This document shows positions 1 to 64,000 of a DNA stretch of 64,000 nt, in pieces. The stretch is from Aurantiacibacter gangjinensis. GTDB taxonomy: Bacteria; Pseudomonadota; Alphaproteobacteria; Sphingomonadales; Sphingomonadaceae. Numbering within the stretch: position 1 is the first letter of the stretch; every line of letters starts with the position of its first letter. Location of the stretch: the NCBI RefSeq assembly GCF_001886695.1, contig NZ_CP018097.1, positions 1,321,001 through 1,385,000 of the forward strand, in the 5' to 3' direction. Below the pieces are notes generated by a model, which did not search any database, was not told the DNA's origin, and worked only from the letters and a program-made list of their open reading frames with translations. The position numbers were made by a program, and so were the translations under genes.

Positions 1-1030
1 TCAGGCTGCCGTCGGGATCGCGCACGGCCATGATGTCGACCGTGCCGAGGCCGGAGATTGTCACGTCTGTGCCTTCATAGGCAATGGCAATCCCATTCGC
101 CTCCAGCATGGCGCGGTAGCCGGCGAGGTCGCGCACGGGGTATCGCACGGAGAGATGGCCGAGATTGGGCTGGCTGGCGCGTTCGGAGTGATTATGGCCG
201 GTGAAACCTGTAATCTGCATCACCTCTACTCGGCCCGTCTCGCCGGGCTGGGGGTGCAATGCGGTGGCGGCGCGAATGACATCCGGCGTCAGGTTGAGCG
301 GAATGCCGAAATTGGAAAAGGCGGGCTCGTCCGGTTCGCTGGTCGCGTCGAACAGCACGCCGAAGCCGAGGCTGTCTGCGTAGAAAGCGCGCGATGCTTC
401 CCGGTCGCGGACCATGCGCATGGAATTGAAGCCTTGGCTGATTGCGCCCAGCGGAAAGCCGGTGAACTCGGGCGTGATCCGCTCATAGACAGCAATGTTG
501 AGGCCATGCGGGCCTTGCAGCACCACGTTGCGCAGGTCGGATGCGCCGAATTGGAAGCGGATCGGCGGGCTTTCCGCCCACCAGCCGAGATCGAGCGCCG
601 CTTCGTAAAGCGAGGGCACATCGTCGCTGCGGACCATCATGGAATAGATGCCGCCCGTGTCCCACGCCCGTGCGGCAGGCCGGATGGGTTCCTGATCGAC
701 GCCGGAAAAGCGCACGAAACGGATGCACCCAATATCGGCTTGCGGGGCACACCAGCGCTCGAAGCGGGCGGATGCTTCAGAGCCCAGTTCCCAATAATCC
801 AGCTCTGTGCGGTCGACCTCGCCCGATACCACCAGCCGCCAATTCCCCGCCTCGCGGAACAGCACGGTGGCAGGTTCGAACTCGGCCACCGAGACGACAG
901 CATCGGTCCAAGGCTCCACCCCGTAATCCGCCGCATCCTGTGCCGCGGCAGGCGCAGACATGAAGGCGGCCAAAAGGAAGCCGGCCCCTGCGCATGACAG
1001 GGACCGGCCGGAGATGGAGGATCTATTCAC
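1..1030 (-). CDS. Exported two-domain VOC (glyoxalase/dioxygenase-fold) protein, 3' end outside window
   Basis: The reading frame stays open to base 1, so the C-terminus is missing. Two vicinal-oxygen-chelate repeats are visible. The second contains FYADSLGFGVLFDATSEP, followed by LGHLSVRYPVRDLAGY and ending ...AVRDPDGSL, a classic VOC closing strand. I place the start at the GTG at 1030, 4 nt after the stop of the upstream receptor gene. That start gives a basic N-terminus and a hydrophobic stretch GFLLAAFMSAPAAAQ ending in an AxA-like signal-peptidase site. The ATG at 961 would cut that signal peptide in half. The gene is co-directional with and adjacent to the TonB receptor, so it is probably co-transcribed. 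The substrate is unknown. A VOC enzyme in the periplasm is unusual, and another two-domain VOC protein lies in the same island (22403-23302). Confidence 0.72.
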   Translation of the reverse strand, partial: MNRSSISGRSLSCAGAGFLLAAFMSAPAAAQDAADYGVEPWTDAVVSVAEFEPATVLFREAGNWRLVVSGEVDRTELDYWELGSEASARFERWCAPQADIGCIRFVRFSGVDQEPIRPAARAWDTGGIYSMMVRSDDVPSLYEAALDLGWWAESPPIRFQFGASDLRNVVLQGPHGLNIAVYERITPEFTGFPLGAISQGFNSMRMVRDREASRAFYADSLGFGVLFDATSEPDEPAFSNFGIPLNLTPDVIRAATALHPQPGETGRVEVMQITGFTGHNHSERASQPNLGHLSVRYPVRDLAGYRAMLEANGIAIAYEGTDVTISGLGTVDIMAVRDPDGSL

Positions 1031-1034
1031 GATC

Positions 1035-3314
1035 TCAGTTGAAGCGGAAGCCCACATCGACGCCGAAGGTCAGCGGCGGTGCGGCATAGACCTGGTTTAC
1101 GCTGGTGGTTGCGCGCCAGTAATCGCGGTCGGTCAGGTTCTTGCCCCAAAGGGTGAAGCGCCAGCGCTCATTCGCCGTTTCGAAACCGATGCGTGCATCG
1201 ATGCGCAGCCCCGGATCGACCAGCGAGCCCGGCGTATTGGAGACGAGGGCGAAGCTCTCGTCTTCCCAGGCAAAATCCGCGCCGAAAAAGACATCGCCGG
1301 GGCCGGTGAAAATGTCGTAATTGAAGCCGATCAGGCCCTTCCATTCGGGCGCGTTTTTGAGCGACAGATCGAGCGCGCAATCCACGATCTGCTGTTCGTA
1401 ATTGGCGGAGCCCGGCGTTGCCCCGCCGCAGGTCGGCCCTGCAGCGGTGGCGGTGGAGTTGGTCAAAAGGCCGGCCTGGTTGAAATTGACCTCGGTATAT
1501 TCGCCGTCGATCCAGCTGGCATTGCCGTAGATGGTCAGGCCGGAAACGGGGCGAATGCTCGCCTCGATTTCCACGCCCTGGATTTCGGCCTCGCCCGCAT
1601 TGATACGGGTGAAAGCGCCATTGGGCAGGGTGCCGCCAATCTGCAGGCCGGAGTAATCGTTGTAGAAATAGGTGGCGTTGAACGTACCGCGCCCGTCGAA
1701 GAACTGCGCGCGCACGCCGCCCTCAATGCTGTCGAGGCTTTCTTCATCCACCGGCGCGAAACAGGCCAGCGGGCTGAAGCAGTCCGGCGATCCGCCCGGC
1801 GTCTTGAAGCCGGTGGAATAGGAAGCATAAAGCAACAGGTCGTCGGTCAGCGAATAGTCGACCTTGGCCGTCCAGGTGATGTTATCGGTATCGAAATCGT
1901 TCTCGATCCCTGTGCCGAAGCCTGCCAGCGGGCCGCCCGCATTGCTCAGCACGGTGCGGTCTTCCGTCGTCCAGCGCAGGCCGCCCGTCAGGTTGAGCGC
2001 GCCGAGTTCCACCGTTCCCTGCCCGAAGAGCGCGAAGCTTTCCGTCTGCACGTCGATATCGAAGGGGAAGATGAAATCGAAGGCGATAAAGGCGTCTTCG
2101 GTGTAGTAATAAGCACCCGTCGTCAGGTTGAAGATGTCGCCGATTTCGGCGTTGATCAGCAATTCCTGGCTGAACTGGTCCTGGTCCGTCTGCTGGAAGA
2201 AGGGGAAGGAGATGTGCGTCGACAGCTCGTCCTCCAGCGTGCGGTAGGCGGTGATCGAGGTGATCGAGAAATTGTCATATTCCAGCATGGCTTGGAAAGA
2301 CACGCCGAAAGCTTCCACATCGCTGCGGAAATCCGTGAAGCAGCCTACGGGCTGGAAACCGGCTGGCGTGAATTGCGAACAGGTCACGCCGGGAGCCGGC
2401 TCCACTGTGAAGATGTCGCCATCGCGGTCGGTCACAATGCCTGCGAAATCCGTCTCGTCTAGGATCGAGCTGGGCACGGGATCGGAATTGTCATCGGTAT
2501 AGTCGACGATGGCAAGGAAGCTGAAGTTTTCGGTCAGCTCGCTATAAAGGCTGGCGCGCAGCGAGGTCACTTCCTCGTCACCCACCGTGGTGCCGGCAAG
2601 ATTGGCGAAGTCGCCATTGGGGTTGAGCGTGAAATAGCCGTCGCGTTCACGGCGCAAAGCGGCAAAGCGCAATGCCGTGCTGTCACCGATGGCGACATTG
2701 CCGATCACGCGGCCCTGGAAGCGGTCGTAATTGCCGTAGCCAAGTTCCGCCTCGAAGGTGTTCTCGTCGAGCTGCGGGCGCACCGAGCTGACCTTGATCG
2801 CGCCGCCAGTGGTGTTGCGACCATAGAGCGTGCCCTGCGGGCCGCGCAGCACTTCGACCTGGTCGATGTCCAGCAGGTCCACCAGCGAGCCGACGGTGCG
2901 GCCGAGATAGACATTATCGATATAGATGCCGACGGCCGGGTCGATCCCGCCGCGCGATTCGTCCTCGCCGATACCGCGGAAGAAGATGCGGGCCGAGTTG
3001 GCGGTGCCCGTGCCGGTGGAGATCACTGCGCTGGGGATCTGGTTCTGCAGGTCGTTGGCATCGGCAATCTGCAAATCCTGCAGCGCGTCGCCGCCAAGGG
3101 CGGTCACGGCGGCGGGCACATCCTGCAAGTCCTGCTCGCGGCGCTGTGCGGTCACGATGATCGCGTTATCGACGAGCTCGTCGTCCTCTTCGGTCTGCTC
3201 GGGCTGGCCGACGGTGTCCTGCGCGAGGGCAGGCACACCCGCCATCAGTGCGGTTCCGGCAATGGCCAGCATCATCGGCTTTGCTGTGCTCGTCAGCAGG
3301 CGGACCTTCAACAT
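1035..3314 (-). CDS. TonB-dependent outer-membrane receptor (substrate unknown)
   Basis: 759 aa. The N-terminal signal peptide ends ...GVPALAQ. A TonB-box-like segment NAIIVTAQRREQDLQDVP (about residues 50-67) is followed by a plug domain (FFRGIGEDESRGG, VEVLRGPQGTLYGRNTTGG) and a long beta-barrel ending in an aromatic-rich strand ...DVGFRFN. The family imports scarce or large molecules across the outer membrane with energy from TonB-ExbBD. The start is supported by an AGGGAG ribosome site. An operator-like palindrome lies 48-63 nt upstream of the start (3362-3377), the same motif as upstream of the second receptor (5322-7802), so the two are probably co-regulated. The downstream VOC gene follows after 4 nt. 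The family is clear; the substrate cannot be read from the sequence. Confidence 0.95.
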   Translation of the reverse strand: MLKVRLLTSTAKPMMLAIAGTALMAGVPALAQDTVGQPEQTEEDDELVDNAIIVTAQRREQDLQDVPAAVTALGGDALQDLQIADANDLQNQIPSAVISTGTGTANSARIFFRGIGEDESRGGIDPAVGIYIDNVYLGRTVGSLVDLLDIDQVEVLRGPQGTLYGRNTTGGAIKVSSVRPQLDENTFEAELGYGNYDRFQGRVIGNVAIGDSTALRFAALRRERDGYFTLNPNGDFANLAGTTVGDEEVTSLRASLYSELTENFSFLAIVDYTDDNSDPVPSSILDETDFAGIVTDRDGDIFTVEPAPGVTCSQFTPAGFQPVGCFTDFRSDVEAFGVSFQAMLEYDNFSITSITAYRTLEDELSTHISFPFFQQTDQDQFSQELLINAEIGDIFNLTTGAYYYTEDAFIAFDFIFPFDIDVQTESFALFGQGTVELGALNLTGGLRWTTEDRTVLSNAGGPLAGFGTGIENDFDTDNITWTAKVDYSLTDDLLLYASYSTGFKTPGGSPDCFSPLACFAPVDEESLDSIEGGVRAQFFDGRGTFNATYFYNDYSGLQIGGTLPNGAFTRINAGEAEIQGVEIEASIRPVSGLTIYGNASWIDGEYTEVNFNQAGLLTNSTATAAGPTCGGATPGSANYEQQIVDCALDLSLKNAPEWKGLIGFNYDIFTGPGDVFFGADFAWEDESFALVSNTPGSLVDPGLRIDARIGFETANERWRFTLWGKNLTDRDYWRATTSVNQVYAAPPLTFGVDVGFRFN

Positions 3315-3361
3315 ACGCTCACTCCCTAAGTTGTCGCGTTCTAAGGTTCTGGTGCAACAAT

Positions 3362-3377
3362 ATTTGTCCGGACAACT
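3362..3377. promoter_or_regulatory. Operator-like palindrome, copy 1 (15/16 match)
   Basis: ATTTGTCCGGACAACT. The core TTGTCCGGACAA (3364-3375) is a perfect 12-bp palindrome. It lies between the LysR stop (3462) and the start of the minus-strand TonB receptor (3314), in that receptor's promoter region. It matches the perfect 16-mers at 4505, 5264, 8893 and 8933 except for one base. Confidence 0.75.
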
Positions 3378-3461
3378 ATGGCGGACGCGAAAATTGCGCC
3401 AACAACTCGCGCGGCCCTAGGCACAATTTATGGTTGTGGTGACGTCACTGCCACACCCCTG

Positions 3462-4430
3462 TCAGGCGACATGCTGTTCTTCGGGCACCAGTTCGCGCCA
3501 CACCTGATGCACCAATTCGCGGAAATAACGGGCAAAGCTCTGCTGCTCGGTTTCCTTGCGCACGGCCAGATAGGCAACGCGCTCCGACGTGAAGGGGGTA
3601 TCCTCGATCAGTGTGAAAAGCCCGGTCTCGTTCTCTTGCGAGAACAGCTCGGGCGACAGCAATCCGATCCCGTTACTGGAGGCGATAAGCGACTTGACCA
3701 GCAGGATCGAATTCAGGTCGATGATATTGGTGGGCGGCGCGATACCGCGCGACAGGAAGGTCTGGCATACGCGCTCCCATTGCTCGATCAGCTGCATCGA
3801 GATGCACCAACTGTAATCGGTGAGATCTTCCAGATCGAGCGATGCCTTGCGTGTGATCGGATGATCCCTGCGCACGGTCAGCACATCGCGCTCTATGAAA
3901 AGCGGAGTGCGCTCGATCACGCTATCGGCGGGAAGGGCAGTGGGCGGCGCGCTGATGACGAGTTCCAGATCGCCGGCTGCCAGCTGGCGATAAAGCTCGC
4001 CCGATTGGCCGCTGGCGATGGATACTGTGACCTGCGGATGGCGCTCTTTGAAGCGGCGCACCGCTTCCGGTCCGATCCGAACAAGTAGCGACCAGCCTAG
4101 GCCGACGCGCAAATAGCCGCGCCCGGCCCCGCGCATCGCTTCGAGCTCGGCAGCAGCCATGCGGCTTTCGGCGACGATGGCATGCGCACGGCGTGCCAGC
4201 ACTTCGCCGAAGCGCGTGGGCGTTGCACCGAAACTGCTCCGTTCGAACAAGGGCACGCCCAGTTCTTCCTCCAGCCGTGCGATACTCTTGGAGACGGCCT
4301 GCTGGCTCACACCATTGGCGCTTGCCGCGCCCGAAAACGTGCCGTGGTCGTAGACGGCAATAAAATGCGCCAGCTTCTGCGGATCGAGCGTCGCGCGGCT
4401 GACGGCGGTGCGGAGGTCCGGCTTGGCCAT
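3462..4430 (-). CDS. LysR-type transcriptional regulator
   Basis: 322 aa, normal length for the family. An N-terminal winged helix-turn-helix (about residues 15-75; FSGAASANGVSQQAVSKS is the recognition region, then LEEELGVPLFER) is followed by the LysR substrate-binding fold (GYLRVGLGWSLL onward). These proteins usually sense a pathway intermediate and activate a divergent or nearby operon while controlling themselves. The gene is divergent from the membrane-protein gene at 4540. The 109-nt gap holds one perfect and one degenerate copy of the island palindrome, so it either binds these sites or is controlled through them. Downstream on the same strand lies the receptor at 1035-3314 behind its own palindrome. 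The effector is not identifiable. Confidence 0.93.
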   Translation of the reverse strand: MAKPDLRTAVSRATLDPQKLAHFIAVYDHGTFSGAASANGVSQQAVSKSIARLEEELGVPLFERSSFGATPTRFGEVLARRAHAIVAESRMAAAELEAMRGAGRGYLRVGLGWSLLVRIGPEAVRRFKERHPQVTVSIASGQSGELYRQLAAGDLELVISAPPTALPADSVIERTPLFIERDVLTVRRDHPITRKASLDLEDLTDYSWCISMQLIEQWERVCQTFLSRGIAPPTNIIDLNSILLVKSLIASSNGIGLLSPELFSQENETGLFTLIEDTPFTSERVAYLAVRKETEQQSFARYFRELVHQVWRELVPEEQHVA

Positions 4431-4478
4431 GTGCCGTTCCTGTCACAAACACGAGTTGTAGTGAAGGACAATCATGTT

Positions 4479-4494
4479 GTTTGTCCGGACGCAA
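4479..4494. promoter_or_regulatory. Degenerate copy of the island palindrome (12/16)
   Basis: GTTTGTCCGGACGCAA keeps the left half and the GGAC centre but loses the right arm. Its centre is 26 bp (about 2.5 helical turns) from the centre of the perfect copy at 4505-4520. It sits about 50-65 nt upstream of the LysR start codon. This could be a weaker second site for cooperative binding. Confidence 0.45.
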
Positions 4495-4504
4495 CGGACC
4501 TGTG

Positions 4505-4520
4505 ATTTGTCCGGACAAAT
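4505..4520. promoter_or_regulatory. Operator-like palindrome, copy 2 (perfect 16-mer)
   Basis: ATTTGTCCGGACAAAT is a perfect 16-bp palindrome in the divergent gap between LysR (start 4430, minus) and the membrane-protein gene (GTG start 4540, plus). It lies 20 nt before that GTG, which is a position where a bound repressor would block transcription. Confidence 0.8.
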
Positions 4521-4539
4521 TGTGGGGAGTGCCTGCCGC

Positions 4540-5205
4540 GTGACTTATCAGATCCTCGTCTATGCGCATTTGCTGCTGTTCGTGCTGTGGCTGGGCGCGG
4601 ATGTCGGCGTGTTCCTGCTGGGGCAGCATTTTCGCAAGCGCAACCAGTACACGCTCGACCAGCGCATCGCGCTGCTGAAGCTGCTGGTGCTGGTCGACAT
4701 GGTGCCACGCAGCGCATGGGCGCTGATGGTGCCGCTCTCGCTCAGCGTGGTGGATGCGGGCATGTATTGGGATGTGCCGGGCTGGCTGCATATCGGCGCC
4801 TGGGTGGTCGGCCTGTTCTGGCTGTGGCTGGTGTGGGATGCGCATAATCACGACATGACGCCGCGCGCCGCGCGCAATCGCAGCATCGAAGGCTGGCTGC
4901 GCTGGATCGTGGGCGGGTTCTATCTCTGGCTGGGCGGACAAAGCCTGCTAACCGGCGCACCGCTGGCGATGGACTGGCTGGCGTGGAAAGCGCTGCTGTT
5001 CGGTTTCATCTTCGTCGCCGCGATCATGATCGATGTGACGTTCAAGCCGGTCGGCAAGCAGTTGACCGCCGTGCTGGAACAGGGGTCGAGCGACGAGACC
5101 GAACTGCCGTTGCTGCGCACGATGAACCGCACGCGCATCTGGGTGTGGACGGTTTACCTACTGCTGCTGGTCACCGCATTTCTCGGCAATGTGAAGCCTT
5201 TCTGA
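4540..5205 (+). CDS. Small polytopic membrane protein, unknown function
   Basis: About 221 aa, with several hydrophobic helices (VYAHLLLFVLWLGADVGVFL at the N-terminus, then WLHIGAWVVGLFWLWLVW, ALLFGFIFVAAIMI and VWTVYLLLLVTAFLG). The GTG at 4540 is chosen as start because the frame upstream runs through the operator-like palindrome, and a purine-rich GGGGAG lies just before it. Conserved-looking His and Trp residues in the first helix recall small haem- or copper-associated membrane proteins of the CopD/HemJ kind, but I cannot assign a family. It lies between the regulator and the second TonB receptor and probably shares their control. It could be an inner-membrane component of uptake; that is inference. 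Confidence 0.75.
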   Translation: MTYQILVYAHLLLFVLWLGADVGVFLLGQHFRKRNQYTLDQRIALLKLLVLVDMVPRSAWALMVPLSLSVVDAGMYWDVPGWLHIGAWVVGLFWLWLVWDAHNHDMTPRAARNRSIEGWLRWIVGGFYLWLGGQSLLTGAPLAMDWLAWKALLFGFIFVAAIMIDVTFKPVGKQLTAVLEQGSSDETELPLLRTMNRTRIWVWTVYLLLLVTAFLGNVKPF

Positions 5206-5263
5206 CACGCGCTGGCAGCTTCCGGCCCGATATCCACCGCCGAACGTATTTCGGACTTGACCA

Positions 5264-5279
5264 ATTTGTCCGGACAAAT
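5264..5279. promoter_or_regulatory. Operator-like palindrome, copy 3 (perfect 16-mer) in a promoter spacer
   Basis: ATTTGTCCGGACAAAT lies 42 nt upstream of the second TonB receptor. TTGACC (5257-5262) is immediately upstream and TATCAA (5279-5284) follows at 16-nt spacing. The palindrome would then fill the -35/-10 spacer, the expected geometry for repression. The promoter elements are read by eye. Confidence 0.75.
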
Positions 5280-5321
5280 ATCAATTGGCGTGTGGGCCCT
5301 TCGGGGAAATGGGAGGATGAC

Positions 5322-7802
5322 ATGAAAACATACCTGAAAACCGCTCTGCTTGCCGCCACGGTGATGAGCTCTACCACGGCGTTTGCGCAGGAAACCGGCG
5401 TCACCGAAGAGAGCGCGGACGACGATCGCACCGGCAACCAGATCATCGTGACCGCGCGTAAGCGTGAGGAGACGGTGCAGGAAGTGCCGACCACGGTCGC
5501 CGTTACCACTGCGGAGACGATCGAGGCGTTGGGCCTCGACAATCTTCAGGATATCGCCCGCACCACGCCCGGCCTGATTTTCGATGACAGCCTGGGCCGC
5601 GACGGCAATCGCCCGGTGATCCGCGGGCAGGCCAACATCCTCGGCGACTCAGGCGTCGCCTATTTCATCGACGGCATCTATTACACGGGCAGCCTTGCCG
5701 ATTACGATGTCGATACGATTGAACGGATCGAAGTGGTCAAAGGCCCGCAAAGCGCGCTGTATGGTCGCAACACCTATTCCGGCGCGATCAACATCATTTC
5801 GCGCGCGCCCACCGATTTCTGGGAAGGCCGCGTTACCGCCGATATCTCCGAAAATGACCGGTACGAGCTGACCGCCGGCCTTCGCGGCCCGGTGTCGGAC
5901 GGCCTCTCGCTGGGCATCAACGGCCGCTATTTCACCAATGGCGGCGAGTTCGTGAACCAGTTCGATGGCGAGACGGTGGGCCAGCAGGAAAGCTATTCGC
6001 TTTCCAGCATCCTGCGCTGGGACAATGGCGGCGATTTCCGCGCCCAGCTGCGCGGCTATTACAACCGTACCGATGATGGCCAGCCCGCGATCTTCTCGCA
6101 GCCGACCACGGAGAACAACTGCATCTTCGATGATGGCGCGCTGTATGGCGGCGGTGGCCGCTATTTCTGCGGCGTGATCGAGCCGGGCGAGATCAACACC
6201 GATTACACACGCCAGTTCGCCAATCCCGAAGATGTCGGCATCGAAGCGGACACGTACAATGTCAGCCTGCGCATGGAATACGACCTGACGCCGGACCTCA
6301 CGCTGGTCTCGCTGTCGGGCTATAACGACCGCACCCAAACGACGCTGACCGATGGCGATTACGGCCCGAACAGCTTCCAGACGGCTGTTTTCGCGCGCTT
6401 TCCTGCCGGTCCGCCTGATTTTTCCAGCGGTCGTCCGGTTTTCCCATTTGCGTTCGTAGGAACGACGGTCGACTTCAGCTTCGCCAATCGCCGTGAAGTC
6501 AGCGATTTTTCGCAGGAGCTGCGGCTGGAATATCAGGGCGACCTGTTCGATTTCATCCTCGGCGGATATTATTTCGACCAGAGCGATGACAACTTCTCGA
6601 TCCGCGAAGTGCCAGCAGATGCAGCGGCGCGTGCAGGGGCCAGCTTCGGCGCAGCCTTCGCGAACGAGCAGGCGATTTGCGCTGCCAATCCGATCTGCGG
6701 GTCGGTAGTTCCGTTCTTCGGCCCCTCCACGCCGGAGGACCGCAGCGAGAACCTGTTCGACATCCGCAACATCGCCAGCTTCGCGGCGCTCACCATCCAT
6801 GTGACGCCGACTTTCAATATCGGCCTTGAGGGTCGCTATTCCGAAGAGACGATCGAAGAGGAAATCTACGATTTCGATGAAGGCGATCCGCGTCCTGTCC
6901 CTATCGTCGCGCAGCAGGTCTACCGCTCGTTCACGCCGCGCGTGACGCTCGACTGGGCGGTGACGCCCGATCACCTGCTTTATGGCATCTATGCTGAGGG
7001 GCAGAAGCCGGGCGGCTTCAATGGCGCGTTGGCCATCGCCGCGGGCGTCCCGACATATGACGAGGAAAACAACACGAGTTGGGAAATCGGCAGCAAGAAC
7101 GCGCTGTTCAATGACAATGTGATCTTCAACATTGCCGGGTTCTACACCGACATCGAAGGCTACCAGCTGACGCAGAACATTTCCGTTCCGCCGAATCAGG
7201 TCAGCACGATCGTCAATGCGGGCGATGCCGAAATCCTCGGCCTGGAGGTCGAAACGATTGCGCGCCTAGGGGACAACATCACGCTCACGGCCAACTATGC
7301 GCTCGCCGACAGCGAGTTCACCTCCGGCTTCGACGAGAACGAAGGCGTGCTCAACGATGTGCGCGACAATGGCCTTGTCGATTGCTCCATCGGTGACGAG
7401 TTCCCCGATGTGCCGGACTGCCAGAGCCTGTTCGGCAGCATCGAGGGGCGCCGCATTCCGCGCGCGCCGGTGCATCGGATTTTCGCCGATGCCGCTTTCA
7501 CCATGCCGCTGGGCGCCAGCGACTGGAACCTGTTTGCCGGCGGCAATGTGACCTACACATCCAGCAGCTTCGCGCAGGTCCACAACCTTGCAGAAACGGG
7601 AGATTCGACCGTCGTGGATTTCCGCGCCGGGGTGGAGAACGGGCGCTATCGCCTGCATTTCTACGTCGATAATGCCTTCGATGAAGACGCTGTCGGTCAG
7701 ATCCTTCGCTATGCGGATGCCGACAACAATTTCCGCCGCAGCTTCGTCGCGGGCCTACGCCCGGGACGCCGCTTCGGGGTGATCCTCTCGGCAGGATTCT
7801 AA
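5322..7802 (+). CDS. TonB-dependent outer-membrane receptor (substrate unknown)
   Basis: 826 aa. The signal peptide ends ...MSSTTAFAQ. A TonB-box-like QIIVTARKREETVQEVPTT is followed by a plug domain (RPVIRGQANILGDSG, IERIEVVKGPQSALYGRNTY) and a barrel ending ...GRRFGVILSAGF. The ATG at 5322 is preceded by GGGAGGATGAC, an excellent ribosome site. The barrel contains several Cys residues in extracellular-loop-like segments (ENNCIFDDG, RYFCGV, AICAANPICG, LVDCS, PDCQS), as in many sphingomonad receptors. It is only distantly similar to the receptor at 1035-3314, so the island has two non-redundant outer-membrane gates. Its promoter carries palindrome copy 3, and a strong terminator follows. Confidence 0.95.
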   Translation: MKTYLKTALLAATVMSSTTAFAQETGVTEESADDDRTGNQIIVTARKREETVQEVPTTVAVTTAETIEALGLDNLQDIARTTPGLIFDDSLGRDGNRPVIRGQANILGDSGVAYFIDGIYYTGSLADYDVDTIERIEVVKGPQSALYGRNTYSGAINIISRAPTDFWEGRVTADISENDRYELTAGLRGPVSDGLSLGINGRYFTNGGEFVNQFDGETVGQQESYSLSSILRWDNGGDFRAQLRGYYNRTDDGQPAIFSQPTTENNCIFDDGALYGGGGRYFCGVIEPGEINTDYTRQFANPEDVGIEADTYNVSLRMEYDLTPDLTLVSLSGYNDRTQTTLTDGDYGPNSFQTAVFARFPAGPPDFSSGRPVFPFAFVGTTVDFSFANRREVSDFSQELRLEYQGDLFDFILGGYYFDQSDDNFSIREVPADAAARAGASFGAAFANEQAICAANPICGSVVPFFGPSTPEDRSENLFDIRNIASFAALTIHVTPTFNIGLEGRYSEETIEEEIYDFDEGDPRPVPIVAQQVYRSFTPRVTLDWAVTPDHLLYGIYAEGQKPGGFNGALAIAAGVPTYDEENNTSWEIGSKNALFNDNVIFNIAGFYTDIEGYQLTQNISVPPNQVSTIVNAGDAEILGLEVETIARLGDNITLTANYALADSEFTSGFDENEGVLNDVRDNGLVDCSIGDEFPDVPDCQSLFGSIEGRRIPRAPVHRIFADAAFTMPLGASDWNLFAGGNVTYTSSSFAQVHNLAETGDSTVVDFRAGVENGRYRLHFYVDNAFDEDAVGQILRYADADNNFRRSFVAGLRPGRRFGVILSAGF

Positions 7803-7826
7803 GAGCGCCAACAGAGCGTTCGCAAG

Positions 7827-7859
7827 AAAGGGCGGCAACTTCGGTTGCCGCCCTTTTTC
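7827..7859 (+). terminator. Strong intrinsic terminator after the TonB receptor, probably bidirectional
   Basis: A perfect 10-bp stem, GGGCGGCAAC / GTTGCCGCCC, is closed by a TTCG tetraloop. AAA precedes it and TTTTTCTT follows. It lies 25 nt after the receptor stop. The A-tract on the other side allows it to serve the convergent DUF1838 gene ending at 7923 as well. Confidence 0.9.
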
Positions 7860-7922
7860 TTCGCAAGACCTGCGAAGCGCCCCCCACTACCGAGCTATCG
7901 GCAGCGGAGGCGCTTCGGTAAA

Positions 7923-8870
7923 TCAGTGACCGGAATGGCTTTCGCCCGTTTCGCCATTCGCCGCAGCCTCGGCGCGGGCACGGTCGGTCAGCAGCTTGAA
8001 CTTGGTCCACGTCGTTTCATTGGGACGAGTATCGTCCAGCGGCGGCGCGGTTTCGTATTCGGGGTAGTTCTCGCGGATCTCGTCGATCATTATCTGCGGC
8101 AATTCCTCGAACCCGCCGGGCAGCTTGCGACCCATGAAGTTGAACACCATCAGGCCGGGCCGTCCGCCCATTTCCATCCAAGGCATGAATTGCGAAATGC
8201 GCACCCAGCTGACCATCGGGTAGGCCACCGGATGGTTCACCGGATCGAACAGCTCGTCGGCATTGGCGGCGAAGTCGAAAATCTCCATCGCGTGATACAT
8301 GTTGCCGACATAGTCCTGGTAATCGCCAGCCAGCGGGTTGCGATAGAAGAGCGGCACTTCGAACGGCATGAAGACGTAGGGGCCCTCCACGCGGAAATCG
8401 CCGAAGCGGCGGCTGGGATTGCCTTCCTCGTCACGCGCCCAGCTTGGGCCGTTATTCACCGGATCGTTGTGGATCTGCATGACGTCCACCGTCTCGCCGC
8501 TCCACGGATTTTCCCACGTATCCACGATCTCGCCGGTCTGCGGGTCGATGTAAAACAGCACCTCGCGGCTGACGATGCGATAGCCGGGGCCGCGCACGGG
8601 ATCGTCATAGAACAGGCAGGCGCGCACATTCATGCCTTCGCCACGGAACAGCAGACGGTCCCGCTCTCCCGGCACGCGCGAATAGATGTTGCCGGAGAAG
8701 TGGTAGACAACCTCGTCGCCATGTTCTGCTCCGCACTGCACGCGGGCGCTGATACGGTTGAAATCGTCCGGATCGTTGGGATCCAGCATTTGCGCGGTGG
8801 CTGGCGCTGCCGCCATTCCCGAAAGGACCGTGGCTGCGGCGAGCGCGGCGAGTGACTTGCGAATTCCCAT
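7923..8870 (-). CDS. Exported DUF1838-family protein
   Basis: About 315 aa. The signal peptide MGIRKSLAALAAATVLSG...APATAQ is followed by a domain rich in Trp, Tyr and acidic residues (DDFNRISARVQCG, YHFSGNIYSRVPGERDRLLF, MQIHNDPVNNGPSWARD, WVRISQFMPWMEMGGRPG) that I recognise as DUF1838. Three ATG codons stand in a row (8876, 8873, 8870); 8870 gives the best distance to the GGGAGG ribosome site. DUF1838 proteins have no established biochemical role that I can state. The gene is divergent from the lyase operon across a 104-nt region with two perfect copies of the island palindrome, so it is probably induced with that operon. It may be a periplasmic hydrolase or binding protein acting on the imported substrate; that is inference. 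Confidence 0.85.
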   Translation of the reverse strand: MGIRKSLAALAAATVLSGMAAAPATAQMLDPNDPDDFNRISARVQCGAEHGDEVVYHFSGNIYSRVPGERDRLLFRGEGMNVRACLFYDDPVRGPGYRIVSREVLFYIDPQTGEIVDTWENPWSGETVDVMQIHNDPVNNGPSWARDEEGNPSRRFGDFRVEGPYVFMPFEVPLFYRNPLAGDYQDYVGNMYHAMEIFDFAANADELFDPVNHPVAYPMVSWVRISQFMPWMEMGGRPGLMVFNFMGRKLPGGFEELPQIMIDEIRENYPEYETAPPLDDTRPNETTWTKFKLLTDRARAEAAANGETGESHSGH

Positions 8871-8892
8871 CATCATACCTCCCGATGTGCAA

Positions 8893-8908
8893 ATTTGTCC
8901 GGACAAAT
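8893..8908. promoter_or_regulatory. Operator-like palindrome, copy 4 (perfect 16-mer)
   Basis: ATTTGTCCGGACAAAT lies 22 nt upstream of the DUF1838 start, on the DUF1838 side of the divergent gap. Its centre is 40 bp from copy 5. Confidence 0.8.
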
Positions 8909-8932
8909 TCTGCGATTCTGTCTTGACTTTAG

Positions 8933-8948
8933 ATTTGTCCGGACAAAT
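8933..8948. promoter_or_regulatory. Operator-like palindrome, copy 5 (perfect 16-mer) next to a -35-like box
   Basis: ATTTGTCCGGACAAAT lies on the lyase-operon side of the divergent gap. TTGACT (8923-8928) stands 4 nt upstream, so the palindrome would overlap the promoter spacer of the operon starting at 8975. This is the same layout as at 5264. Confidence 0.8.
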
Positions 8949-8974
8949 TGTGAAGCTGAAACAGGATAAGAAAT

Positions 8975-9820
8975 TTGCGGAGAGAATCGACGGACGTGTT
9001 TGCCGCCAGCAGCCTTCTTTTTGTGCCCGGCGGCAGGCCGGATCGTTTCGCAAAAGCGCGCGCTGCGGGCGCGGGTTTGACCGTGATCGATTGCGAAGAT
9101 GCCGTGCCTGCGGGCGAGAAAGATGCCGCGCGCCGCGCCGCGCTGGAAGCGATTGCCGGGGACCGTGAGGGCTTCGCGCTGCGCATGAACGGTGTGGCCA
9201 CCGATGCGGGGCAGGCAGACCTTGCCGAACTGTCCGCGACCGGTACGCTGCCCGCTACGATGCTTGTCCCCATGGTGGAAAGCGCCGAAGAGCTGACGGA
9301 AATCCGCAATACGCTGGGCGAACGCTGCCCGCGCCTGATTCCGCTGATCGAGACGCCGCGCGGCCTGCGCCATGCGCTCACCATTGCCAGCGCGGACAAA
9401 ATCGACGCCGTGTTCTTCGGCGGCGGCGATTTTGCCGGAGAACTGGGCGTCGCGCTGTCTTGGGAGCCGCTTTTGCTTGCCCGCCAGCAGATCATCCTCG
9501 CCTGCGCCGAAGCGCGCGTGCCCGCGATAGATGTGCCCTTCATCCATCTCGACGATGTGGACGGTCTGGCAGAAGAATGCCGCCGCGCCCGCGCGCTGGG
9601 CTTCGCTGCCAAAGCGGCCATCCATCCCGCTCAGGTCGAGGCCATCGAGGCGGTCTTCTCGCCAACGCAAGAAGAGATCGTGGAAGCGGCAGAAGCGCTC
9701 GCCGCCTTCGAACAGGCCGGGGGCCGCGCCATCCGCCATCAGGGGCGGATGCTGGAAGCGCCGCTCGTCAAACATTACCGCGCGATCATCGCGCGCTCAC
9801 AAGGACAGATCCATGCGTGA
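8975..9820 (+). CDS. HpcH/HpaI aldolase / CitE-type (citramalyl/malyl-CoA-like) lyase
   Basis: About 281 aa, the usual CitE-like length. The TIM-barrel hallmarks are present: SLLFVPGGRPDRFAKA near the N-terminus (CoA/phosphate contact), VIDCEDAV, LIPLIETPRGLRHA (metal-binding Glu), FFGGGDFAGELG (metal-binding Asp region) and AKAAIHPAQVEAIEAVFSP. The family cleaves or forms beta-hydroxyacyl-CoA thioesters such as citramalyl-CoA or malyl-CoA, releasing acetyl- or propionyl-CoA plus pyruvate or glyoxylate. Two starts are possible: TTG at 8975 (AGGATAAGAAA in front) and GTG at 8996. It is the first gene of a five-gene operon behind palindrome copy 5, and the next gene overlaps by 8 nt. The exact substrate is not determinable. 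Confidence 0.88.
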   Translation: MRRESTDVFAASSLLFVPGGRPDRFAKARAAGAGLTVIDCEDAVPAGEKDAARRAALEAIAGDREGFALRMNGVATDAGQADLAELSATGTLPATMLVPMVESAEELTEIRNTLGERCPRLIPLIETPRGLRHALTIASADKIDAVFFGGGDFAGELGVALSWEPLLLARQQIILACAEARVPAIDVPFIHLDDVDGLAEECRRARALGFAAKAAIHPAQVEAIEAVFSPTQEEIVEAAEALAAFEQAGGRAIRHQGRMLEAPLVKHYRAIIARSQGQIHA

Positions 9821-10322
9821 CGGCGTTATCGAAGTTTCCCCCGGCCGCTTTCGCGAAGTGCAGGGCCGCTATTTCGAGGATTTCGTCGAAGGGCATGTCT
9901 ACGAACATCGCCCCGGACGGACCATCACCGATGCCGACAATGTGTGGTTCACGCTGTTGACGATGAACACGCACCCCGCGCATTTCGACTACGAACTTTC
10001 CAAGGACACCGAATTCGGCAAGCCGCTGGTTGTCAGCCCGTTCACCATCGCGCTGATGACGGGCATGAGTGTTTCCGACACCAGCGGCAAGGCCATCGCC
10101 AATCTCGGCTGGGACGAGGTGCGCATGACGCATCCGCTTTTCGTGGGCGATACGCTGTATTGCGAAAGCGAAGTGCTGGAAAAGCGCGAAAGCAAGAGCC
10201 GCCCCAACCAGGGCATCGTGACGTTCAAGACCACCGCGAAGAACCAGAACGGCGATGTGTGCGCGCATTACAAGCGCACCGTGCTGGTTTGGAAGCGCGG
10301 CCATGGCAATCTGGACAATTAA
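9813..10322 (+). CDS. MaoC-family (hot-dog fold) enoyl-CoA hydratase
   Basis: 169 aa, a single hot-dog domain. RTITDADNVWFTLLTMNTHP matches the hydratase motif (Asp/His pair in the R-hydratase loop), followed by FDYELSKDTEFGKPLVVSPF and VRMTHPLFVGDTLYCESEVL. The family hydrates enoyl-CoA thioesters, including mesaconyl-CoA-type dicarboxylyl-CoAs. The start overlaps the lyase gene by 8 nt, which implies translational coupling. Placed between a CitE-type lyase and an acyl-CoA dehydrogenase, it most likely makes the beta-hydroxyacyl-CoA that the lyase cleaves; that is inference from context. The start ATG is at 9813. Confidence 0.9.
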   Translation: MRDGVIEVSPGRFREVQGRYFEDFVEGHVYEHRPGRTITDADNVWFTLLTMNTHPAHFDYELSKDTEFGKPLVVSPFTIALMTGMSVSDTSGKAIANLGWDEVRMTHPLFVGDTLYCESEVLEKRESKSRPNQGIVTFKTTAKNQNGDVCAHYKRTVLVWKRGHGNLDN

Positions 10323-10332
10323 GGAAACCGAT

Positions 10333-11523
10333 ATGGCCACCGCCCCCTTGATGGACGCGCCCACCCGCACGATCGACCCGCAAGAGGAAGAGGCGTTCAT
10401 GGACGCCATCGACCGCTGGCTGGAGCGGTCGGTCATCCCGGTCATCAAGCACCACGACCATAACGATATCTGGCCCGAGGCGCTGGTGCACGAAATGGCC
10501 GACATGGGCCTGTTCGGGGCCACGATCGGCCAGGACTATGGCGGGCTGGGCCTGCCGGCGACGACCTATGCCAAGATCGTGATGAAAATCTCCAGCCACT
10601 GGATGGCGATCACCGGCATCTTTAACTCGCACCTTATCATGGCCGCCGCGGTCGAGCGGTTCGGCACCGAAGAGCAGAAGGCGAAATGGCTGCCAAAATT
10701 TGCGACCGGCGAACTGCGCGGCGGTCTCGCTCTGACCGAACCCAATGCCGGCACGGATCTGCAGGCCATCCGCACCACGGCGCGCCGCGACGGCGACGAC
10801 TACATCATAAACGGCACGAAGACGTGGATTTCGAACGCGGTGAACGGCGACTGTTTTGCGCTGATCGCAAAGACCGATCCTGATGCCGATCCGCGTTACA
10901 AAGGGATGAGCCTGTTCATCGTCGACAAAAGGGAAGGCAGCGGCCTCTCGGTCGGCAAGAAGTTCGACAAGCTCGGCTACAAGGCCATCGATTCCGCCGA
11001 GCTTGTGATGGAAGATTATCGCGTGCCCGCAGACCAGCTGATCGGCGGCGTGGAAGGGCAGGGCTTTTTCCAGGCAACCGGCGGGCTGGAACTGGGCCGC
11101 ATCAATGTCGCCGCGCGCGGGGTCGGTCTGGCAGAGGGCGCGCTGCGCCATGCCACGCAATATGCGCAGGAGCGCGAGACGATGGGTAAGCCTATCGCCC
11201 AGCACCAGGCGATCCAGCTGAAAATCGGCGACATGGCCACCCGCGCCCGCGCTGCCCGCCTGCTGACGATGGATGCCGCCGAAGCCTACGACAAGGGCGA
11301 GCGCTGCGACATGGAAGCCGGCATGGCGAAGTATTTCGCGTCAGAAGCCGCTACCGAAAACAGCCAGGAAGCCATGCGTATCTACGGCGGCTATTCCTAT
11401 TCCAAGGAATACGACATCGAACGCTATTACCGCGACAGCCTGCTTATGTGCATCGGCGAGGGCACGAATGAAGTGCAGCGCATGATTATCGCCAAGCAGC
11501 ATCTCAAGAAAAACGCGATCTGA
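10333..11523 (+). CDS. Acyl-CoA dehydrogenase (FAD)
   Basis: 396 aa, standard length. The N-terminal helical domain, the flavin motif (GGLALTEPNAGTDLQAI), TKTWISNA and the C-terminal segment AMRIYGGYSYSKEYDIERYY followed by IGEGTNEVQRMIIAKQHL are all typical. The Glu of the GEGTNE element is in the region that carries the catalytic base or active-site loop in several subfamilies. The enzyme introduces an alpha-beta double bond into an acyl-CoA and passes electrons to ETF. It starts 10 nt after the MaoC gene, with AAGGAA in front of the ATG, and is followed by two CoA-transferases. In context it probably supplies the unsaturated CoA ester for the MaoC hydratase. Confidence 0.93.
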   Translation: MATAPLMDAPTRTIDPQEEEAFMDAIDRWLERSVIPVIKHHDHNDIWPEALVHEMADMGLFGATIGQDYGGLGLPATTYAKIVMKISSHWMAITGIFNSHLIMAAAVERFGTEEQKAKWLPKFATGELRGGLALTEPNAGTDLQAIRTTARRDGDDYIINGTKTWISNAVNGDCFALIAKTDPDADPRYKGMSLFIVDKREGSGLSVGKKFDKLGYKAIDSAELVMEDYRVPADQLIGGVEGQGFFQATGGLELGRINVAARGVGLAEGALRHATQYAQERETMGKPIAQHQAIQLKIGDMATRARAARLLTMDAAEAYDKGERCDMEAGMAKYFASEAATENSQEAMRIYGGYSYSKEYDIERYYRDSLLMCIGEGTNEVQRMIIAKQHLKKNAI

Positions 11524-11531
11524 CCGGCTCC

Positions 11532-12740
11532 GTGACGGCTGACCTGCCCCTCAAAGGCTTCCGCATCCTGAGCGCCGAGCAATATGGCGCAGGGCCTTAC
11601 GGCACGATGCACCTGGCGCAGATGGGCGCCGACGTCATCAAGATCGAACCGCCCCGGCGGAACGGGAAGGGCGGGGGCGATACGGCGCGCGCGGTCGGGC
11701 CGCATTTCCTGCGCGACGGCGAAAGCCTCTATTTCCAGAGCTTCAATTACAACAAGCGTTCGCTCACCCTCGACCTGCGAACGGAACAGGGGCAGGCGGT
11801 GCTGCACAGCCTTGTGGCAGAGAGCCATGCGGTCGCGAACAATATGCGAGGCGACCTTCCGGCGAAGCTGGGTCTCGATTACGCGTCCCTGCGCGACATC
11901 AATCCCGCCGTGGTCTGCGCACATCTGTCCGCCTATGGCCGCGACAATGCGCGCGCCAAATGGCCGGGTTATGATTACCTGGTGCAAGCCGAGGCGGGCT
12001 ATTGCCAGATGACCGGCGAACCCGGCGGAGAGCCGCAGCGCATGGGGCTTTCCATGGTCGATTTCATGACCGGCTGCATCTTCACCATCGGCCTGCTTGC
12101 AGCCCTGCTCGATGCGCAGCGCAGCGGCAGGGGGCGCGATGTCGATACCGATCTCTACTCCGCCGGCCTGCACCAGACCAGCTACCCTGCGCTCTGGTAC
12201 ATAAACGAAGGCGACGAAACCCAGCGCACACCGCGCAGCGCGCATCCCACCGCGACTCCCAGCCAGATGTTCAAGGCCAAGGACGGCTGGATGTTCGTGA
12301 TGTGCCAGCTCCCCAAGTTCTGGGACATTTTGTGCGAGCGAATCGGGCGTGAAGACCTGCTGGCGGACAAGCGCTTTACGACCAATGCCGATCGCCTCGC
12401 CAACCGCGACGCGTTGACCGAACTGCTCGACGCGCATTTCGAAACGCAGCCCATGGCGCATTGGCAGGAGCTGCTCGGCGGCCATGTGCCGGTCGCGCCG
12501 GTCTACGAGCTCAGCGACGCGCTCGACAATCCGTGGGCGCACGAGGTGGGCATGCGGCAGACCATAGCCCATCCCGACAAGGCGGCGATGCACACGCTCG
12601 CCAGCCCGATCCGGCTGGACGGCCAGCGCCTCGAAAACCGCGCCGCGCCGCTGCTTGGCGCCGATACCGACGCGATCCTGGCCGAAGTCGGCTATGACGA
12701 GGATGCCATTGCGGCGCTGCGCGAAGGCGGTATCGTCTAG
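11532..12740 (+). CDS. Class III CoA-transferase (CaiB/BaiF family), copy 1
   Basis: 402 aa. It starts with GTG at 11532, 8 nt after the dehydrogenase stop. The N-terminal Rossmann-like part has GFRILSAEQYGAGPYGTMHL and GADVIKIEPPRR. The catalytic Asp of the family is probably the D of LSMVDFMTGCIF. The C-terminal part contains ADRLANRDALTELLDAHF and VPVAPVYELSDAL, as in formyl-CoA and carnitine CoA-transferases. The enzyme moves CoA between carboxylic acids without ATP. It is a paralogue of the next gene but only distantly similar, so the two probably have different donor or acceptor acids or act as a heteromer. Confidence 0.92.
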   Translation: MTADLPLKGFRILSAEQYGAGPYGTMHLAQMGADVIKIEPPRRNGKGGGDTARAVGPHFLRDGESLYFQSFNYNKRSLTLDLRTEQGQAVLHSLVAESHAVANNMRGDLPAKLGLDYASLRDINPAVVCAHLSAYGRDNARAKWPGYDYLVQAEAGYCQMTGEPGGEPQRMGLSMVDFMTGCIFTIGLLAALLDAQRSGRGRDVDTDLYSAGLHQTSYPALWYINEGDETQRTPRSAHPTATPSQMFKAKDGWMFVMCQLPKFWDILCERIGREDLLADKRFTTNADRLANRDALTELLDAHFETQPMAHWQELLGGHVPVAPVYELSDALDNPWAHEVGMRQTIAHPDKAAMHTLASPIRLDGQRLENRAAPLLGADTDAILAEVGYDEDAIAALREGGIV

Positions 12741-12745
12741 GCATC

Positions 12746-13825
12746 ATGGGCAAACTATCGGGCATCACCGTCCTCGACCTGACGCTGTTCCTGCCGGGGC
12801 CGATGATGACGCGGCTGATGGCCGACCAAGGCGCGCGGGTCATAAAGATCGAACCGCCCACCGGCGATCCGGCGCGGGCGATGGAGCCCTTCGAAGGCGG
12901 CCACTCGGTATGGTTTGCCAATTGCAATCGCGGCAAGCAAAGCCGCGCGCTGGACCTCAAATCGGACGAAGGCCGTCTCGCGCTCACCGCGCTGATTGCC
13001 GAGGCCGATGTCTTCGTCGAAGGTTTTCGGCCCGGCGTGATGAAGCGGCTGGGCTTCGGTTACGACAATGTGCGCGCGATCAATCCGGCCATCATCTATT
13101 GTTCGATATCGGCTTTCGGGCAGGATGGCGCGCTGGCGCATCATCCCGCGCATGACATGGCAGTACAGGCGCTGACGGGGCACATGTCGCTGAACGATGG
13201 GCCCGACGGCACGCCCGTGGTGCCCGGCGTACCCTCGGCCGATCTCGCAGCCAGCCTCACCGCGCTCTCGGCCGTGCTGATGGCGCTGATCGGGCGCGAG
13301 CGGACGGGCGAGGGCGACTATATCGATTGCGCCATGTTCGACAGCCTGCTGCCATGGATCACCCACGTTGCAGGGGATGCCATTGCAGGCGGGGATAGCC
13401 CGAAAAGCAGCGAGCAGCGCTCCACCGGTGGCGCGGCGATGTACCAGGTCTATGCCACGTCGGATGGCAAGCATGTGACGCTTGCCGGGCGCGAACCGAA
13501 ATTTGCCGCGAACCTGCTGACGGCGCTGGGTCGCGAAGACCTGATTGCGCACGCTGCAAGGCCTGCTGGTGATCAGGGCGAGCTGATCGCGTTCCTCAAG
13601 GAGACTTTCGCTACGCGCACGCGGGACGATTGGGTGGAATGGTTCGCGGACAAGGATGTCGCCTTTGCCCCCGTGCTCGATTTCCGCGAGGCGCTGGACC
13701 AGCCACATATCGCCGAGCGCGAATTGCTGGTGAAAGGCCCGGAAGGCGGCCACCAGATCGCGCCGCCCATACGCTTCGCCAGCGAGGACTGGACACCGGG
13801 GAATGTACCGGAGCTTGGCGAATGA
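12746..13825 (+). CDS. Class III CoA-transferase (CaiB/BaiF family), copy 2
   Basis: 359 aa, slightly shorter than copy 1. GITVLDLTLFLPGPMMTRLMA and GARVIKIEPPTGDPARAM at the N-terminus, CSISAFGQDGALAHHPAHD in the middle, and PSADLAASLTA with the expected catalytic Asp are all typical. It starts 5 nt after copy 1 and is the last gene of the 8975-13825 operon. The GntR gene converges on it after 8 nt. Probable role: activation of a dicarboxylic or branched acid using succinyl-CoA or acetyl-CoA as donor; the substrate is inference. Confidence 0.92.
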   Translation: MGKLSGITVLDLTLFLPGPMMTRLMADQGARVIKIEPPTGDPARAMEPFEGGHSVWFANCNRGKQSRALDLKSDEGRLALTALIAEADVFVEGFRPGVMKRLGFGYDNVRAINPAIIYCSISAFGQDGALAHHPAHDMAVQALTGHMSLNDGPDGTPVVPGVPSADLAASLTALSAVLMALIGRERTGEGDYIDCAMFDSLLPWITHVAGDAIAGGDSPKSSEQRSTGGAAMYQVYATSDGKHVTLAGREPKFAANLLTALGREDLIAHAARPAGDQGELIAFLKETFATRTRDDWVEWFADKDVAFAPVLDFREALDQPHIAERELLVKGPEGGHQIAPPIRFASEDWTPGNVPELGE

Positions 13826-13833
13826 GCGCCGTT

Positions 13834-14589
13834 TCAGCTCTCGACGTCGATGTGCATCGAATAGGCGAAGCGTTCGCCGGGGTGATGGCTGACCGAAATC
13901 TCGAAAATGCGGCCCTTGGGATCGACATAGCATCGTATGATCCGCAGCACCGGATCGCCCTCCTCGATCTCCAGCGCGCGCGCAGTATCGGTATCGGCCG
14001 CGACCGCCTGGATATCCTGCGTAACCTTGCCCACACGAATGCCGGACATCTTCTCGATCTGGCTGAACAGCGTGCCTGCCGACAGGTCCAGCGAGGCCAC
14101 GGCTTCGCCCAGCAATTCGTGGAAATAGGCATGGGTCAGCGCGATGGGGCGACGGCGCTGGGGCGAACGGCGAAGCCCGCGAAAACAGGTCCAGCTGCCC
14201 GACACGTCACCGTCGATATGGCCCGCGACCTCATCCGGGATCGAGCCGCTCCCGCCAGCTTCGTAAGCAACCTGGGAATCGCGCGCATACTGCAGGATTT
14301 CGCCCACATTGGAGAGCGGCTGGTGCAGCGCGCCGCCGCGTGCCGCCGCGGGTTGCACCGTCGTGCCGCTGCCGCGCTTCCTCTCGATAAGCCCTTCCGA
14401 TTGCAGGCGTTTCAGCGCCTCTCGCACGGTGAAGCGGCTGACATTATGCTCCTTGCACAGGGCCGTTTCGGTGGGGAATGGCGTCGCATCGGAAAAGTCG
14501 CCCGCCAGGATCGCGTCGCGCAATTCTCCCGCCAGCTGCAGGTAACGCGGCACACGCGCTTTCGGCGATTTTGCGGTGGCCTCGGCCAA
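13834..14589 (-). CDS. GntR-family transcriptional regulator with UTRA (HutC-type) effector domain
   Basis: 251 aa. The winged helix (about residues 15-80) has PRYLQLAGELRDAILAGDF, FPTETALCKEHNVSRFTVRE and LIERKRGSGTTVQ. A UTRA ligand-binding domain (about 100-250) includes LSAGTLFSQIEKMSG, ALEIEEGDPVLRIIRCYVD and SVSHHPGERFAYSMHID. I use TTG at 14589 as start because GGAG stands 6 nt before it; an alternative GTG is at 14553. HutC-type GntR proteins are usually repressors that bind short GTC..GAC or TGTA..TACA palindromes, so this gene is a good candidate to read the TTGTCCGGACAA sites of the island. The 41-nt gap to prpD copy 1 has no such site. Confidence 0.92.
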   Translation of the reverse strand: MAEATAKSPKARVPRYLQLAGELRDAILAGDFSDATPFPTETALCKEHNVSRFTVREALKRLQSEGLIERKRGSGTTVQPAAARGGALHQPLSNVGEILQYARDSQVAYEAGGSGSIPDEVAGHIDGDVSGSWTCFRGLRRSPQRRRPIALTHAYFHELLGEAVASLDLSAGTLFSQIEKMSGIRVGKVTQDIQAVAADTDTARALEIEEGDPVLRIIRCYVDPKGRIFEISVSHHPGERFAYSMHIDVES

Positions 14590-14630
14590 GGCATTCTCCA
14601 GAACATGCGGCGGGGCCGCAAGGCGGTTCT

Positions 14631-15851
14631 ATGAGCGAAGCGCTGCTTTCGCAACTGGCCCAAAGGCTGTCGCGCCCGGTTTCCGCCGAGGATCGCCAGC
14701 GCGCGCGGCTGCATCTGCTCGACTGGCTGGCCTGCGTGGCGGGCGCTCGCGATACAGAAGCGGGACATCTGGGTGGTGAGATTTCGCGCGCCGGATGGGA
14801 GCGGGCAACCTATGCCGGCAATGCGCTGGAAATGGACGATGTCCACCGCACCGCGCTGTTGCATCCCGGCCCGGTGATCTGGCCTGTCGCCATGAGCATG
14901 GGCAGCGCGGCTATGGAACAGCGCCTCGATGGAGCCGTGCGCGGCTATGAGGCGATGATCGCTGTAGGCGCCGCGCTTGACGCGCATCATTACGCCCATT
15001 GGCATCCCACGGCGACGGCAGGCGTGATCGGTGCGGCGGCGGCTTTCGGCTCGCTGATCGGCTTCGCGCCTGTCGAACATGCGCAGGCCATGGCCAATTC
15101 CGCCAGCGTTGCAGGCGGGCTATGGCATATGCGGCACGACGATGTCCTGACGAAGCAATGGCACATCTATCACGCGGTGCGCACGGGGCGCGATGCGGCG
15201 CTGCACGTGCATTACGGCGCAACCGGGCCGAAAGGCATTCTGGAAGGTCCGCAGGGGCTGTTCGCTGCGATGACGCGCGAGCCGGGGCAATTGGCGGATG
15301 CGGGCGAAGGATGGCTGATCCACCAGGTCAGCTTCAAGCCTTTTGCCGCATGCCGCCATGCGCATCCGGCTATAGATGCGGCGATGGAGCTGCGGAAAGC
15401 GGGCAAGCTGGAAGCACCTTTTCAGGTCGAGACTTTCGCAGACGCGCTGGCTTTTTGCGACAGGCCCGACCCGCAAACAGAGCTGGAAGCGAAGTTCTCG
15501 ATCCAGCATGCCGTGGCCGTCGTGGCAGCGGGCCGCGATGCGGAGCCGCAGGATTTCACCATGGATGTCGTGGGCGAACTGGCAGACCTTCGCGCGCAGG
15601 TCAGCGTTGCGGAAGACCCGGCGATCACGGCGCGATACCCTGCCCATTTCGGGGCGCGGGTGAACGGCCTGGAACTGGTCGATACGCTGGGCGATCCGGA
15701 ACGGCCGGTATCGCAGGACCGGATTGCCGAGAAAATGCAAACGCTGGCGAAGCTCGGCGGCGTGAAGGATGCGGACCGCGCCATATCGCTAGCGCTCGAA
15801 GGCCACGATGCCGCTGCCATCGACTCCATGCTGGAGGACTGGCTGGCATGA
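14631..15851 (+). CDS. MmgE/PrpD-family protein, copy 1
   Basis: 406 aa. The all-helical N-terminal domain has LHLLDWLACVAGARDTEAG, ALEMDDVHRTALLHPGPVIW and HHYAHWHPTATAGVIGAAAA, and the C-terminal lid has FKPFAACRHAHPAIDAAMEL. These match the 2-methylcitrate dehydratase / cis-aconitate decarboxylase / iminodisuccinate epimerase superfamily, which acts on polycarboxylates. The gene opens the 14631-24404 operon, and the next gene overlaps by 4 nt (ATGA). The two adjacent PrpD-type genes differ in sequence, which suggests a heteromer or two steps. Its start faces the GntR start across 41 nt. The reaction cannot be assigned. Confidence 0.9.
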   Translation: MSEALLSQLAQRLSRPVSAEDRQRARLHLLDWLACVAGARDTEAGHLGGEISRAGWERATYAGNALEMDDVHRTALLHPGPVIWPVAMSMGSAAMEQRLDGAVRGYEAMIAVGAALDAHHYAHWHPTATAGVIGAAAAFGSLIGFAPVEHAQAMANSASVAGGLWHMRHDDVLTKQWHIYHAVRTGRDAALHVHYGATGPKGILEGPQGLFAAMTREPGQLADAGEGWLIHQVSFKPFAACRHAHPAIDAAMELRKAGKLEAPFQVETFADALAFCDRPDPQTELEAKFSIQHAVAVVAAGRDAEPQDFTMDVVGELADLRAQVSVAEDPAITARYPAHFGARVNGLELVDTLGDPERPVSQDRIAEKMQTLAKLGGVKDADRAISLALEGHDAAAIDSMLEDWLA

Positions 15852-17131
15852 GCGCGACCAGCCAAATCCTCGATTTTGCAGGTGGCTCGCATACCCTTCC
15901 GCCCGAGGTCCGCCGCCATGCGGAACGGCTTCTCGGCGATACGCTGGCCGTCGGCGCGGCAGGCGTTGGCGCGCCGGGGGAGGCGCCCATCCTCGCTACG
16001 GCGCGCGCCTTCGGCTCCGGCTTTGATGCGCGTCTGATCGGCTCCGACGCGATGCTGCCGGCTGCAAGCGCTGCCTTCGTAAACGGCTATCGCATCCATT
16101 GCCTGGAATGGGACGCGGTGCATGAGCCCGCCGTGGTGCACGCCATGAGCGTTGTCACCGCGGCGCTGGGCGCAGCCATCGACCGGCGCGGCGGATGTGA
16201 CGCGCAAGAGGCTCTGACAGCGCTCGCCATCGGCGTGGATGTCGCCGCGGGGCTGGGCGTTGCGGCCGACAGCGCGCTCACCTTTTTTCGTCCCGCGACC
16301 GCAGGCGTGATCGGTGCGGCGCTGGCGATCGCGCGGATCGACGGGGCTCCGATGGCCGATGCGCTGGGCATCGCCTACTCCTCCGCCGCCGGCACAATGC
16401 AGGCGCATGTCGAGGGGCTGGAAACGCTCCCCTTCCAGATCGCCAATGCCGCCCGCGCCGCCGTCGTGGCGAGCGATCTCGCAAAGGCTGGCTTCGCCGG
16501 GCCGAAGGACGCGCTGGAAGGCCAGTTCGGCTATATGACGCTGTTTGATCAGGGCGATTTGTCGCGCTACACCACTACGCTGGGCGAGCGGTGGCTGATT
16601 GCCGAATTGAGCGTGAAACCCTTCCCCAGCGGCAGGGCGAGCCACGCTGCGCTGGGTGCATTGCAGGGCATCACCGCTGGCACGCAGAGAAAACGCATCG
16701 AACTCGCCTGCCCGCCACTCATACGCCGCCTGGTCGGTCGCCCCTACAAGCCGCACATGACGCCCGCTTATGCGCGGCTTTGCCTGCCATGGCTCGCCGC
16801 CCTGATGCTGACCGATGGCCGCATCGATCCGCGCCGTTTTTCCGCCGAGCACATGGCCGATCCCAAGCTCGCGGCGCTAGCAGCGAACGTCACACTGGTG
16901 GCGGATGGAAATGACGATCCCAATGCGCTTTTCCCGCAGGAATTGCGCATCACCTTTGAAAACGGCGAGACCAAAGCCCACGCTATCGCGCACACGCTGG
17001 GCAGTCCGGAAAATCTACTCACCGCAGCGCAGGCCTCTGCGAAATACGATCTCGCGCGCGAACTCGCCCCTGCTGACGCAGACCCGCGCATTTTTGACGA
17101 TCCGCTCGCCTATTTTACGAAAGCCTTATGA
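15848..17131 (+). CDS. MmgE/PrpD-family protein, copy 2
   Basis: 427 aa. ILDFAGGSHTLPPEVRRHAE and RLLGDTLAVGAAGVG open the fold. YRIHCLEWDAVHEPAVVHAM, FRPATAGVIGAALAIARIDG and LSVKPFPSGRASHAALGAL follow at the usual family positions. The ATG overlaps the stop of copy 1 and the stop overlaps the start of the adenylating enzyme, so translation is coupled on both sides. Family members dehydrate or isomerise methylcitrate-like acids. In this operon the protein could act on the acid freed by the amidase or PuuE-like hydrolase; that is speculative. Confidence 0.9.
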   Translation: MSATSQILDFAGGSHTLPPEVRRHAERLLGDTLAVGAAGVGAPGEAPILATARAFGSGFDARLIGSDAMLPAASAAFVNGYRIHCLEWDAVHEPAVVHAMSVVTAALGAAIDRRGGCDAQEALTALAIGVDVAAGLGVAADSALTFFRPATAGVIGAALAIARIDGAPMADALGIAYSSAAGTMQAHVEGLETLPFQIANAARAAVVASDLAKAGFAGPKDALEGQFGYMTLFDQGDLSRYTTTLGERWLIAELSVKPFPSGRASHAALGALQGITAGTQRKRIELACPPLIRRLVGRPYKPHMTPAYARLCLPWLAALMLTDGRIDPRRFSAEHMADPKLAALAANVTLVADGNDDPNALFPQELRITFENGETKAHAIAHTLGSPENLLTAAQASAKYDLARELAPADADPRIFDDPLAYFTKAL

Positions 17132-18495
17132 CCTACCCGACCTATTTCGAAGCGCTCGACCACAAGCAGATGCTGGCCGATTATCCCGTCGGTGACGACT
17201 TCACCGCGCGCTATCGCAGCATGAGCGCGGACGAGCTTTTCGCCCTGCAGGACGCGCAATTCCGCAGACTGATGCAGCGCGGTTGGGAAATCCCCTTCTA
17301 TCAGCGCCTGTGGGGCGCGCAGGGTATCGAGGCGGGCGATATCGACGGGCTGCGTGATATCGGCAAGCTGCCCGTCTACGACAAGAGCGACCTGATGGCT
17401 TCCATCGCCGAGCACCCGCCCTACGGCGACTTTCACGGCATGGGCGATCCGGCGACACGTCCGCCAACCGTCTTCCACACCACCAGCGGCACGACCGGCA
17501 AGCCGCAAGTGCTGATGTTCGGACCTAAGGGGCGCGAAGTCGGCAATCTGCTGGTGGGGCGCATGTATCGCTGGATGGGACTGACCGGCGACGATGTGGT
17601 CCACTCCGTCTACGGCCACGGCATGATCAATGGCGGGCACTACATCCGCGAGGCAGTGACGAAGTTCACCAATTCCGTGTTCCTGAGCGCAGGCACAGGC
17701 ATCGAAACGCGCAGCGTCAACCAGGTGCAGCTGATGGCCGATTTCGGGGTGACCTGCATTGTCGGCTTCGTCGATTATGTCCGCAAGCTGGCGGCGACTG
17801 CTGAAGCGGAAGAGTTGTTCGACCGCATCAATATCCGCATGATCATCGGCCATCTGGGCACCGAAGATCGCAGCGCGACTGAACAGGCGTGGCACGGCGC
17901 ACAGGCCTATGACTGGTACGGCGTTGGCGACACCGGATGCATCGCGGGCGAGGGGCCTGACCGCGACGGCCTGTATGTCTGGGAAGACGCGCAATATCTT
18001 GAACTGCTCGATGTCGATAGCGGCGCGCAGGTCGAGCGCGGCGGGACGGGCGACATGGTCGTGACCTGCCTTTACAAGGACGACATCGCCCCATGCATCC
18101 GCTTCAACACACATGACATCACGCATGAGCTGGATGGCCGCGGCGAGATCGCTTTCAAGCGGATCGCCGGCTTCAAGGGCCGCAGCGACAACATGGTGAA
18201 GCTGCGCGGCATCAACGTATTCCCCCACGCCATCGGCGCAATCATCGAGAACCGCCCCGAGCTTACGGGCGAATATGTCTGCCATTTGCGCCGCGATGTC
18301 TCTAGCCGCGACGCGATGGTGGTGACGCTGGAGAGCCATGGTGGTAGCGATGCAGGCGAACTGGCCGAACTGCTCAAACGCGGCCTTGGTGTGGAGGTGG
18401 ATGTGGAACTGACCGGTCCCGGCGGCACGGCGACGGCCACGGAGATCGACAAGCGCCAGAAGCCGCTGCGCCTGATCGACGAGAGGAACCTCTGA
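17128..18495 (+). CDS. PaaK-like adenylate-forming enzyme (acyl/aryl-CoA ligase family)
   Basis: 455 aa, close to phenylacetate-CoA ligase length. FHTTSGTTGKPQVLMFGPKG is the ATP-binding P-loop-like motif of the adenylate-forming superfamily. YDWYGVGDTGCIAGE and MVVTCLYKDDIAPCIRFNTH follow, and FKGRSDNMVKLRGINVFPHA is the PaaK-type C-terminal hinge. The protein should activate a carboxylic acid with ATP, most likely to its CoA thioester. Starting YPTYFEALD rather than with a PaaA-like leader, and lying far from any paa gene, it probably has its own substrate. It overlaps prpD copy 2 by 4 nt and precedes an amidase. Confidence 0.9.
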   Translation: MTYPTYFEALDHKQMLADYPVGDDFTARYRSMSADELFALQDAQFRRLMQRGWEIPFYQRLWGAQGIEAGDIDGLRDIGKLPVYDKSDLMASIAEHPPYGDFHGMGDPATRPPTVFHTTSGTTGKPQVLMFGPKGREVGNLLVGRMYRWMGLTGDDVVHSVYGHGMINGGHYIREAVTKFTNSVFLSAGTGIETRSVNQVQLMADFGVTCIVGFVDYVRKLAATAEAEELFDRINIRMIIGHLGTEDRSATEQAWHGAQAYDWYGVGDTGCIAGEGPDRDGLYVWEDAQYLELLDVDSGAQVERGGTGDMVVTCLYKDDIAPCIRFNTHDITHELDGRGEIAFKRIAGFKGRSDNMVKLRGINVFPHAIGAIIENRPELTGEYVCHLRRDVSSRDAMVVTLESHGGSDAGELAELLKRGLGVEVDVELTGPGGTATATEIDKRQKPLRLIDERNL

Positions 18496-18496
18496 C

Positions 18497-19669
18497 TTGG
18501 TCGATTTCGCTGACCTGATAGCGCGCAACGAACCGTTGAACGCCTTCGCTGATTTCGACGAAAGCGCGCAGGGCGGCGAGGGGCCGCTGGCGGGCGTCAC
18601 CGTGGGGGTGAAGGCGAATGTGGCGGTGCAGGGCTTGCCCTGGACTGCGGGGCTGGAAGCTTACCGGGGTCGCATCGCCGAGAAAGACGCCAAGACGGTC
18701 GCATGCCTGCGCGATGCGGGTGCGATCATCATCGGCACGCAGAATATGGAAGAAGGGGCGCTCGGCTCCAAGTCCGACAACCCGTTCTACGGTGCGGTGC
18801 AGAACCCGCACCGGAACGGCTTCTCGCCGGGTGGATCATCGGGCGGCAGCGCCGCAGCGGTTGCGGCGGGGCTGTGCGATGCGGCGCTTGGTACCGATAC
18901 GATGGGGTCCGTCCGCATCCCCGCCGCGCATTGCGGCATTTACGGCTTCAAACCGGCCACCAAGGCAGTGAGCCAGGACGGACTGGAGCCTGCCGACCGC
19001 GCGCTCGATGCCATCGGGCCGATGGCGCGTAGTCTCGACATGCTGCAGCGCGTCGCTTGGGAAATGTCGGATACCGGCGCGCAGATGGAGGATTGCCGCG
19101 GAGCGATCCTCGTGGACCATGGCGTGGAGGTGCACGAAGATGTCTTGGCTGTGTTCGACCGCGTGCTCGGCACGATGAAAGCATCGCCAGCGAACGTCAG
19201 TCTCGACCATCCCAATTCGCGCATTCGCTTTGCCGGCTTCATCCATGTATCGCACCGCATGGCCGCCCATTTGCAGGGCGTGAAAGGCCTATCGCCGCAT
19301 CTGCAAAAGCTGCTGACCTATGGGCCGGGCCGCGCGCAGGAGAAGCTGGCGCAGGACACGCAAATCCTCAACGATACCCACGCCAAGGTGCGCCGGATCG
19401 TGGAGGAACACGGGTTTCTCATCATGCCGACCGTGCCCAATCCGGCGTTTTCGCATGACGAGCCAGAACCGGCGGCTCAAGCCGACTTCACGTGCCTCGC
19501 CAACATCGCCGGCCTGCCCGCCCTGACCCTGCCCGCGGGGTGGACCGAGAATGGCCTGCCCATCGGCGTGCAACTGGTCGGGCGGACCGATTACGAGGCG
19601 GGCCTGTTCGCCATGGCCCGCTATCTGGACCTGCGCCTCGATGCCTATCGCCCGCCTGCCAATCTGTAA
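18497..19669 (+). CDS. Amidase-signature-family amidohydrolase
   Basis: 390 aa. The amidase-signature triad region is intact: GVKANVAVQG supplies the Lys, GFSPGGSSGGSAAAVAAGL the cis-Ser, and LGTDTMGSVRIPAAHCGIYG the nucleophilic Ser. The usual GTDTGGS reads GTDTMGS here, a substitution next to the nucleophile. The family hydrolyses linear amides to acid plus amine or ammonia in the cytoplasm. The start is TTG at 18497, one base after the ligase stop, with AGAGGA upstream. Together with the PuuE-like hydrolase in this operon it implies a substrate with amide-type nitrogen. Confidence 0.93.
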   Translation: MVDFADLIARNEPLNAFADFDESAQGGEGPLAGVTVGVKANVAVQGLPWTAGLEAYRGRIAEKDAKTVACLRDAGAIIIGTQNMEEGALGSKSDNPFYGAVQNPHRNGFSPGGSSGGSAAAVAAGLCDAALGTDTMGSVRIPAAHCGIYGFKPATKAVSQDGLEPADRALDAIGPMARSLDMLQRVAWEMSDTGAQMEDCRGAILVDHGVEVHEDVLAVFDRVLGTMKASPANVSLDHPNSRIRFAGFIHVSHRMAAHLQGVKGLSPHLQKLLTYGPGRAQEKLAQDTQILNDTHAKVRRIVEEHGFLIMPTVPNPAFSHDEPEPAAQADFTCLANIAGLPALTLPAGWTENGLPIGVQLVGRTDYEAGLFAMARYLDLRLDAYRPPANL

Positions 19670-19680
19670 GGAGAGACCCC

Positions 19681-19989
19681 ATGCGTATAATCTGCCTATT
19701 CAACCTGAAGGATGGCGTGGACGTTGCCGAATATGAGGAATGGGCGAAAACACGCGATATTCCGGGCGTCAATGACCTCGCCTCGGTGACGAATTTCTCG
19801 GTTCATAAGTCGACAGGTGTGTTCGGTGACGACACGGCAAAACCGCATTTCGATTATGTCGAGATCATCGACATCACCGGCATGGACGCTTTTATTGCCG
19901 ATATCTCGACAGAAGGTTTCCAAGCCGCCGCGGCACCGTTCCAGGGCTATGCGGACGCGCCGCAATTCATCCTCACAGAGGACCTGTAG
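19681..19989 (+). CDS. Small HapK/REDY-like protein
   Basis: 102 aa. MRIICLFNLKDGVDVAEYEE, RDIPGVNDLASV and HFDYVEIIDITGMDAFIADI resemble the REDY-like / HapK small alpha-beta barrel proteins, a dimeric ferredoxin-like fold related to EthD and antibiotic-monooxygenase domains. No catalytic residue is obvious. A GGAGAGACCCC leader gives a good ribosome site. It sits between the amidase and the SDR, with an SDR start 1 nt after its stop. Small proteins of this fold often act as accessory or cyclase-like enzymes; the role here is unknown. Confidence 0.75.
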   Translation: MRIICLFNLKDGVDVAEYEEWAKTRDIPGVNDLASVTNFSVHKSTGVFGDDTAKPHFDYVEIIDITGMDAFIADISTEGFQAAAAPFQGYADAPQFILTEDL

Positions 19990-19990
19990 G

Positions 19991-20791
19991 ATGGGCCGTT
20001 TCACCGGCAAGACCATCGTCGTCACCGGCTCTGGGAAGGAGAAGGGGTTAGGGCAGGGCATCTTGCAAGCCTTTGCCGACGAAGGCGCGAATTGCGTTGT
20101 TTCCGATGTGCGGCTGGATGACGAGGTGGATGGCGTGGCAGACGAGCTTCGGCAGCGCGGCGCCAAGGTGGCGACGGTGCAGTGCGATGTTTCCGATGCA
20201 GCAAGCTGTCAGGCGCTGGTGGCGCAGGCGCTCGATCATTTTGGTAGCGTCGATGTGTTCGTCAACAATGCCGGGATCGGGTTCAAGATGAAGCCGCTGT
20301 TGGACGTCGATACTGCCGACGAGTGGGATCAGGTACTGGCCGTAAACCTCTCCGGCGCCTTTTACTGCACACAGGCAGCAGCGCGTGCGATGGTGGATGC
20401 GGGCAAGGGCGGACGAATCATTAATATCGCCAGCCAGGCGGCGAAAACCGGCTTCCCGCATCTGCCCGCTTATGTCTCCAGCAAGCATGGTATGGTCGGC
20501 CTGACCCGCGCCTCTGCCGTGGAACTGGGCGCTCATGGCATCACGGTGAATGCCATCTGCCCCAATCATGTGACCACCGGCCTCGGAGCGCAGCAGAACG
20601 AATATTTCAGCAAATTGCTCGGCTTTGCGAAGGTCGAGGATTACCTCGCCAACATGGCCGCGAAGAACCCGATGGGGCGGCCCGGCCTGCCTTCCGATAC
20701 GGCAGCCGCCTGCCTCTGGCTGGCGAGTGACGAGGCGGTCTATGTGACCGGCGAAGCGCTGAATATCAGCGGTGGGGAGGAAATGCACTGA
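19991..20791 (+). CDS. Short-chain dehydrogenase/reductase (SDR)
   Basis: 266 aa, classical SDR length. The cofactor site VVTGSGKEKGLGQGILQAF is a slightly expanded TGxxxGxG. NNAGIG, the IINIASQAAKTGF segment with Ser, and the YVSSK catalytic pair are present, and the protein ends ...LNISGGEEMH. It should oxidise or reduce an alcohol/ketone with NAD(P). It starts 1 nt after the HapK-like gene, and its stop overlaps the ATG of the next gene (TGATG). In the pathway it could oxidise a hydroxy-acid intermediate; that is inference. Confidence 0.93.
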   Translation: MGRFTGKTIVVTGSGKEKGLGQGILQAFADEGANCVVSDVRLDDEVDGVADELRQRGAKVATVQCDVSDAASCQALVAQALDHFGSVDVFVNNAGIGFKMKPLLDVDTADEWDQVLAVNLSGAFYCTQAAARAMVDAGKGGRIINIASQAAKTGFPHLPAYVSSKHGMVGLTRASAVELGAHGITVNAICPNHVTTGLGAQQNEYFSKLLGFAKVEDYLANMAAKNPMGRPGLPSDTAAACLWLASDEAVYVTGEALNISGGEEMH

Positions 20792-21654
20792 TGCGCGAAG
20801 AACGCATGGATTGGCCCGGCGGTGCGAAGCTGGCGCTCAGCGTCGTCGTCAATGTCGAGGAAGGCAGCGAGATGACCGTCGCGCGCGGCGACAGGGGCAT
20901 GGAGCCGGTGGACGAGCTTGGGGTCTTCGTCAAATCGCCGATCCGCAATTATTCCAATGAAAGCAATTATCTCTACGGCATCAAGGCGGGCGCACCGCGT
21001 ATCGTCAAGCTGCTGAAACGCTATGACATCATGGCCAGCTGGACCGTTGCCGCCATGGCGCTGGAAAACCATCCCGAGATTGCCGAGGCCATTGTCGAGC
21101 TGGGGCATGAGCCCGTGAGCCACGGCTGGCGCTGGGTCCACCAGTTCAAGATGGACGAGGATGCGGAGCGCGACTTCATCCGCAAGGCCGTGGCCAGCAT
21201 CGAAAAGACTTGCGGTGTCCGCCCCTATGGCTGGCTGAGCCGCTACCTCCTCACCGACAATACCCGCCGCCTGCTGCAGGAGGAGGGCTTCACCTACCAC
21301 ATGGACGATTACAGCGGCGATGTGCCCTTCTGGGATCGCGAGACGACCGGCAAACCCATGTGCATCGTGCCCTACCAGGTCGACAGCAATGACATGAAAA
21401 TGTGGACCGATCCCGCACTAACCCCGCATCAATGGCTCGATTACGCGAAGGCCAATTTCGACCAGCTTTATCGCGAGGGCGAGGAGGGCAATCCGAAAAT
21501 GATGAGCCTTGGCCTGCACCTGCGGATCATCGGGCGTCCGGGCCGGATCTGGGCGCTGGAAGAGTTCTTCTGCCATGTTCGCGAGCATGACGGTGTGTGG
21601 GTGACGACGCGCAAGGCCATCGCCGATCATTTCACGGCGGCGCATCCGGCATGA
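20791..21654 (+). CDS. PuuE-like polysaccharide-deacetylase-superfamily hydrolase (cyclic amide/C-N hydrolase candidate)
   Basis: 287 aa. The NodB-like fold lacks a sugar-deacetylase context. It has SVVVNVEEGSEMTVARGDRG at the start, ASWTVAAMALENHPEI, the SHGWRWVHQ motif, VRPYGWLSRYLLTDNTRRLL and the C-terminal GLHLRIIGRPGRIWALEEFF. This last pattern is characteristic of the PuuE-type allantoinase / peptidoglycan-deacetylase-like branch, whose known members include enzymes that open cyclic ureides. The gene is translationally linked to the SDR (TGATG) and to the enoyl-CoA hydratase (4-nt overlap). It most likely hydrolyses a C-N bond in the pathway substrate. The substrate is not known. Confidence 0.82.
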   Translation: MREERMDWPGGAKLALSVVVNVEEGSEMTVARGDRGMEPVDELGVFVKSPIRNYSNESNYLYGIKAGAPRIVKLLKRYDIMASWTVAAMALENHPEIAEAIVELGHEPVSHGWRWVHQFKMDEDAERDFIRKAVASIEKTCGVRPYGWLSRYLLTDNTRRLLQEEGFTYHMDDYSGDVPFWDRETTGKPMCIVPYQVDSNDMKMWTDPALTPHQWLDYAKANFDQLYREGEEGNPKMMSLGLHLRIIGRPGRIWALEEFFCHVREHDGVWVTTRKAIADHFTAAHPA

Positions 21655-22406
21655 GTCTCCGCCTCGATTATGACGGGCAGACCGCGCACCTGCTGATCGA
21701 CCGCGCGGACAAGCGCAACGCCTTCACGATGGCGATGTGGGAGGCGCTGCCCGGCCTGCTCGAACAGGTGCGCGACAAGGGAGACATTCGCTTGCTCATC
21801 CTGCGCGCGGCGGATGGCGGCACGTTTTGCGCGGGCGCGGATATCCGCGAATTGCTGGCGAATAAGGACGATGCCGACTGGCGCGCGGCCAATCAGGCGG
21901 CAATCAACCGCGTGCAGCACGACCTGGCGCGCTTCGACCTGCCGACCATGGCCTTTGTGGAAGGGGACGCCATTGGCGGCGGCTGCGGTCTCGCGCTTGC
22001 CTGCGACCTGCGTGTGGCCACGCCAGCCGCGCGTTTCGGCATCACGCCGGCCAAGCTGGGCCTTGTCTATCCGCTGCACGATGTGAAGCTGCTGGTCGAT
22101 CTGGTCGGGCCGGGGCAGGCCAGGCGCATGCTCTATACCGGCGCGCTGCTGTCGGCGGAGGAAGCGCAGCGTATCGGGCTTGTCGAGACGATTGCCGATA
22201 GCCCTGCCGCGCTGGCCGATGCCATAATGGCCGCCAGCCCGCATTCCATCCGTGAGATCAAGCGGATCGTGCGCCGCGTCCTCGACGGGCAGGCGGAGGA
22301 CGACGCCGAAACGCGTGCCATCTTCGCCGCCGCATTCGACGGCGCAGACTTTGCAGAAGGCACCGCCGCCTTCGTAGAGAAACGCAAGCCGGAGTTCGGG
22401 AAATGA
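21651..22406 (+). CDS. Enoyl-CoA hydratase/isomerase (crotonase) family protein
   Basis: 251 aa. ADKRNAFTMAMWEALPGLL, FCAGADIRELLAN (oxyanion hole), DAIGGGCGLALACDLRVATP (second oxyanion strand), FGITPAKLGLVYPLHDVKLL and YTGALLSAEEAQRIGLV follow the crotonase order. At the position where classical hydratases carry the first catalytic Glu the sequence reads GDAIGGG, and PAKLGL occupies the second, so isomerase, decarboxylase or hydrolase activity is as likely as hydration. It overlaps both neighbours by 4 nt. Confidence 0.9.
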   Translation: MSLRLDYDGQTAHLLIDRADKRNAFTMAMWEALPGLLEQVRDKGDIRLLILRAADGGTFCAGADIRELLANKDDADWRAANQAAINRVQHDLARFDLPTMAFVEGDAIGGGCGLALACDLRVATPAARFGITPAKLGLVYPLHDVKLLVDLVGPGQARRMLYTGALLSAEEAQRIGLVETIADSPAALADAIMAASPHSIREIKRIVRRVLDGQAEDDAETRAIFAAAFDGADFAEGTAAFVEKRKPEFGK

Positions 22407-23302
22407 CCATCACCCACGGCACCATCCTTGGCGGCCTGTCGACCGTCCCGGATCTCGATGCAGGCCTCAAGGCCTATCACGATGTGCTGGGCCTTAGCCT
22501 CGTCGAGCAGGGCCAGCTCGATGCCGACCTCGCCACCAGTTGGGGTTGCCCTGCCAGTGCCGGATCGCCCTATGCTGTGCTGCAACCGGAGAGCGGCGAA
22601 CCTTGCTGGTTCCGTCTCGTGGAGCAGCCGGAGCATCCCGATTTTCGCCCGACCCGGACCTATGGCTGGGCCGCCTTTGAATGCACGGTTCAGGACGTGT
22701 GGCGCTGGCCGAAAGAGCTTCCGGCAGAGCTCTTCACGATTGTCGGCATGCCCAAAAATATCGAGAATATGCAGCTCACCTTCATCCCCATGCAGGCGCT
22801 GGGGCCGGGGCGGGAGATGGTCTACTTGAATGAAGTGCTGGTGCCGGAAAGCGATCTGTTCCTGCCCGCCGCCAGGAGCGACGTTGACCGCATCTTCATC
22901 TGTGTGCTGGCAACGCCGGACCGTGAAGCCTCGCTTGGCTGGTATATCGACGCGCTGGGGCTGGAGCGCGGCACCGATTACACCATCCCCTACACGATGA
23001 TAAACAAGGCGTTCGACTTGCCCGCGGGCACGCAGACGACACTCACCATGCTGCAGAAAGGCAAGATGCCGATCATCGAGGTGGATGATTATCCGCCTGC
23101 CGCCACCGTGCGCCCGCGCTACGAAGGCCGCCTGCCGCCCGGCAATGCGCTGGTGACGCTGGCGGTCGATGATCTCGACACATGCAAGGCCGCGTGGCTG
23201 TCTGCCCCGACGGCACGCGAGGGCGCGCTGTATGACGGACGCCGCGCGGTCACCACTATGGGGCCGGCAGGCGAATTGCTGGAACTGGTGGAGACCGGAT
23301 GA
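22403..23302 (+). CDS. Two-domain VOC (glyoxalase/extradiol-dioxygenase-fold) protein
   Basis: 299 aa with two VOC modules. The first runs from HGTILGGLSTVPDLDAGLKA with YHDVLGLSLVEQG. The second starts at DRIFICVLATPDREASLGWY and ends TTMGPAGELLELVETG, whose Glu is typical of a metal ligand. The family includes glyoxalases, epimerases and ring-cleaving dioxygenases, so the reaction cannot be assigned. No signal peptide is present, unlike the VOC protein at the left edge (1-1030), which has a similar two-module layout. It is coupled by 4-nt overlaps to the genes before and after. Confidence 0.88.
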   Translation: MTITHGTILGGLSTVPDLDAGLKAYHDVLGLSLVEQGQLDADLATSWGCPASAGSPYAVLQPESGEPCWFRLVEQPEHPDFRPTRTYGWAAFECTVQDVWRWPKELPAELFTIVGMPKNIENMQLTFIPMQALGPGREMVYLNEVLVPESDLFLPAARSDVDRIFICVLATPDREASLGWYIDALGLERGTDYTIPYTMINKAFDLPAGTQTTLTMLQKGKMPIIEVDDYPPAATVRPRYEGRLPPGNALVTLAVDDLDTCKAAWLSAPTAREGALYDGRRAVTTMGPAGELLELVETG

Positions 23303-24087
23303 TGCGCAGCCTGCTGTCTTTCCTGCTGCTGATGCTTGCTGTCCCCGCCGCGATGGCACAGGCGCAGGCCATCGACCTCACCGCCGAGCCGGCGCCGACA
23401 CCGCAAGATGTCATCGCCGCTGCCATCGAGGCCCACGGCGGAGAGTTCTTCCGCGATCCCGGCACTCTGGCGCTGAGTGGACAGGCGCATTTTTTCAATT
23501 CCGACAGCACGGTCAGGGTCTGGTCGCCCGATTACCGCATGTGGCGCGAGTTTACCCGCGGGCGCACCGTGTCGCATGGCGCCGACGGCAAGGTCCGCAT
23601 CCTCGCGCATGACGAGGCGGGCGGGACGATTTTCGAAGTCGGCTATGATGGCGAGACCACCTGGACTCAGGACGGTATCATGCCGCGCGATCTGGCCGAT
23701 GCCTATTGGGCGAGCAATTTCGGCTTCGGCATCATCCGCTCTGCGCTGGACGCAGGCTTTACCCTGTCATTCGCGCCGGGACGTTATCTGCAGGATGGCG
23801 AGACGGTGATTGTGAGGATTGTCGATCCGCGGGGGCAGGAAACGCTGTTCGGTATCGACGTCGACACCGCCTTCATCACCTACATGGCCTTTCGCTCCCC
23901 GCGCGGCTGGCATGAGCGTTTCTACAGCGACTTTCGCCAGCTTGATAATGGCTGGGTGCAGGCCCAGCGCGTCGTGCTCGTATATGACGGGATCGTCGCG
24001 AACCAGGTATTCTGGGAAGAGGTGAGCGTCGGAGAAACGATCGACCCCGGGATCTTTACGCCGCCTGCCCCAGAAGAGGCGGAGTGA
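23299..24087 (+). CDS. Exported protein of unknown function
   Basis: 262 aa. The signal peptide MRSLLSFLLLMLAVPAAMAQ leads into a beta-rich domain (DVIAAAIEAHGGEFF, YRMWREFTRGRTVSHGADG, YDGETTWTQDG, YMAFRSPRGWHERFYSDF). Its layout recalls LolA/LolB-like or outer-membrane lipoprotein-sorting folds that bind hydrophobic ligands, but I cannot assign it. It overlaps the VOC gene and the YciI gene by 4 nt each, so it belongs to the operon. As the only exported protein in this operon, it could handle a hydrophobic substrate or product in the periplasm; that is inference. Confidence 0.8.
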   Translation: MMRSLLSFLLLMLAVPAAMAQAQAIDLTAEPAPTPQDVIAAAIEAHGGEFFRDPGTLALSGQAHFFNSDSTVRVWSPDYRMWREFTRGRTVSHGADGKVRILAHDEAGGTIFEVGYDGETTWTQDGIMPRDLADAYWASNFGFGIIRSALDAGFTLSFAPGRYLQDGETVIVRIVDPRGQETLFGIDVDTAFITYMAFRSPRGWHERFYSDFRQLDNGWVQAQRVVLVYDGIVANQVFWEEVSVGETIDPGIFTPPAPEEAE

Positions 24088-24404
24088 ACACGCTTTATGC
24101 CTGCTGGTGCCGCGATGGCGCAGACGCGGCCCGCCTTCGTGACGAGCACCTTGCCGCCCATCTTGCGCACATTGAAGCCAATCTGGACCGCTACGCCGTA
24201 GCAGGGCCTTTGAAAGACGAGGGCGGCACCAACGGTTCGTTGCTGATTGTAAAAGCGACCAGCCGCGAGGACGCGCGCGCTTTCTTGGAGGCCGACCCCT
24301 ATTTCCATGCGGGCATCTGGCCGACAATAGCGATCGAACCGTTTTGCGCCGTTGCGGGGGACTGGGTCGGAGGCGCGGCGTGGAAGGGCGCTAGGTCCGG
24401 CTAG
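24084..24404 (+). CDS. YciI-family small protein
   Basis: 106 aa. YACWCRDGADAARLRDEHLA, HIEANLDRYAVAGPLKDEGG and SREDARAFLEADPYFHAGIW are typical of the YciI (dimeric alpha-beta barrel) family, whose DPY and His residues are conserved. Family members include dehalogenase-like and muconolactone-isomerase-like enzymes as well as orphans. It is the last gene of the 14631-24404 operon. Its 3' end overlaps the 3' end of the convergent AhpD-like gene by 14 nt, so no separate terminator is visible here. Confidence 0.88.
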   Translation: MNTLYACWCRDGADAARLRDEHLAAHLAHIEANLDRYAVAGPLKDEGGTNGSLLIVKATSREDARAFLEADPYFHAGIWPTIAIEPFCAVAGDWVGGAAWKGARSG

Positions 24405-25008
24405 CGTTGACTGCGAGAGCATGCGGGTCCGCTTCCCATCCGCTCCTCCCCAAGCTCTCTCGCGCGAAGGACAGCGGCGCATCTTCCAGCTCGGTCGCGA
24501 GCGTGGTGTTCCAGCGATTGAGGAATCCGAACAGCGATATCATGGCGACGATTTCGACGATCTGGCGTTCGCTGAAATGCGCGCGCATCGCAGCAAAATG
24601 CGCGTCCGTTGCGGCATTGGGCGATTGCCCGGCCGCCAGCGCCAGGTCGAGCGCCGCGCGTTCCGCATCGGAGAAGAGGGGACTGCTGGCATAGTCCCAC
24701 ACCGCTGCCACTTTCTCGGCATCCGCGCCCGATTGCCGCGCCGCGCCATGGGCGGTGTGCGCCTCGCAATATCGGCACCCGGCCGCAGAACTCGTGACGA
24801 GCGCCACCAGCCGCTTAAGCTTCAAATCGACCTCGCTGTTGCCGTATATCGTGGCTACCAGTTGCTCCATCGCACCCAGCAATTCCGGCCAGCGCGCCAT
24901 GGTCAGCGTGTCGTTTGCGGTAAAGCCCATCGTCTCTTGCGCGAAGGCGAGGGCAGCGCGTGTTTCTTCCGGCAGCTCCTCGGGCGAGAGAGGCGCGATG
25001 CGGCTCAC
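24391..25008 (-). CDS. Carboxymuconolactone-decarboxylase/AhpD-like protein
   Basis: 205 aa. Helical CMD/AhpD fold with the redox-type CXXC motif in SSAAGCRYCEAHTAHGAARQ, the general alkylhydroperoxidase-like signature. The protein continues with SPLFSDAERAALDLALAAG and a C-terminal FGFLNRWNTTLATELE. With CXXC and His it is more likely an AhpD-type peroxidase or peroxidase-like protein than a lactone decarboxylase. Its start overlaps the stop of the exported protein upstream by 4 nt (ATGA), and it is transcribed from the divergent promoter at 25644-25714 that has palindrome copy 6. Confidence 0.9.
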   Translation of the reverse strand: MSRIAPLSPEELPEETRAALAFAQETMGFTANDTLTMARWPELLGAMEQLVATIYGNSEVDLKLKRLVALVTSSAAGCRYCEAHTAHGAARQSGADAEKVAAVWDYASSPLFSDAERAALDLALAAGQSPNAATDAHFAAMRAHFSERQIVEIVAMISLFGFLNRWNTTLATELEDAPLSFARESLGRSGWEADPHALAVNASRT

Positions 25009-25643
25009 CCGGCGGGCTCTTCGGACGCCACGCGGTTGCAGCCGCCCTGGACCCAGCGCAAATTGATGCCGACGATATCGCTGTCTGGCGCCGCCCAGCT
25101 ATAGCTTTCCGCCCGCACCGAATCGTCACGGTGGACGTATAACACCAATACTGGATTGTTCGTGCTGCCCTCGGCCCAGGTTACATTGCGCAGCCGCATA
25201 GTGACATCCGGCGCCTCGTCCCCGCCATCGAGGAAGATGCGGCCGCCTTGGTCGAAGATCGGTAGGCCGCGCTGGAAGGTCCAGTCTTCCTCGCCGTTCT
25301 CGTCCGGCTCGTGCTTGCGAACGGCAAACCAGCAGGCGAAGCGGCTGGCCATGCGGATTTCACTACCGCCAATCTCCCAGCCATGCTCCTCACTCCAGGC
25401 AAGGCCGGGAATGGGCGTATCGGACCAGTCGAACTGCGCGTTGCCAAAGGCGTCGATATAGCGCCAGCTGCCGTTCTCGCCGATCTCGATGCCTAGCCAT
25501 TCGACCGGCTCGCGCCCTTCTTCCTCGGCGAAATAGGCGTCTTCGGTATTGGTCCAGATGCCGGGCTCCGGCATGTCGTGTGCAGCGGCCGGGACTGCGA
25601 GGCTCAAGGCCATGGCGGCAATCAGCGTGGCGGTTTTCTTCAT
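25005..25643 (-). CDS. Exported protein of unknown function
   Basis: 212 aa. Signal peptide MKKTATLIAAMALSLAVPAAA and a short mature start HDMPEPG. The mature part is rich in Trp, Asp and Glu (IWTNTEDAYFAEEEGREP, SWRYIDAFGNAQFDW, FACWFAVRKHEPDENGEEDW, FDQGGRIFLDGGDEAPD) and has two Cys. I recognise no domain. It is the first gene of the minus arm of the divergon, coupled to the AhpD-like gene by a 4-nt overlap. Palindrome copy 6 lies 37-52 nt upstream of its start, so it probably belongs to the same regulon as the catabolic genes. Confidence 0.8.
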   Translation of the reverse strand: MKKTATLIAAMALSLAVPAAAHDMPEPGIWTNTEDAYFAEEEGREPVEWLGIEIGENGSWRYIDAFGNAQFDWSDTPIPGLAWSEEHGWEIGGSEIRMASRFACWFAVRKHEPDENGEEDWTFQRGLPIFDQGGRIFLDGGDEAPDVTMRLRNVTWAEGSTNNPVLVLYVHRDDSVRAESYSWAAPDSDIVGINLRWVQGGCNRVASEEPAG

Positions 25644-25679
25644 TTGCCTTGCGTAACCCGTCAGCCCATGGTTGGAAAG

Positions 25680-25695
25680 AGTTGTCCGGACAAAT
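25680..25695. promoter_or_regulatory. Operator-like palindrome, copy 6 (15/16 match)
   Basis: AGTTGTCCGGACAAAT with a perfect TTGTCCGGACAA core (25682-25693). It lies in the 71-nt divergent gap between the exported protein (start 25643, minus) and the NADPH-dependent reductase (start 25715, plus). One site can control both arms. It is 16.7 kb from copy 5, which makes chance recurrence of a 12-bp core very unlikely. Confidence 0.75.
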
Positions 25696-25714
25696 CGCCA
25701 ACAGGGATGTCGCC

Positions 25715-26731
25715 ATGACCACTACGCGCCAGATCGTGCTTGCCAGCCAGCCGCAGGCAGCGCCGCTCGCCAGCGATTTCACGATGGCGGAGGCAGAGCT
25801 GCCGCCTCTCGCGGATGGCGAGCTGCTGGTGCGGGTGCATGTGCTGTCGCTCGATCCCTATCTGCTCTCGCGCATCAGGGGCCGCCACATGTCGGGCGAC
25901 GCGCCTGACATCGGCGAGACGGTGCCGAGCGAGGGCGTGGGCGAAGTGCTCGAATCGCGCGCCGATGGCTTTGTACCCGGCGATTTCGTGCTGGGCGTTG
26001 TCGGCTGGCAGGAGCACGCCGTGCTGGATGGCAAAGTGGCGCGCAAGATCGATGCCTCGATCCGCCCGCTGTCGCTGCACTTGGGCGTGTGCGGCATGCC
26101 CGGCCTCACCGCCTATGCCAGCGCGCATCACCTTGCCAAGGCGACCGATGGCGACCGCGTGCTGGTCTCTTCCGCAGCGGGCCCGGTGGGCGGCACGGTA
26201 GGCCAGCTGGCGCGCATCATGGGAGCGGACAAGGTCGTCGGCATTGCCGGCGGGCCGGAGAAATGCGCGCTCGTGAAAAGCGACTACGGCTTCGACGATT
26301 GCGTGGATTACAAGGCCGATGGCTGGCAAGACCGCGTGGCCGCAGCCCTTCCCGATGGCATCAGCTATTATCACGACAATGTCGGCGGCGAGTTGCTGGA
26401 AACGGCGCTGGCGAACCTATCGCTCTATGGCCGCGTCGTGCTGTGCGGGCTCGCCTCGCAATACAGCCTCGACCATCGCCCCGCCGGGCCCAACCCCGGC
26501 ATCTATATCGGCAAGCGCGCGCAGCTTCTGGGGTTGGTCGTATATGATTTCATGCATGAGATCGACGATTACGCGGCGAAAGCTGCCGCTTGGATCGCCG
26601 ATGGCAAGCTATCCTATGTCGAGGACCGGGCAGACGGTCTCGACGCCGCGCCTGCCCTCTTTGAAAAGCTGGGACAGGGCAGCAATATCGGCAAGACCGT
26701 GGTGCAGCTGGTGCCGGAAGAGCGCGCATGA
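25715..26731 (+). CDS. NADP-dependent oxidoreductase (PTGR/CurA-like MDR family)
   Basis: 338 aa. The catalytic domain starts TTTRQIVLASQPQAAPLASD and has LDPYLLSRIRGRHM. The nucleotide domain has LVSSAAGPVGGTVGQLARIM and VVGIAGGPEKCALVKSDYGF, then YHDNVGGELLETALANL and GKRAQLLGLVVYDF. This is the zinc-free medium-chain reductase group that reduces alpha-beta double bonds of enones (prostaglandin reductase / YncB / CurA). ATG 25715 is used because the longer frame would cross the palindrome. The hydrolase-fold gene overlaps by 4 nt. It likely reduces an unsaturated ketone intermediate. Confidence 0.9.
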   Translation: MTTTRQIVLASQPQAAPLASDFTMAEAELPPLADGELLVRVHVLSLDPYLLSRIRGRHMSGDAPDIGETVPSEGVGEVLESRADGFVPGDFVLGVVGWQEHAVLDGKVARKIDASIRPLSLHLGVCGMPGLTAYASAHHLAKATDGDRVLVSSAAGPVGGTVGQLARIMGADKVVGIAGGPEKCALVKSDYGFDDCVDYKADGWQDRVAAALPDGISYYHDNVGGELLETALANLSLYGRVVLCGLASQYSLDHRPAGPNPGIYIGKRAQLLGLVVYDFMHEIDDYAAKAAAWIADGKLSYVEDRADGLDAAPALFEKLGQGSNIGKTVVQLVPEERA

Positions 26732-28128
26732 GCGCAGAGGTCACCTGCCACTATCTCTCGCTGGGAGAGGGGCGGCAGGTGCATTACCGGCGCGCAGGCA
26801 GCGGACCGCCGCTGCTGATGCTTCATCCTTCGCCGCAGCATTCTGCAACGCTGCTTCCCGCCATCGCGGCATTTGCCGAAGCTTCCACCTGTATCGCGCT
26901 GGATACGCCGGGTTACGGCCTCTCCGATGACTGGCTGGGCGACGCGCCTACCATTCGCGATTATGCCGATGTGGTGCTGGATGTCGCCGATGCGCTGGGG
27001 ATGGACAGGTTCTACCTTTACGGCGCAGCCACCGGCGCGCAGATCGCCATCGAGATGGGCAAGCACCACGCCGGTCGCATGCCGCTCGTCCTGCTCGATT
27101 CCAACGGCCATATCGATGCGCCCGAACGCGAGCGGATGATGCGCGGCTACTTCCCCGATGTGAGTCCGCGCCGCGATGGCGGGCACCTCCTCACCTATTG
27201 GGACATGTGCACCGGCCTTTTCCGCGCCTTTCCCTGGAACAGCTCCGACCCTGCGGATGCGCTGGACCTTCCGCCATTGCCGGTAGACGCGGTACAGGCG
27301 ATCCTGCTGCGCTATCTCGATGCAGGCGAGGGCTATGCGCGCGCCTATCGCCCGGCGTTCGAGAAGGAAGATATCGCCCATCTCGATGGCTTTGCAGCCG
27401 ATGCCGTGATGACGCGGTGGGAAGGCAGCGTCGTGCTGAAGCTGGCCGATGCGATGATCGCCGAGGGCCTGCCGGACAATGTCCGCGTACTGCGCGCGGG
27501 CCAGGGGCTGGACCAGCGATACGGCGTGCAGCTCGCGGCATTGCGGGACGTGCAGGATAGAGTGCAATTGGCCGATTGTCGGGCGCCGGACACAGTGACG
27601 ACGTCTGGAGAGCATCGCCGCTGGCTGGGCCTACTCCACGCGCGCTGCGGGGGGACTGGCGATGGCTCGCCCATTGTCCTGCTTCACGGCGCGGGCCAGT
27701 CCTCGGCCAGCTGGGGACGCGAGCTCCCACAACCGCCGTCGGATCGTTCGTGGATTGCACTGGATTTGCCGGGTCACGGTCACAGTCCGGCCATCTACGA
27801 ACCGACTATCGAGAAGCTGGGCGACGCCGTGCGCGGCGCGGTTCGCGATCTTGAAGGAGTCGAGTTCAGCGGCGTGGGACTGGGCGGCAAGGTTGCGGCG
27901 CTGCTGGGCGGCTCCGGACGACCGTTCGAACCGCTATCGGATCTGCCCGACCTCACGCCGCGCAAGAGCGGAGCCCATCTGGTCGAGGCGTGGCATTTCG
28001 CCGCCAACGATCCGCGTTTGCCACCCGAAAAGCGTTCCCTCTCCGATCCGCAAAAGCTGCACGACCGCACCGTCGATCTTCTTCGCACGGGCAATGCTTT
28101 CGCTGAATTCGCACGGCTAGAGGCGTAA
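26728..28128 (+). CDS. Tandem alpha/beta-hydrolase-fold protein with unusual nucleophile positions
   Basis: 466 aa, about 1.6 times a usual hydrolase. Module 1 (about residues 1-285) has PLLMLHPSPQHSATLLPAI, a Gly-rich elbow FYLYGAATGAQIAIEM and an Asp-containing LVLLDSNGHI. Module 2 (about 300-466) restarts with PIVLLHGAGQSSASWG, IALDLPGHGHSP and FSGVGLGGKVAALLGG, but is shortened. In the expected GxSxG elbows the nucleophile position is Ala in module 1 (G-A-A-T-G) and Gly in module 2 (G-V-G-L-G), so neither shows the usual Ser. It may be a non-hydrolytic member, or use another residue. It is co-transcribed with the reductase and convergent with maiA. Confidence 0.82.
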   Translation: MSAEVTCHYLSLGEGRQVHYRRAGSGPPLLMLHPSPQHSATLLPAIAAFAEASTCIALDTPGYGLSDDWLGDAPTIRDYADVVLDVADALGMDRFYLYGAATGAQIAIEMGKHHAGRMPLVLLDSNGHIDAPERERMMRGYFPDVSPRRDGGHLLTYWDMCTGLFRAFPWNSSDPADALDLPPLPVDAVQAILLRYLDAGEGYARAYRPAFEKEDIAHLDGFAADAVMTRWEGSVVLKLADAMIAEGLPDNVRVLRAGQGLDQRYGVQLAALRDVQDRVQLADCRAPDTVTTSGEHRRWLGLLHARCGGTGDGSPIVLLHGAGQSSASWGRELPQPPSDRSWIALDLPGHGHSPAIYEPTIEKLGDAVRGAVRDLEGVEFSGVGLGGKVAALLGGSGRPFEPLSDLPDLTPRKSGAHLVEAWHFAANDPRLPPEKRSLSDPQKLHDRTVDLLRTGNAFAEFARLEA

Positions 28129-28149
28129 TCTGCTAGCGCTTCACCGCGT

Positions 28150-28782
28150 TCAATGCGCGTCCGGCTGATTGCCGGGATGGGCGCGCTCGAATTCCGGCAA
28201 GCGCATGCATGCGCGCTCGATCTGCGTCATGCGCGGATGGTCCGACAGGCTGTAGCCGAAGCGGCGCGCATTATAGAGCTGCGGGATCAGCACGGCCTCG
28301 AACAGGCCGGGTTTGTCGAACAAGAAATCGCCCGTATCCAGCGCTTCCAGCCGCTTCTCGACCGGCACCAGCGTCTTGGCGAGCCAGTGGCGATACCACG
28401 AGTCGATGGCATCCTGGTCCTGCCCGAATTCGTTCTTGAGATATTTTAGCACCGGCAGGTTGAGCGGGGCATGCAGCTCTGTGGCGATAGCATAACCCAG
28501 CTCGCGGGCGAGGTAGCGGTATTCCACGTCGGCAGGCAGCAGCGGCTTGTCGGGGTATTTCTCGTCCAGCCATTCGATGATTGCCATGCTCTGGGCGCGG
28601 TCACGGCCCTCTGCTTCCAGCATCGGCACGGTAGCGAAGGGGTTACGCGCGACATACGGCTCTCCGCGCTGCGCGGATTCCAGCAGGTTCACCGGTTCCT
28701 GCTCATAGGCGATGCCTTTCAGCTCCAGCGCGCAACGCAGCCGATAGCTGGTCGAGCTTCTCCAATAGCCATAGAGTTTCAT
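28150..28782 (-). CDS. maiA: Maleylacetoacetate isomerase (zeta-class GST)
   Basis: 210 aa. The ATG at 28782 is preceded by a near-ideal AGGAGG ribosome site. MKLYGYWRSSTSYRLRCALE is the zeta-GST active-site segment with the SS(C/T) loop; VNLLESAQRGEPYVARNPFA, VPMLEAEG and the C-terminal helical domain (FGQDQDAIDSWYRHWLAKTL, PGLFEAVLIPQLYNARRFGY) complete the fold. It uses glutathione to isomerise maleylacetoacetate to fumarylacetoacetate, the middle step of homogentisate breakdown. It is divergent from hmgA-fahA, the enzymes before and after it in the pathway. Confidence 0.95.
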   Translation of the reverse strand: MKLYGYWRSSTSYRLRCALELKGIAYEQEPVNLLESAQRGEPYVARNPFATVPMLEAEGRDRAQSMAIIEWLDEKYPDKPLLPADVEYRYLARELGYAIATELHAPLNLPVLKYLKNEFGQDQDAIDSWYRHWLAKTLVPVEKRLEALDTGDFLFDKPGLFEAVLIPQLYNARRFGYSLSDHPRMTQIERACMRLPEFERAHPGNQPDAH

Positions 28783-28850
28783 CGGCACCTCCTGCTCGCT
28801 GGGTCGTTCATGCCCTACACGATGCTGCAGCAACGGCCATTGTGCAATAT

Positions 28851-28866
28851 GGTTTCAGGTGATACC
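28851..28866. promoter_or_regulatory. Imperfect dyad in the maiA-hmgA divergent promoter
   Basis: GGTTTCAGGTGATACC, with arms GGTnTCA / TGAnACC (6 of 8 positions pair), lies 8 nt before the hmgA start in the 92-nt gap shared with maiA. It could be the operator for the homogentisate genes, but it is close to the start codon. It is different from the island palindrome. Identified by eye only. Confidence 0.4.
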
Positions 28867-28874
28867 AAATCGAC

Positions 28875-30152
28875 ATGAGCTACCAGACGGGATTTCTCAA
28901 TCATTTCGCGACCGAGGCGGTGGAGGGCGCTCTGCCCGAAGATCGCAATTCCCCGCAACGCCCGGCTTTCGGCCTCTATGCCGAGCAGTTCAGCACCAGT
29001 GCCTTTACCGCGCCGCGCGTGGAGAACCGCCGCAGCTGGCTTTACCGCATGCGCCCGACGACGGCCCATGGCGCATTCCAGCCATACTCTGGCGCGCCGA
29101 GATTCGCCGCGCCTGACGGCACACACACCACGCCCAATCGCCTGCGCTGGGATCCACTGACCATGCCCGATGGCGAAGTCGATTTTGTGGACGGCATGGT
29201 GACTTATGGCGGTAATGGCTCCCCTGCCGAGGGCGGCATCGGCATCCATCTCTACGCGACGAGCGCCAGCATGGATCGCCGCGCTTTGCAGAACAGCGAT
29301 GGCGAGATGCTGATCGTGCCGCAGACCGGCGCGCTTCGCATCGTGACCGAGCTTGGCCGGATCGACATAGCGCCCGGCCATATCGGCCTTGTCCCGCGCG
29401 GCATGCGCTCTCGCGTCGAGCTAATCGATGGAGGAGCGCGCGGCTACGTCTGCGAGAATTTCGGTGAGCCCTTCCGCCTGCCCGATCTCGGCCCCATAGG
29501 CGCCAACGGCCTTGCCAATCCACGCGATTTCGAGACCCCCGTTGCTTGGTTCGAGGACCGGGACGAAGAATTCGAGATTGTCCAGAAGTTCAACGGCAAA
29601 CTCTGGACGACCACCATCGACCACTCGCCCTTCGATGTGGTCGCATGGCATGGCAACAGCGCGCCGTGCCGGTATGATCTCGCGCGCTTTAACACCATCG
29701 GCACGGTCAGTTTCGACCACCCCGACCCTTCCATCTTCACCGTGCTCACCAGCCCCAGCGCGATACCGGGCACGGCGAATTGCGACTTCGTGATCTTCCC
29801 GCCCCGCTGGATGGTGGCGGAAGACACCTTCCGCCCGCCATGGTTCCACCGCAATGTGATGAGCGAGTTCATGGGCCTGATCCATGGTGAATACGATGCC
29901 AAGGAAGGCGGCGGCTTCGTGCCGGGCGGTGCAAGCCTGCACAACCAGTTCAACGGCCACGGCCCCGATGCAGAGAGCACGAAGCGGGCGATGGAAGCCA
30001 GCGTCAAGCCCCATAAGATCGAGGATACGCTGGCCTTCATGTTCGAAAGCCGCGCCGTCATCCACACCACCGATTTCGCCATGAATGGCGGCCTTCTGCA
30101 GAGCGATTACGACGCCTGCTGGAACGGATTTACGAAAGCGAGACTCCCCTAA
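28875..30152 (+). CDS. hmgA: Homogentisate 1,2-dioxygenase
   Basis: 425 aa, standard length. [20 protein letters not shown] and [14 protein letters not shown] near the start, the cupin core ([20 protein letters not shown]), [18 protein letters not shown] and [17 protein letters not shown], which carry the His/Glu/His iron ligands, are all present. The enzyme opens the ring of homogentisate (from Tyr/Phe) to maleylacetoacetate with Fe(II) and O2. fahA starts directly at the next base after its stop. Confidence 0.97.
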
Positions 30153-31448
30153 ATGACACGCCCCACCATCGACCATACGCATAATGCCGCCGCCACCAGC
30201 TGGGTGGAGGGTGCCAACGGCCACCCCGACTTTCCGGTGCAAAACCTGCCCTTCGGCGTCTTCTCCACCGATGGCGAGGATGCGCGCGGTTGTGTGGCGA
30301 TCAGCGACTTTGTGCTCGACCTGCGCAACGTCTACGATGCGGACCTGATGGAGGACGGCGACGACCTGCTGCACTATGCAAGCCTTGCCACGCTGAACGA
30401 CTTCTTCGCCATGCCGAACGGCCCCTCGCAACTGCGCGCCAAGCTGTTCGCCGCGCTGACGGATGACGGCTATAAGAGCGCGATGGAGCCCTGCCTCGTG
30501 CCGATGGAGCAGGCGCATATGCACCTGCCGTTCGAGATCCGCGATTACACCGATTTCTACACCGGCATCCATCATGCTGTGAACATCGGCAGCCTGTTCC
30601 GCCCGGACAACCCGCTGTTGCCCAACTACAAGCACGTGCCCATCGGCTACCACGGCCGCGCCTCCTCCATCCGCGTGTCGGGCACGGATGTGAAGCGCCC
30701 CAGCGGACAGCAGAAGCCTGCCGAGGAAGGCGGCATGCCCGAATTCGGCCCGTCCAAGCGCCTCGATTACGAGCTTGAGATGGCGATCTGGATCGGGCAG
30801 GGCAACGAGCTGGGCGATCCAATCCCTGTGGGTGAGGCCGAAGAGCACATTGCCGGCATCTCCATCCTCAACGACTGGTCCGCGCGGGACATCCAGGCTT
30901 GGGAGTACCAGCCGCTGGGGCCGTTTCTTGCCAAGAACTTCGCCTCCACCGTGTCGCCCTGGGTGGTGACGATGGATGCGCTCGCGCCCTACCGCACCGC
31001 GCAGCCCGCGCGTGCCGAGGGCGATCCCGAGCCGCTGCCCTACCTGCAGCACGATACCAGCGCTGCCGCCTTTGGCGTGACGATGGAGGTTCACCTCACC
31101 ACGCCCAAAATGCGGCAGGATGGCGATGCGCCGTTCCGACTGTCAAAGGGCCCGATGACGGCGATGTACTGGACGGCCGCGCAGCTCGTCGCGCATCACA
31201 GCGTGGGCGGATGCAACATGCAGCCGGGCGACCTGCTGGGCACCGGCACGCTTACCAGCGGCGAGGAAGGCGGCGAGGGCAGCCTGATCGAGCTGACCGA
31301 AGGCGGCAAGAAGGCCATCACTCTCCCCAATGGCGAGACGCGCACCTTCCTTGAGGATGGCGACGAGGTGGTGATGGTGGCCTATGCCGAGAAGGACGGC
31401 TTCGCCCGTATCGGCCTTGGCGAATGCCGCGCGGTCATCACCCGCTGA
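30153..31448 (+). CDS. fahA: Fumarylacetoacetase
   Basis: 431 aa. YTDFYTGIHHAVNIGSLFRP carries the metal Asp and catalytic His, followed by NYKHVPIGYHGRASSIRVSG, FGPSKRLDYELEMAIWIG, ILNDWSARDIQAWEYQPLGP and FLAKNFASTVSPWVVTMDAL, all in FAH order. It hydrolyses fumarylacetoacetate to fumarate and acetoacetate. The ATG at 30153 follows the hmgA stop with no gap. A strong terminator lies 49 nt downstream. No hppD (4-hydroxyphenylpyruvate dioxygenase) gene is in the window, so the pathway entry enzyme lies elsewhere. Confidence 0.97.
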   Translation: MTRPTIDHTHNAAATSWVEGANGHPDFPVQNLPFGVFSTDGEDARGCVAISDFVLDLRNVYDADLMEDGDDLLHYASLATLNDFFAMPNGPSQLRAKLFAALTDDGYKSAMEPCLVPMEQAHMHLPFEIRDYTDFYTGIHHAVNIGSLFRPDNPLLPNYKHVPIGYHGRASSIRVSGTDVKRPSGQQKPAEEGGMPEFGPSKRLDYELEMAIWIGQGNELGDPIPVGEAEEHIAGISILNDWSARDIQAWEYQPLGPFLAKNFASTVSPWVVTMDALAPYRTAQPARAEGDPEPLPYLQHDTSAAAFGVTMEVHLTTPKMRQDGDAPFRLSKGPMTAMYWTAAQLVAHHSVGGCNMQPGDLLGTGTLTSGEEGGEGSLIELTEGGKKAITLPNGETRTFLEDGDEVVMVAYAEKDGFARIGLGECRAVITR

Positions 31449-31496
31449 TGGGCTAACCTGGAGCACTTGGAGCACTGTCCTGGTGCTAAAAACACG

Positions 31497-31535
31497 GGGC
31501 GCGCAAACCGGCTGGTTGGCGCGCCCTTTCTTTTT
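31497..31535 (+). terminator. Intrinsic terminator after fahA
   Basis: An 8-bp stem GGGCGCGC / GCGCGCCC with loop AAACCGGCTGGTTG is followed by TTTCTTTTT. It ends the hmgA-fahA transcript. Confidence 0.88.
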
Positions 31536-31630
31536 GTCCGTCAGGTGGATCATGGCAGGTGCCATGGACCCGGTTGGCCGCTGTAGGAAACTCTTACGTC
31601 AAAGCAGTCCTAAGCGCTGCCTATCAGCCT

Positions 31631-31749
31631 CGTCATTGCGAGGCGCGCAGCGCCGTGGCGAGCCGAAGGCGTACAACGGACAATCCATGGAAAGAGAGAG
31701 TCCCCGCACGCTTTGCCCCATGGATCGCCGCGCTTCGCTCGCGATGACG
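31631..31749. repeat. Intergenic imperfect palindromic repeat element
   Basis: The left end CGTCATTGCGAGG and the right end CGCTCGCGATGACG are near inverted copies, with a second internal pair (ATCCATGG / CCATGGAT at 31683-31690 and 31719-31726). The GTCATTGCGAG...CGCGATGAC type is known as a dispersed extragenic palindrome in alphaproteobacteria. Together with the terminator it fills most of the 320-nt gap between fahA (ends 31448) and the macB-type permease (ends 31769). I see no coding potential in it. Confidence 0.7.
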
Positions 31750-31768
31750 ACTGCTGGAAAGCGCAGCG

Positions 31769-33001
31769 CTACTCGTGCCGCAGCGCGTCGATCGGGTCGA
31801 GCTTGCTGGCGCGGTGGGCTGGGTAATAGCCGAAGATAATGCCCATCACCGCGCTGAACACGAAGCTCATCACATTCACCGCCGGGTTGAAGATGAAGGG
31901 CAGGTCGATCGCGCCTGCCAGCATGACTGACAGGCCGAGCGCCAACAATATGCCGATGAGGCCGCCGAAGCAGCACAGCACCACGGCTTCTGTCAGGAAT
32001 TGCAGACGCACCTCCTTGGCCAGGGCCCCGATGGCGAGGCGGATACCGATCTCGCGCGTTCGCTCCGTGACGGAAACGAGCATGATGTTCATGATCCCGA
32101 TACCGCCCACAAGCAGGCTGATACCCGCAATCACGGTAACGACCAGCGTCATCGTGCCGGTGATCTGGTTGACGGTATCGCTGATCTCGGCGGTGTCGAC
32201 GAGATTGAAATTGTTTTCCTCGCCTTCTTGGATAACGCGCCTCTCCCGTAGCAGCGCAACGAGTTGATCTTGCAGCGTTTGCGCATTGAAATCCGGATCG
32301 TACTTCACAACGAAGTATTGCAGGTTGTTATTACCGGTAAATCGGCGCTGGACTGCTGTCAGCGGCATAAAGACGACATCGTTTGCATCGCCACCACCGG
32401 AGCTCGAGCGCTCTTCGGTCACGCCGATGACGCGGCAAGCCACATTGCCGATCCGCATCTCCTCACCCACGATCTGACCTTCGATGAAGATTTTTTCGGC
32501 GACAGTCGGGCCGATGATGCAGACGCTTTCGCCGCGCGTCTCCTCCTCATCATTGAAGCGGCGACCTTCGACTACCTCAATATTCTGTGCATCAAAGAAA
32601 GCACGCTCGGCGCCTTGCACGCTCGTTTGCCAGTCTTGGCCATTATGAAACGCGGTGGCGGAGCGCGACACCGATCCCGCAGCGTATTCCACTCCAGCAA
32701 TCTGGTTCTGGACAGCCAAAATATCAGCCCGTTCGAAAGGTGGAGGCGGGGTGTTCGGACTGACTTGGCTGGGGAACACGATGAATACATCGGAACCAAG
32801 ACCGGAAATATCCTCTTGCACATCGGCGGTAAGGCCCTGACCGAGCGTCACCATGGTAATCACGGCGGCAACGCCGATGATGATGCCGAGCGTGGTCAGG
32901 AAGCTGCGCAGCAGGTGGCGCTTGATTTCGCGCAGGGCTAGCAGCACGGTCGCGCCGACCATGCGCAGGCTGAGGCCGAAGCGGGAAAACCAGCCGCGCA
33001 T
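31769..33001 (-). CDS. MacB-type ABC efflux permease
   Basis: 410 aa. An N-terminal helix ([20 protein letters not shown]), a large periplasmic MacB core (about residues 50-280; [20 protein letters not shown]) and three C-terminal helices ([39 protein letters not shown], then [20 protein letters not shown]) are typical of type VII (mechanotransmission) ABC transporters. Its start overlaps the ATPase stop by 1 nt. With the ATPase, adaptor and outer-membrane factor upstream it makes a tripartite pump. The substrate (peptide, macrolide-like or siderophore) is unknown. Confidence 0.93.
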
Positions 33002-33768
33002 TACACTGTCTCCGTCATCGCCGCAGCGCTACGCATTCCGCGATCCACGCGCTCCACCAGCCCGTCTCGGAAATGCACGATGGTTTTGGCGAATTGCGCC
33101 ATCTCGTCCTCATGCGTCACCATCAACACGGTGATGCCGCGCTGGTTGAGTTCGGTCAGCAATTCCATGATCTCTACCGAGCGTTCGGTATCGAGGTTGC
33201 CCGTCGGCTCGTCCGCCAGCAGCACGTCGGGATCGGTGACAAGCGCGCGGGCAATGGCGACGCGTTGTTGCTGGCCGCCCGACAACTCGGCGGGCGTATG
33301 GTCGGCCCATGGCAGGAGGCCGACAAGGTCGAGCGAACGTTCCGCCGCCTCGCGCCGCTGCTTCTTTGTCTCGCCGCGATAGAGCAGCGGCAGTTCGACA
33401 TTCTCAAGCGCGCTGGTGCGGGCCAGCAGATTGAAGCCCTGGAATACGAAGCCGAGATAGCGGCGGCGCAGCAGGCTTCGCTGGTCGCGGCTTAAGTCCT
33501 GCACCTCGACGCCGCGGAAGCGGAAGGTGCCACTGGTCGGCACGTCGAGGCAGCCGAGGATGTTCATGGTGGTCGACTTGCCCGAACCGGACGGACCCAT
33601 CACGGCGACGAAATCGCCGCGCTCGATCGTCATGTCGACGCCTTTCAGTGCCTGGAAAGCCGCCGCGCCCGTGCCGAATGTTTTGGTAATGTCGCGCAGC
33701 TCGATAAGGGCGCTGTCGGAGCGTCCCCTATCGGCACTGGCCTCAGGAGTAAGCGGCTGTGTGTTCAT
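33001..33768 (-). CDS. MacB/LolD-type ABC ATPase subunit
   Basis: 255 aa. Walker [10 protein letters not shown], signature [15 protein letters not shown], Walker [15 protein letters not shown] and the switch His in [13 protein letters not shown] are intact. [20 protein letters not shown] opens the domain. The ATPase is separate from the permease, unlike E. coli MacB where the two are fused. A short Asp/Ser-rich N-terminal extension precedes the domain. It is the third gene of the minus-strand efflux operon 36523-31769. Confidence 0.95.
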
Positions 33769-33776
33769 GGGACGCC

Positions 33777-35066
33777 CTACTGGCCCCCAGCCTGCTCGCC
33801 GGTGACAACTTGCATTTCGGCTGTCAAATCTTCGGACGAAACCACCGTAAAACGACCATCGCTCTGTCCTGTGATGACCTCGATCGCTCGCAGGGACCCA
33901 TCCTCTTCGACGACATAGACGTTTTGGCGGCTGCCGATGCCGATGCTCGCTTCCTCATTGCGCTCGAGGCCGAAATTTCCGTCGCCAAAGATCCCACCGC
34001 TCTCGTCTTCCTCGCCGGGATCGAAACGCAGCGCGGCATTGGGCACCAGCAGGCTGGCCCCGGTGCTGGCTGTGGCTACGGTCGCCGTTGCCGTCATGCC
34101 CGGGCGAAGCAGGCCCTCGTCATTGCCCACCAGCAGGCGCGCTTCGTAGCTGACGACCTGCTGCCCCTGCTGTTGCTGCTGGTTTTGGGCGATATTGTTG
34201 CTGGCCAGATCTACCCGCTCCACCGTCGCGGGGAAACGGCGGCCGGGATAAGCATCGACGGTGAAGGTCGCTTCCTGCCCTACTTCCACCTGGCCGACAT
34301 CGGCCTCGTCAAGGTCGACGCGCAGCTGCATCTGGTCGAGGCTTTCGGCCAGCACGAACAGCGTCGGCGTGTTGAAGCTGGCGACCACGGTCTGTCCCGG
34401 CTCCACCTGACGCGCGAGCACGACGCCTGAAACGGGCGAGCGGATCACAGCGCGATCCTGGCTTGTAAGCGCGGTGGAGAGGCTGGCCTGCGCGCTGGCG
34501 ACGTTGGCGCGAGCGCTGGCGACCGCCGCCTGACTGCGTGCGAGCGAGGCTTCGGCCTGTTCCAGTTCTGCACGGCTGGGTACGCGGCCATCGGACGCTT
34601 CATAGACATTGCGCAAGCGTTGCAGCTGCGCGGTATCGAATTGCATGGTCGCCTGCGCTTCGGCAACGCGGGCGCGGGCGGCATTGAGGTTAGCGCGGCC
34701 CTGCGTGATCTGGTCCTGAATCACATCGGTGTTGATGATGGCCAGCACCTGCCCGCGCGCGACCTGGTCGTTCACATCCACGAGCACGCGATCGATCCGG
34801 CCCGACACTTCGGAGCCGACTTCCACCTGGTTGGTGGGCCGCAAGCTGCCCGTGGCGGTGACGGTAAGATCGAGCGAACGCTCTTCCACATCGGCGGTGA
34901 TGTAATTGGGCTGTTCGTCCCCGCCGCCGCAGGTGGAGATTCCCAACACCAGCAACACCAGCAGCACGACGCCAATCCACACGCGCTTGCGCTTGTACCA
35001 TTTCGGCTTTTTGCCGGAATCGAGATATTCGCCAATGTCGTCAGTGGCTTGGGTGTCGCTCATCAT
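33777..35066 (-). CDS. MacA-type periplasmic adaptor (HlyD/RND MFP family)
   Basis: 429 aa. One N-terminal membrane helix (KRVWIGVVLLVLLVLGIST) is followed by a lipoyl/barrel-sandwich half (EVGSEVSGRIDRVLVDVNDQ), a long coiled coil (about residues 105-215, Ala/Gln/Glu-rich), the second lipoyl half (VIRSPVSGVVLARQVEPGQT) and beta-barrel domains. A Gln-rich NQQQQQGQQ insertion lies in the barrel. It joins the inner-membrane ABC pump to the TolC-like channel. It overlaps the outer-membrane factor stop by 4 nt. Confidence 0.94.
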   Translation of the reverse strand: MMSDTQATDDIGEYLDSGKKPKWYKRKRVWIGVVLLVLLVLGISTCGGGDEQPNYITADVEERSLDLTVTATGSLRPTNQVEVGSEVSGRIDRVLVDVNDQVARGQVLAIINTDVIQDQITQGRANLNAARARVAEAQATMQFDTAQLQRLRNVYEASDGRVPSRAELEQAEASLARSQAAVASARANVASAQASLSTALTSQDRAVIRSPVSGVVLARQVEPGQTVVASFNTPTLFVLAESLDQMQLRVDLDEADVGQVEVGQEATFTVDAYPGRRFPATVERVDLASNNIAQNQQQQQGQQVVSYEARLLVGNDEGLLRPGMTATATVATASTGASLLVPNAALRFDPGEEDESGGIFGDGNFGLERNEEASIGIGSRQNVYVVEEDGSLRAIEVITGQSDGRFTVVSSEDLTAEMQVVTGEQAGGQ

Positions 35067-36523
35067 TCGGTCCTGTCAGTGGCAGCGTCGTCGGGATCGG
35101 TGTCGAAATCGGCTTCGACGACCTGCGGGATATCGAGATCGAGTTCCGTCCATCCACCGCCCAGCGCTTGGGTCAGGCGGACGAAGGCATTGGCCCGCGC
35201 CGCCTCGGCCGATACCAGCTGGTTGCGCGCGGAGAGCAGGTTGTTCTCCGCCACCAGCAGCGTCTGGAAGTCGGTAAGGCCGGCCTCATACTGGCTGCGC
35301 GCAAGGAGGGCGGTGGTGTTGGCCGCATCCAGCACTTCGTCGGTCAGGATGACGCGTTCGGTAGCGGTCTGGCGGTCGACTGCGGACGTCTCGACGTCTT
35401 CCAGCGCGCCGAGGATCGTTTGCTCCCACTGGGCAAGCGCAGCGCGCGCGCCAGCTTCGGCGCTATCGACCTGCGCGCGGGTGCGCCCGCCATCGAATAG
35501 CAGCTGGCTGACGCCAGCGAACAGGCCGCCCGTCACTAGGTCGAACAGGTTTCCAGCTGTCGTCGGGCCGGTGCCTATCGAGCCGGAGAGGCGGACCAGC
35601 GGCAGCAATTGCGCCCGCGCCACGCCGATGCGTGCCGTGCTGGATACGAGGCTCGCTTCTGCCGCGCGCACGTCGGGGCGGCGGCGCAGCACTTCGGCAG
35701 GCGCTTCGAACCCGTCGAGCTCGGGCGGGCCAGGCACGGGCGCAGCCTGCAAGGTCAGCAAAGCCAGCACGCGGCCGGGCGGCTCTCCGATCAGTGTGGA
35801 AATGGAATTGGCAGTGGCGACAAGGCTGCTTTCCAGCTGCGGAATGGTGGCCGCGGTCTGCGCACGCTGGGTGCGGGCTTGTTCCACATCGAGGCTGGAG
35901 ACGAGCCCCGCCTCGTTGCGCCAGCGGGCGATCTGCAGGTTGTCGTCCTGGATCACCAGCGTCGCCTCGGCGATGGCGAGCTGTTCTGCCGTGGCGCGGG
36001 CATTGATCGTGGCGATGGCTACCTGCCCGACAATCAGGCGCTGCAGGTCTGCCAAAGAGAATCCCTGTGCGGCGAGATCCGCTTCAGATGCCAGTACATT
36101 GCCGGAAATCTGGCCGAAGAGGTCCAGCTCCCACTGCGCGTCGGCGCCAATGTCGAAGAAAAAGTCGTCGCTCGTGCCGCTGCCGACCGCGCGATTGGCT
36201 CCTGCGCTGCCGGTTACGCTTGGCAAATACCCGGCGCGTGCCTGCCGCAGCGATGCCCGTGCCTGGTCCAAGCGCGCGGCGCTGGTCGCCAGATCGCGAT
36301 TCTCTTCGATCGCCTGCTCGACGAATTGCGTCAAAAGCGGGTCGTCCAGCAGGGTCCAGTATTCGGTGACATCGACGCTGATGGGCGGCGGTCCGACGAC
36401 CTGCCAATCAGCAGGCACTTCCACCGTCGGTTGGGCGACATCGACTTGCGCCGTGGTGCAGGCGCCCAGCGCCAGCAGCGATGCCGCGCCAAGCAGCGCG
36501 CGAGTGGCGTCAAGCCGTGTCAT
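35063..36523 (-). CDS. TolC/NodT-type outer-membrane efflux lipoprotein
   Basis: About 486 aa from the ATG at 36523. The signal peptide ends with a lipobox LALGACTTAQ, as expected for NodT/OprM-type channels. Two outer-membrane-efflux repeats follow (ENRDLATSAARLDQARASLR and QLLFDGGRTRAQVDSAEAGA), separated by RRRPDVRAAEASL, the hallmark of the family. First gene of the efflux operon; it overlaps the adaptor by 4 nt. Confidence 0.95.
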   Translation of the reverse strand: MTRLDATRALLGAASLLALGACTTAQVDVAQPTVEVPADWQVVGPPPISVDVTEYWTLLDDPLLTQFVEQAIEENRDLATSAARLDQARASLRQARAGYLPSVTGSAGANRAVGSGTSDDFFFDIGADAQWELDLFGQISGNVLASEADLAAQGFSLADLQRLIVGQVAIATINARATAEQLAIAEATLVIQDDNLQIARWRNEAGLVSSLDVEQARTQRAQTAATIPQLESSLVATANSISTLIGEPPGRVLALLTLQAAPVPGPPELDGFEAPAEVLRRRPDVRAAEASLVSSTARIGVARAQLLPLVRLSGSIGTGPTTAGNLFDLVTGGLFAGVSQLLFDGGRTRAQVDSAEAGARAALAQWEQTILGALEDVETSAVDRQTATERVILTDEVLDAANTTALLARSQYEAGLTDFQTLLVAENNLLSARNQLVSAEAARANAFVRLTQALGGGWTELDLDIPQVVEADFDTDPDDAATDRTE

Positions 36524-36741
36524 GCGATGGTCCGTCCCGTCACCCAATTCGATCCTTTTTGCGGTGTAGCGCGTGGGGCAGACTGTTCCAAGCGCGAGAC
36601 ATGCCGAAGGCGTGGATGCCGCGCCTTCTGTGCGCTGTGCGCAACAATGTCGTGGAGCCCCTTTCCCATGGCGTCTCTGTGCACGCGAGCCGGCCCGCGC
36701 GGAATCTGCATTCGAGGAACGGCCTATACGATCCGACGAGT

Positions 36742-36763
36742 GTGTATTAATTCAATGATACAC
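36742..36763. promoter_or_regulatory. Inverted repeat GTGTAT-N10-ATACAC upstream of the efflux operon
   Basis: Perfect 6-bp arms separated by 10 AT-rich bases, in the 253-nt gap between the TolC-type gene (start 36523) and the DUF3445 gene (stop 36777). It has no T-run, so an operator or promoter element for the efflux operon is more likely than a terminator. The rest of the gap shows nothing I can name. Confidence 0.35.
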
Positions 36764-36776
36764 CGGGCGCGGAAAT

Positions 36777-37571
36777 TCAGCCGTGCCGCTCTGCGTAGGA
36801 TGCCAGTTGGGGCGCGAAATACGCAGCGCCGCGCCGCCGCGCTTCCTCGGCGGGAATCGTTGAAACCGCGTGCGCCATGCGCTGCAGGTTGTCGCCTGTC
36901 AGCTCGCCCAGCGCGCAGACATGCACGCCGATGGTGAAGAGAATAGCGCCCGTCGCCGGCAGGCGGCGCAGCGTCTGGCGCTCGCAGCGGATGAAGAGCG
37001 TGTCGCCCGCATTTTCGGGTGTGACATGCGCAAAGGCGAGGTCCGGTGGCTCGGCCTCGATCCAACGAAAGGCCGGCGTAGGCGCGACGAACCAGTTGCA
37101 GCGCCCGAAGATGCGGCCCGGTTTCAGCTTCGCCATGAAGTGGTCGACGCCGCTCGCGAGCTGTTGCTCGTATCCATGGATCGGTGCATGCAAAGCGGTG
37201 AGCGGCAGTCCGATCTTGTCCCCCGGATGCCAGTCCGTGGGAAATGCCACGGCGGCGCCGATAAGGCGGTAGACATCCTGCCCCGCCGATGGAGCGAGCA
37301 GGCACATGTCCTCCCACGCCGAGCGCGCAGCGCCTTCCAGCCCGCCGGCCACGCCCATCATGGTGGCGAGTTCATCGCCAGCCGGTCGTGTCGCATCGGT
37401 CATCTGTACGCTGTCTGGGTGCGCATCGAACGCCGCTGCCCGCATGGCGAGGTCGGCATCGGCCTGCAGCCATTCTTCTTCGGGGAGTGCGTAGAGGCCC
37501 ATCTTCAGCGCACCGCCCGTGCGTGCGCGCGGCAGCAATGCATTGACGCTGAAGCCCAGCCGCGCGCTCAA
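36777..37571 (-). CDS. DUF3445 (haem-dependent oxidative N-demethylase alpha-like) protein
   Basis: 264 aa. MGLYALPEEEWLQADADLAM near the start, a central WHPGDKIGLPLTALHAPIHG, and the signature FIRCERQTLRRLPATGAILF at about residues 200-220 match DUF3445. The founding member is the haem-PAS subunit of a dimethylamine-oxidising enzyme. No beta, gamma or delta partner genes are nearby, so this orphan may act on another secondary amine or in another way. The start ATG overlaps the stop of the upstream esterase gene by 4 nt. Confidence 0.82.
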   Translation of the reverse strand: MSARLGFSVNALLPRARTGGALKMGLYALPEEEWLQADADLAMRAAAFDAHPDSVQMTDATRPAGDELATMMGVAGGLEGAARSAWEDMCLLAPSAGQDVYRLIGAAVAFPTDWHPGDKIGLPLTALHAPIHGYEQQLASGVDHFMAKLKPGRIFGRCNWFVAPTPAFRWIEAEPPDLAFAHVTPENAGDTLFIRCERQTLRRLPATGAILFTIGVHVCALGELTGDNLQRMAHAVSTIPAEEARRRGAAYFAPQLASYAERHG

Positions 37572-38443
37572 CGCGCCGGCTCTCCGGTCACACGGCGGGC
37601 GAAGGCGACCGTGTCGGCCAGTACGGGCGCACGGCCGCGCAAGGTGCGGGCCAGCGCGACGACGATGTCGATGTGGTCGACGCCTTCATAAGCCCGCATT
37701 TCAGCAGCCACGCCTGCATCATCGAGTGCCGCGGCGAGCGCACGCGAATTGCGCGGCTTGACCGTCGTGTCGAGATCGCCCGTCAGCAGGAGCGCAGGCG
37801 GATCGCCTCCATCGGCCCAGCTCACGGGCTGCGTTTCCGGAAGATCCGGCCACTCGCCGAATGCGGCACGGGTGGAATCGGTGTCGAGCGGCAGGAAATC
37901 GTACGGACCTGCAAGGCCAACCAGCCCGCGAATAGCTCTGCGGTCTTCGCCGAGCCAGCGCTCGTCCAGCGCCATCATCGCGGCGTTGTAGGCGCCTGCC
38001 GAGTGGCCCACCACCACGATGCGGTCAGGGTCGCCGCCATGTTCTGCAATGTTCCGGCGCACCCAGCGAATGGCGGCTGCGGCATCCTCGAGGAAGGCGG
38101 GATAGCGCACTTCTGGCACGAGCCTGTAGTCTGGCACAACGGTGACGAAGCCTTCCGCAGCCAGCGCCCGCCCTGCGAAATCATAGCCGCTGCGCGTGCC
38201 GCTGTTCCAGCTGCCGCCGTAGAAGAACACGATGACCGGCGCGCCGGAGAGATCGCCATCTGTCTCCGGCGCGTAGATGTCGAGCTGCTGGCGCGGATGA
38301 TCGCCATAGCCGATGTCTGAAGCCACTTTGGCACTGCCGCCATCCTTGGGCACCAGCGTGTTGAACGTATGGAGCGGAGAGATCCAGTAGGAGATGCCGA
38401 GCGCGAGGGTGGCAACGCCGACGGTAGCGAGGACGTATTTCAT
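37568..38443 (-). CDS. Membrane-anchored alpha/beta-hydrolase (esterase/lipase, hormone-sensitive-lipase-like)
   Basis: 291 aa from ATG 38443. The N-terminal hydrophobic helix YVLATVGVATLALGISYWI is a signal anchor. Oxyanion motif FFYGGSWNSG (HGG variant), VVPDYRLVPEVRYPAFLED, the nucleophile elbow VVVGHSAGAYNAAMMAL and a late Asp/His pair (TGDLDTTV; GVDHIDIV) are complete, so an active serine esterase is expected. It forms a pair with the DUF3445 gene. Confidence 0.9.
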   Translation of the reverse strand: MKYVLATVGVATLALGISYWISPLHTFNTLVPKDGGSAKVASDIGYGDHPRQQLDIYAPETDGDLSGAPVIVFFYGGSWNSGTRSGYDFAGRALAAEGFVTVVPDYRLVPEVRYPAFLEDAAAAIRWVRRNIAEHGGDPDRIVVVGHSAGAYNAAMMALDERWLGEDRRAIRGLVGLAGPYDFLPLDTDSTRAAFGEWPDLPETQPVSWADGGDPPALLLTGDLDTTVKPRNSRALAAALDDAGVAAEMRAYEGVDHIDIVVALARTLRGRAPVLADTVAFARRVTGEPAR

Positions 38444-38501
38444 CGCTGGAAGCTTTAGGCATGCCCCCACGCATGGCAACCGGTCATGGCGTCAGGGCAA
38501 A

Positions 38502-38533
38502 CAAAAAGGGCCGGAGCATTGCTGCTCCGGCCC
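38502..38533 (-). terminator. Intrinsic terminator of the OmpA-family gene
   Basis: On the minus strand GGGCCGGAGCA / TGCTCCGGCCC forms an 11-bp stem with a 4-nt loop, followed by TTTTTGT. It starts 28 nt after the OmpA stop (38561). Confidence 0.9.
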
Positions 38534-38560
38534 GATTTGTTTTGCCATCGCGGCAGTCGC

Positions 38561-39763
38561 TTACATGCCCGCATTGGGGCCGTAGGTGACTTCCACGCGG
38601 CGGTTCTGCAGTTCGCGTACACCGTCGGCAGTCGGGACGCGCAGGTCCGTTTCGCCGAAGGCTTCGCTGGAAATGCGGCCACCCGGAATACCGCGAGCGG
38701 TCAGGTAGTCATACACCGATTCGTTACGGCGCATGGCGAGGCCTTCATTGTAGGCCATCGTACCCGAGGTATCGGTGTGACCGGCCAGCATGATCGAAGC
38801 CGTGCCGCAATCGCCGTAAGCGGTGATCGCGCTGTTCAGCACCGAAGCAGCTTCCGGCGTGATGTCCGACTGATCCCAGTCGAAGAACACGATGTACGGA
38901 CCGCTTTCACACACTGCTTCCGGCGGGGGAGGCGGGGGCGGAGGCGGCGGGGGCGGAGGAGGCGGCGGCGGGGGCGGCGGCGGCGGGGGCGGAGGAAGGA
39001 TTACTTCATCACGACCCAGGCTGAAGCGCAGGCCCAGCACAGCCGAGTGCTGCGCGAAGTCGGTCTGCAGCGTCAGCGGCAGGTTCAGGACTTCGAAGTT
39101 CGGCTCGTCAAACATGCGACGATACTTGTACTCTGCGAAGAGCTCCACACCGTCGGAAAGGACGCCCGAAACACCGGCGATACCCTGATAGGCAAAGGTG
39201 GTGTCGCCGTCATTTACGAGGCGCACGCCGCTGGGCAGGTAGTCGAGGTCGACCACGAACACGCCGGCACCGACGCCGAGATACGGCTCGATAGCGCCGA
39301 GGTCGAAGTCGTACAGGGCGTTCAGGAACACGCCGTAGGTTTCGACATCGCCGCGTGCATCGGCGAACTGCTCACCCAGGGTGGTGTCCTGGCCGGGCAG
39401 GAACTGGAGCAGGTTGCGCGTGGCGAGAGCCGGTGCACCCAGTTCCAGGTTCTTGTGCTGTTCGATATCCATCGACTGGTAGCTGCCGTCCAGTTCAAGA
39501 CGGAAACCGTTGTCGAAGGCGTAGCCGATCTGGCCACCCACGGTCCAACCGAGGTCCACATTGGTTTCGAAAGCGTAGGGCGTGCCGGCCGGAATATCCG
39601 GGAACTGCGCCGCGACGCGATCGATCTGTGCGGTAAATTCACCCTCATTGTCCGCATCTTCGTTCGTCACCACACCACCACTCAGGCCGATATAAGCCTG
39701 GGCACTGGCAGCGGTAGGAACGACGAGCGCGGCCATGGAAGCACTAAGCAATAGTTTCTTCAT
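38561..39763 (-). CDS. OmpA-family outer-membrane protein with 25-residue polyproline linker
   Basis: 400 aa from ATG 39763. The signal peptide ends VPTAASAQA. An eight-strand-type N-terminal barrel (AYIGLSGGVVTNEDADNEGE; YAFDNGFRLELDGSYQSM; LFAEYKYRRMF) is joined by 25 consecutive Pro codons (38921-38995) to a C-terminal OmpA/peptidoglycan-binding domain (LAGHTDTSGTMAYNEGLAMR; RISSEAFGETDLRVPTADG; LQNRRVEVTYG). It anchors the outer membrane to the cell wall. A run of 25 Pro should stall ribosomes without EF-P. Single gene with its own terminator. Confidence 0.95.
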   Translation of the reverse strand: MKKLLLSASMAALVVPTAASAQAYIGLSGGVVTNEDADNEGEFTAQIDRVAAQFPDIPAGTPYAFETNVDLGWTVGGQIGYAFDNGFRLELDGSYQSMDIEQHKNLELGAPALATRNLLQFLPGQDTTLGEQFADARGDVETYGVFLNALYDFDLGAIEPYLGVGAGVFVVDLDYLPSGVRLVNDGDTTFAYQGIAGVSGVLSDGVELFAEYKYRRMFDEPNFEVLNLPLTLQTDFAQHSAVLGLRFSLGRDEVILPPPPPPPPPPPPPPPPPPPPPPPPPEAVCESGPYIVFFDWDQSDITPEAASVLNSAITAYGDCGTASIMLAGHTDTSGTMAYNEGLAMRRNESVYDYLTARGIPGGRISSEAFGETDLRVPTADGVRELQNRRVEVTYGPNAGM

Positions 39764-39930
39764 GTTCGTCCTCATTTCGACTGCGAGAGACACTCCCGCA
39801 TTCCTTCCTCAAATGGAGCCAATACACTAATGTTCCATAAATCGAAACAGAAGCCTGAAACCTCTCGACGGTGTTGCCAAAAAAACACAGGCGCTCCAAC
39901 GGTTTCCTGCATTGCGGCAGACGAGACGTT

Positions 39931-41115
39931 TCAGAAAGCCGATAGTCCGGTGATGGCGCGGCCCAATATCAACGCATGGACATCGTGCGTGCCCTCATAT
40001 GTATTGACGGTTTCGAGGTTCACCATGTGGCGCATCACCTGATATTCCTCGGAAATTCCGTTGCCGCCGTGCATGTCGCGGGCAAGACGCGCTATGTTCA
40101 GCGCCTTGCCGACATTGTTGCGCTTCACGATGGAAATCATCTCGGGCGCGAAGGCACCTTCGTCCAGCACCCTGCCGACGCGTAGCGATGCCTGCAGCCC
40201 CAGCGCGATCTCGGTGACCATGTCGGCCAGTTTCAGCTGGAAGAGCTGCTTCGATGCCAGCGGCACGCCGAACTGCTTGCGATCGAGGCCATATTGCCGA
40301 GCGGCGTGGTAGCAGAATTCCGCCGCGCCCATGCTGCCCCAGCTAATGCCGTAACGCGCGCGATTGAGGCAGCCGAACGGGCCTTTCATGCCCGAGACTT
40401 TCGGCAGCAGCGCATCGGCGGGCAGCTTCACCTCGTCCATCTGGATCATGCCGGTGGTGCTGGCGCGCAGGGAGAGCTTGCCGCCGATTTTCGGTGCTTC
40501 GAGCCCCTTCATGCCTTTTTCCAGCACGAAACCGCGCACCTTGCCATCATGCGCTTCGGACTTCGCCCAGACGACGAAGACATCGGCGAAGGGCGAATTG
40601 GAAATCCACGTTTTCGCGCCCGACAGCGAATAGCCATCGCCATCCTTCTTCGCCACTGTGCGCATGCCGCCGGGATCGGAGCCTGCATCGGGTTCAGTCA
40701 GGCCGAAACAACCGATCAGCTCGCCGGAAGCAAGGCCGGGCAGGTATTTCGCGCGCTGCTCATCCGAGCCGTAGGCATTGATCGGATGCATGACGAGGCT
40801 CGACTGCACGCTGGCCATGGAGCGGTAGCCGCTATCGACCCGCTCGATCTCTCGCGCGACAAGGCCATAGGCGACATAGCTTGCGCCCGCGCCGCCGAAT
40901 TCTTCGGGGATGGTCACGCCCAGCAGGCCGGCTTCGCCCATCTGCGGGAAAAGCTCGCGCGCATCGGCCTCGGTCGCGAAATCCTGGATGACGCGCGGCT
41001 GCAACGTGTCCTGCGCAAAGCCATGCGCGGCGTCGCGGATCATCCGCTCGTCTTCGCTCAGCTGCGCATCGATGTTGAATGGGTCAGCCCAGTCGAAGGG
41101 CATGATGTCGGCCAT
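39931..41115 (-). CDS. gcdH: Glutaryl-CoA dehydrogenase-like acyl-CoA dehydrogenase
   Basis: 394 aa. [20 protein letters not shown] and [20 protein letters not shown] are typical of the GCDH subgroup. Flavin motif [38 protein letters not shown] and the C-terminal [20 protein letters not shown] (with the catalytic Glu of YEGTHD) are present. It converts glutaryl-CoA to crotonyl-CoA and CO2 in Lys/Trp breakdown. It stands alone, between OmpA and a response regulator, and clearly differs from the acyl-CoA dehydrogenase of the island (10333-11523). Confidence 0.92.
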
Positions 41116-41158
41116 TGCGAAAAGTCTCCTTTGAAACCGCCCCTAGGTGAGGCGTTCA

Positions 41159-41192
41159 AAGGCGGCAAGCGGCTAACGAAAAGTTTGCCGCC
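41159..41192 (-). terminator. Weak terminator-like hairpin after the response regulator
   Basis: Minus strand GGCGGCAA / TTGCCGCC arms with a 16-nt loop followed by only TTT. It lies 18 nt after the stop of the response-regulator gene (41211). Confidence 0.4.
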
Positions 41193-41210
41193 TGGCTCGG
41201 CCAAAGGCGA

Positions 41211-41591
41211 TCAATGCGCCCTTTCTTCCGCCTTGGTTATCATCGCGATCAGGTCGGAAGGCGGGCACGGCTTGGAAGCCGCCATCGCTTCCGGATAGCG
41301 TTCGCGCAGCTCCTTCGGCGTCGCATGGCCGGAATGGAAGATGATCGGCACGCCCGCATCGGTCAGTGCGTCGGCCAGCGGGAAAACCTCGCCATCGGCG
41401 GTCTGTACGTCGAGAATGGCAAAGTCGGGCAGTTCCTGATCGACCGAGATCAGCGCGTGATCGGTGTTGGCGTAAGGGCCTTCCACGCGAAAACCCATGT
41501 CACGCACGGTTTCGCTCAGGTCGAGGGCGACAATGAATTCATCCTCTACAACCAGCACCCGGGGCTGGTTGGATATTGCTTGGCTGGCCAT
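41211..41591 (-). CDS. Single-domain response regulator
   Basis: 126 aa, one receiver domain with no output domain. RVLVVEDEFIVALDLSETVR gives the acidic pair, FAILDVQTADG the phosphoacceptor Asp (about residue 58), FHSGHATP the Ser/Thr switch position and MAASKPCP the Lys. No histidine kinase is next to it. In alphaproteobacteria such stand-alone receivers, often paired with HWE kinases, act in stress or light signalling; the partner is unknown here. Confidence 0.92.
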   Translation of the reverse strand: MASQAISNQPRVLVVEDEFIVALDLSETVRDMGFRVEGPYANTDHALISVDQELPDFAILDVQTADGEVFPLADALTDAGVPIIFHSGHATPKELRERYPEAMAASKPCPPSDLIAMITKAEERAH

Positions 41592-41662
41592 CGGGTAACC
41601 CCCACTTGCTTGTCATTCGCTCGTAATAAACGAATACGCGCGCGGCGGGGGAGAGTTCCCGG

Positions 41663-42346
41663 TCAGGAAGTCCGACCGAATTTCGCTTCGTAGGCAGTGA
41701 TGTCATCGGCCGAAAGCAGCCGGGCCTGTTCCACCCAGTTATCGCGGCGGATGCGGCCTTGGAAACGACCGAGCTTGGCATCGACGCGGTCAATATCGGC
41801 GTCGTCCCATTCGGCGATTTGCGAGAAGCTGTTGACGCCCTGCTCGCGCAGAATTGCAACCAGCTTGGGGCCGACGCCCTTAATGCGACCGAGATCGTCA
41901 CCCGTGGCTGGCGATGCAGGTGGGGGCGGGGCGGGGACATCCTGCGTTGCCTTCATCGCCTCGCGCATGGGTACGCCGTCGCCGGTCTCGGCATCGGTGC
42001 CCAAGGGCGAGGCGGCGACTTGCGCGGTGTTGGCTGATGCCGAAAGCTCACCCGGCGCGGTGGCGGTGTCGGCGATCTTTTCCTGCTGGTGATCGTGCGT
42101 GAAAGCGGGATCGGCCCCTGCAGTGGGTGCGGAGGGGCGCTCGAGATCATCCTTGCGTGCAGCGGGCGGTGCATCGATCAATGCCTGGTTGCGACGTGCC
42201 GTGCCCGCATCATCCGTGGCCGTTTCGTCCGCTTCTACTTTCGTCCGGCGAGAGGCGACGAAGATCCAATACGCCACCACGATGCCGATCAGCAGCGCGG
42301 CGACCACCAGTATCCAGTTTTCCTGCAGCAATTGGTCCATTGTCAT
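41663..42346 (-). CDS. Membrane-anchored helix-hairpin-helix protein
   Basis: 227 aa. One N-terminal membrane helix (NWILVVAALLIGIVVAYWIF), a long low-complexity Ala/Asp/Pro-rich linker (about residues 35-155, PAPPPPASPATGDD), and a C-terminal helix-hairpin-helix domain (LGRIKGVGPKLVAILREQGV, FSQIAEWDDADIDRVDAKLG, RDNWVEQARLL). HHH modules of this type also occur at the end of NuoE-like and ribosomal/L21-fused alphaproteobacterial proteins. The role is unknown. A 30-aa membrane peptide gene precedes it by 13 nt. Confidence 0.85.
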   Translation of the reverse strand: MTMDQLLQENWILVVAALLIGIVVAYWIFVASRRTKVEADETATDDAGTARRNQALIDAPPAARKDDLERPSAPTAGADPAFTHDHQQEKIADTATAPGELSASANTAQVAASPLGTDAETGDGVPMREAMKATQDVPAPPPPASPATGDDLGRIKGVGPKLVAILREQGVNSFSQIAEWDDADIDRVDAKLGRFQGRIRRDNWVEQARLLSADDITAYEAKFGRTS

Positions 42347-42359
42347 CCTCTCGAAGAGT

Positions 42360-42452
42360 CTATCGCGAGCGTCCCCAGACGGCCCAGCCGATGCCGATGC
42401 CGACCCCGTAGGCGAGCAGCATCACAACCAGCACTTCCATCCAGATCGGCAT
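42360..42452 (-). CDS. 30-aa single-pass membrane peptide (small ORF)
   Basis: The frame begins MPIWMEVLVVMLLAYGVG and ends GWAVWGRSR before TAG. Nearly the whole peptide is one hydrophobic helix with a GxGxGxG-like stripe (GVGIGIGW) and a positive C-terminus. AAGG stands in front of the ATG at 42452. It ends 13 nt before the ATG of the membrane-anchored HHH gene, so the two are probably one transcript. Too short for standard gene calling. The Gly stripe suggests helix packing against a partner, perhaps the HHH protein's helix; that is inference. Confidence 0.55.
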   Translation of the reverse strand: MPIWMEVLVVMLLAYGVGIGIGWAVWGRSR

Positions 42453-42524
42453 AGTTACCTTCGTTCAATGTCGCGCGGCGTCTTTCGTTCAAAAGATGCG
42501 GCAAGGCAAGGATGCGGGCCGGAA

Positions 42525-43265
42525 TTAACGCGGCGCGGGCGTGTCGACGGGCGTGGGGACCAGCGGCTGGGTGGAGATGACCTCGAATTCGATACGGCGA
42601 TTGGCGGGGTCGGACACATCGAGGCCCGCCACGGGACGTGCAGACCCCTCACCCAATGCACGGATGCCGTTTGCCGGGATACCGCGCCGGATGAGCGCAT
42701 CGCGCACGGCTTCGGCACGCTCGGCGGACAAGGCGATATTGGTGGCTTCCGCACCCGAGGAATCGGTGTGACCGGTAATGCGGATCCGCGCCCCGAGGCA
42801 GGGCCTGAGCGCAGTAGCCACCTCGTCGATCAGCGGCCGGCTGGAAGGATCGATGCGCGATGAGCCTTCCTCGAAGCGGATCGTGCGGGCGCGCAGCAAG
42901 CCCTGCACATCCTCCTGGCAATGGAGCGGGCTGACATAGTCCTCCGCCATCATGTCGCCATCGGACCAGCGAATGCCGCCGACCCCCGGAATATCGGCGA
43001 CGGCGCGGGCGATGCGCGCCCGCGTGCGTTCGTCCAGCGCTTCCGCCCCGCTCAGCACGGGGTGGCGGCTGGGCCAGCCATTGGGAGATACGAAGCGCGC
43101 GCGCACCTGCTCGCCGCCGCCTGCCTCGGCAATAACGGCGGGCGCCTGCGCCGCCAGCCGGTCCGCCAAGCCCGGCGCACTTGCCCCGCCGATAACATAG
43201 GCAAGCGCAAGGCAGGCCAGCAGGCCCATGGTCAGGGCGAATTGCGGTTTGCGAAGCAGGGTCAT
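42525..43265 (-). CDS. Inner-membrane-anchored OmpA-domain protein
   Basis: About 246 aa from ATG 43265. A helix (FALTMGLLACLALAYVIGGA) is followed by a BON-like stretch (RARIARAVADIPGVGGIRW) and a C-terminal OmpA domain (RTIRFEEGSSRIDPSSRPLI; ITGHTDSSGAEATNIALSAE; GEGSARPVAGLDVSDPANRR). The long N-terminal extension upstream of 43265 lacks support. It probably binds peptidoglycan from the cytoplasmic membrane. It follows the VWA gene at 43289-45124 after 23 nt and may be in its operon. Confidence 0.88.
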   Translation of the reverse strand: MTLLRKPQFALTMGLLACLALAYVIGGASAPGLADRLAAQAPAVIAEAGGGEQVRARFVSPNGWPSRHPVLSGAEALDERTRARIARAVADIPGVGGIRWSDGDMMAEDYVSPLHCQEDVQGLLRARTIRFEEGSSRIDPSSRPLIDEVATALRPCLGARIRITGHTDSSGAEATNIALSAERAEAVRDALIRRGIPANGIRALGEGSARPVAGLDVSDPANRRIEFEVISTQPLVPTPVDTPAPR

Positions 43266-43288
43266 CGCCGCCGCCTTAGCGGCATCGA

Positions 43289-45124
43289 TCACCGCGCGTC
43301 GAGAGAATCCGCAAGTCCGGCAAGTTGCAGGAATTCCTCGCGCCAATAGCCATCCTGATCGCCCGCCAAGGCAACGGCATCGTCATAGTCGAAGCCGTTC
43401 AGCAGGCTGTCGCCGCGCATCAGCTGGCCATAGGCAGCGACAGAGGCGACAAAGGCCAGATCCCCGCGCGCCGTGCCGGCTTCGGCCAGCATGGCTGAGG
43501 GCAGCGGGCGCTGGATCAGGCGGGAATTCCCTTCGCCCGGCAATTTGTAGCGCAATTGCAGGAAGGCCATTTCCTCGGTGCGGTTCTGCGGCACGTCGGG
43601 CGGCGTTTCATAGCGGCGCGGCCGGATCCAGCCTTCGCCGCCCACAGGCACGATCTCGTAAAGGGCGGTGACCTGATGGCCTGCGCCTATTTCACCGGCA
43701 TCGACCGCATCATTGTCGAAATCCTCTTCGCGCAGAGCGCGGTTCTCGTATCCGATCAGGCGATACTGGCTGACGAGCGCCGGATTGAACTCGACCTGTA
43801 TCTTCACATCGTGGGCGATGGTGAACAGCGTCGATTCCATCTCTTCGGAGAGGACTTTGCGCGCTTCCATCGCGCTGTCGATATAGGCGTAATTGCCGTT
43901 CCCGTGATTGGCGATCTGCTCCATCATGGCTTCGTTGAGATTTCCCGTGCCAAAGCCCAGCGTCGTCAGCGTCACGCCGCTATCGCGCTGTTCCTCGATC
44001 AGGTCGACCAGCGCATTGCGATCCGACACGCCGACATTGAAATCGCCATCGGTCGCCAGGATCACACGATTGATGCCGCCTTCGATAAAGCTGCCACGCG
44101 CGACATTGTAGGCCAGCTGGATGCCAGCGCCGCCAGCGGTCGATCCGCCCGCGCGCAGCGTGTCGATGGCGATGCGGATATCGCATTCGTCATTGGTCGG
44201 CTCCAGCACGACGCCCGCTGCGCCTGCGTAAACCACGATGGATACCCGGTCGTCTTCGGACAGTTCGCTCGCCAGCATGCGCATCGCGGTCTGCACCAGC
44301 GGCAGCTTGTCGGGGCTGCGCATGCTGCCCGACACGTCCAGCAGGAAGACGAGGTTGGCCGCCGGGCGCTCGGCGGCATCGAGATCGTAACCGCGCAGGC
44401 CTACGCGGAGCAGGCGGGTGTCCGCGTTCCACGGTGTTACAGCCATATCGGTACTGACGGTAAAGGGCACGCTGCGATCGGTGGGTGCGGGGTAATCGTA
44501 GCGAAAATAGTTGATCATCTCTTCCGTGCGCACGGCATCGGCAGGCGGCATCTGCCCCATGCTGAGAAAACGGCGCGCATTAGCATAGGCGCCGGTGTCC
44601 ACATCGACGGAGAAGGTGGAGACAGGCTCCTGCAAGGCCATGCGGACGGGCGAGATATCCTCGCCCAGATACTGCTCGTGGCTGGGCTGCACCGGCACAT
44701 GGACGGCCGGGATGTGATGATAGCGGCCTGCTTGGGGAACGGGCGGCGACATCCGTTCGCCATCCTGCTCTGCCGGCGCGGGAGCGACGGGCGGAGGCGG
44801 CGCTGCCATGCTGGGCGCCGGGGGAGGCGGAGGGGGTGGAGGAGGTGCGAGGACCCTGTTTTCACTCGATATGGTGGTTACCGCCGAGGGGGAGGACTGC
44901 ACACCCCCATTTATACGCGAGCCGGTCACCATTATTTCGCCGTTCTCAAAGTCGGCGTATTGCGGACCGGGAAATTCGCAGCCTTCGGGCAGTGGCGGTA
45001 CGGGCGGCATCGTCACGCGTTGCGGAACGGCGTTCGCCAGCACGGGCGTGCTGGTCGAAATCGACGAGGTCGTGCAACTGGCCACCAGGGCCAGCGTGGC
45101 GAAGAAATTGGCTGTATTGCGCAT
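43289..45124 (-). CDS. VWA-domain (YfbK-like) lipoprotein with TonB-box-like N-terminal motif, copy 1
   Basis: 611 aa from ATG 45124. The lipoprotein signal LALVASCTTS is followed by a Pro-rich disordered region (APPPPPPPPPAPSM), a conserved block VSTFSVDVDTGAYANARRFL, a VWA domain with the MIDAS motif FLLDVSGSM and ATDGDFNVGVSD, and a C-terminal DUF3520/YfbK_C-type domain (YALIEYENRALREED-type segment; ITALYEIVPVG). Near the N-terminus GEIMVTGSRINGG looks like the TonB-box/plug start of sphingomonad receptors. Function of the family is unknown; MIDAS suggests metal-dependent protein binding at the envelope. It is a paralogue of the next gene. Confidence 0.9.
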   Translation of the reverse strand: MRNTANFFATLALVASCTTSSISTSTPVLANAVPQRVTMPPVPPLPEGCEFPGPQYADFENGEIMVTGSRINGGVQSSPSAVTTISSENRVLAPPPPPPPPPAPSMAAPPPPVAPAPAEQDGERMSPPVPQAGRYHHIPAVHVPVQPSHEQYLGEDISPVRMALQEPVSTFSVDVDTGAYANARRFLSMGQMPPADAVRTEEMINYFRYDYPAPTDRSVPFTVSTDMAVTPWNADTRLLRVGLRGYDLDAAERPAANLVFLLDVSGSMRSPDKLPLVQTAMRMLASELSEDDRVSIVVYAGAAGVVLEPTNDECDIRIAIDTLRAGGSTAGGAGIQLAYNVARGSFIEGGINRVILATDGDFNVGVSDRNALVDLIEEQRDSGVTLTTLGFGTGNLNEAMMEQIANHGNGNYAYIDSAMEARKVLSEEMESTLFTIAHDVKIQVEFNPALVSQYRLIGYENRALREEDFDNDAVDAGEIGAGHQVTALYEIVPVGGEGWIRPRRYETPPDVPQNRTEEMAFLQLRYKLPGEGNSRLIQRPLPSAMLAEAGTARGDLAFVASVAAYGQLMRGDSLLNGFDYDDAVALAGDQDGYWREEFLQLAGLADSLDAR

Positions 45125-45211
45125 GTCAGTCCCCCAAACTTCAGCAATGCGAAGGCTCGCCTTCCAGCCGTGAACGCTTTCTGAATGGCAATGAATAACA
45201 GCGATATGGCA

Positions 45212-45244
45212 GCGCCCGGCTCGCCTGTTGGCGATGCCGGGCGC
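45212..45244. terminator. Long stem-loop between the two VWA genes
   Basis: GCGCCCGGC + TCGCC / GGCGA + GCCGGGCGC forms a 14-bp stem with a TGTT loop and one bulged T. It lies just after the stop of the upstream VWA gene (45253, minus). There is no U-tract, so it may shield the 3' end or reduce read-through rather than terminate fully. Confidence 0.5.
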
Positions 45245-45252
45245 GCCGAAAG

Positions 45253-46875
45253 TCAGCGTCGCTGCATACCTTCCGCCATGGCGACGAGCTGGAGGAATTC
45301 CTCGCGCCAATAGCCGCGCTGGCGACCTGCGAGCTCGGCCGCATCGTCATAATCGAAGTCGCGCAGCAGCGTATCGCCGCGCAGCAGCTGGCCATAGGCC
45401 GCGACCGAGGCAGCGAACGCCATATCGCCACGCGCCGGGCGTGCCTGCGCAAGCATGCGAGTCGAAACAGGCCGCTGGATCAGGCGCGAGCGGTCCTGCC
45501 CCGGCAGCTTGTAGCGCAGCTGGACGAAGGCCGCTTCATTGCCTGTTCCGCTCGCACGGGCTGGCGCATTGTTGGCGTCGTATCGGCGCGGTTGCAGCCA
45601 GCCTTGCTCGCCCGCCGGGACGACTTCATACAGCGCCGACACCTGGTGACCTGCTCCGATATCGCCTGCATCCACGCTATCGTTGGCGAAATCCTCCTCC
45701 CGCAGCGCGCGGTTCTCGTAACCGATCAAGCGATACTGGCTGATGTGGTCAGGATTGAATTCCACCTGGATTTTCACGTCCTGCGCGATGGTGAAGAGGG
45801 TGGACTGCATCTCGTCGGAGAGCACTTTGCGCGCTTCCATCGCGCTGTCGATATAAGCGTAATTGCCGTTACCGTGATCGGCGATCTGTTCCATCAGCGC
45901 TTCATTGTAATTGCCGGTGCCGAAGCCCAGCGTGGTGAGCGTGATACCGCTGTCGCGCTCGCGTTCCACCATGTCGACCAGCGCATCGCGGTCGGAAATG
46001 CCGACATTGAAATCGCCGTCGGTCGCCAGGATGACGCGGTTCACGCCGCCCTCTATGAAATGCTCGCGCGCCATGTCGTAGGCAAGCTGGATGCCTTCAC
46101 CGCCCGCCGTGGAACCGCCAGCAGAAAGCGAGCGCAGCGCGCGGCGGATGGCCCGCTCGCTATTGGTCGGCTCCAGCACGACGCCCGCCGCGCCTGCATA
46201 GACGACGATGGAAACGCGGTCCCGCGCGCCCAGTTCGCCTGCAAGCTGACCCAGCGCGGTCTTCACCAGCGGCAGCTTGTCCGGATCGTCCATGCTGCCC
46301 GACACATCCATCAGGAAGACAAGGTTGGCAGGCGGACGCTCCGCGCGCGGCAGGTCGTATCCGCGAAGGCCAATGCGCAGCAGGCGCGTATCGGGATTCC
46401 ACGGGGTGATTGCCATGTCGGTGGTGACGGAGAAGGGCTGGGAGCGGCTTTCGGGCGCGGGATAATCGTAACGGAAATAGTTGATCATTTCCTCGGTCCG
46501 CACTGCGGCCTGCGGTGGCAGAGTGCCTTCATTCAGCATCCGGCGAACATTGGCATAGGCACCGGTATCGACATCGACCGAAAAGGTGCTGACCGGCTCT
46601 GCGGCCACGAGGCGCACGGGCGAGACTTCCTCGCCATCGTAGCGTTCGCGATTTTCGAACTGGGGCAGCAGGGCAGGCTCATATGGCGCGATGCTGAGAT
46701 CGGTCACTGCCTCTTCGGCCAGAACGTAATCGGCGCCTGCCTCCATATCCTCGCTGGCATATTCCACCGCTGCGCCCGACGTGCCTTCTTCACTGGCGCA
46801 AGCCGAGAGAGCGGCAAGCATCGTGGCCGCGCAAACGCTGCCCATCAGGCGGGTGGTATTCTTGGAGTATCGCAT
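45253..46875 (-). CDS. VWA-domain (YfbK-like) lipoprotein, copy 2
   Basis: 540 aa. The lipobox LAALSACASEEG follows a short signal peptide. EEVSPVRLVAAEPVSTFSV, VDTGAYANVRRMLNEGTLPP, the MIDAS FLMDVSGSMDDPDKLPL and ATDGDFNVGISDRDALVD align closely with copy 1 over the whole VWA and C-terminal part. The N-terminal Pro-rich and TonB-box-like region of copy 1 is missing. Tandem duplication with later divergence is the simple reading. Both proteins should sit in the periplasm anchored to a membrane. Confidence 0.92.
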   Translation of the reverse strand: MRYSKNTTRLMGSVCAATMLAALSACASEEGTSGAAVEYASEDMEAGADYVLAEEAVTDLSIAPYEPALLPQFENRERYDGEEVSPVRLVAAEPVSTFSVDVDTGAYANVRRMLNEGTLPPQAAVRTEEMINYFRYDYPAPESRSQPFSVTTDMAITPWNPDTRLLRIGLRGYDLPRAERPPANLVFLMDVSGSMDDPDKLPLVKTALGQLAGELGARDRVSIVVYAGAAGVVLEPTNSERAIRRALRSLSAGGSTAGGEGIQLAYDMAREHFIEGGVNRVILATDGDFNVGISDRDALVDMVERERDSGITLTTLGFGTGNYNEALMEQIADHGNGNYAYIDSAMEARKVLSDEMQSTLFTIAQDVKIQVEFNPDHISQYRLIGYENRALREEDFANDSVDAGDIGAGHQVSALYEVVPAGEQGWLQPRRYDANNAPARASGTGNEAAFVQLRYKLPGQDRSRLIQRPVSTRMLAQARPARGDMAFAASVAAYGQLLRGDTLLRDFDYDDAAELAGRQRGYWREEFLQLVAMAEGMQRR

Positions 46876-47016
46876 CTGTCATCTCCCCTTTTTCTGCCGG
46901 AAAGGCGTTCCGGCACAGGAGAAAAGACGCGCGATCAGGTGAACGGCAGATGAATTGTGGCGAAAATAAGGCACATTCTGCCTTCATTGCCTTATTTGGA
47001 CGGAACTTGCCTCATT

Positions 47017-48534
47017 CTACGCCGAATGCGGCGCTGGCTTTTCAGGTTTCTTGCTGAAGAGAATGCGGTCTTCCGGCCCGAAGCCGCGAGTCCATACGAC
47101 CCAGCCATAGACGGCCACAATCGTGGGTACGCCCAGCGCCAGTTCCAGCCATTCGGGCAGCCAGATGGCGACCTGCCCCACCAGCACCGCAGCGCCCGCC
47201 GCCCAGAAGAGCGCGCCGCGCAGATTGCCCACCGGCGCATTCAGCATGCGTTTGAGCACCAGCGCCTTGATGAGGCTCGACACGCCCAGCGCCAGCATCA
47301 GCGCCATCGCAGCGCCTGCCGCCTTGTACTGTTCGCTGAGCGCAAGATGTTCCGCCCACATCACGATGCCGATGGTGAGCCCCGCCTGCAGCGCGATGAT
47401 GCCGACCGATATGGCAAGGTTCCGCTTGCGCGCGATATACACGAGCACGCTTTCCGACACGACGGCCATGGACGCGACCACTTCTGCCGCAAGCAGGAAG
47501 GCAAGCGCGCCCGTGCCGGCCACATATTCCGGGCCGATCAGGCCCATGAACGCCTCGCCCGGAATGCCCAGCGCCAGCGCGATCCCCAATTGCACGGCGA
47601 TGATCCAGAAGCCCACTTGCCGCACGGCCTGCGCGATGGCGCCGTAATTCTTTTCCTTCAGGTTCTTCGTGATGACCGGGCCGAGGATCGGCTCGAAGCT
47701 GGTCTTCAGCTTTTGCGGCAGCGAGGCAATTTGCTGCGCCATGTAATAAAAGGCGACCGCCGCGGGCGAGGCGAAGAAGCCGAGGATGAAGATGTCGACA
47801 CGCCGCGTGCTCCACTCGATTCCGTCGGCCCCCACCAGCGGTAGGGCGCGCCATGTCATCTTGGCCATATATACCGGGTGCGGGCGCCATGCCGTGGGCA
47901 GGCCATAGGTGCGGAAGAACGACCACGCCGCCGTCAGCAAGGCCGCATAGATCGAGGTGATGAAAGCCAGTGTCAGCCCATAATCGCGCGTCTGCGGGAT
48001 AAGGTAGAAGACGCCCACCATGATGGAAATCGTCCACGGCTCCACGATGGCGCGGGCGCGCACGGTGGTGGCGATGTCGTAGCGATAGGCCTGGGCGGCC
48101 AGCAGGATTTCTGTGAGCGCGAAGCCGGGAATGGCGACGATCAGCAGCAGGTCCCACTCGCTGTTCATCCCGTTGGGGAACATCGGGGCAGGGAACAGCC
48201 ACAACAGGCCCGCCGCCACCAGCGACAGGATGAGCGCAGCCAGCAGCCCGTCGAACACCAGATTGACCTTTGGCCCTTCGCCTTCGGTCAGCCGCTGCGC
48301 CAGACCGCGCTTTTCGCCCAGCGAGCAGAGCAGTGCGATCAGCTCCACCACGATCAGCGCGGACGCATAGCGGCCCACCGCGTCGAGGCCGTAGAGCCGC
48401 CCGGCAATAAACAGGAACGGCATGCGCGCGACCAGCCGCAAGACGAAACCGAAGACATTGGTCCGACCGCCCTTGGCGATGGCGGCCATATCTGCGTCGG
48501 GCGCGTCCCCTTCGGCTTCGCCCGCTTTGGTCAA
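47017..48534 (-). CDS. Polysaccharide/oligosaccharide flippase (Wzx/MATE-like, 12-14 helices)
   Basis: 505 aa, almost entirely hydrophobic helices (ASALIVVELIALLCSLGEKR; FFASPAAVAFYYMAQQIASL; QVGFWIIAVQLGIALALGIP; ALFWAAGAAVLVGQVAIWLP). GEKRGLAQRLTEGEG and SFEPILGPVITKNLKEKNYG are typical of polysaccharide exporters. The start is TTG at 48534 overlapping the gpsA stop; ATG 48489 is an alternative. It probably moves an undecaprenyl-linked glycan across the inner membrane. It is third in the tsaD-gpsA-flippase run; no glycosyltransferases are nearby. Confidence 0.8.
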   Translation of the reverse strand: MTKAGEAEGDAPDADMAAIAKGGRTNVFGFVLRLVARMPFLFIAGRLYGLDAVGRYASALIVVELIALLCSLGEKRGLAQRLTEGEGPKVNLVFDGLLAALILSLVAAGLLWLFPAPMFPNGMNSEWDLLLIVAIPGFALTEILLAAQAYRYDIATTVRARAIVEPWTISIMVGVFYLIPQTRDYGLTLAFITSIYAALLTAAWSFFRTYGLPTAWRPHPVYMAKMTWRALPLVGADGIEWSTRRVDIFILGFFASPAAVAFYYMAQQIASLPQKLKTSFEPILGPVITKNLKEKNYGAIAQAVRQVGFWIIAVQLGIALALGIPGEAFMGLIGPEYVAGTGALAFLLAAEVVASMAVVSESVLVYIARKRNLAISVGIIALQAGLTIGIVMWAEHLALSEQYKAAGAAMALMLALGVSSLIKALVLKRMLNAPVGNLRGALFWAAGAAVLVGQVAIWLPEWLELALGVPTIVAVYGWVVWTRGFGPEDRILFSKKPEKPAPHSA

Positions 48535-49526
48535 GCGGCGTGACCCTCTGCCTTGAGCGGGCGGGCGAGCAGACCCTGCACGACATCGCGCGCGCTTTCA
48601 CCGCCGAGCAGCGCGTTGACGGCATCGGTAATCGGCACGGAAACGCCATGCTCGTCGGCGATGGTTTTCAGGACCGGTGCGGTGTGCGCGCCTTCTGCGA
48701 CTGTGCGCTTATCGGCCAGCGCTTCTGCGGCGCTCATGCCTTCGCCCAGCGCCTTGCCGAGCGAGAAATTGCGACTGGAGGTCGAGGAGCATGTAAGCAC
48801 TAGGTCGCCTAACCCGCATAGCCCGTTCAGCGTTTCGGCCTTGCCGCCCAGCGCCACACCGAAGCGCAGCATCTCGGCAAAGCCGCGCGTGATAAGTGCG
48901 TTGCGCGCATTCTGGCCGAGGCCGAGCCCATCCACCACGCCGCAGGCGATGGCGAGCACGTTCTTCACCGCGCCGCCGATCTCCGCGCCTGCCTCATCGT
49001 CCGAGTAATAGGGCCGGAAAGCGGGCCGGGCGATGGCGGGCGACAGCCGCTGCCATTGCGCTTCACCGCCACCGCAAGCGAGCGTGACGGCAGCGGGCAG
49101 GCCGTCCGCGACTTCATGCGCAAAGGTCGGGCCGGAAAGCACGGCGATCTCGGCACCGGGCGCGGCTTCATGCGCGACCTGATGCATCATGCGGCCCGTG
49201 CTCGCCTCGATTCCCTTCGAGCAGAGCACGAGGTCGTGCGGCAGGCTCTCCATCTGGCCGAGCACACTGCCCATATGCTGGGCGGGCGTCACCATCAGCA
49301 AAGCCTTGCAGGCCTGCATATCCGACAGGCTCTGCGTCGCTTGGATAGAAGTGTGCAGCTTGGCGGACGGCAAATAGAGATCGTTGCGATGCTGTGTGTT
49401 GATCGTCTCCGCCAGCCCGTCTTCCAGCGCCCAGAGCAGCACATCGCGCCCGTCGCTCGCCAGCATTTGCGCCAGCGCCGTGCCCCATGCGCCCGCTCCG
49501 ACGACGCCGATTTTCGCCTCACTCAT
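48531..49526 (-). CDS. gpsA: NAD(P)-dependent glycerol-3-phosphate dehydrogenase
   Basis: 331 aa from ATG 49526. [20 protein letters not shown] is the NAD(P) Rossmann motif, followed by [59 protein letters not shown] (catalytic Lys) and [20 protein letters not shown]. It makes sn-glycerol-3-phosphate for phospholipids. It overlaps tsaD by 4 nt. Confidence 0.97.
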
Positions 49527-50560
49527 GCTTTCACTCCTGCGCCTCTGGCGGGCGCCGCATCGGGATCGAGCGGCCAGCGCGGCCGCGCTTTCAGATCGAG
49601 CGGATCGGCGGGGAAGCCGGCCTGCATGCGCTCGATGCCCGCCCACGCGATCATCGCGGCATTATCCGTGCACAGCGGCAAAGGCGGCGCGGTGAAGGCG
49701 AGATCTTGGTCGCTTGCCAGTCCTTCCAACCCCGCGCGAATGGTGCGGTTGGCAGCGACGCCGCCTGCTACCACCAGCGCAGTGACAGGGGGCATATTTG
49801 CCAGCGCGATTTGTGTGCGGTCGAGAATGCAGTCCAACGCGGCTCGTTGGAAACTGGCAGCGATGTCGGCATCCCTGTGAGTGTCGGCCTCCTTCGCTCG
49901 CAACACGGCGCTTTTCAGTCCGGCAAAGGAGAAATGCGGCTCCCCGCTGCCGACGAGCGGGCGGGGCAGGGGCACGGCGTCCGGATCGCCTTCTTTCGCA
50001 AGCCGCTCCACCGCAGGGCCGCCGGGATAGCCTAGGCCGAGAATCTTGGCGGTCTTGTCGAACGCCTCGCCCAGCGCATCGTCGATCGTGGTGGCGAGGC
50101 GCTGGTATCTGCCCGGCCCTTCCACGCGCAGGATCTGGCAATGCCCGCCGCTCACCAGCAGCAGCGCGTAGGGAAATTGCAGCGAAGCATCCGCTAGCCG
50201 AGGGCTGAGCGCGTGGCCTTCCAAGTGGTTGATCGCCATCAGCGGCGTGTCGCTCGCCATGGCCAGCGCCTTGGCGGTGACGAGGCCGACCATCACGCCG
50301 CCGATCAGGCCCGGTCCGGCCGTCGCGGCAATGGCATCGCAATCCTTCAGCGTAGCCTTGCCCTCTGCCAGCACCCGCTCGATGAGCGGGGCGAGCCGCT
50401 CAGCATGGGCGCGGGCGGCGATTTCGGGGACCACGCCGCCATAGGGAGCATGTTCTGCTTCCTGGCTGGCGATGGCTTGGGACACGATCACCCGGTCGCC
50501 CGTTACCAGCGCGGCGGCGGTTTCGTCGCAGCTGCTTTCTATGCCCAGAACCAGTGTCAT
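49523..50560 (-). CDS. tsaD: tRNA N6-threonylcarbamoyladenosine transferase TsaD
   Basis: 345 aa from ATG 50560. [36 protein letters not shown] with the HxxxH-like iron site, [45 protein letters not shown] and [12 protein letters not shown] are diagnostic. With TsaB/E and TsaC it forms t6A37 in ANN-decoding tRNAs. Divergent from hemC; the two starts are 44 nt apart. Confidence 0.97.
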
Positions 50561-50604
50561 GCCGCTTCCCATTAGACGATGCCGTGTCTAGGGCAAGCGC
50601 ACGC

Positions 50605-51534
50605 ATGTCGAACGGCCCTCTCCTGAAGCTCGGAACCCGCCGCTCCCCGCTCGCCCTCGCGCAGGCGGAAGAAGCGCGCGCAAGGCTGTGCAAGGCGCAC
50701 GGGTGGGACAGCAACGCGGTCGAGCTGGTGCCGGTGGTGGCGAGCGGCGACAAGGTGCAGGATCGCCCGCTTGCAGAGATCGGCGGCAAGGCGCTGTGGA
50801 CCAAGGAGCTGGACCGGTGGCTGGGCGAGGGTCGCATTCATGCCAGCGTCCATTCGCTGAAGGATGTGGAGACGATCCGGCCCGAAGCGCTGACGCTGGC
50901 CGCCATCCTGCCGCGCGCAGACAAGCGGGATCGCCTGATTGGCGCGGCCAGCCTAGCGGACCTGCCCGAAGGCGCGGTGATCGGCACCAGCGCCCCGCGC
51001 CGCGCGGCGCAGGCGCTGCATCGCCGGCCCGATTGCAAGGTGGTGACTTTCCGCGGCAATGTCGCGACGCGGCTCGCCAAGCTGGAAGCGGGCGAAGCGG
51101 ATGCGACTTTCCTCGCCGCTGCGGGGCTGGAACGGCTGGGGCAGGATAGCGTCGGCATTGCGCTCGATCCGCAAGACTGGCTTCCCGCCCCGGCGCAGGG
51201 CGCGATCGCCGTGGAATGCCGCACCGATGATGCTGCCACGCGCGAACTGCTTTCGGTCCTCGATCATCCGCCGAGCCGCGGCGAAGTGATGGCTGAACGG
51301 GCGCTGCTGGCCGCGCTGGGCGGCAATTGCCATTCCCCTATCGCGGTACTGTGCGACTATTCGCACGGGCTGCTTGCCATGCGCGCAGCGATTTTCAGCC
51401 CCGACGGTAAGGAGCGGGTGGAGGCAGACGGCAATTTCCCGGTCGACGAACTGGAAGGCGCCGCCGTGCTAGCGAGAAAGCTGCTGGCCGATGCGCCTGA
51501 CGCGGTGCGCGCCGTGTTCGACGGGCCGGCATGA
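50605..51534 (+). CDS. hemC: Porphobilinogen deaminase (hydroxymethylbilane synthase)
   Basis: 309 aa from ATG 50605. LKLGTRRSPLALAQAEEARA, VHSLKDVETIRPEALTLAAI, IGTSAPRRAAQALHRRPDCK, FRGNVATRLAKLEAGEADAT and LPAPAQGAIAVECR are typical. Cys in LGGNCHSPIAV is the dipyrromethane attachment site. It makes hydroxymethylbilane for the next enzyme, HemD, which it overlaps by 4 nt. Confidence 0.97.
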   Translation: MSNGPLLKLGTRRSPLALAQAEEARARLCKAHGWDSNAVELVPVVASGDKVQDRPLAEIGGKALWTKELDRWLGEGRIHASVHSLKDVETIRPEALTLAAILPRADKRDRLIGAASLADLPEGAVIGTSAPRRAAQALHRRPDCKVVTFRGNVATRLAKLEAGEADATFLAAAGLERLGQDSVGIALDPQDWLPAPAQGAIAVECRTDDAATRELLSVLDHPPSRGEVMAERALLAALGGNCHSPIAVLCDYSHGLLAMRAAIFSPDGKERVEADGNFPVDELEGAAVLARKLLADAPDAVRAVFDGPA

Positions 51535-52202
51535 TCTTCGTCATCCGCCCCGAACCCGGCCTGCAATCGACGCTGCAATCCGCGCGCGACATGGGCCTGC
51601 CCGCTGTCGGCCTGCCGCTATTCGAAGTCTTCCCGCTGCCCTGGAGCGTGCCAGACCGCGGCGATTACGACGCGCTGCTGGTCGGGAGCGCCAACGCCAT
51701 CCGCTATGGCGGGCCGCAGCTGGAGAAGCTGGCCTCCCTTCCGGTTCACGCCGTGGGTGAAGCGACGGCGCAAGCGGCGCGAGACGCTGGCTTCACCGTC
51801 ACGCAGACGGGCGAGGGAGGCTTGCAGGCGGTGCTCGACGCCAACGACAGCCCGACGCGCTTCCTGCGTCTTGCCGGCAAAGAGCGCGTTCCGCTGACAC
51901 TGCCCGAAGGTTCAAGCATGGACACGCGCGAGCTTTACGAAGTGCGCGCCCTGCCGATCACCGGCAGCGCGCAGGTGGGGCTGCGCGCAGCGTCGCCAAT
52001 GGTCCTGCTCCATAGCGCGGCGGCCGCGCGGCATTTCGCGGCCGAGGTGGATCGCGTCGGCATCGACCGCGCGGCGATTGGCCTGGCCTGCATCGGGCCG
52101 CGTGTCGCTGCCGACGCAGGCGCGGGCTGGCGCGCCCTGCAAAGCGCCCTGCAGCCCAATGACACCGCGCTGTTGGAATTGGCGCGCGACATGTGTCATT
52201 AA
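51531..52202 (+). CDS. hemD: Uroporphyrinogen-III synthase
   Basis: 223 aa. FVIRPEPGLQSTLQSARDMG and GLPLFEVFPLPWSVPDRGDY, DALLVGSANAIRYGG, LPVHAVGEATAQAARDAGF and VLLHSAAAARHFAAE follow the low-conserved two-lobed HemD pattern. It overlaps hemC by 4 nt, which fits the classic hemCD order. It closes and inverts ring D of hydroxymethylbilane. Confidence 0.92.
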   Translation: MIFVIRPEPGLQSTLQSARDMGLPAVGLPLFEVFPLPWSVPDRGDYDALLVGSANAIRYGGPQLEKLASLPVHAVGEATAQAARDAGFTVTQTGEGGLQAVLDANDSPTRFLRLAGKERVPLTLPEGSSMDTRELYEVRALPITGSAQVGLRAASPMVLLHSAAAARHFAAEVDRVGIDRAAIGLACIGPRVAADAGAGWRALQSALQPNDTALLELARDMCH

Positions 52203-52273
52203 GCTGGCTTACCTGATAGGTTTGGGCCAGCGAACAGGCAGGCTGAGCCCGCCACGGGTCGCCAAGGGATTGT

Positions 52274-53236
52274 ATGAATACAAGTTACGATTATCGCCCA
52301 CCCGAGATGCGCGCGCGCACGGTGGCGCTGCGCCCTGTTCTCCTGGGCGTGGCGCTGGCTTTCGTGCTGGGCATGTCGCTGACGCTTTATCTGACGCGCG
52401 GCGGTGGGGGGCTCGGCAATCTGTTCAGCGTTCGCAGCGATGAAGCCGCGTCCGGCGCCATGGCGGAGGACGACCGCGAAACGGACGCCATCGCCGCGCC
52501 GACACCCACGCCAAGCGCGTCGCAGTCCGCCGCTGTCGCGGAAGAAACCTTGCAAACCGTCCAGCGCGTCGAACAGGCGGTGGAGCAGGCGGGCGGCATC
52601 GATAGCCGCGTCGCCGCGATGGAACAACGCCTGACGCGCCTCGATATCCAGTCGCAGGCGGCAGCGGGCAATGCCGCGCGCGCCGAGGGTCTGCTGATTG
52701 CTTTCGCCAGCCGCCGCGCGATCGAACGCGGCGCGCCGCTTGGCTATCTCGCCGACCAGCTGCGCCTGCGCTTCGGCGATGCGCGGCCCAATGCGGTGCA
52801 GACCATCATCGATGCAGCACAGGATCCCGTCACGCTGGACCGCCTCGTGGCCCGGCTGGAAGGGCTGGCGCCGATGCTGGACGATGCCCCCTCGGGCGAG
52901 AGCGTGTTTACGCGTCTGGGCCGCGAGATGTCTTCGCTCTTCGTAGTGCGGCGCGAGGATACGCCGTCGCCGGTAGCGGAGCGGCGGCTGGAACGCGCGC
53001 GACTGTTCCTCGAAACCGGGCGGATCGAAGCGGCTGTGTCCGAAATCCGCCAATTGCCCAATGCCGGAGAAGCCGAGGAATGGATCCGCGATGCCGAGCG
53101 TTTCGCTGCCGCCCAGCGCGCGCTGGAAACGCTGGAAACCGCCGCCGTGCTCGATCCGCGCGGCTTGCGCGATGGCGGCGGCGGCCGGGTCGAACAGCTC
53201 AGCCCTGCGCAGGCAGGTGGCGACAGGGTGAATTAG
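52274..53236 (+). CDS. Mitofilin/Mic60-like membrane protein downstream of hemD
   Basis: 320 aa. One N-terminal membrane helix (RPVLLGVALAFVLGMSLTLY), an acidic/Ser-Pro disordered part, a coiled-coil-like stretch (residues about 95-145: VEQAVEQAGGIDSRVAAMEQ), and a C-terminal helical domain LARLEGLAPMLD-like, SLFVVRREDTPSPVAERRLE, RARLFLETGRIEAAVSEIRQ and WIRDAERFAAAQRALETLE. This C-terminal pattern resembles the mitofilin domain of alphaproteobacterial Mic60 homologues. In other alphaproteobacteria that gene lies beside hemC/hemD, as here. The assignment rests on pattern and gene order, not on an alignment. Confidence 0.62.
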   Translation: MNTSYDYRPPEMRARTVALRPVLLGVALAFVLGMSLTLYLTRGGGGLGNLFSVRSDEAASGAMAEDDRETDAIAAPTPTPSASQSAAVAEETLQTVQRVEQAVEQAGGIDSRVAAMEQRLTRLDIQSQAAAGNAARAEGLLIAFASRRAIERGAPLGYLADQLRLRFGDARPNAVQTIIDAAQDPVTLDRLVARLEGLAPMLDDAPSGESVFTRLGREMSSLFVVRREDTPSPVAERRLERARLFLETGRIEAAVSEIRQLPNAGEAEEWIRDAERFAAAQRALETLETAAVLDPRGLRDGGGGRVEQLSPAQAGGDRVN

Positions 53237-53247
53237 GGTCTACTGGA

Positions 53248-53308
53248 GACCCAGCGAAGGCTGGGACCTTGTGAGAAGCCGCCAGAGGTCCCAGCCTGCG
53301 CTGGGACT
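53248..53308. repeat. Inverted repeat pair with internal hairpins between convergent genes
   Basis: CCCAGCGAAGGCTGGGAC (53250-53267) and GTCCCAGCCTGCGCTGGG (53288-53305) are reverse complements with one mismatch, and each can also fold on itself (CCCAGC/GCTGGG). The element fills the gap between the mitofilin-like gene and the convergent ubiH-type gene and may terminate both transcripts. It resembles a dispersed palindromic repeat; copies elsewhere in the genome would confirm this. Confidence 0.75.
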
Positions 53309-53318
53309 CGAGCAATTT

Positions 53319-54533
53319 TCAGCCCTTCAGCAATTCGGGCAGGTCGCCGCTCATGCCGCGGGCTTCATCCATGAACCAGCGTTTGAGCGCGGGCGCACGC
53401 TGCACGCCGGCCATGCCGATGCGACGAATGGCGCTCGCCGCCTTGCCGGGAATGCCGAACAGGCGGGTGAGCCCGTCGGTGGCCAGCGCCACGCTGAACG
53501 CATCGAGCCCACGCCAGTTTTCATAGCGCGCCAGCAATTGCGCGTCGCCCGGCTCCAGCCCGATCTTCATCCCGTCGCTCAGCACTTCGACCAGCGCGCC
53601 CACATCGCGCAGGCCGAGATTGAGGCCCTGTCCGGCGATGGGGTGAATGCCATGCGCTGCATCGCCCACCAGCACGGTGCGCGGGGCGGTGATCTTGGCG
53701 GTGTGATGAAAGCCGAGCGGATAGGATGAGCGCGCCCCCTCGACCTCGACCGCGCCATAGATGCCGTGCATCGCTTTCTCGACCTCGGCCTGGAAAGCGC
53801 GGTCCGGCAGCATCAGCACGCCGACCGCATCATCCTCGGACACGGTCCAGACCAGCGCCGAGCGATGGCGGCCCTGCTCGTCATCCAGCAGCGGCAGCAG
53901 GGCGAACGGACCGGCGGGGTAGAAGATTTCCCACGCCACGCCGTCATGCGGTTTTTCATGGATCAGCCCGGCTATGATCGCGCGGTGGCTGTAATCCCAT
54001 TTGGCAATCGAGATACCGGCATCGTCGCGCGTGGGCGATCCGCGCCCTTCCGCGCCGACCAGCAGGCTGGCTTCAAGCACCGTGCCGTCGGCCAACGTCG
54101 CGCTCACGCCATGCTCGCCGATTTCGCGAGAGGTCAGTTCGGCCTTGGGGTGCCAGTCGATCAGCGGCTCGTTCTTTGCGGCCTCGAACAAGGCGAGGCG
54201 CAGCTGCCGATTGGCGAACATGCGGCCCAGCGTGCCTTCATGCTCTTCGGGCGTGAAATCGATGCGGCCGGGGCGCATCGCATCGGTCACGGCGATGCTC
54301 TCGATACGGCAGCCGTGCTTTTCCAGCCCTTCGGCGAGGCCGATATTCTTGAACAGGTTCCAGCTGGCGGTGGAAACCGCCGTGGCGCGGCCATCGAAAC
54401 CTTCCGCCAGAAGGTCTGCCGGATCGGCCCGGTCGACCACATGGCTCGAAATGCCCTTGCGCGCCGCCGCCAGCGCCAGTGTCATGCCGACGAGACCGCC
54501 GCCGAGGATCAGGAGTTCACGCTTGTTCGCCAT
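53319..54533 (-). CDS. UbiH/UbiF/VisC-family FAD monooxygenase
   Basis: 404 aa from ATG 54533. FAD motif ELLILGGGLVGMTLALAAAR, DG-like region SLLVGAEGRGSPTRDDAGIS, and VLVGDAAHGIHPIAGQGLNL with the second FAD motif are complete. The family hydroxylates the ubiquinone ring (C5, C6 or C1, depending on member). Which position cannot be decided from sequence alone. It is divergent from the DsbD-like gene by 28 nt. Confidence 0.93.
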   Translation of the reverse strand: MANKRELLILGGGLVGMTLALAAARKGISSHVVDRADPADLLAEGFDGRATAVSTASWNLFKNIGLAEGLEKHGCRIESIAVTDAMRPGRIDFTPEEHEGTLGRMFANRQLRLALFEAAKNEPLIDWHPKAELTSREIGEHGVSATLADGTVLEASLLVGAEGRGSPTRDDAGISIAKWDYSHRAIIAGLIHEKPHDGVAWEIFYPAGPFALLPLLDDEQGRHRSALVWTVSEDDAVGVLMLPDRAFQAEVEKAMHGIYGAVEVEGARSSYPLGFHHTAKITAPRTVLVGDAAHGIHPIAGQGLNLGLRDVGALVEVLSDGMKIGLEPGDAQLLARYENWRGLDAFSVALATDGLTRLFGIPGKAASAIRRIGMAGVQRAPALKRWFMDEARGMSGDLPELLKG

Positions 54534-54561
54534 AGCCCGCAGCACTAGATGGCTTCCCACC

Positions 54562-56634
54562 ATGCAGGCAAGCTCCCTGAACCTTTTCCGGTATCTGGCC
54601 ACGCTGTTCGCCATGCTCTGCCTGGCTGCGGCCACGCCTTCCGCGGCGCAGGTGGCGCAGCAGGACAATTATATCGATGCGAGCCTGATTGCCGACAGCC
54701 GCCCGGTGCAAGGCGAAACGATGTGGCTGGCGCTGCGCTTTTCTCCGCGTGACGGCTGGCACGGATACTGGTCGAACCCCGGCGAGGCGGGGCTGGGCAT
54801 GGAGCTGGACTGGGACGTTCCGCCGCATTGGAGCGTGGGCGAACCGCAATATCCTGTGCCGCATGTGCTGACCTTTTTCGGCATCGCCAACCACGCCTAC
54901 AAGGACGATTACGCCGTCCTGATCCCGGTCGAAGTGGGTCGAGCGGACGTTCCGCCGACACTCTTGCCAGCGACCGTAAGTGCGCGCTGGCTGGCCTGTT
55001 CGGACGAGTTGTGCGTGCCGGAGCAGGCGAGGCTGGAGGTGCGCTATCCGACAGCTGGTGAAGCTTTGCGCGCGCAGTTCGACGAGTATCGCGCCGCCAT
55101 TCCGCCGATGATCGATCAAGAAGGCGACTTCGCGTTGTCCGATACTGCGCTGCGCGTGGCTATTCCGCTGCCGCAAGCCACCGAGCTGCCGCAGCCGCAC
55201 CTCTTCCTCGGAACGCTGGACACGGTCGATTACAGCGCGCCGCAGCGTTTCTATCGCGATGGCGACATGCTGGTGGTAGAGATCGACCGGGGCGGATTGC
55301 GCCCGACGCCGGATGCCATTTCCGGCATCCTCGCCTTCGACGACGAGGGCAACGGTGTGCGTTTCACTGCATTGCCGGGAGACGTTCCGACCGGCGGCGC
55401 GCGGATCGGCAACCCTGCGCTCGACACGCCGCTAGTCCTGTTGCTTGGCGGCGCGCTGCTGGGCGGGTTGATCCTGAACCTCATGCCCTGCGTTTTCCCG
55501 ATCCTCAGCCTGAAAGCGCTGACGCTTGCGCGGGCGGGTGGGGACGGGCGGCAGGCCCGGTGCGAGGGTCTGGCTTACACCGCTGGTGTCGTCATCGCCT
55601 GCCTCGCGCTGGGCGGGCTTTTGCTGGCACTGCGAGCGGGCGGGGAGCAGGTGGGCTGGGCGTTCCAGCTGCAACAGCCGCTGGTGGTGGCAGGACTGCT
55701 GGCGCTCGCCATGTGGATCACCGCGAACCTTGCAGGGCTGTACGAGATACCCTCGCTGCCGATCCGCTCGCGTGGGGAGGGCGGCGCGTTTGCCACCGGC
55801 CTGCTGGCCGCGGTAGTCGCGACGCCGTGCACCGGACCGTTCATGGCGGCGGCGCTGGGTGCGGCGCTGTTGCTGGACTGGTGGCTGGCGCTGCTGCTGT
55901 TCGCCACGCTAGGGCTTGGCCTTGCCCTGCCGTTCCTGCTGCTCGGCTTCGTTCCCGCATTACGGCGACTGCTACCAAAGCCGGGGCCGTGGATGGAGAC
56001 ATTCCGCAAGGTGATGGCCGTGCCCATGGGGCTCACGGCTCTGGCGCTTGTCTGGCTGCTATCGCAGTTGGGCGGAACGCCATTCGCCGTTGCGACGGTA
56101 TTCCTCGCTGGTTTTACGGCGCTGTTTTTCGGCGGTTTGCTGATGCGCCACAAGCTAGCCATGCTACAGGGCGTGGTGCTGGCACTTGTGACCATACCAT
56201 TCGCTCTTTATAACTACGAACCGCCGAAAGCTGACGATGCGGCGGAAACCTCGATTCATTCTTTTTCGTCTTTCGACGAGACGAGACTGCAACGCATCAG
56301 AACGCACGGAACCCCGATATTCGTGTGGTTCACGGCGGATTGGTGTCTGACGTGCAAGGTGAACGAACGCGTTGCCATAGAGCGCGAAGTTGTCCTCAGG
56401 GCGTTTAGGGAAAAAGGCGTCGCAACCATGCGCGGGGATTGGACGCGCCGCGATCCGGAAATCTCCCGCTTCCTGGCAGAGCGCGAGATGGCAGGCGTGC
56501 CGCTTTATCTATGGTATGCAGCAGACGGGTCCATGGAGCAGCTCCCGCAAATCCTTACGTCGGACATGCTGGTCAATCGTGCTATGGCGCAGCCCGATCC
56601 ACCTGACATTACTCATGCTTCGCCGCCAGACTGA
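54562..56634 (+). CDS. DsbD/ScsB-type thiol:disulfide interchange membrane protein
   Basis: 690 aa from ATG 54562. Signal peptide ending PSAAQVAQ, then an N-terminal beta domain (SLIADSRPVQGETMWLALRF; ARWLACSDELCVPEQARLEV with a Cys pair), eight helices with NLMPCVFPILSLKAL and VVATPCTGPFMAAAL (the two membrane Cys), and a C-terminal thioredoxin domain with WFTADWCLTCKVNE (CxxC). It carries electrons from cytoplasmic thioredoxin to periplasmic thiol proteins. The longer frame to 54001 runs antisense through ubiH and is not used. It converges with the next lipoprotein gene and overlaps it by 26 nt. Confidence 0.95.
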   Translation: MQASSLNLFRYLATLFAMLCLAAATPSAAQVAQQDNYIDASLIADSRPVQGETMWLALRFSPRDGWHGYWSNPGEAGLGMELDWDVPPHWSVGEPQYPVPHVLTFFGIANHAYKDDYAVLIPVEVGRADVPPTLLPATVSARWLACSDELCVPEQARLEVRYPTAGEALRAQFDEYRAAIPPMIDQEGDFALSDTALRVAIPLPQATELPQPHLFLGTLDTVDYSAPQRFYRDGDMLVVEIDRGGLRPTPDAISGILAFDDEGNGVRFTALPGDVPTGGARIGNPALDTPLVLLLGGALLGGLILNLMPCVFPILSLKALTLARAGGDGRQARCEGLAYTAGVVIACLALGGLLLALRAGGEQVGWAFQLQQPLVVAGLLALAMWITANLAGLYEIPSLPIRSRGEGGAFATGLLAAVVATPCTGPFMAAALGAALLLDWWLALLLFATLGLGLALPFLLLGFVPALRRLLPKPGPWMETFRKVMAVPMGLTALALVWLLSQLGGTPFAVATVFLAGFTALFFGGLLMRHKLAMLQGVVLALVTIPFALYNYEPPKADDAAETSIHSFSSFDETRLQRIRTHGTPIFVWFTADWCLTCKVNERVAIEREVVLRAFREKGVATMRGDWTRRDPEISRFLAEREMAGVPLYLWYAADGSMEQLPQILTSDMLVNRAMAQPDPPDITHASPPD

Positions 56635-57193
56635 CCTCTGTCGCTTCGCTTTCCGCCAGTTCGGGCGGCGTGCCGCCCGCACGGCACCATTCCACGAATT
56701 CGCCGGGCAGCCTGTCGCCCGCAATCTCCAGCGTTCCGCGCCCCGGCAGCGTGGCAATCAGGTCGCGCGTGCCGCCGAACACGTCGAGCCGTGCATCGCT
56801 GGCCAGAAGGCGCGCTTCCCATTGCCAGCGATCCTCCGCGAATGTCGCATCGGCGAGGAAGCGGGCATTGATGCCGTTGCCGATGATCGGAAACAGCGCT
56901 TCCTGCCCCGGCAACGCGGTCGCATGGCGGATGATGCGCAATTCCGGCTCGGCTGTATCGAGCTGGCAATCGAGTGTCAGGAACGGTTCCGCTTCGCCGT
57001 TGCCGAAGCTGATCGCCTGCCCGTCTTCCTCCACGGTCCATCCCGCCTCGCTCGTGTCGGGAGAGTCCTCGGCCATCGCTTCGCGCTCGGCGCTTTCGTC
57101 CAGCGACACGCGCTGCGTTTCGGCGACCGGCGCCTCTGCCGCCTGCCCGCAAGCGGCCAGTAGAGGCAGGAGAAGAAGGGGGGCGCGGCGCAT
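56609..57193 (-). CDS. Small lipoprotein of unknown function
   Basis: 194 aa from ATG 57193. Lipobox LLPLLAACGQ. The mature part contains VSLDESAEREAMAEDSPDTS, a beta-rich WTVEEDGQAISFGNGEAEPF, LDCQLDTAEPELRIIRHATA and LPGEFVEWCRAGGTPPEL with two Cys likely forming a disulfide. No known domain is seen. Its 3' end overlaps the 3' end of the DsbD-like gene, so transcripts can form antisense pairs there. Confidence 0.8.
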   Translation of the reverse strand: MRRAPLLLLPLLAACGQAAEAPVAETQRVSLDESAEREAMAEDSPDTSEAGWTVEEDGQAISFGNGEAEPFLTLDCQLDTAEPELRIIRHATALPGQEALFPIIGNGINARFLADATFAEDRWQWEARLLASDARLDVFGGTRDLIATLPGRGTLEIAGDRLPGEFVEWCRAGGTPPELAESEATEVSLAAKHE

Positions 57194-57327
57194 GATCCGC
57201 ACCTGCAACGCCGTGCCGCATCGCTCAAGGCGCGGGGCGCGTTTGTCCGCAATCCTCTCCCATACCCATGTCATGGCGCGGCGGCTGTTTCCGGGCGATC
57301 ACATTCGCCTGGAATGGGGGAACTGCC

Positions 57328-57882
57328 ATGACAACCAACGCCACTTACACCGCCCGCCGATCGCCTGTCCGTATGCTGGCGATCATCGCATTTCTCATTG
57401 CTTTCGGCCTCGTTGTGGCGCTGGTCGACCTGTCCTTCCTGCTGTCCGATCCCGACCAGCTTTCCGGTCGCTCGGCCCGCCGCGCCCGCACCGGTGCGAT
57501 GCTGGTCGAGGTGCTGCCTTACATGGGCTGGTTCGCCGTGGCCGCCGGCCTGGTTGCCATCCCGCTTTCGGTGCGGAAAAGCACCGAAGTGGAAATCACG
57601 CCGGAAGGCATCAGCTGTCCGCCCGCGCTGAAGGAAACGCTGCCATGGAACCGGGTAGAGCGCCTCGCCATCCGCAAGATGATGACCTACCGCGTGCTTG
57701 CCGTTTTCATCAGCGATGCAGGCAGCTTTCCGATCAAGCCGCTGGCGCGAAAGGTGGCGCAGATGAACAAGACATCGGGAGATTACGGCGACATCAATAT
57801 CGAATTGAACCGCTCGGATGGCAATTTCGACGCAATGCTGGCGGTGCTCGAACAATATCGCGAGGTGGAACCGGTGCGCTAG
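57328..57882 (+). CDS. Membrane protein with two helices and a PH-like cytoplasmic part
   Basis: 184 aa from ATG 57328. Two helices (MLAIIAFLIAFGLVVALVDL; LVEVLPYMGWFAVAAGLVAI) followed by a beta-rich segment (KSTEVEITPEGISCPPALKE, LPWNRVERLAIRKMMTYRVL) of the DUF304/bacterial-PH-like kind, where a W/Y-x-x-V/I-x-x motif recurs. Function unknown. It is convergent with the lipoprotein at 57901. Confidence 0.8.
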   Translation: MTTNATYTARRSPVRMLAIIAFLIAFGLVVALVDLSFLLSDPDQLSGRSARRARTGAMLVEVLPYMGWFAVAAGLVAIPLSVRKSTEVEITPEGISCPPALKETLPWNRVERLAIRKMMTYRVLAVFISDAGSFPIKPLARKVAQMNKTSGDYGDINIELNRSDGNFDAMLAVLEQYREVEPVR

Positions 57883-57900
57883 GCCTCGCGGGTCTGTGCG

Positions 57901-59301
57901 TCAGAACTTGTCGCAGGGAATTGTCTGGTCGAGGATGAAGATTTCGCCATCACGATCGACCACCGCGACCCGCGTCAGTTCCCAGTAGATGTCGTCATAA
58001 AGCTCGACCGCGATCACCTCATCGATCGTACCGGCATCAGGGATGAAATCCTGCGTGCGTTCTTCAAATCGGCCTATCAGGGTGCTGCCGGAGAAAAAGC
58101 GGCCATCGCTGGTGCCGACGACCATGGAAAGTCCATCGAGCGTACAGTAGCGGGCATTCTCGACGAAATCGACGAAGGTGCCGCTCTCATCCGCCGGCCA
58201 GACGAAGGTGGGGGAAGCAAAATTGCCCGGTGTCGAGGGGACCGAGGTGACCGGTCCATCGCGCTCGCCATCGCGCAAGGGCCACTCGAAGTTGTTGCCG
58301 GAGGGACGTTCGTTGATCTCGTCCTGCAACAGACCGCGATCGATGATGCGGATGCCGTCATCGGTCATGTATCCCAGCCGCGGATCGCGCAGCCCGTTGC
58401 CCACGCGGTTGAAGGTCAGGCCCGTATTGGCGCTGCCGCTGATGCGAAACAGGCCGCCAAACGGTGTCGCGATATCCTGCGCCGTCGCCGGGGTTCCATT
58501 GTCGCCAAGCGCCAGCATCATCTGGCCGCCTTCGGCAAACAGGCTTGCCGAGACGCTGCTTGCATCGGCGAAGGTCACCGACCAGCGCACGGTTCCTGGC
58601 ATCCCGCTGGCAATCTGCGCTCGAAGATATTCGGTCAGCCGGACTTCCGCGCCGTGCCGGGAAAGGACAAGCGCGTTAAGCTGTCCGGAAAGATCGGTTA
58701 TCGAACCGACCGACAGGATTTGGCTGTCTATCGCCCCACCGAAGCCGGGTATCCGTCCGAGTTCGGCGCTGGTATCGCGGACATCGATTGCCTCTTCCCA
58801 GAACGATCCGTCCGTGCCCACCACCCAGATACGATTGCGGTCGACTGTTGAGGCAGCGGCGACAGTGCCCAGCCCGCTCCTGATCCGTCGCAATTCGAAC
58901 CCTTCGCGGCTGTTAACGACCGTGATGCGCAAGGCGCGCTGCGCGGTAGCCTCGCCATCGCTCACCTCGATGACGACTTCGAAGATATTATTGCCATCGG
59001 CATCGAGCGGGAGCTCGAAATCGAGATTGCCACGCGTCAGGAGCGTGTTCCTGAAAAATTCGAATGCGTCGGCATCGGCACCGCCCACGATGGAAAACGT
59101 CAGCGCGTCGCCGTCCGCATCCGTCGCGGAAATTTCCAGACCGAAGGCATTGCCTTCTTCCAGATCGAGATTGGCTGGCGAGGTGATTTGCGGGGCCCGG
59201 TTGAGCTCGGGTGGAGGCGGGTCCGGAGGATCTTCCCCACCACATCCTGTAACAATCGTGCAAGCAGCCACGCAGGCTGCGGCGATAGACAATCTGGACA
59301 T
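57901..59301 (-). CDS. Large lipoprotein with a cadherin-like repeat and a beta-rich sensor-type region
   Basis: About 466 aa from ATG 59301. Lipobox TIVTGCGGEDPPDPPPPEL with a Pro spacer, then a cadherin-like/Ig fold (APQITSPANLDLEEGNAFGL, ATDADGDALTFSIVGGADAD; calcium-binding Asp pattern), and a C-terminal beta-propeller-like region (RIWVVGTDGSFWEEAIDVRD; LVLSRHGAEVRLTEYLRAQI; GRFFSGSTLIGRFEER). The N-terminal half looks like an extracellular adhesion or ligand module. It is specific to this group of bacteria as far as I can tell. Start is the second Met; the first (59346) lies upstream of the lipoprotein signal. Confidence 0.8.
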   Translation of the reverse strand: MSRLSIAAACVAACTIVTGCGGEDPPDPPPPELNRAPQITSPANLDLEEGNAFGLEISATDADGDALTFSIVGGADADAFEFFRNTLLTRGNLDFELPLDADGNNIFEVVIEVSDGEATAQRALRITVVNSREGFELRRIRSGLGTVAAASTVDRNRIWVVGTDGSFWEEAIDVRDTSAELGRIPGFGGAIDSQILSVGSITDLSGQLNALVLSRHGAEVRLTEYLRAQIASGMPGTVRWSVTFADASSVSASLFAEGGQMMLALGDNGTPATAQDIATPFGGLFRISGSANTGLTFNRVGNGLRDPRLGYMTDDGIRIIDRGLLQDEINERPSGNNFEWPLRDGERDGPVTSVPSTPGNFASPTFVWPADESGTFVDFVENARYCTLDGLSMVVGTSDGRFFSGSTLIGRFEERTQDFIPDAGTIDEVIAVELYDDIYWELTRVAVVDRDGEIFILDQTIPCDKF

Positions 59302-59325
59302 CGAAGCGCCCTCGCACTGACCCCG

Positions 59326-59348
59326 CCATGCCGAGCGACTCGGCATGG
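59326..59348. repeat. Perfect inverted repeat downstream of uvrB
   Basis: CCATGCCGAG / CTCGGCATGG arms of 10 bp with a 3-nt loop (CGA), between the uvrB stop (59416) and the lipoprotein start (59301), both on the minus strand. It lacks a T-run. It may terminate or process the uvrB transcript, or act as an operator for the lipoprotein. Coordinates may be off by one. Confidence 0.55.
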
Positions 59349-59415
59349 TCCCGCGTGCCAGCCTGTCGGAAAATAGCGTCGCGTCAAGGGTTTGGCGACG
59401 AGCGGAGCGCGCTCC

Positions 59416-61602
59416 CTACTTCCCGAATTTCCGCTGCGTTCGGCCGTATCGCAGCTTGCGCGTGCCGGGGCGGCCTTCATTGCTGCGGCCCACGACCGGC
59501 GCTTTCTTGGCCTCGTCCGGCAGGCCCAGCTCGTCCTTCTCCAGGCGGCGGATTTCGTCGCGCAGGCGGCCGGCTTCCTCGAATTCGAGGTCTGCGGCAG
59601 CGGCGCGCATGCGTTTTTCGAGGTCTTCGATATATGCGCGCAGATTGTGGCCGACGAGATTGTTCACCTCGTTATCACCGGTGCCCACGGTCACGCCATC
59701 GGCGGCAGCCGAATGGGCGACTATATCGGCAATGTCGCGCTTGATCGTGGTGGGGGTGATGCCGTGCTTTTCGTTGAACGCGCGCTGCTTCTCGCGGCGG
59801 CGTTCGGTTTCCGCCATGGCGCGTTCCATGCTGCCGGTGACCCGGTCGGCATAGAGGATAACGCGCCCATCCACGTTGCGCGCCGCGCGCCCGATTGTCT
59901 GGATGAGCGATGTCTCTGAGCGCAGGAAGCCTTCCTTGTCGGCATCGAGAATGGCGACGAGCCCGCATTCGGGAATGTCGAGCCCTTCGCGCAGCAGGTT
60001 GATGCCGATCAGCACGTCATAGACGCCCAGGCGCAGGTCGCGGATCAGCTCGATACGCTCCAGCGTCTCGACATCGGAATGCATGTAGCGCACGCGCACG
60101 CCCTGTTCGTGCATGAATTCGGTAAGGTCCTCGGCCATGCGCTTGGTGAGCGTCGTCACCAGCGTGCGATAGCCATTGGCCGCAGTGGCCTTGGCCTCTG
60201 CAATGCAATCCTGCACCTGGTCTTCCACCGGCTTGATCTCGACCGGCGGATCGATGAGGCCGGTGGGGCGGATGACTTGCTCTGCGAACACGCCGCCCGT
60301 CTGCTCCATCTCCCAGCCGCCAGGCGTGGCGGAGACGGCAAAGGTTTGCGGGCGCATGGCGTCCCATTCGTTGAAGCGAAGGGGGCGGTTGTCGATACAG
60401 CTGGGCAGGCGGAAGCCGTATTCCGCCAGCGTCAGCTTGCGCCGATGGTCGCCGCGCGCCATCGCGCCGATCTGCGGGATGGTCTGGTGGCTCTCATCGA
60501 CGAACAGCAGGGCATTTTCGGGCAGGTATTCGAACAGGGTGGGCGGCGGTTCGCCGGGCAGGCGGCCTGTGAGGAAGCGCGAGTAGTTCTCGATACCATT
60601 GCAGCTGCCGGTGGCGGCAATCATCTCGAGGTCGAAATTGGTGCGCTGCTCCAGCCGCTGCGCTTCGAGCAGGCGGCCTTCCTCGTGCAGTTCCTTCAGC
60701 CGCTCTTCCAGCTCGAACTTGATGGCTTCGGCCGCCTGTTTCATCGTCGGGCCGGGGGTGACGTAGTGCGAATTGGCATAGACGCGCACCTTGTCGAGCG
60801 CCTGCCCCTTCTTGCCGGTCAGCGGGTCGAACTCGGCAATCTCCTCAATCTCGTCGCCGAAAAAGCTGATGCGCCATGCGGTGTCTTCGAGGTGACTGGG
60901 AAACAGCTCCAGATTGTCGCCGCGCACGCGGAAATTGCCCCGGGCAAAGGCTGTGTCGTTTCGCTTGTACTGCAGCGCGACAAGCTTGCGGATCAGCTCG
61001 CGCTGGTCGACCGTCTCGCCTTTCTTGATATCGAAGATCATGGCCGAATAGGTTTCGACCGAACCGATGCCGTAGAGGCAGGACACCGACGCCACGATCA
61101 GCACATCGTCGCGTTCCAGCAGGGCGCGCGTGGCGGAGTGGCGCATCCGGTCGATGGCCTCGTTTACGCTCGACTCCTTCTCGATATAGGTGTCGGAGCG
61201 CGGCACATAGGCTTCGGGCTGGTAGTAGTCGTAGTAGCTGACGAAATATTCGACGGCGTTCTCGGGGAAGAAGCTCTTGAACTCGCCATATAGCTGCGCG
61301 GCGAGGATCTTGTTCGGCGCCAGCACCAAGGCAGGGCGCTGCAACTGTTCCACCACCTTGGCCATGGTGAAGGTCTTGCCGCTGCCGGTAACGCCCAGCA
61401 GCACCTGCGTTTTCTCGCCGCCCTCGGCCTCGCGCACCAGCTCTTCGATGGCAGTCGGCTGGTCGCCCGCCGGTTCGTAATCGGAAACCAGCTTGAACGG
61501 CCTGCCGCCTTGCGACTTTTCCGGGCGCGCGGGTTTGTGCGGGGTGAACTCGCCGGTCGTATCCGGCTCTTCCAGCCCGCGCCTGATTACCAATTCTGCC
61601 AT
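59416..61602 (-). CDS. uvrB: Excinuclease ABC subunit B
   Basis: 728 aa from ATG 61602. The helicase core has [20 protein letters not shown] (Walker A), [20 protein letters not shown] with the beta-hairpin, [60 protein letters not shown] and [20 protein letters not shown], and the protein ends with a UVR motif ([20 protein letters not shown]). An N-terminal extension [14 protein letters not shown] and [12 protein letters not shown] precedes the core, as in sphingomonads. It acts in nucleotide excision repair with UvrA and UvrC. Confidence 0.97.
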
Positions 61603-61691
61603 GCCCGGCATATGGGAGGGGATTGGCCCTTGCTCAAGCTCCAACAAACCGCCAGCATCCCGGCCACGTTGAACGGAAGGGGATTTTCCGC

Positions 61692-62225
61692 ATGAATACC
61701 AGGCTTGCATTCGTCGCCATCTCTACCCTCGCTCTGGCCGCATGCGGCGATAGCGGCGTGGTGGAAGACCCCAGCGATCCCGAACAGATCGCCGCGGCGA
61801 CGGCCAACCTGCCCACCCCGCAGGCCGGTGAGTATCGCATCACCGGAGATCTCGTCGATCTGCAGGTGGAAGGCGTGAGCGATCAGGAAGCGCAGATGAT
61901 GCGCACCATGTTCGAAGGCATGTTCGCGCAAGAGCGCACGCAGTGCCTGTCGCAGGACGATATCGATGAAGGGCACCAACAGCTGCTGGAAGGCCTGACC
62001 AATACGGGCGAGGGCTGCGAATACACCGCCTATGCGGTCAGCGGCAACACGATCGACGCCACCATGCAGTGCAACGACACCAACGGCACATCGGGCACGA
62101 TGGAGTTCGACGGTACGGTGACGGAAACCTCGCAGAACATCACGCTGGCGATGGATATGACCGCCGAAGGCCAGGGCTTCGACATGACGCTGAACATGAC
62201 GCAGGAGCGCGTGGGCGACTGTTGA
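61692..62225 (+). CDS. DUF3617-family lipoprotein, copy 1
   Basis: 177 aa from ATG 61692. Lipobox [10 protein letters not shown], then a domain [57 protein letters not shown] and a C-terminal DC. This is the DUF3617 pattern, with paired Cys that likely form disulfides. Function unknown. It is followed by two further members of the same kind and is divergent from uvrB. Confidence 0.85.
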
Positions 62226-62235
62226 GCCTGATGGC

Positions 62236-62279
62236 AAGCGCCTCGCTCTGGCCCGAAATGGGACGGGGCCGAGGCGCTT
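62236..62279. terminator. Stem-loop after the first DUF3617 gene
   Basis: AAGCGCCTCG / CGAGGCGCTT arms of 10 bp around a GC-rich loop, 10 nt after the stop. A pyrimidine-rich tail CTCCCCTCCC follows without a U-tract, so termination is likely partial. Confidence 0.45.
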
Positions 62280-62375
62280 CTCCCCTCCCGATTGGCAGGA
62301 CAAAGGCCCGCTGGTATCCGCTGGTGGCATAACACTGGCGGGTATTGCCGCCTGCCATTGATACGGGGAAATTCG

Positions 62376-62912
62376 ATGCGCCTGATCCACAGCCTTTCGC
62401 TTGCAGCGGCCTTTGCGCTGGCAGCCTGCGGCAACAATGCCGACGAGGAACTGACCGACGAGGCGCTGTCCGCCGAGGAAGTGGGCGCGGCGATGAACGA
62501 CAACGGCACCATGTTGCAGCCGGGCGAATATACGACCAGCATGGAGCTGGTATCGTTCGAGATGCCGACTGCTTCGAGCATCGACATGGAAGCCTTGCAG
62601 GCAGCTTTCGAAGAAGGCGCCGCCAATCAGGCGAGCTTCTGCGCGACCGAGGCGATGGACCGGGAAAGCCTGATCTCCGCCATGACCGACAATAGCTGCG
62701 ACATCACCCGCATCACGGCAGAGGGTAACGACCTCGACCTCGCCATGACGTGCGACGCCGAAGACGGGCCCCAAGGGCGCATTACGCTGGCGGGCACGAT
62801 GGAAGAGACCAGCGCCGATCTGGAAATGCAGTTCTCCCAGCCCATCGAAGGTATCGGCGATGCCGATGTCACCGCGCGCATTTCGGCACGACGCACTGGA
62901 GATTGTTCATAA
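62376..62912 (+). CDS. DUF3617-family lipoprotein, copy 2
   Basis: 178 aa from ATG 62376. Lipobox ALAACGNNADEELTDEALSA, then GEYTTSMELVSFEMPTASSI, FCATEAMDRESLISAMTDNS and CDITRITAEGNDLDLAMTCD, ending GDCS. It shares the Cys spacing and the repeated GEY...C pattern with copy 1 (61692-62225). It looks like a tandem paralogue. Confidence 0.85.
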   Translation: MRLIHSLSLAAAFALAACGNNADEELTDEALSAEEVGAAMNDNGTMLQPGEYTTSMELVSFEMPTASSIDMEALQAAFEEGAANQASFCATEAMDRESLISAMTDNSCDITRITAEGNDLDLAMTCDAEDGPQGRITLAGTMEETSADLEMQFSQPIEGIGDADVTARISARRTGDCS

Positions 62913-62933
62913 GCACCGCTAAAGCTGGCGCTT

Positions 62934-63578
62934 ATGAACAAAGACATTCTAGCAGGCGGCATTGCTGCCTTACTCGCCATCACGCCCGCTGCTGCCGCAT
63001 GGCAGGACGCTGATCCCGATGACGTCCGTGCTGCGGAAGAGCGGATCGCCGGGGCTGTGGGCGAGATGGAAACCGACGAGAGCGATGTAGCTGCGAACGA
63101 GCGCAGCGGCTCGGTGGCTGACGGAGAGCTGTCTTCCAACGAACCATATCCCTGGCCGGACTTCATGAACGTGACGCCGATACCCGGCCGCTACAAAATG
63201 AAGATCTCTCTGGTCGATGTCGATTTGTCCGACAATTCTCTCGCTGCTGCGCTGACCACGCCGGAAATGCTGGCTGAAAATTTTGCTGAAACCGAAACAT
63301 ATTGTGTCGCTCCCGGCTCGCAGCGCAGCGAAAGATGGCTCGGTGATTTGAGCGACGACGATTGCAGCGCCCTTGAGACGACGGTTGACGGAAACAGCTT
63401 CACCCATGTCCTGCAATGCACGGAAGACGACGGAACCGAAATCACACTTGCGATAGATGGTGATGTGTACGACGACCGCGCCCGTATGGATGTGCAGGTT
63501 GATATGAACCCGGACGATACGGGGCCGGTTTCCCTCAAGATGCGGATCGCGTCCAACCGAACCGGCGATTGCGACTGA
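62934..63578 (+). CDS. DUF3617-like exported protein, copy 3 (no lipobox)
   Basis: 214 aa. Signal peptide MNKDILAGGIAALLAITPAAA without a lipobox Cys; the mature start is AWQDADPDDVRAAEERIAG, an acidic extension not found in copies 1 and 2. PGRYKMKISLVDVDLSDNSL, YCVAPGSQRSERWLGDLSDD and CSALETTVDGNSFTHVLQC then follow the family pattern, ending TGDCD. It starts 21 nt after copy 2. It probably is a soluble periplasmic relative of the two lipoproteins. Confidence 0.82.
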   Translation: MNKDILAGGIAALLAITPAAAAWQDADPDDVRAAEERIAGAVGEMETDESDVAANERSGSVADGELSSNEPYPWPDFMNVTPIPGRYKMKISLVDVDLSDNSLAAALTTPEMLAENFAETETYCVAPGSQRSERWLGDLSDDDCSALETTVDGNSFTHVLQCTEDDGTEITLAIDGDVYDDRARMDVQVDMNPDDTGPVSLKMRIASNRTGDCD

Positions 63579-63675
63579 TGCGCTAAGCGAGGCTTCGGAA
63601 ACATAGCTTCGCCGGCTCGTTCACCTGCGCACAAGGCGGTTTTGTTACAATCGCCAGGATTGAACGATCGACAGC

Positions 63676-64000
63676 ATGGATAGCCAGCCAACTTCACGCA
63701 CGCCCGTCGATGGCGCTGATGCTGCGAGCGGCAGCGGGCTGGGTGCGCAAATTTCCCGTCGGTTGGAGCTGTTGCAAGGCGAGGAGCCTCCCGAAGCGCA
63801 CAAGCCGCCCCTGCGGCTGTTCCCGGCAGAAGTCCTGAACTTTCTCGAACCCATCAAGCGCAAGTTCCGCGCGCCGCTGGATATCGCGCCTGCGGACGCC
63901 CCGAAGGTCGTGATCCTGCTGCCCGGCTTCGCCACCCACCCCTGGCGCATGCGCTATATGGCGGAGCAGTTGGAGCGCGCCGGCCACAAGGTCAAAAAAT
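63676..64000 (+). CDS. Alpha/beta-hydrolase-fold protein, 5' part only (cut by window edge)
   Basis: The frame starts MDSQPTSRTPVDGADAASG and is open at base 64000 (108 aa so far). After a Pro/charged lead (RLELLQGEEPPEAHKPPLRL) comes KVVILLPGFATHPWRMRYMA and EQLERAGHKVKK, where PGFATHPWRMRYMA is the first core strand plus the oxyanion loop of a lipase-like hydrolase. The nucleophile lies outside the window, so activity cannot be judged. Confidence 0.78.
   Translation, partial: MDSQPTSRTPVDGADAASGSGLGAQISRRLELLQGEEPPEAHKPPLRLFPAEVLNFLEPIKRKFRAPLDIAPADAPKVVILLPGFATHPWRMRYMAEQLERAGHKVKK

Follow-up and report, generated by a model that had tools for sequence, protein, structure and literature searches.

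A candidate catabolic regulon for amide-rich compounds with a branched dicarboxylate core in Aurantiacibacter gangjinensis

A conserved gene set in a 64,000-nucleotide stretch of the Aurantiacibacter gangjinensis genome (the window, from whose first base all coordinates are counted) has, in our estimate, about an even chance of forming a single regulon for the breakdown of an amide-rich compound built around a branched C4-dicarboxylate; the simplest such compound would be a cyclic imide or lactam. The observed basis of the regulon is gene content, conservation, co-occurrence, a shared operator, and conserved catalytic residues, and every catalytic step of the route is assigned from protein family and residues. 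This outcome supports the original prediction of a catabolic route involving a polycarboxylate and a CoA step as well as nitrogen from a cyclic amide/imide or ureide.

Gene organization and conservation

The eleven genes of the tightly coupled operon first described from this DNA are all present on the + strand at 14631–24404; neighboring genes either share 1 or 4 bases at their ends or are separated by 1–11 bases. The unit is bigger than these eleven genes, because the genes encoding CitE, MaoC, ACAD, CaiB1, and CaiB2, which lie upstream in that order, belong to it as well; a GntR/UTRA regulator is encoded on the opposite strand between the two halves. The eleven-gene arrangement is not due to chance, because a genome-neighborhood check on the gene set, proposed with the original prediction, finds its order kept in dozens of genomes. 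The last two genes lie outside the conserved core, being displaced, inverted, or unmatched in several relatives (e.g., loci L045, L052, and L054). They encode an exported protein (23299–24087, +) and a YciI-like protein (24084–24404, +; PF03795). The exported protein has no match in a Pfam scan and has a LolA/LolB-like predicted fold (AlphaFold2 pLDDT 86.4), with LolA3 (9tp6) as its best Foldseek hit (E 8.9e-9, TM 0.53). Homogentisate genes are found downstream of the operon.

For comparison, 80 loci were kept out of 114 relatives found; the ligase or VOC gene served as the anchor for choosing loci, and co-occurrence counts ignore phylogeny. Among 56 full-length loci from other species, almost all of them sphingomonads, 50 contain the complete set of 13 core genes, and PrpD-ligase-amidase sets recur, in rearranged order, in other Alphaproteobacteria. 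Four short loci (L156, L157, L158, and L160) carry GntR-PrpD1-PrpD2-ligase-amidase-HapK-SDR, with PuuE, ECH, VOC, ACAD, and CaiB unmatched, although L157 and L160 end at contig ends; these short loci count against a one-pathway reading. The PrpD-ligase-amidase set with GntR is also found in loci of other alphaproteobacterial families and in a mini-cluster on the Tistrella mobilis plasmid pTM2, which differs from the arrangement here in having a single matched PrpD, an adjoining acetyl-CoA hydrolase/transferase-type gene, and ABC substrate-binding genes nearby.

A second module lies outside the window and encodes an isochorismatase-type amidase, two PuuE-like proteins (PuuEa and PuuEb), LeuCD, a CaiB protein, and an HMG-CoA-lyase-like protein. 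The upstream PuuEa gene is present in 35 of 35 ligase-bearing genomes, compared with 33 of 361 without the ligase (phylogeny ignored). In L209, from another family, PrpD1-PrpD2-ligase-amidase sits beside ECH and the isochorismatase-PuuEa-PuuEb set. The A. gangjinensis genome carries a separate canonical leuC, and the LeuC of this island is therefore taken to be specialized.

A shared operator supports a link of the operon to TonB receptors

The palindrome ATTTGTCCGGACAAAT occurs at six sites in the window, where 0.19 are expected; two sites have one mismatch. Two copies precede CitE (8893–8908 and 8933–8948), in a promoter region shared with an exported DUF1838 protein (7923–9053, −; PF08894) whose true start, judged by eye, is probably at about 8876. 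Others stand before a minus-strand TonB-dependent receptor (3362–3377, one mismatch; receptor 1035–3314, −), between LysR and a membrane-protein gene (4505–4520; gene 4540–5205, +), and before a plus-strand TonB-dependent receptor (5264–5279; receptor 4983–7802, +, likely ATG 5322); both receptors match PF00593/PF07715. The membrane protein is 67% identical to its L153 counterpart, and its family occurs in 38 of 94 loci. The last site (25680–25695, one mismatch) occupies the divergent promoter between Unk2 (25005–25643, −), an exported protein that lacks a Pfam match, and an MDR reductase (likely ATG 25715) with an alpha/beta hydrolase (25580–28128, +). The palindrome also fronts the isochorismatase/PuuE-pair module upstream of the operon, outside the window.

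This shared palindrome thus fronts several transcription units, and its occurrence is linked to the presence of both the operon and GntR. A core site lies within 160 bases before CitE in 54 of 60 readable loci; of the 71 strong sites in 14 genomes that carry the operon, 68 fall within 80 kb of the ligase or operon. Full-length loci with GntR have a site in 52 of 52 cases, those without it in 1 of 4. Twelve loci from other families contain 14 core sites in 228 kb (0.26 expected), of which 13 adjoin PrpD1 (6), CitE (2), ECH (2), ACAD (2), or PuuE (1); the operator core is present in 7 of these 12 loci, the Tistrella record lying outside the scan. Given this spread and the clustering near the operon, we conclude that the units form one regulon, and the previously suggested connection of the operon to TonB receptors is supported by their common operator. 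The GntR/UTRA protein (13834–14589, −; PF00392 and PF07702), the presumed palindrome binder, most likely controls the whole regulon. Two observations run the other way. The immediate promoter of PrpD1 in the window has no operator, which counts against a single regulon; transcription of the right half is therefore assumed to start from the CitE promoter or to use another signal. Locus L140 has palindrome sites and no GntR in the stretch, counting against the GntR-palindrome link.

The receptors raise the alternative of siderophore catabolism, in which amidases would cleave the amide or imide linkages of a ferric siderophore imported by the receptors and the branched acid left over would be degraded. 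A siderophore-receptor model is the best for both receptors, though they score under its cut-off, their solved-structure matches are mostly siderophore-type (though they also include receptors for vitamin B12, PQQ, and haem), and one regulon holds many amidases. We nonetheless judge this distinctly unlikely: the structure matches lie mainly in the plug region, and we know of no siderophore with a branched succinate that would need ACAD-MaoC-CitE.

The lyase half and the PrpD pair

The upstream half begins with a CitE-like acyl-CoA lyase of the HpcH/HpaI type (8975–9820, +; likely true start GTG 8996; best PDB match 3qll), whose family is found in 51 of 94 related loci and in 61 of 80 loci from genome contigs. 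It is followed by a MaoC hydratase (9813–10322, +), with the beta-methylmalyl-CoA dehydratase 8hgn as best PDB match, and an acyl-CoA dehydrogenase (ACAD; 10333–11523, +; PF00441/PF02771/PF02770) that is mcd-like by position and whose best NCBIfam model is acryloyl-CoA reductase (336 bits, under cut-off). Two class III CoA-transferases complete this half, CaiB1 (11532–12740, +) and CaiB2 (12746–13825, +), both PF02515. Each scores under the equivalog cut-offs of its best models, which for CaiB1 are succinate-glutarate and succinyl-CoA:mesaconate CoA-transferases.

These genes resemble the itaconate/methylsuccinate cluster ich-mcd-mmgE-ict-ccl of Pseudomonas and Cupriavidus, which encodes a CoA-transferase, ACAD, hydratase, lyase, and MmgE isomerase (PMC12290011, PMC9875883). 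As there, a class III CoA-transferase, adjacent ACAD, MaoC, CitE, and MmgE/PrpD are encoded together; the P. aeruginosa itaconate cluster also holds a glyoxalase-family gene. The best NCBIfam models for CitE and MaoC, RipC/Ccl citramalyl-CoA lyase and RipB/Ich, are those of the Yersinia rip operon for itaconate, which has three genes only and lacks a dehydrogenase and an isomerase (PMC12290011). The scores, however, fall below the itaconate cut-offs (209.7 versus 375 bits for CitE; 230.5 versus 340 bits for MaoC). The A. gangjinensis set further differs in having two CaiB and two PrpD proteins, an additional ligase, amidase, PuuE-like protein, HapK, SDR, and ECH, and a palindrome regulon with TonB receptors.

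PrpD1 (14631–15851, +) and PrpD2 (15848–17131, +) both contain PF03972 and PF19305. Using the isomerase residue numbers of PMC12290011, with equivalence drawn from motifs and alignment rather than the PA0881 sequence, the PrpD1 counterparts of E91, H102, Y148, H152, K202, and K266 are kept in 90 of 90 sequences, and H88 is replaced by N in 85 and by G in 5. PrpD1 thus has the isomerase residues except H88, and these epimerase-type residues, including the second-base Tyr, are also kept in 8 of 8 sequences from other families. In the divergent PrpD2, H88, E91, H102, and K266 are kept in 92 of 92 sequences, and the Tyr, His, and Lys of the site (Y148, H152, and K202) are lost in all 92. By these residue patterns, the two proteins are a fixed MmgE/PrpD pair, each member missing residues that are retained in its partner, and PrpD1 is more likely an epimerase of a branched dicarboxylate than a polycarboxylate dehydratase. 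The pair had been read as pointing to a polycarboxylate intermediate; that part stands, whereas a dehydratase-type role fits the epimerase-like residues of PrpD1 less well.

The whole set might then be an itaconate/methylsuccinate degradation cluster, with the amidase, PuuE, ligase, SDR, and ECH as accessory or unrelated passengers. CitE, MaoC, ACAD, CaiB, and PrpD do match such a cluster in kind, and an Azospirillum plasmid carries amidase-GntR-CaiB-ACAD-PrpD-MaoC-CitE. We consider this unlikely given the low RipC and RipB scores, the persistence of PrpD-ligase-amidase without the adjoining CitE half (L156, L158, and Tistrella), and the presence of the same operator at PuuE and ECH in other families.

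Hydrolases, ligase, and accessory genes

The PuuE-like protein (20791–21654, +; PF01522/TIGR03212), a predicted cyclic amide/imide hydrolase, has PuuE allantoinase 3cl6, from Pseudomonas fluorescens, as its best PDB match. Similarity spans residues 7–286 of 287; the protein has in common with 3cl6 the Glu pair, SHG-R motif, and HxR motif, which are kept in 83 aligned orthologues. The protein may hydrolyze ureides instead of imides, and its closest solved relative and best model would suit a purine-derived, allantoin-like substrate cut by a true allantoinase. Such a substrate is highly improbable, however: the TIGR03212 score of 256 bits is below the allantoinase threshold of 424.6, the gene context differs, the scanned operon and flanking genes include no named purine-catabolic neighbors (allantoicase, OHCU decarboxylase, and urease families), and ureides need no branched-dicarboxylate lyase module.

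The amidase-signature amidase (18497–19669, +; PF01425) keeps Lys39, Ser114, Ser115, and Ser138 (triad) in 92 of 92 sequences. The PaaK-like acyl-CoA ligase (17128–18495, +; PF14535) forms its own subfamily in the alignment. This ligase and the downstream homogentisate genes would be in keeping with a phenylacetate-type route for aromatic acids, which we regard as very unlikely, since the ligase reaches 153.4 bits against the 646.3-bit cut-off of the PaaK model TIGR02155, the genes scanned include none named as a phenylacetyl-CoA epoxidase family, and the homogentisate genes are matched only in a same-genus relative among the regions compared and have no preceding operator in the window.

The remaining genes encode a REDY-like HapK protein (19681–19989, +; PF11639, 48.6 bits, cut-off 25), a short-chain dehydrogenase (SDR; 19991–20791, +; PF00106) whose start is placed at 19991 rather than at the longest-ORF start of 19817, an enoyl-CoA hydratase/isomerase (ECH; 21651–22406, +; PF00378), and a two-domain VOC protein (22403–23302, +; PF00903) with relatives in 71 of 396 genomes of the order.

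Proposed route

In the favored catabolic regulon, the TonB receptors would import the compound, the PuuE-like hydrolase would open the ring amide, and removal of the nitrogen by the amidase would give a branched acid of the succinate or maleate type. A side chain may be activated and trimmed by the ligase, SDR, and ECH, with VOC, HapK, and YciI along in undefined roles. PrpD1, probably with PrpD2, would epimerize the free branched dicarboxylate, CaiB1/CaiB2 would load CoA, and ACAD desaturation and MaoC hydration would lead to CitE cleavage into an acyl-CoA and a 2-oxo acid. The parallel module outside the window would handle a related fragment, and the GntR/UTRA protein most likely governs all parts. 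HapK, VOC, YciI, DUF1838, and a methyltransferase fall outside the assigned steps. Counting against the route, CitE, MaoC, both CaiB proteins, PuuE, ACAD, and the ligase all score under the equivalog cut-offs of their best models.

A bolder but improbable reading is that the regulon provides a full aerobic pathway by which products of tetrapyrrole breakdown (from haem, bilins, and chlorophyll) are used for carbon and nitrogen. According to PMC10343206, the oxidative cleavage of haem yields two maleimides as end products: methylvinylmaleimide and hematinic acid, the latter bearing a propionate arm. Each of the two imide modules would then correspond to one type. PuuE and the amidase would convert hematinic acid to a branched tricarboxylate that closely resembles PrpD-type substrates, and the ligase would activate the propionate arm. 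Dialkylmaleimides would be taken to a 2-oxo acid and an acyl-CoA by PuuEa/b together with the isochorismatase-type amidase, LeuCD, CaiB3, and the HMG-CoA-lyase-like protein. Against this, a tetrapyrrole-specific enzyme is named for none of the genes scanned, haem oxygenase family PF01126 has no match in the A. gangjinensis genome, and neither TonB receptor resembles haem receptors specifically. Either the imported fragments would need to have been cleaved beforehand by light or oxidants, or a different enzyme would have to open the ring.

Implications

We found no described pathway that covers the whole gene set. Because the CitE half and PrpD resemble the itaconate/methylsuccinate cluster, the earlier statement that no described pathway has this set holds only for the whole; CitE-MaoC-ACAD-CaiB-CaiB and PrpD are of an already described kind (PMC12290011, PMC9875883). 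The gene set and operator occur in many sphingomonads and other alphaproteobacterial families, and the substrate is therefore probably widespread in the environment and not a local peculiarity. The regulon would join imide/amide hydrolysis to branched-dicarboxylate cleavage, and both it and the fixed PrpD pair are directly testable. The environmental origin of methylsuccinate was unclear until recently (PMC12290011), and one possible answer would be a ring amide whose breakdown supplies a lyase module of this kind.

Gene content and extent of the unit

The A. gangjinensis genome (2.72 Mb, two contigs; the window spans 1321001–1385000) carries the eleven genes of the original prediction at window positions 14631–24404, in the order PrpD1-PrpD2-ligase-amidase-HapK-SDR-PuuE-ECH-VOC-exported protein-YciI and with overlapping or nearly abutting ends. 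Pfam and NCBIfam searches of these genes returned the family names first assigned to them, including the unusual HapK (PF11639), and left the exported protein as the sole product without one. The predicted structure of this protein (mean pLDDT 86.4) matches LolA/LolB-type lipoprotein carriers among solved structures (best E value 8.9e-9, TM score 0.53). A role for the VOC protein as an extradiol dioxygenase was unsupported; among three positions tried, one is Glu in 46 of 81 sequences and Gln in 35 of 81.

The boundary originally drawn around eleven genes proved too narrow, as same-strand genes directly upstream join the unit. These encode MaoC, an acyl-CoA dehydrogenase (ACAD), and two class III CoA-transferases (CaiB1 and CaiB2), all matched in Pfam, as well as CitE (8975–9820, plus strand), which we recognized because its family recurs across related loci (51 of 94). 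A minus-strand GntR/UTRA gene (13834–14589) lies between the left and right halves of the unit. Downstream of a minus-strand GST gene lie two abutting genes (28875–31448), one for homogentisate 1,2-dioxygenase, which scores above the hmgA cut-off, and one for fumarylacetoacetase. For these two, an operon-adjoining match occurs, among the regions compared, only in a same-genus relative; beyond them is a minus-strand pair encoding a MacB/FtsX-type permease and an ABC ATPase (31769–33768).

Conservation across genomes

A search with the VOC protein matched 71 of 396 genomes of the order. We read 20 neighborhoods, 19 picked from this search and one (locus L061) from a PuuE search. The order ACAD-CaiB1-CaiB2-GntR-PrpD1-PrpD2-ligase-amidase-HapK-SDR-PuuE-ECH-VOC is preserved in 14 of them, and the remaining six hold VOC homologues of 39–45% identity that the gene set does not adjoin. 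An alignment scan with the ligase across 84,980 species genomes found 114 relatives, of which 80 were kept, all sphingomonads by name except Peristeroidobacter and a few MAGs named at higher rank only. Of 56 full-length loci, 50 contain the full set of 13 core genes (MaoC to VOC); the others lack matches to PrpD1 (L106 and L136), to HapK (L150), to ECH and VOC (L155), or to MaoC, ACAD, both CaiB proteins, PuuE, ECH, and VOC (L156 and L158).

In a class-wide draw, which we infer from matches to named records to cover the Alphaproteobacteria, the ligase occurs at 52–62% identity in 17 of 288 other genomes, and the window's gene order was found in none of the 17. Reading 12 of 18 matched places as loci of other families, we found that the amidase adjoins the ligase in 11 and PrpD adjoins it in 10, usually with CaiB, ACAD, CitE, ECH, or PuuE genes in the vicinity. 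One such locus, L209, places PrpD1-PrpD2-ligase-amidase beside ECH and an isochorismatase-PuuEa-PuuEb set.

A shared operator defines a regulon

The CitE promoter contains two copies of the palindrome ATTTGTCCGGACAAAT. When as many as three mismatches are tolerated, six sites are found in the window, of which four are exact and the other two differ at one position, whereas 100 shuffles gave 0.19 on average and never more than 1. They precede both TonB receptor genes, a membrane-protein gene, DUF1838/CitE (two sites), and Unk2/MDR; an operator directly in front of the window's PrpD1 was looked for and not found. Genome-wide, the 10-base core TGTCCGGACA occurs 12 times in A. gangjinensis and its reversed control not at all; eight of the 12 copies fall within the island (1301671–1346683) that holds the operon, the TonB receptors, and an upstream companion module. 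The four remaining TGTCCGGACA sites have neighbors that, judged by eye, are not of this pathway; the flanks are non-matching on both sides in two and partly matching in one (L191), and one (L190) carries the 13-base core TTTGTCCGGACAA.

Across 2.68 Mb of loci (some genomes counted twice), 213 core sites occur where base composition predicts approximately 3. Most lie at the same promoters as in the window, and core sites are also found outside it at the divergent promoter between the alpha/beta hydrolase and isochorismatase-PuuEa-PuuEb genes. Where the sequence upstream of CitE is readable in the 80 loci of the species-genome scan, a core site lies within 160 bases in 54 of 60 cases. In 14 operon-bearing genomes, 68 of 71 TTTGTCCGGACAA sites fall no more than 80 kb from the ligase (0 of 2 in genome G188 and 4 of 5 in genome G340). 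Of four genomes without the operon, two have no TTTGTCCGGACAA site and the other two carry a single isolated one, and the reversed control gives four matches across all 18 genomes. The loci of other families hold 14 core sites in 228 kb versus 0.26 expected, distributed over 7 of the 12; the nearest gene is PrpD1 for six sites, CitE, ECH, and ACAD for two each, and PuuE for one, with one site lacking an identified start.

The site is present in all 52 full-length loci that have the GntR gene, whereas among the four without it, L106, L146, and L148 have no site and L140 has two. The GntR/UTRA protein is thus the presumed binder of the operator. Four loci (L156, L157, L158, and L160) carry a short unit that consists solely of GntR-PrpD1-PrpD2-ligase-amidase-HapK-SDR and has the palindrome core between GntR and PrpD1.

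A class I methyltransferase gene (L064, 662–1915; ≈405 residues) has the operator at its start, as it does in other genomes with the island. Flavin amine-oxidase family genes, encoding proteins with a twin-arginine-like start (L066, 16089–17651, and 13 further loci of 94), lie near the island's TonB receptors. Regulon sites in L192 and L195 have a cytochrome-c-like gene beside them, whose Pfam match in the family search, run for L195, is just under the cut-off. Periplasmic amine oxidases paired with cytochromes are known. In one genome, a carotenoid-oxygenase family gene (PF03055; L196, 4747–6171) is found ≈1.6 kb from a regulon site.

The PrpD pair

By motif and alignment, we placed on PrpD1 and PrpD2 the Pseudomonas aeruginosa isomerase residues named in passages of PMC12290011 (H88, E91, H102, Y148, H152, K202, and K266). 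Equivalents of E91, H102, Y148, H152, K202, and K266 are present in 90 of 90 PrpD1 sequences (84 distinct), with the H88 position occupied by Asn in 85 and Gly in 5. PrpD2 retains H88, E91, H102, and K266 in 92 of 92 sequences (87 distinct), and Y148, H152, and K202 are absent from all 92. The same patterns recur in other families (8 of 8 PrpD1 and 8 of 8 PrpD2). The conserved isomerase residues suggest that PrpD1 is epimerase-like, and the fixed pattern of PrpD2 points to a partner that diverged under constraint, not to a copy in decay. A PrpD1–PrpD2 heteromer is plausible on these alignments; against it, the one place matching PrpD1 on a Tistrella plasmid in the PrpD1 search is an N-type PrpD beside a ligase and an amidase.

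Relation to itaconate and methylsuccinate degradation

Among curated models, CitE and MaoC score highest against those of the itaconate degradation enzymes RipC/Ccl (209.7 bits; cut-off 375) and RipB/Ich (230.5 bits; cut-off 340), respectively, neither cut-off being reached. The gene contents of PA0878–0883 were matched against passages of PMC12290011 and PMC9875883. Those passages describe a cluster for itaconate/methylsuccinate degradation that comprises a CoA-transferase, an ACAD, a hydratase, a lyase, and an MmgE isomerase, and that of P. aeruginosa includes a glyoxalase-family gene. The left half together with PrpD is of the itaconate/methylsuccinate kind but fails to pass as that pathway. 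A phenylacetate-type ligase was rejected because the model score was too low.

Among the matches listed from open-licence full texts (gene set, imide/maleimide/tetrapyrrole catabolism, DUF1838, HapK, and operator), the system is undescribed; in the passage of PMC4609964, a HapK protein appears merely as a gene-table entry. The clusters on plasmids of Variovorax, Skermanella, and Chelatococcus yielded no functional label. The original view of the set as lacking a described pathway applies just to the set as a whole.

An Azospirillum plasmid locus (L165, 903–8843), in which amidase-GntR-CaiB-ACAD-PrpD-MaoC-CitE accompanies TRAP transporter genes, represents an amidase-bearing cluster of the itaconate type. 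On Aminobacter plasmid pSR3 (L168, 8818–20868), RidA, alpha/beta hydrolase, and flavin reductase genes adjoin PrpD-ACAD-CaiB-MaoC-CitE-ETF, with an LLM flavin oxidoreductase gene in the vicinity; this may be a second case in which the opening of N-heterocycles is tied to a lyase module for branched dicarboxylates.

Putative nitrogen-removing enzymes and the companion module

The Lys-Ser-Ser residues of the amidase are present in 92 of 92 orthologues. In the PuuE-like protein, the Glu, His, Arg, and Asp residues examined are kept in 83 of 83 sequences, except for one Asp position (Asp in 76, Asn in 7), and one aromatic position is Trp in 59 and Tyr in 24. Its nearest solved relative is PuuE allantoinase, but its score of 256 against the allantoinase model is below the cut-off of 424.6 and therefore does not allow that label. 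An allantoin route was rejected on this low score, and purine neighbors were not named among the genes scanned.

Upstream of the window, the island carries minus-strand genes for CaiB3, an HMGL-like lyase, LeuD, and LeuC, together with genes for an alpha/beta hydrolase, an isochorismatase-type hydrolase, two PuuE-like proteins (PuuEa and PuuEb), an aldehyde dehydrogenase, a nitrilase-superfamily hydrolase, an FAD oxidase, and an MFS transporter. The LeuC encoded in the island reaches 511.9 bits, under the leucine-biosynthesis cut-off, and a canonical leuC (750.7 bits) is found elsewhere in the genome. LeuCD-like maleate hydratases are known, LeuCD with a lyase has an analogy in dimethylmaleate/citramalate metabolism, and NicF is an isochorismatase-type maleamate hydrolase. 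Among the 396 genomes, PuuEa occurs in 35 of 35 with the ligase versus 33 of 361 others (kinship ignored), and it accompanies VOC in 61, of which 26 are without the ligase. The many amide hydrolases (the amidase, three PuuE-like proteins, and the isochorismatase-type and nitrilase-type enzymes) suggest that the import substrate is amide-rich.

Proposed route and substrate

The simplest reading, with reactions and substrate drawn from gene content, conservation, co-occurrence, the operator, and residues, is a route from ring amide to lyase. A ring amide would be opened and an amide hydrolyzed, followed by CoA activation with side-chain trimming; epimerization, CoA transfer, dehydrogenation, and hydration would then lead to cleavage by the lyase.

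A siderophore as substrate is improbable, siderophores not being known to contain a branched succinate that would require ACAD-MaoC-CitE. Oxidized tetrapyrroles are one amide-rich class and the boldest case. We rate this case as improbable, since none of the features described here is specific to tetrapyrroles and A. gangjinensis has no match to haem oxygenase (PF01126). A passage of PMC10343206 proposes that haem oxidation yields the maleimides hematinic acid and methylvinylmaleimide, the latter undetected in that study's own experiments. Haem-specific TonB receptors were rejected, as haem models matched below cut-off and solved-structure matches were mixed, which together with the PF01126 result weakens the tetrapyrrole reading. 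Reaction-centre genes occur in 21 of 35 operon genomes versus 58 of 361 others; a link to bacteriochlorophyll was set aside, since these counts ignore kinship and A. gangjinensis itself has no reaction-centre genes.

The finding is real and richer than first claimed: the operon is part of a regulon that is conserved widely, one half corresponding to a pathway of a described kind and the other half not.
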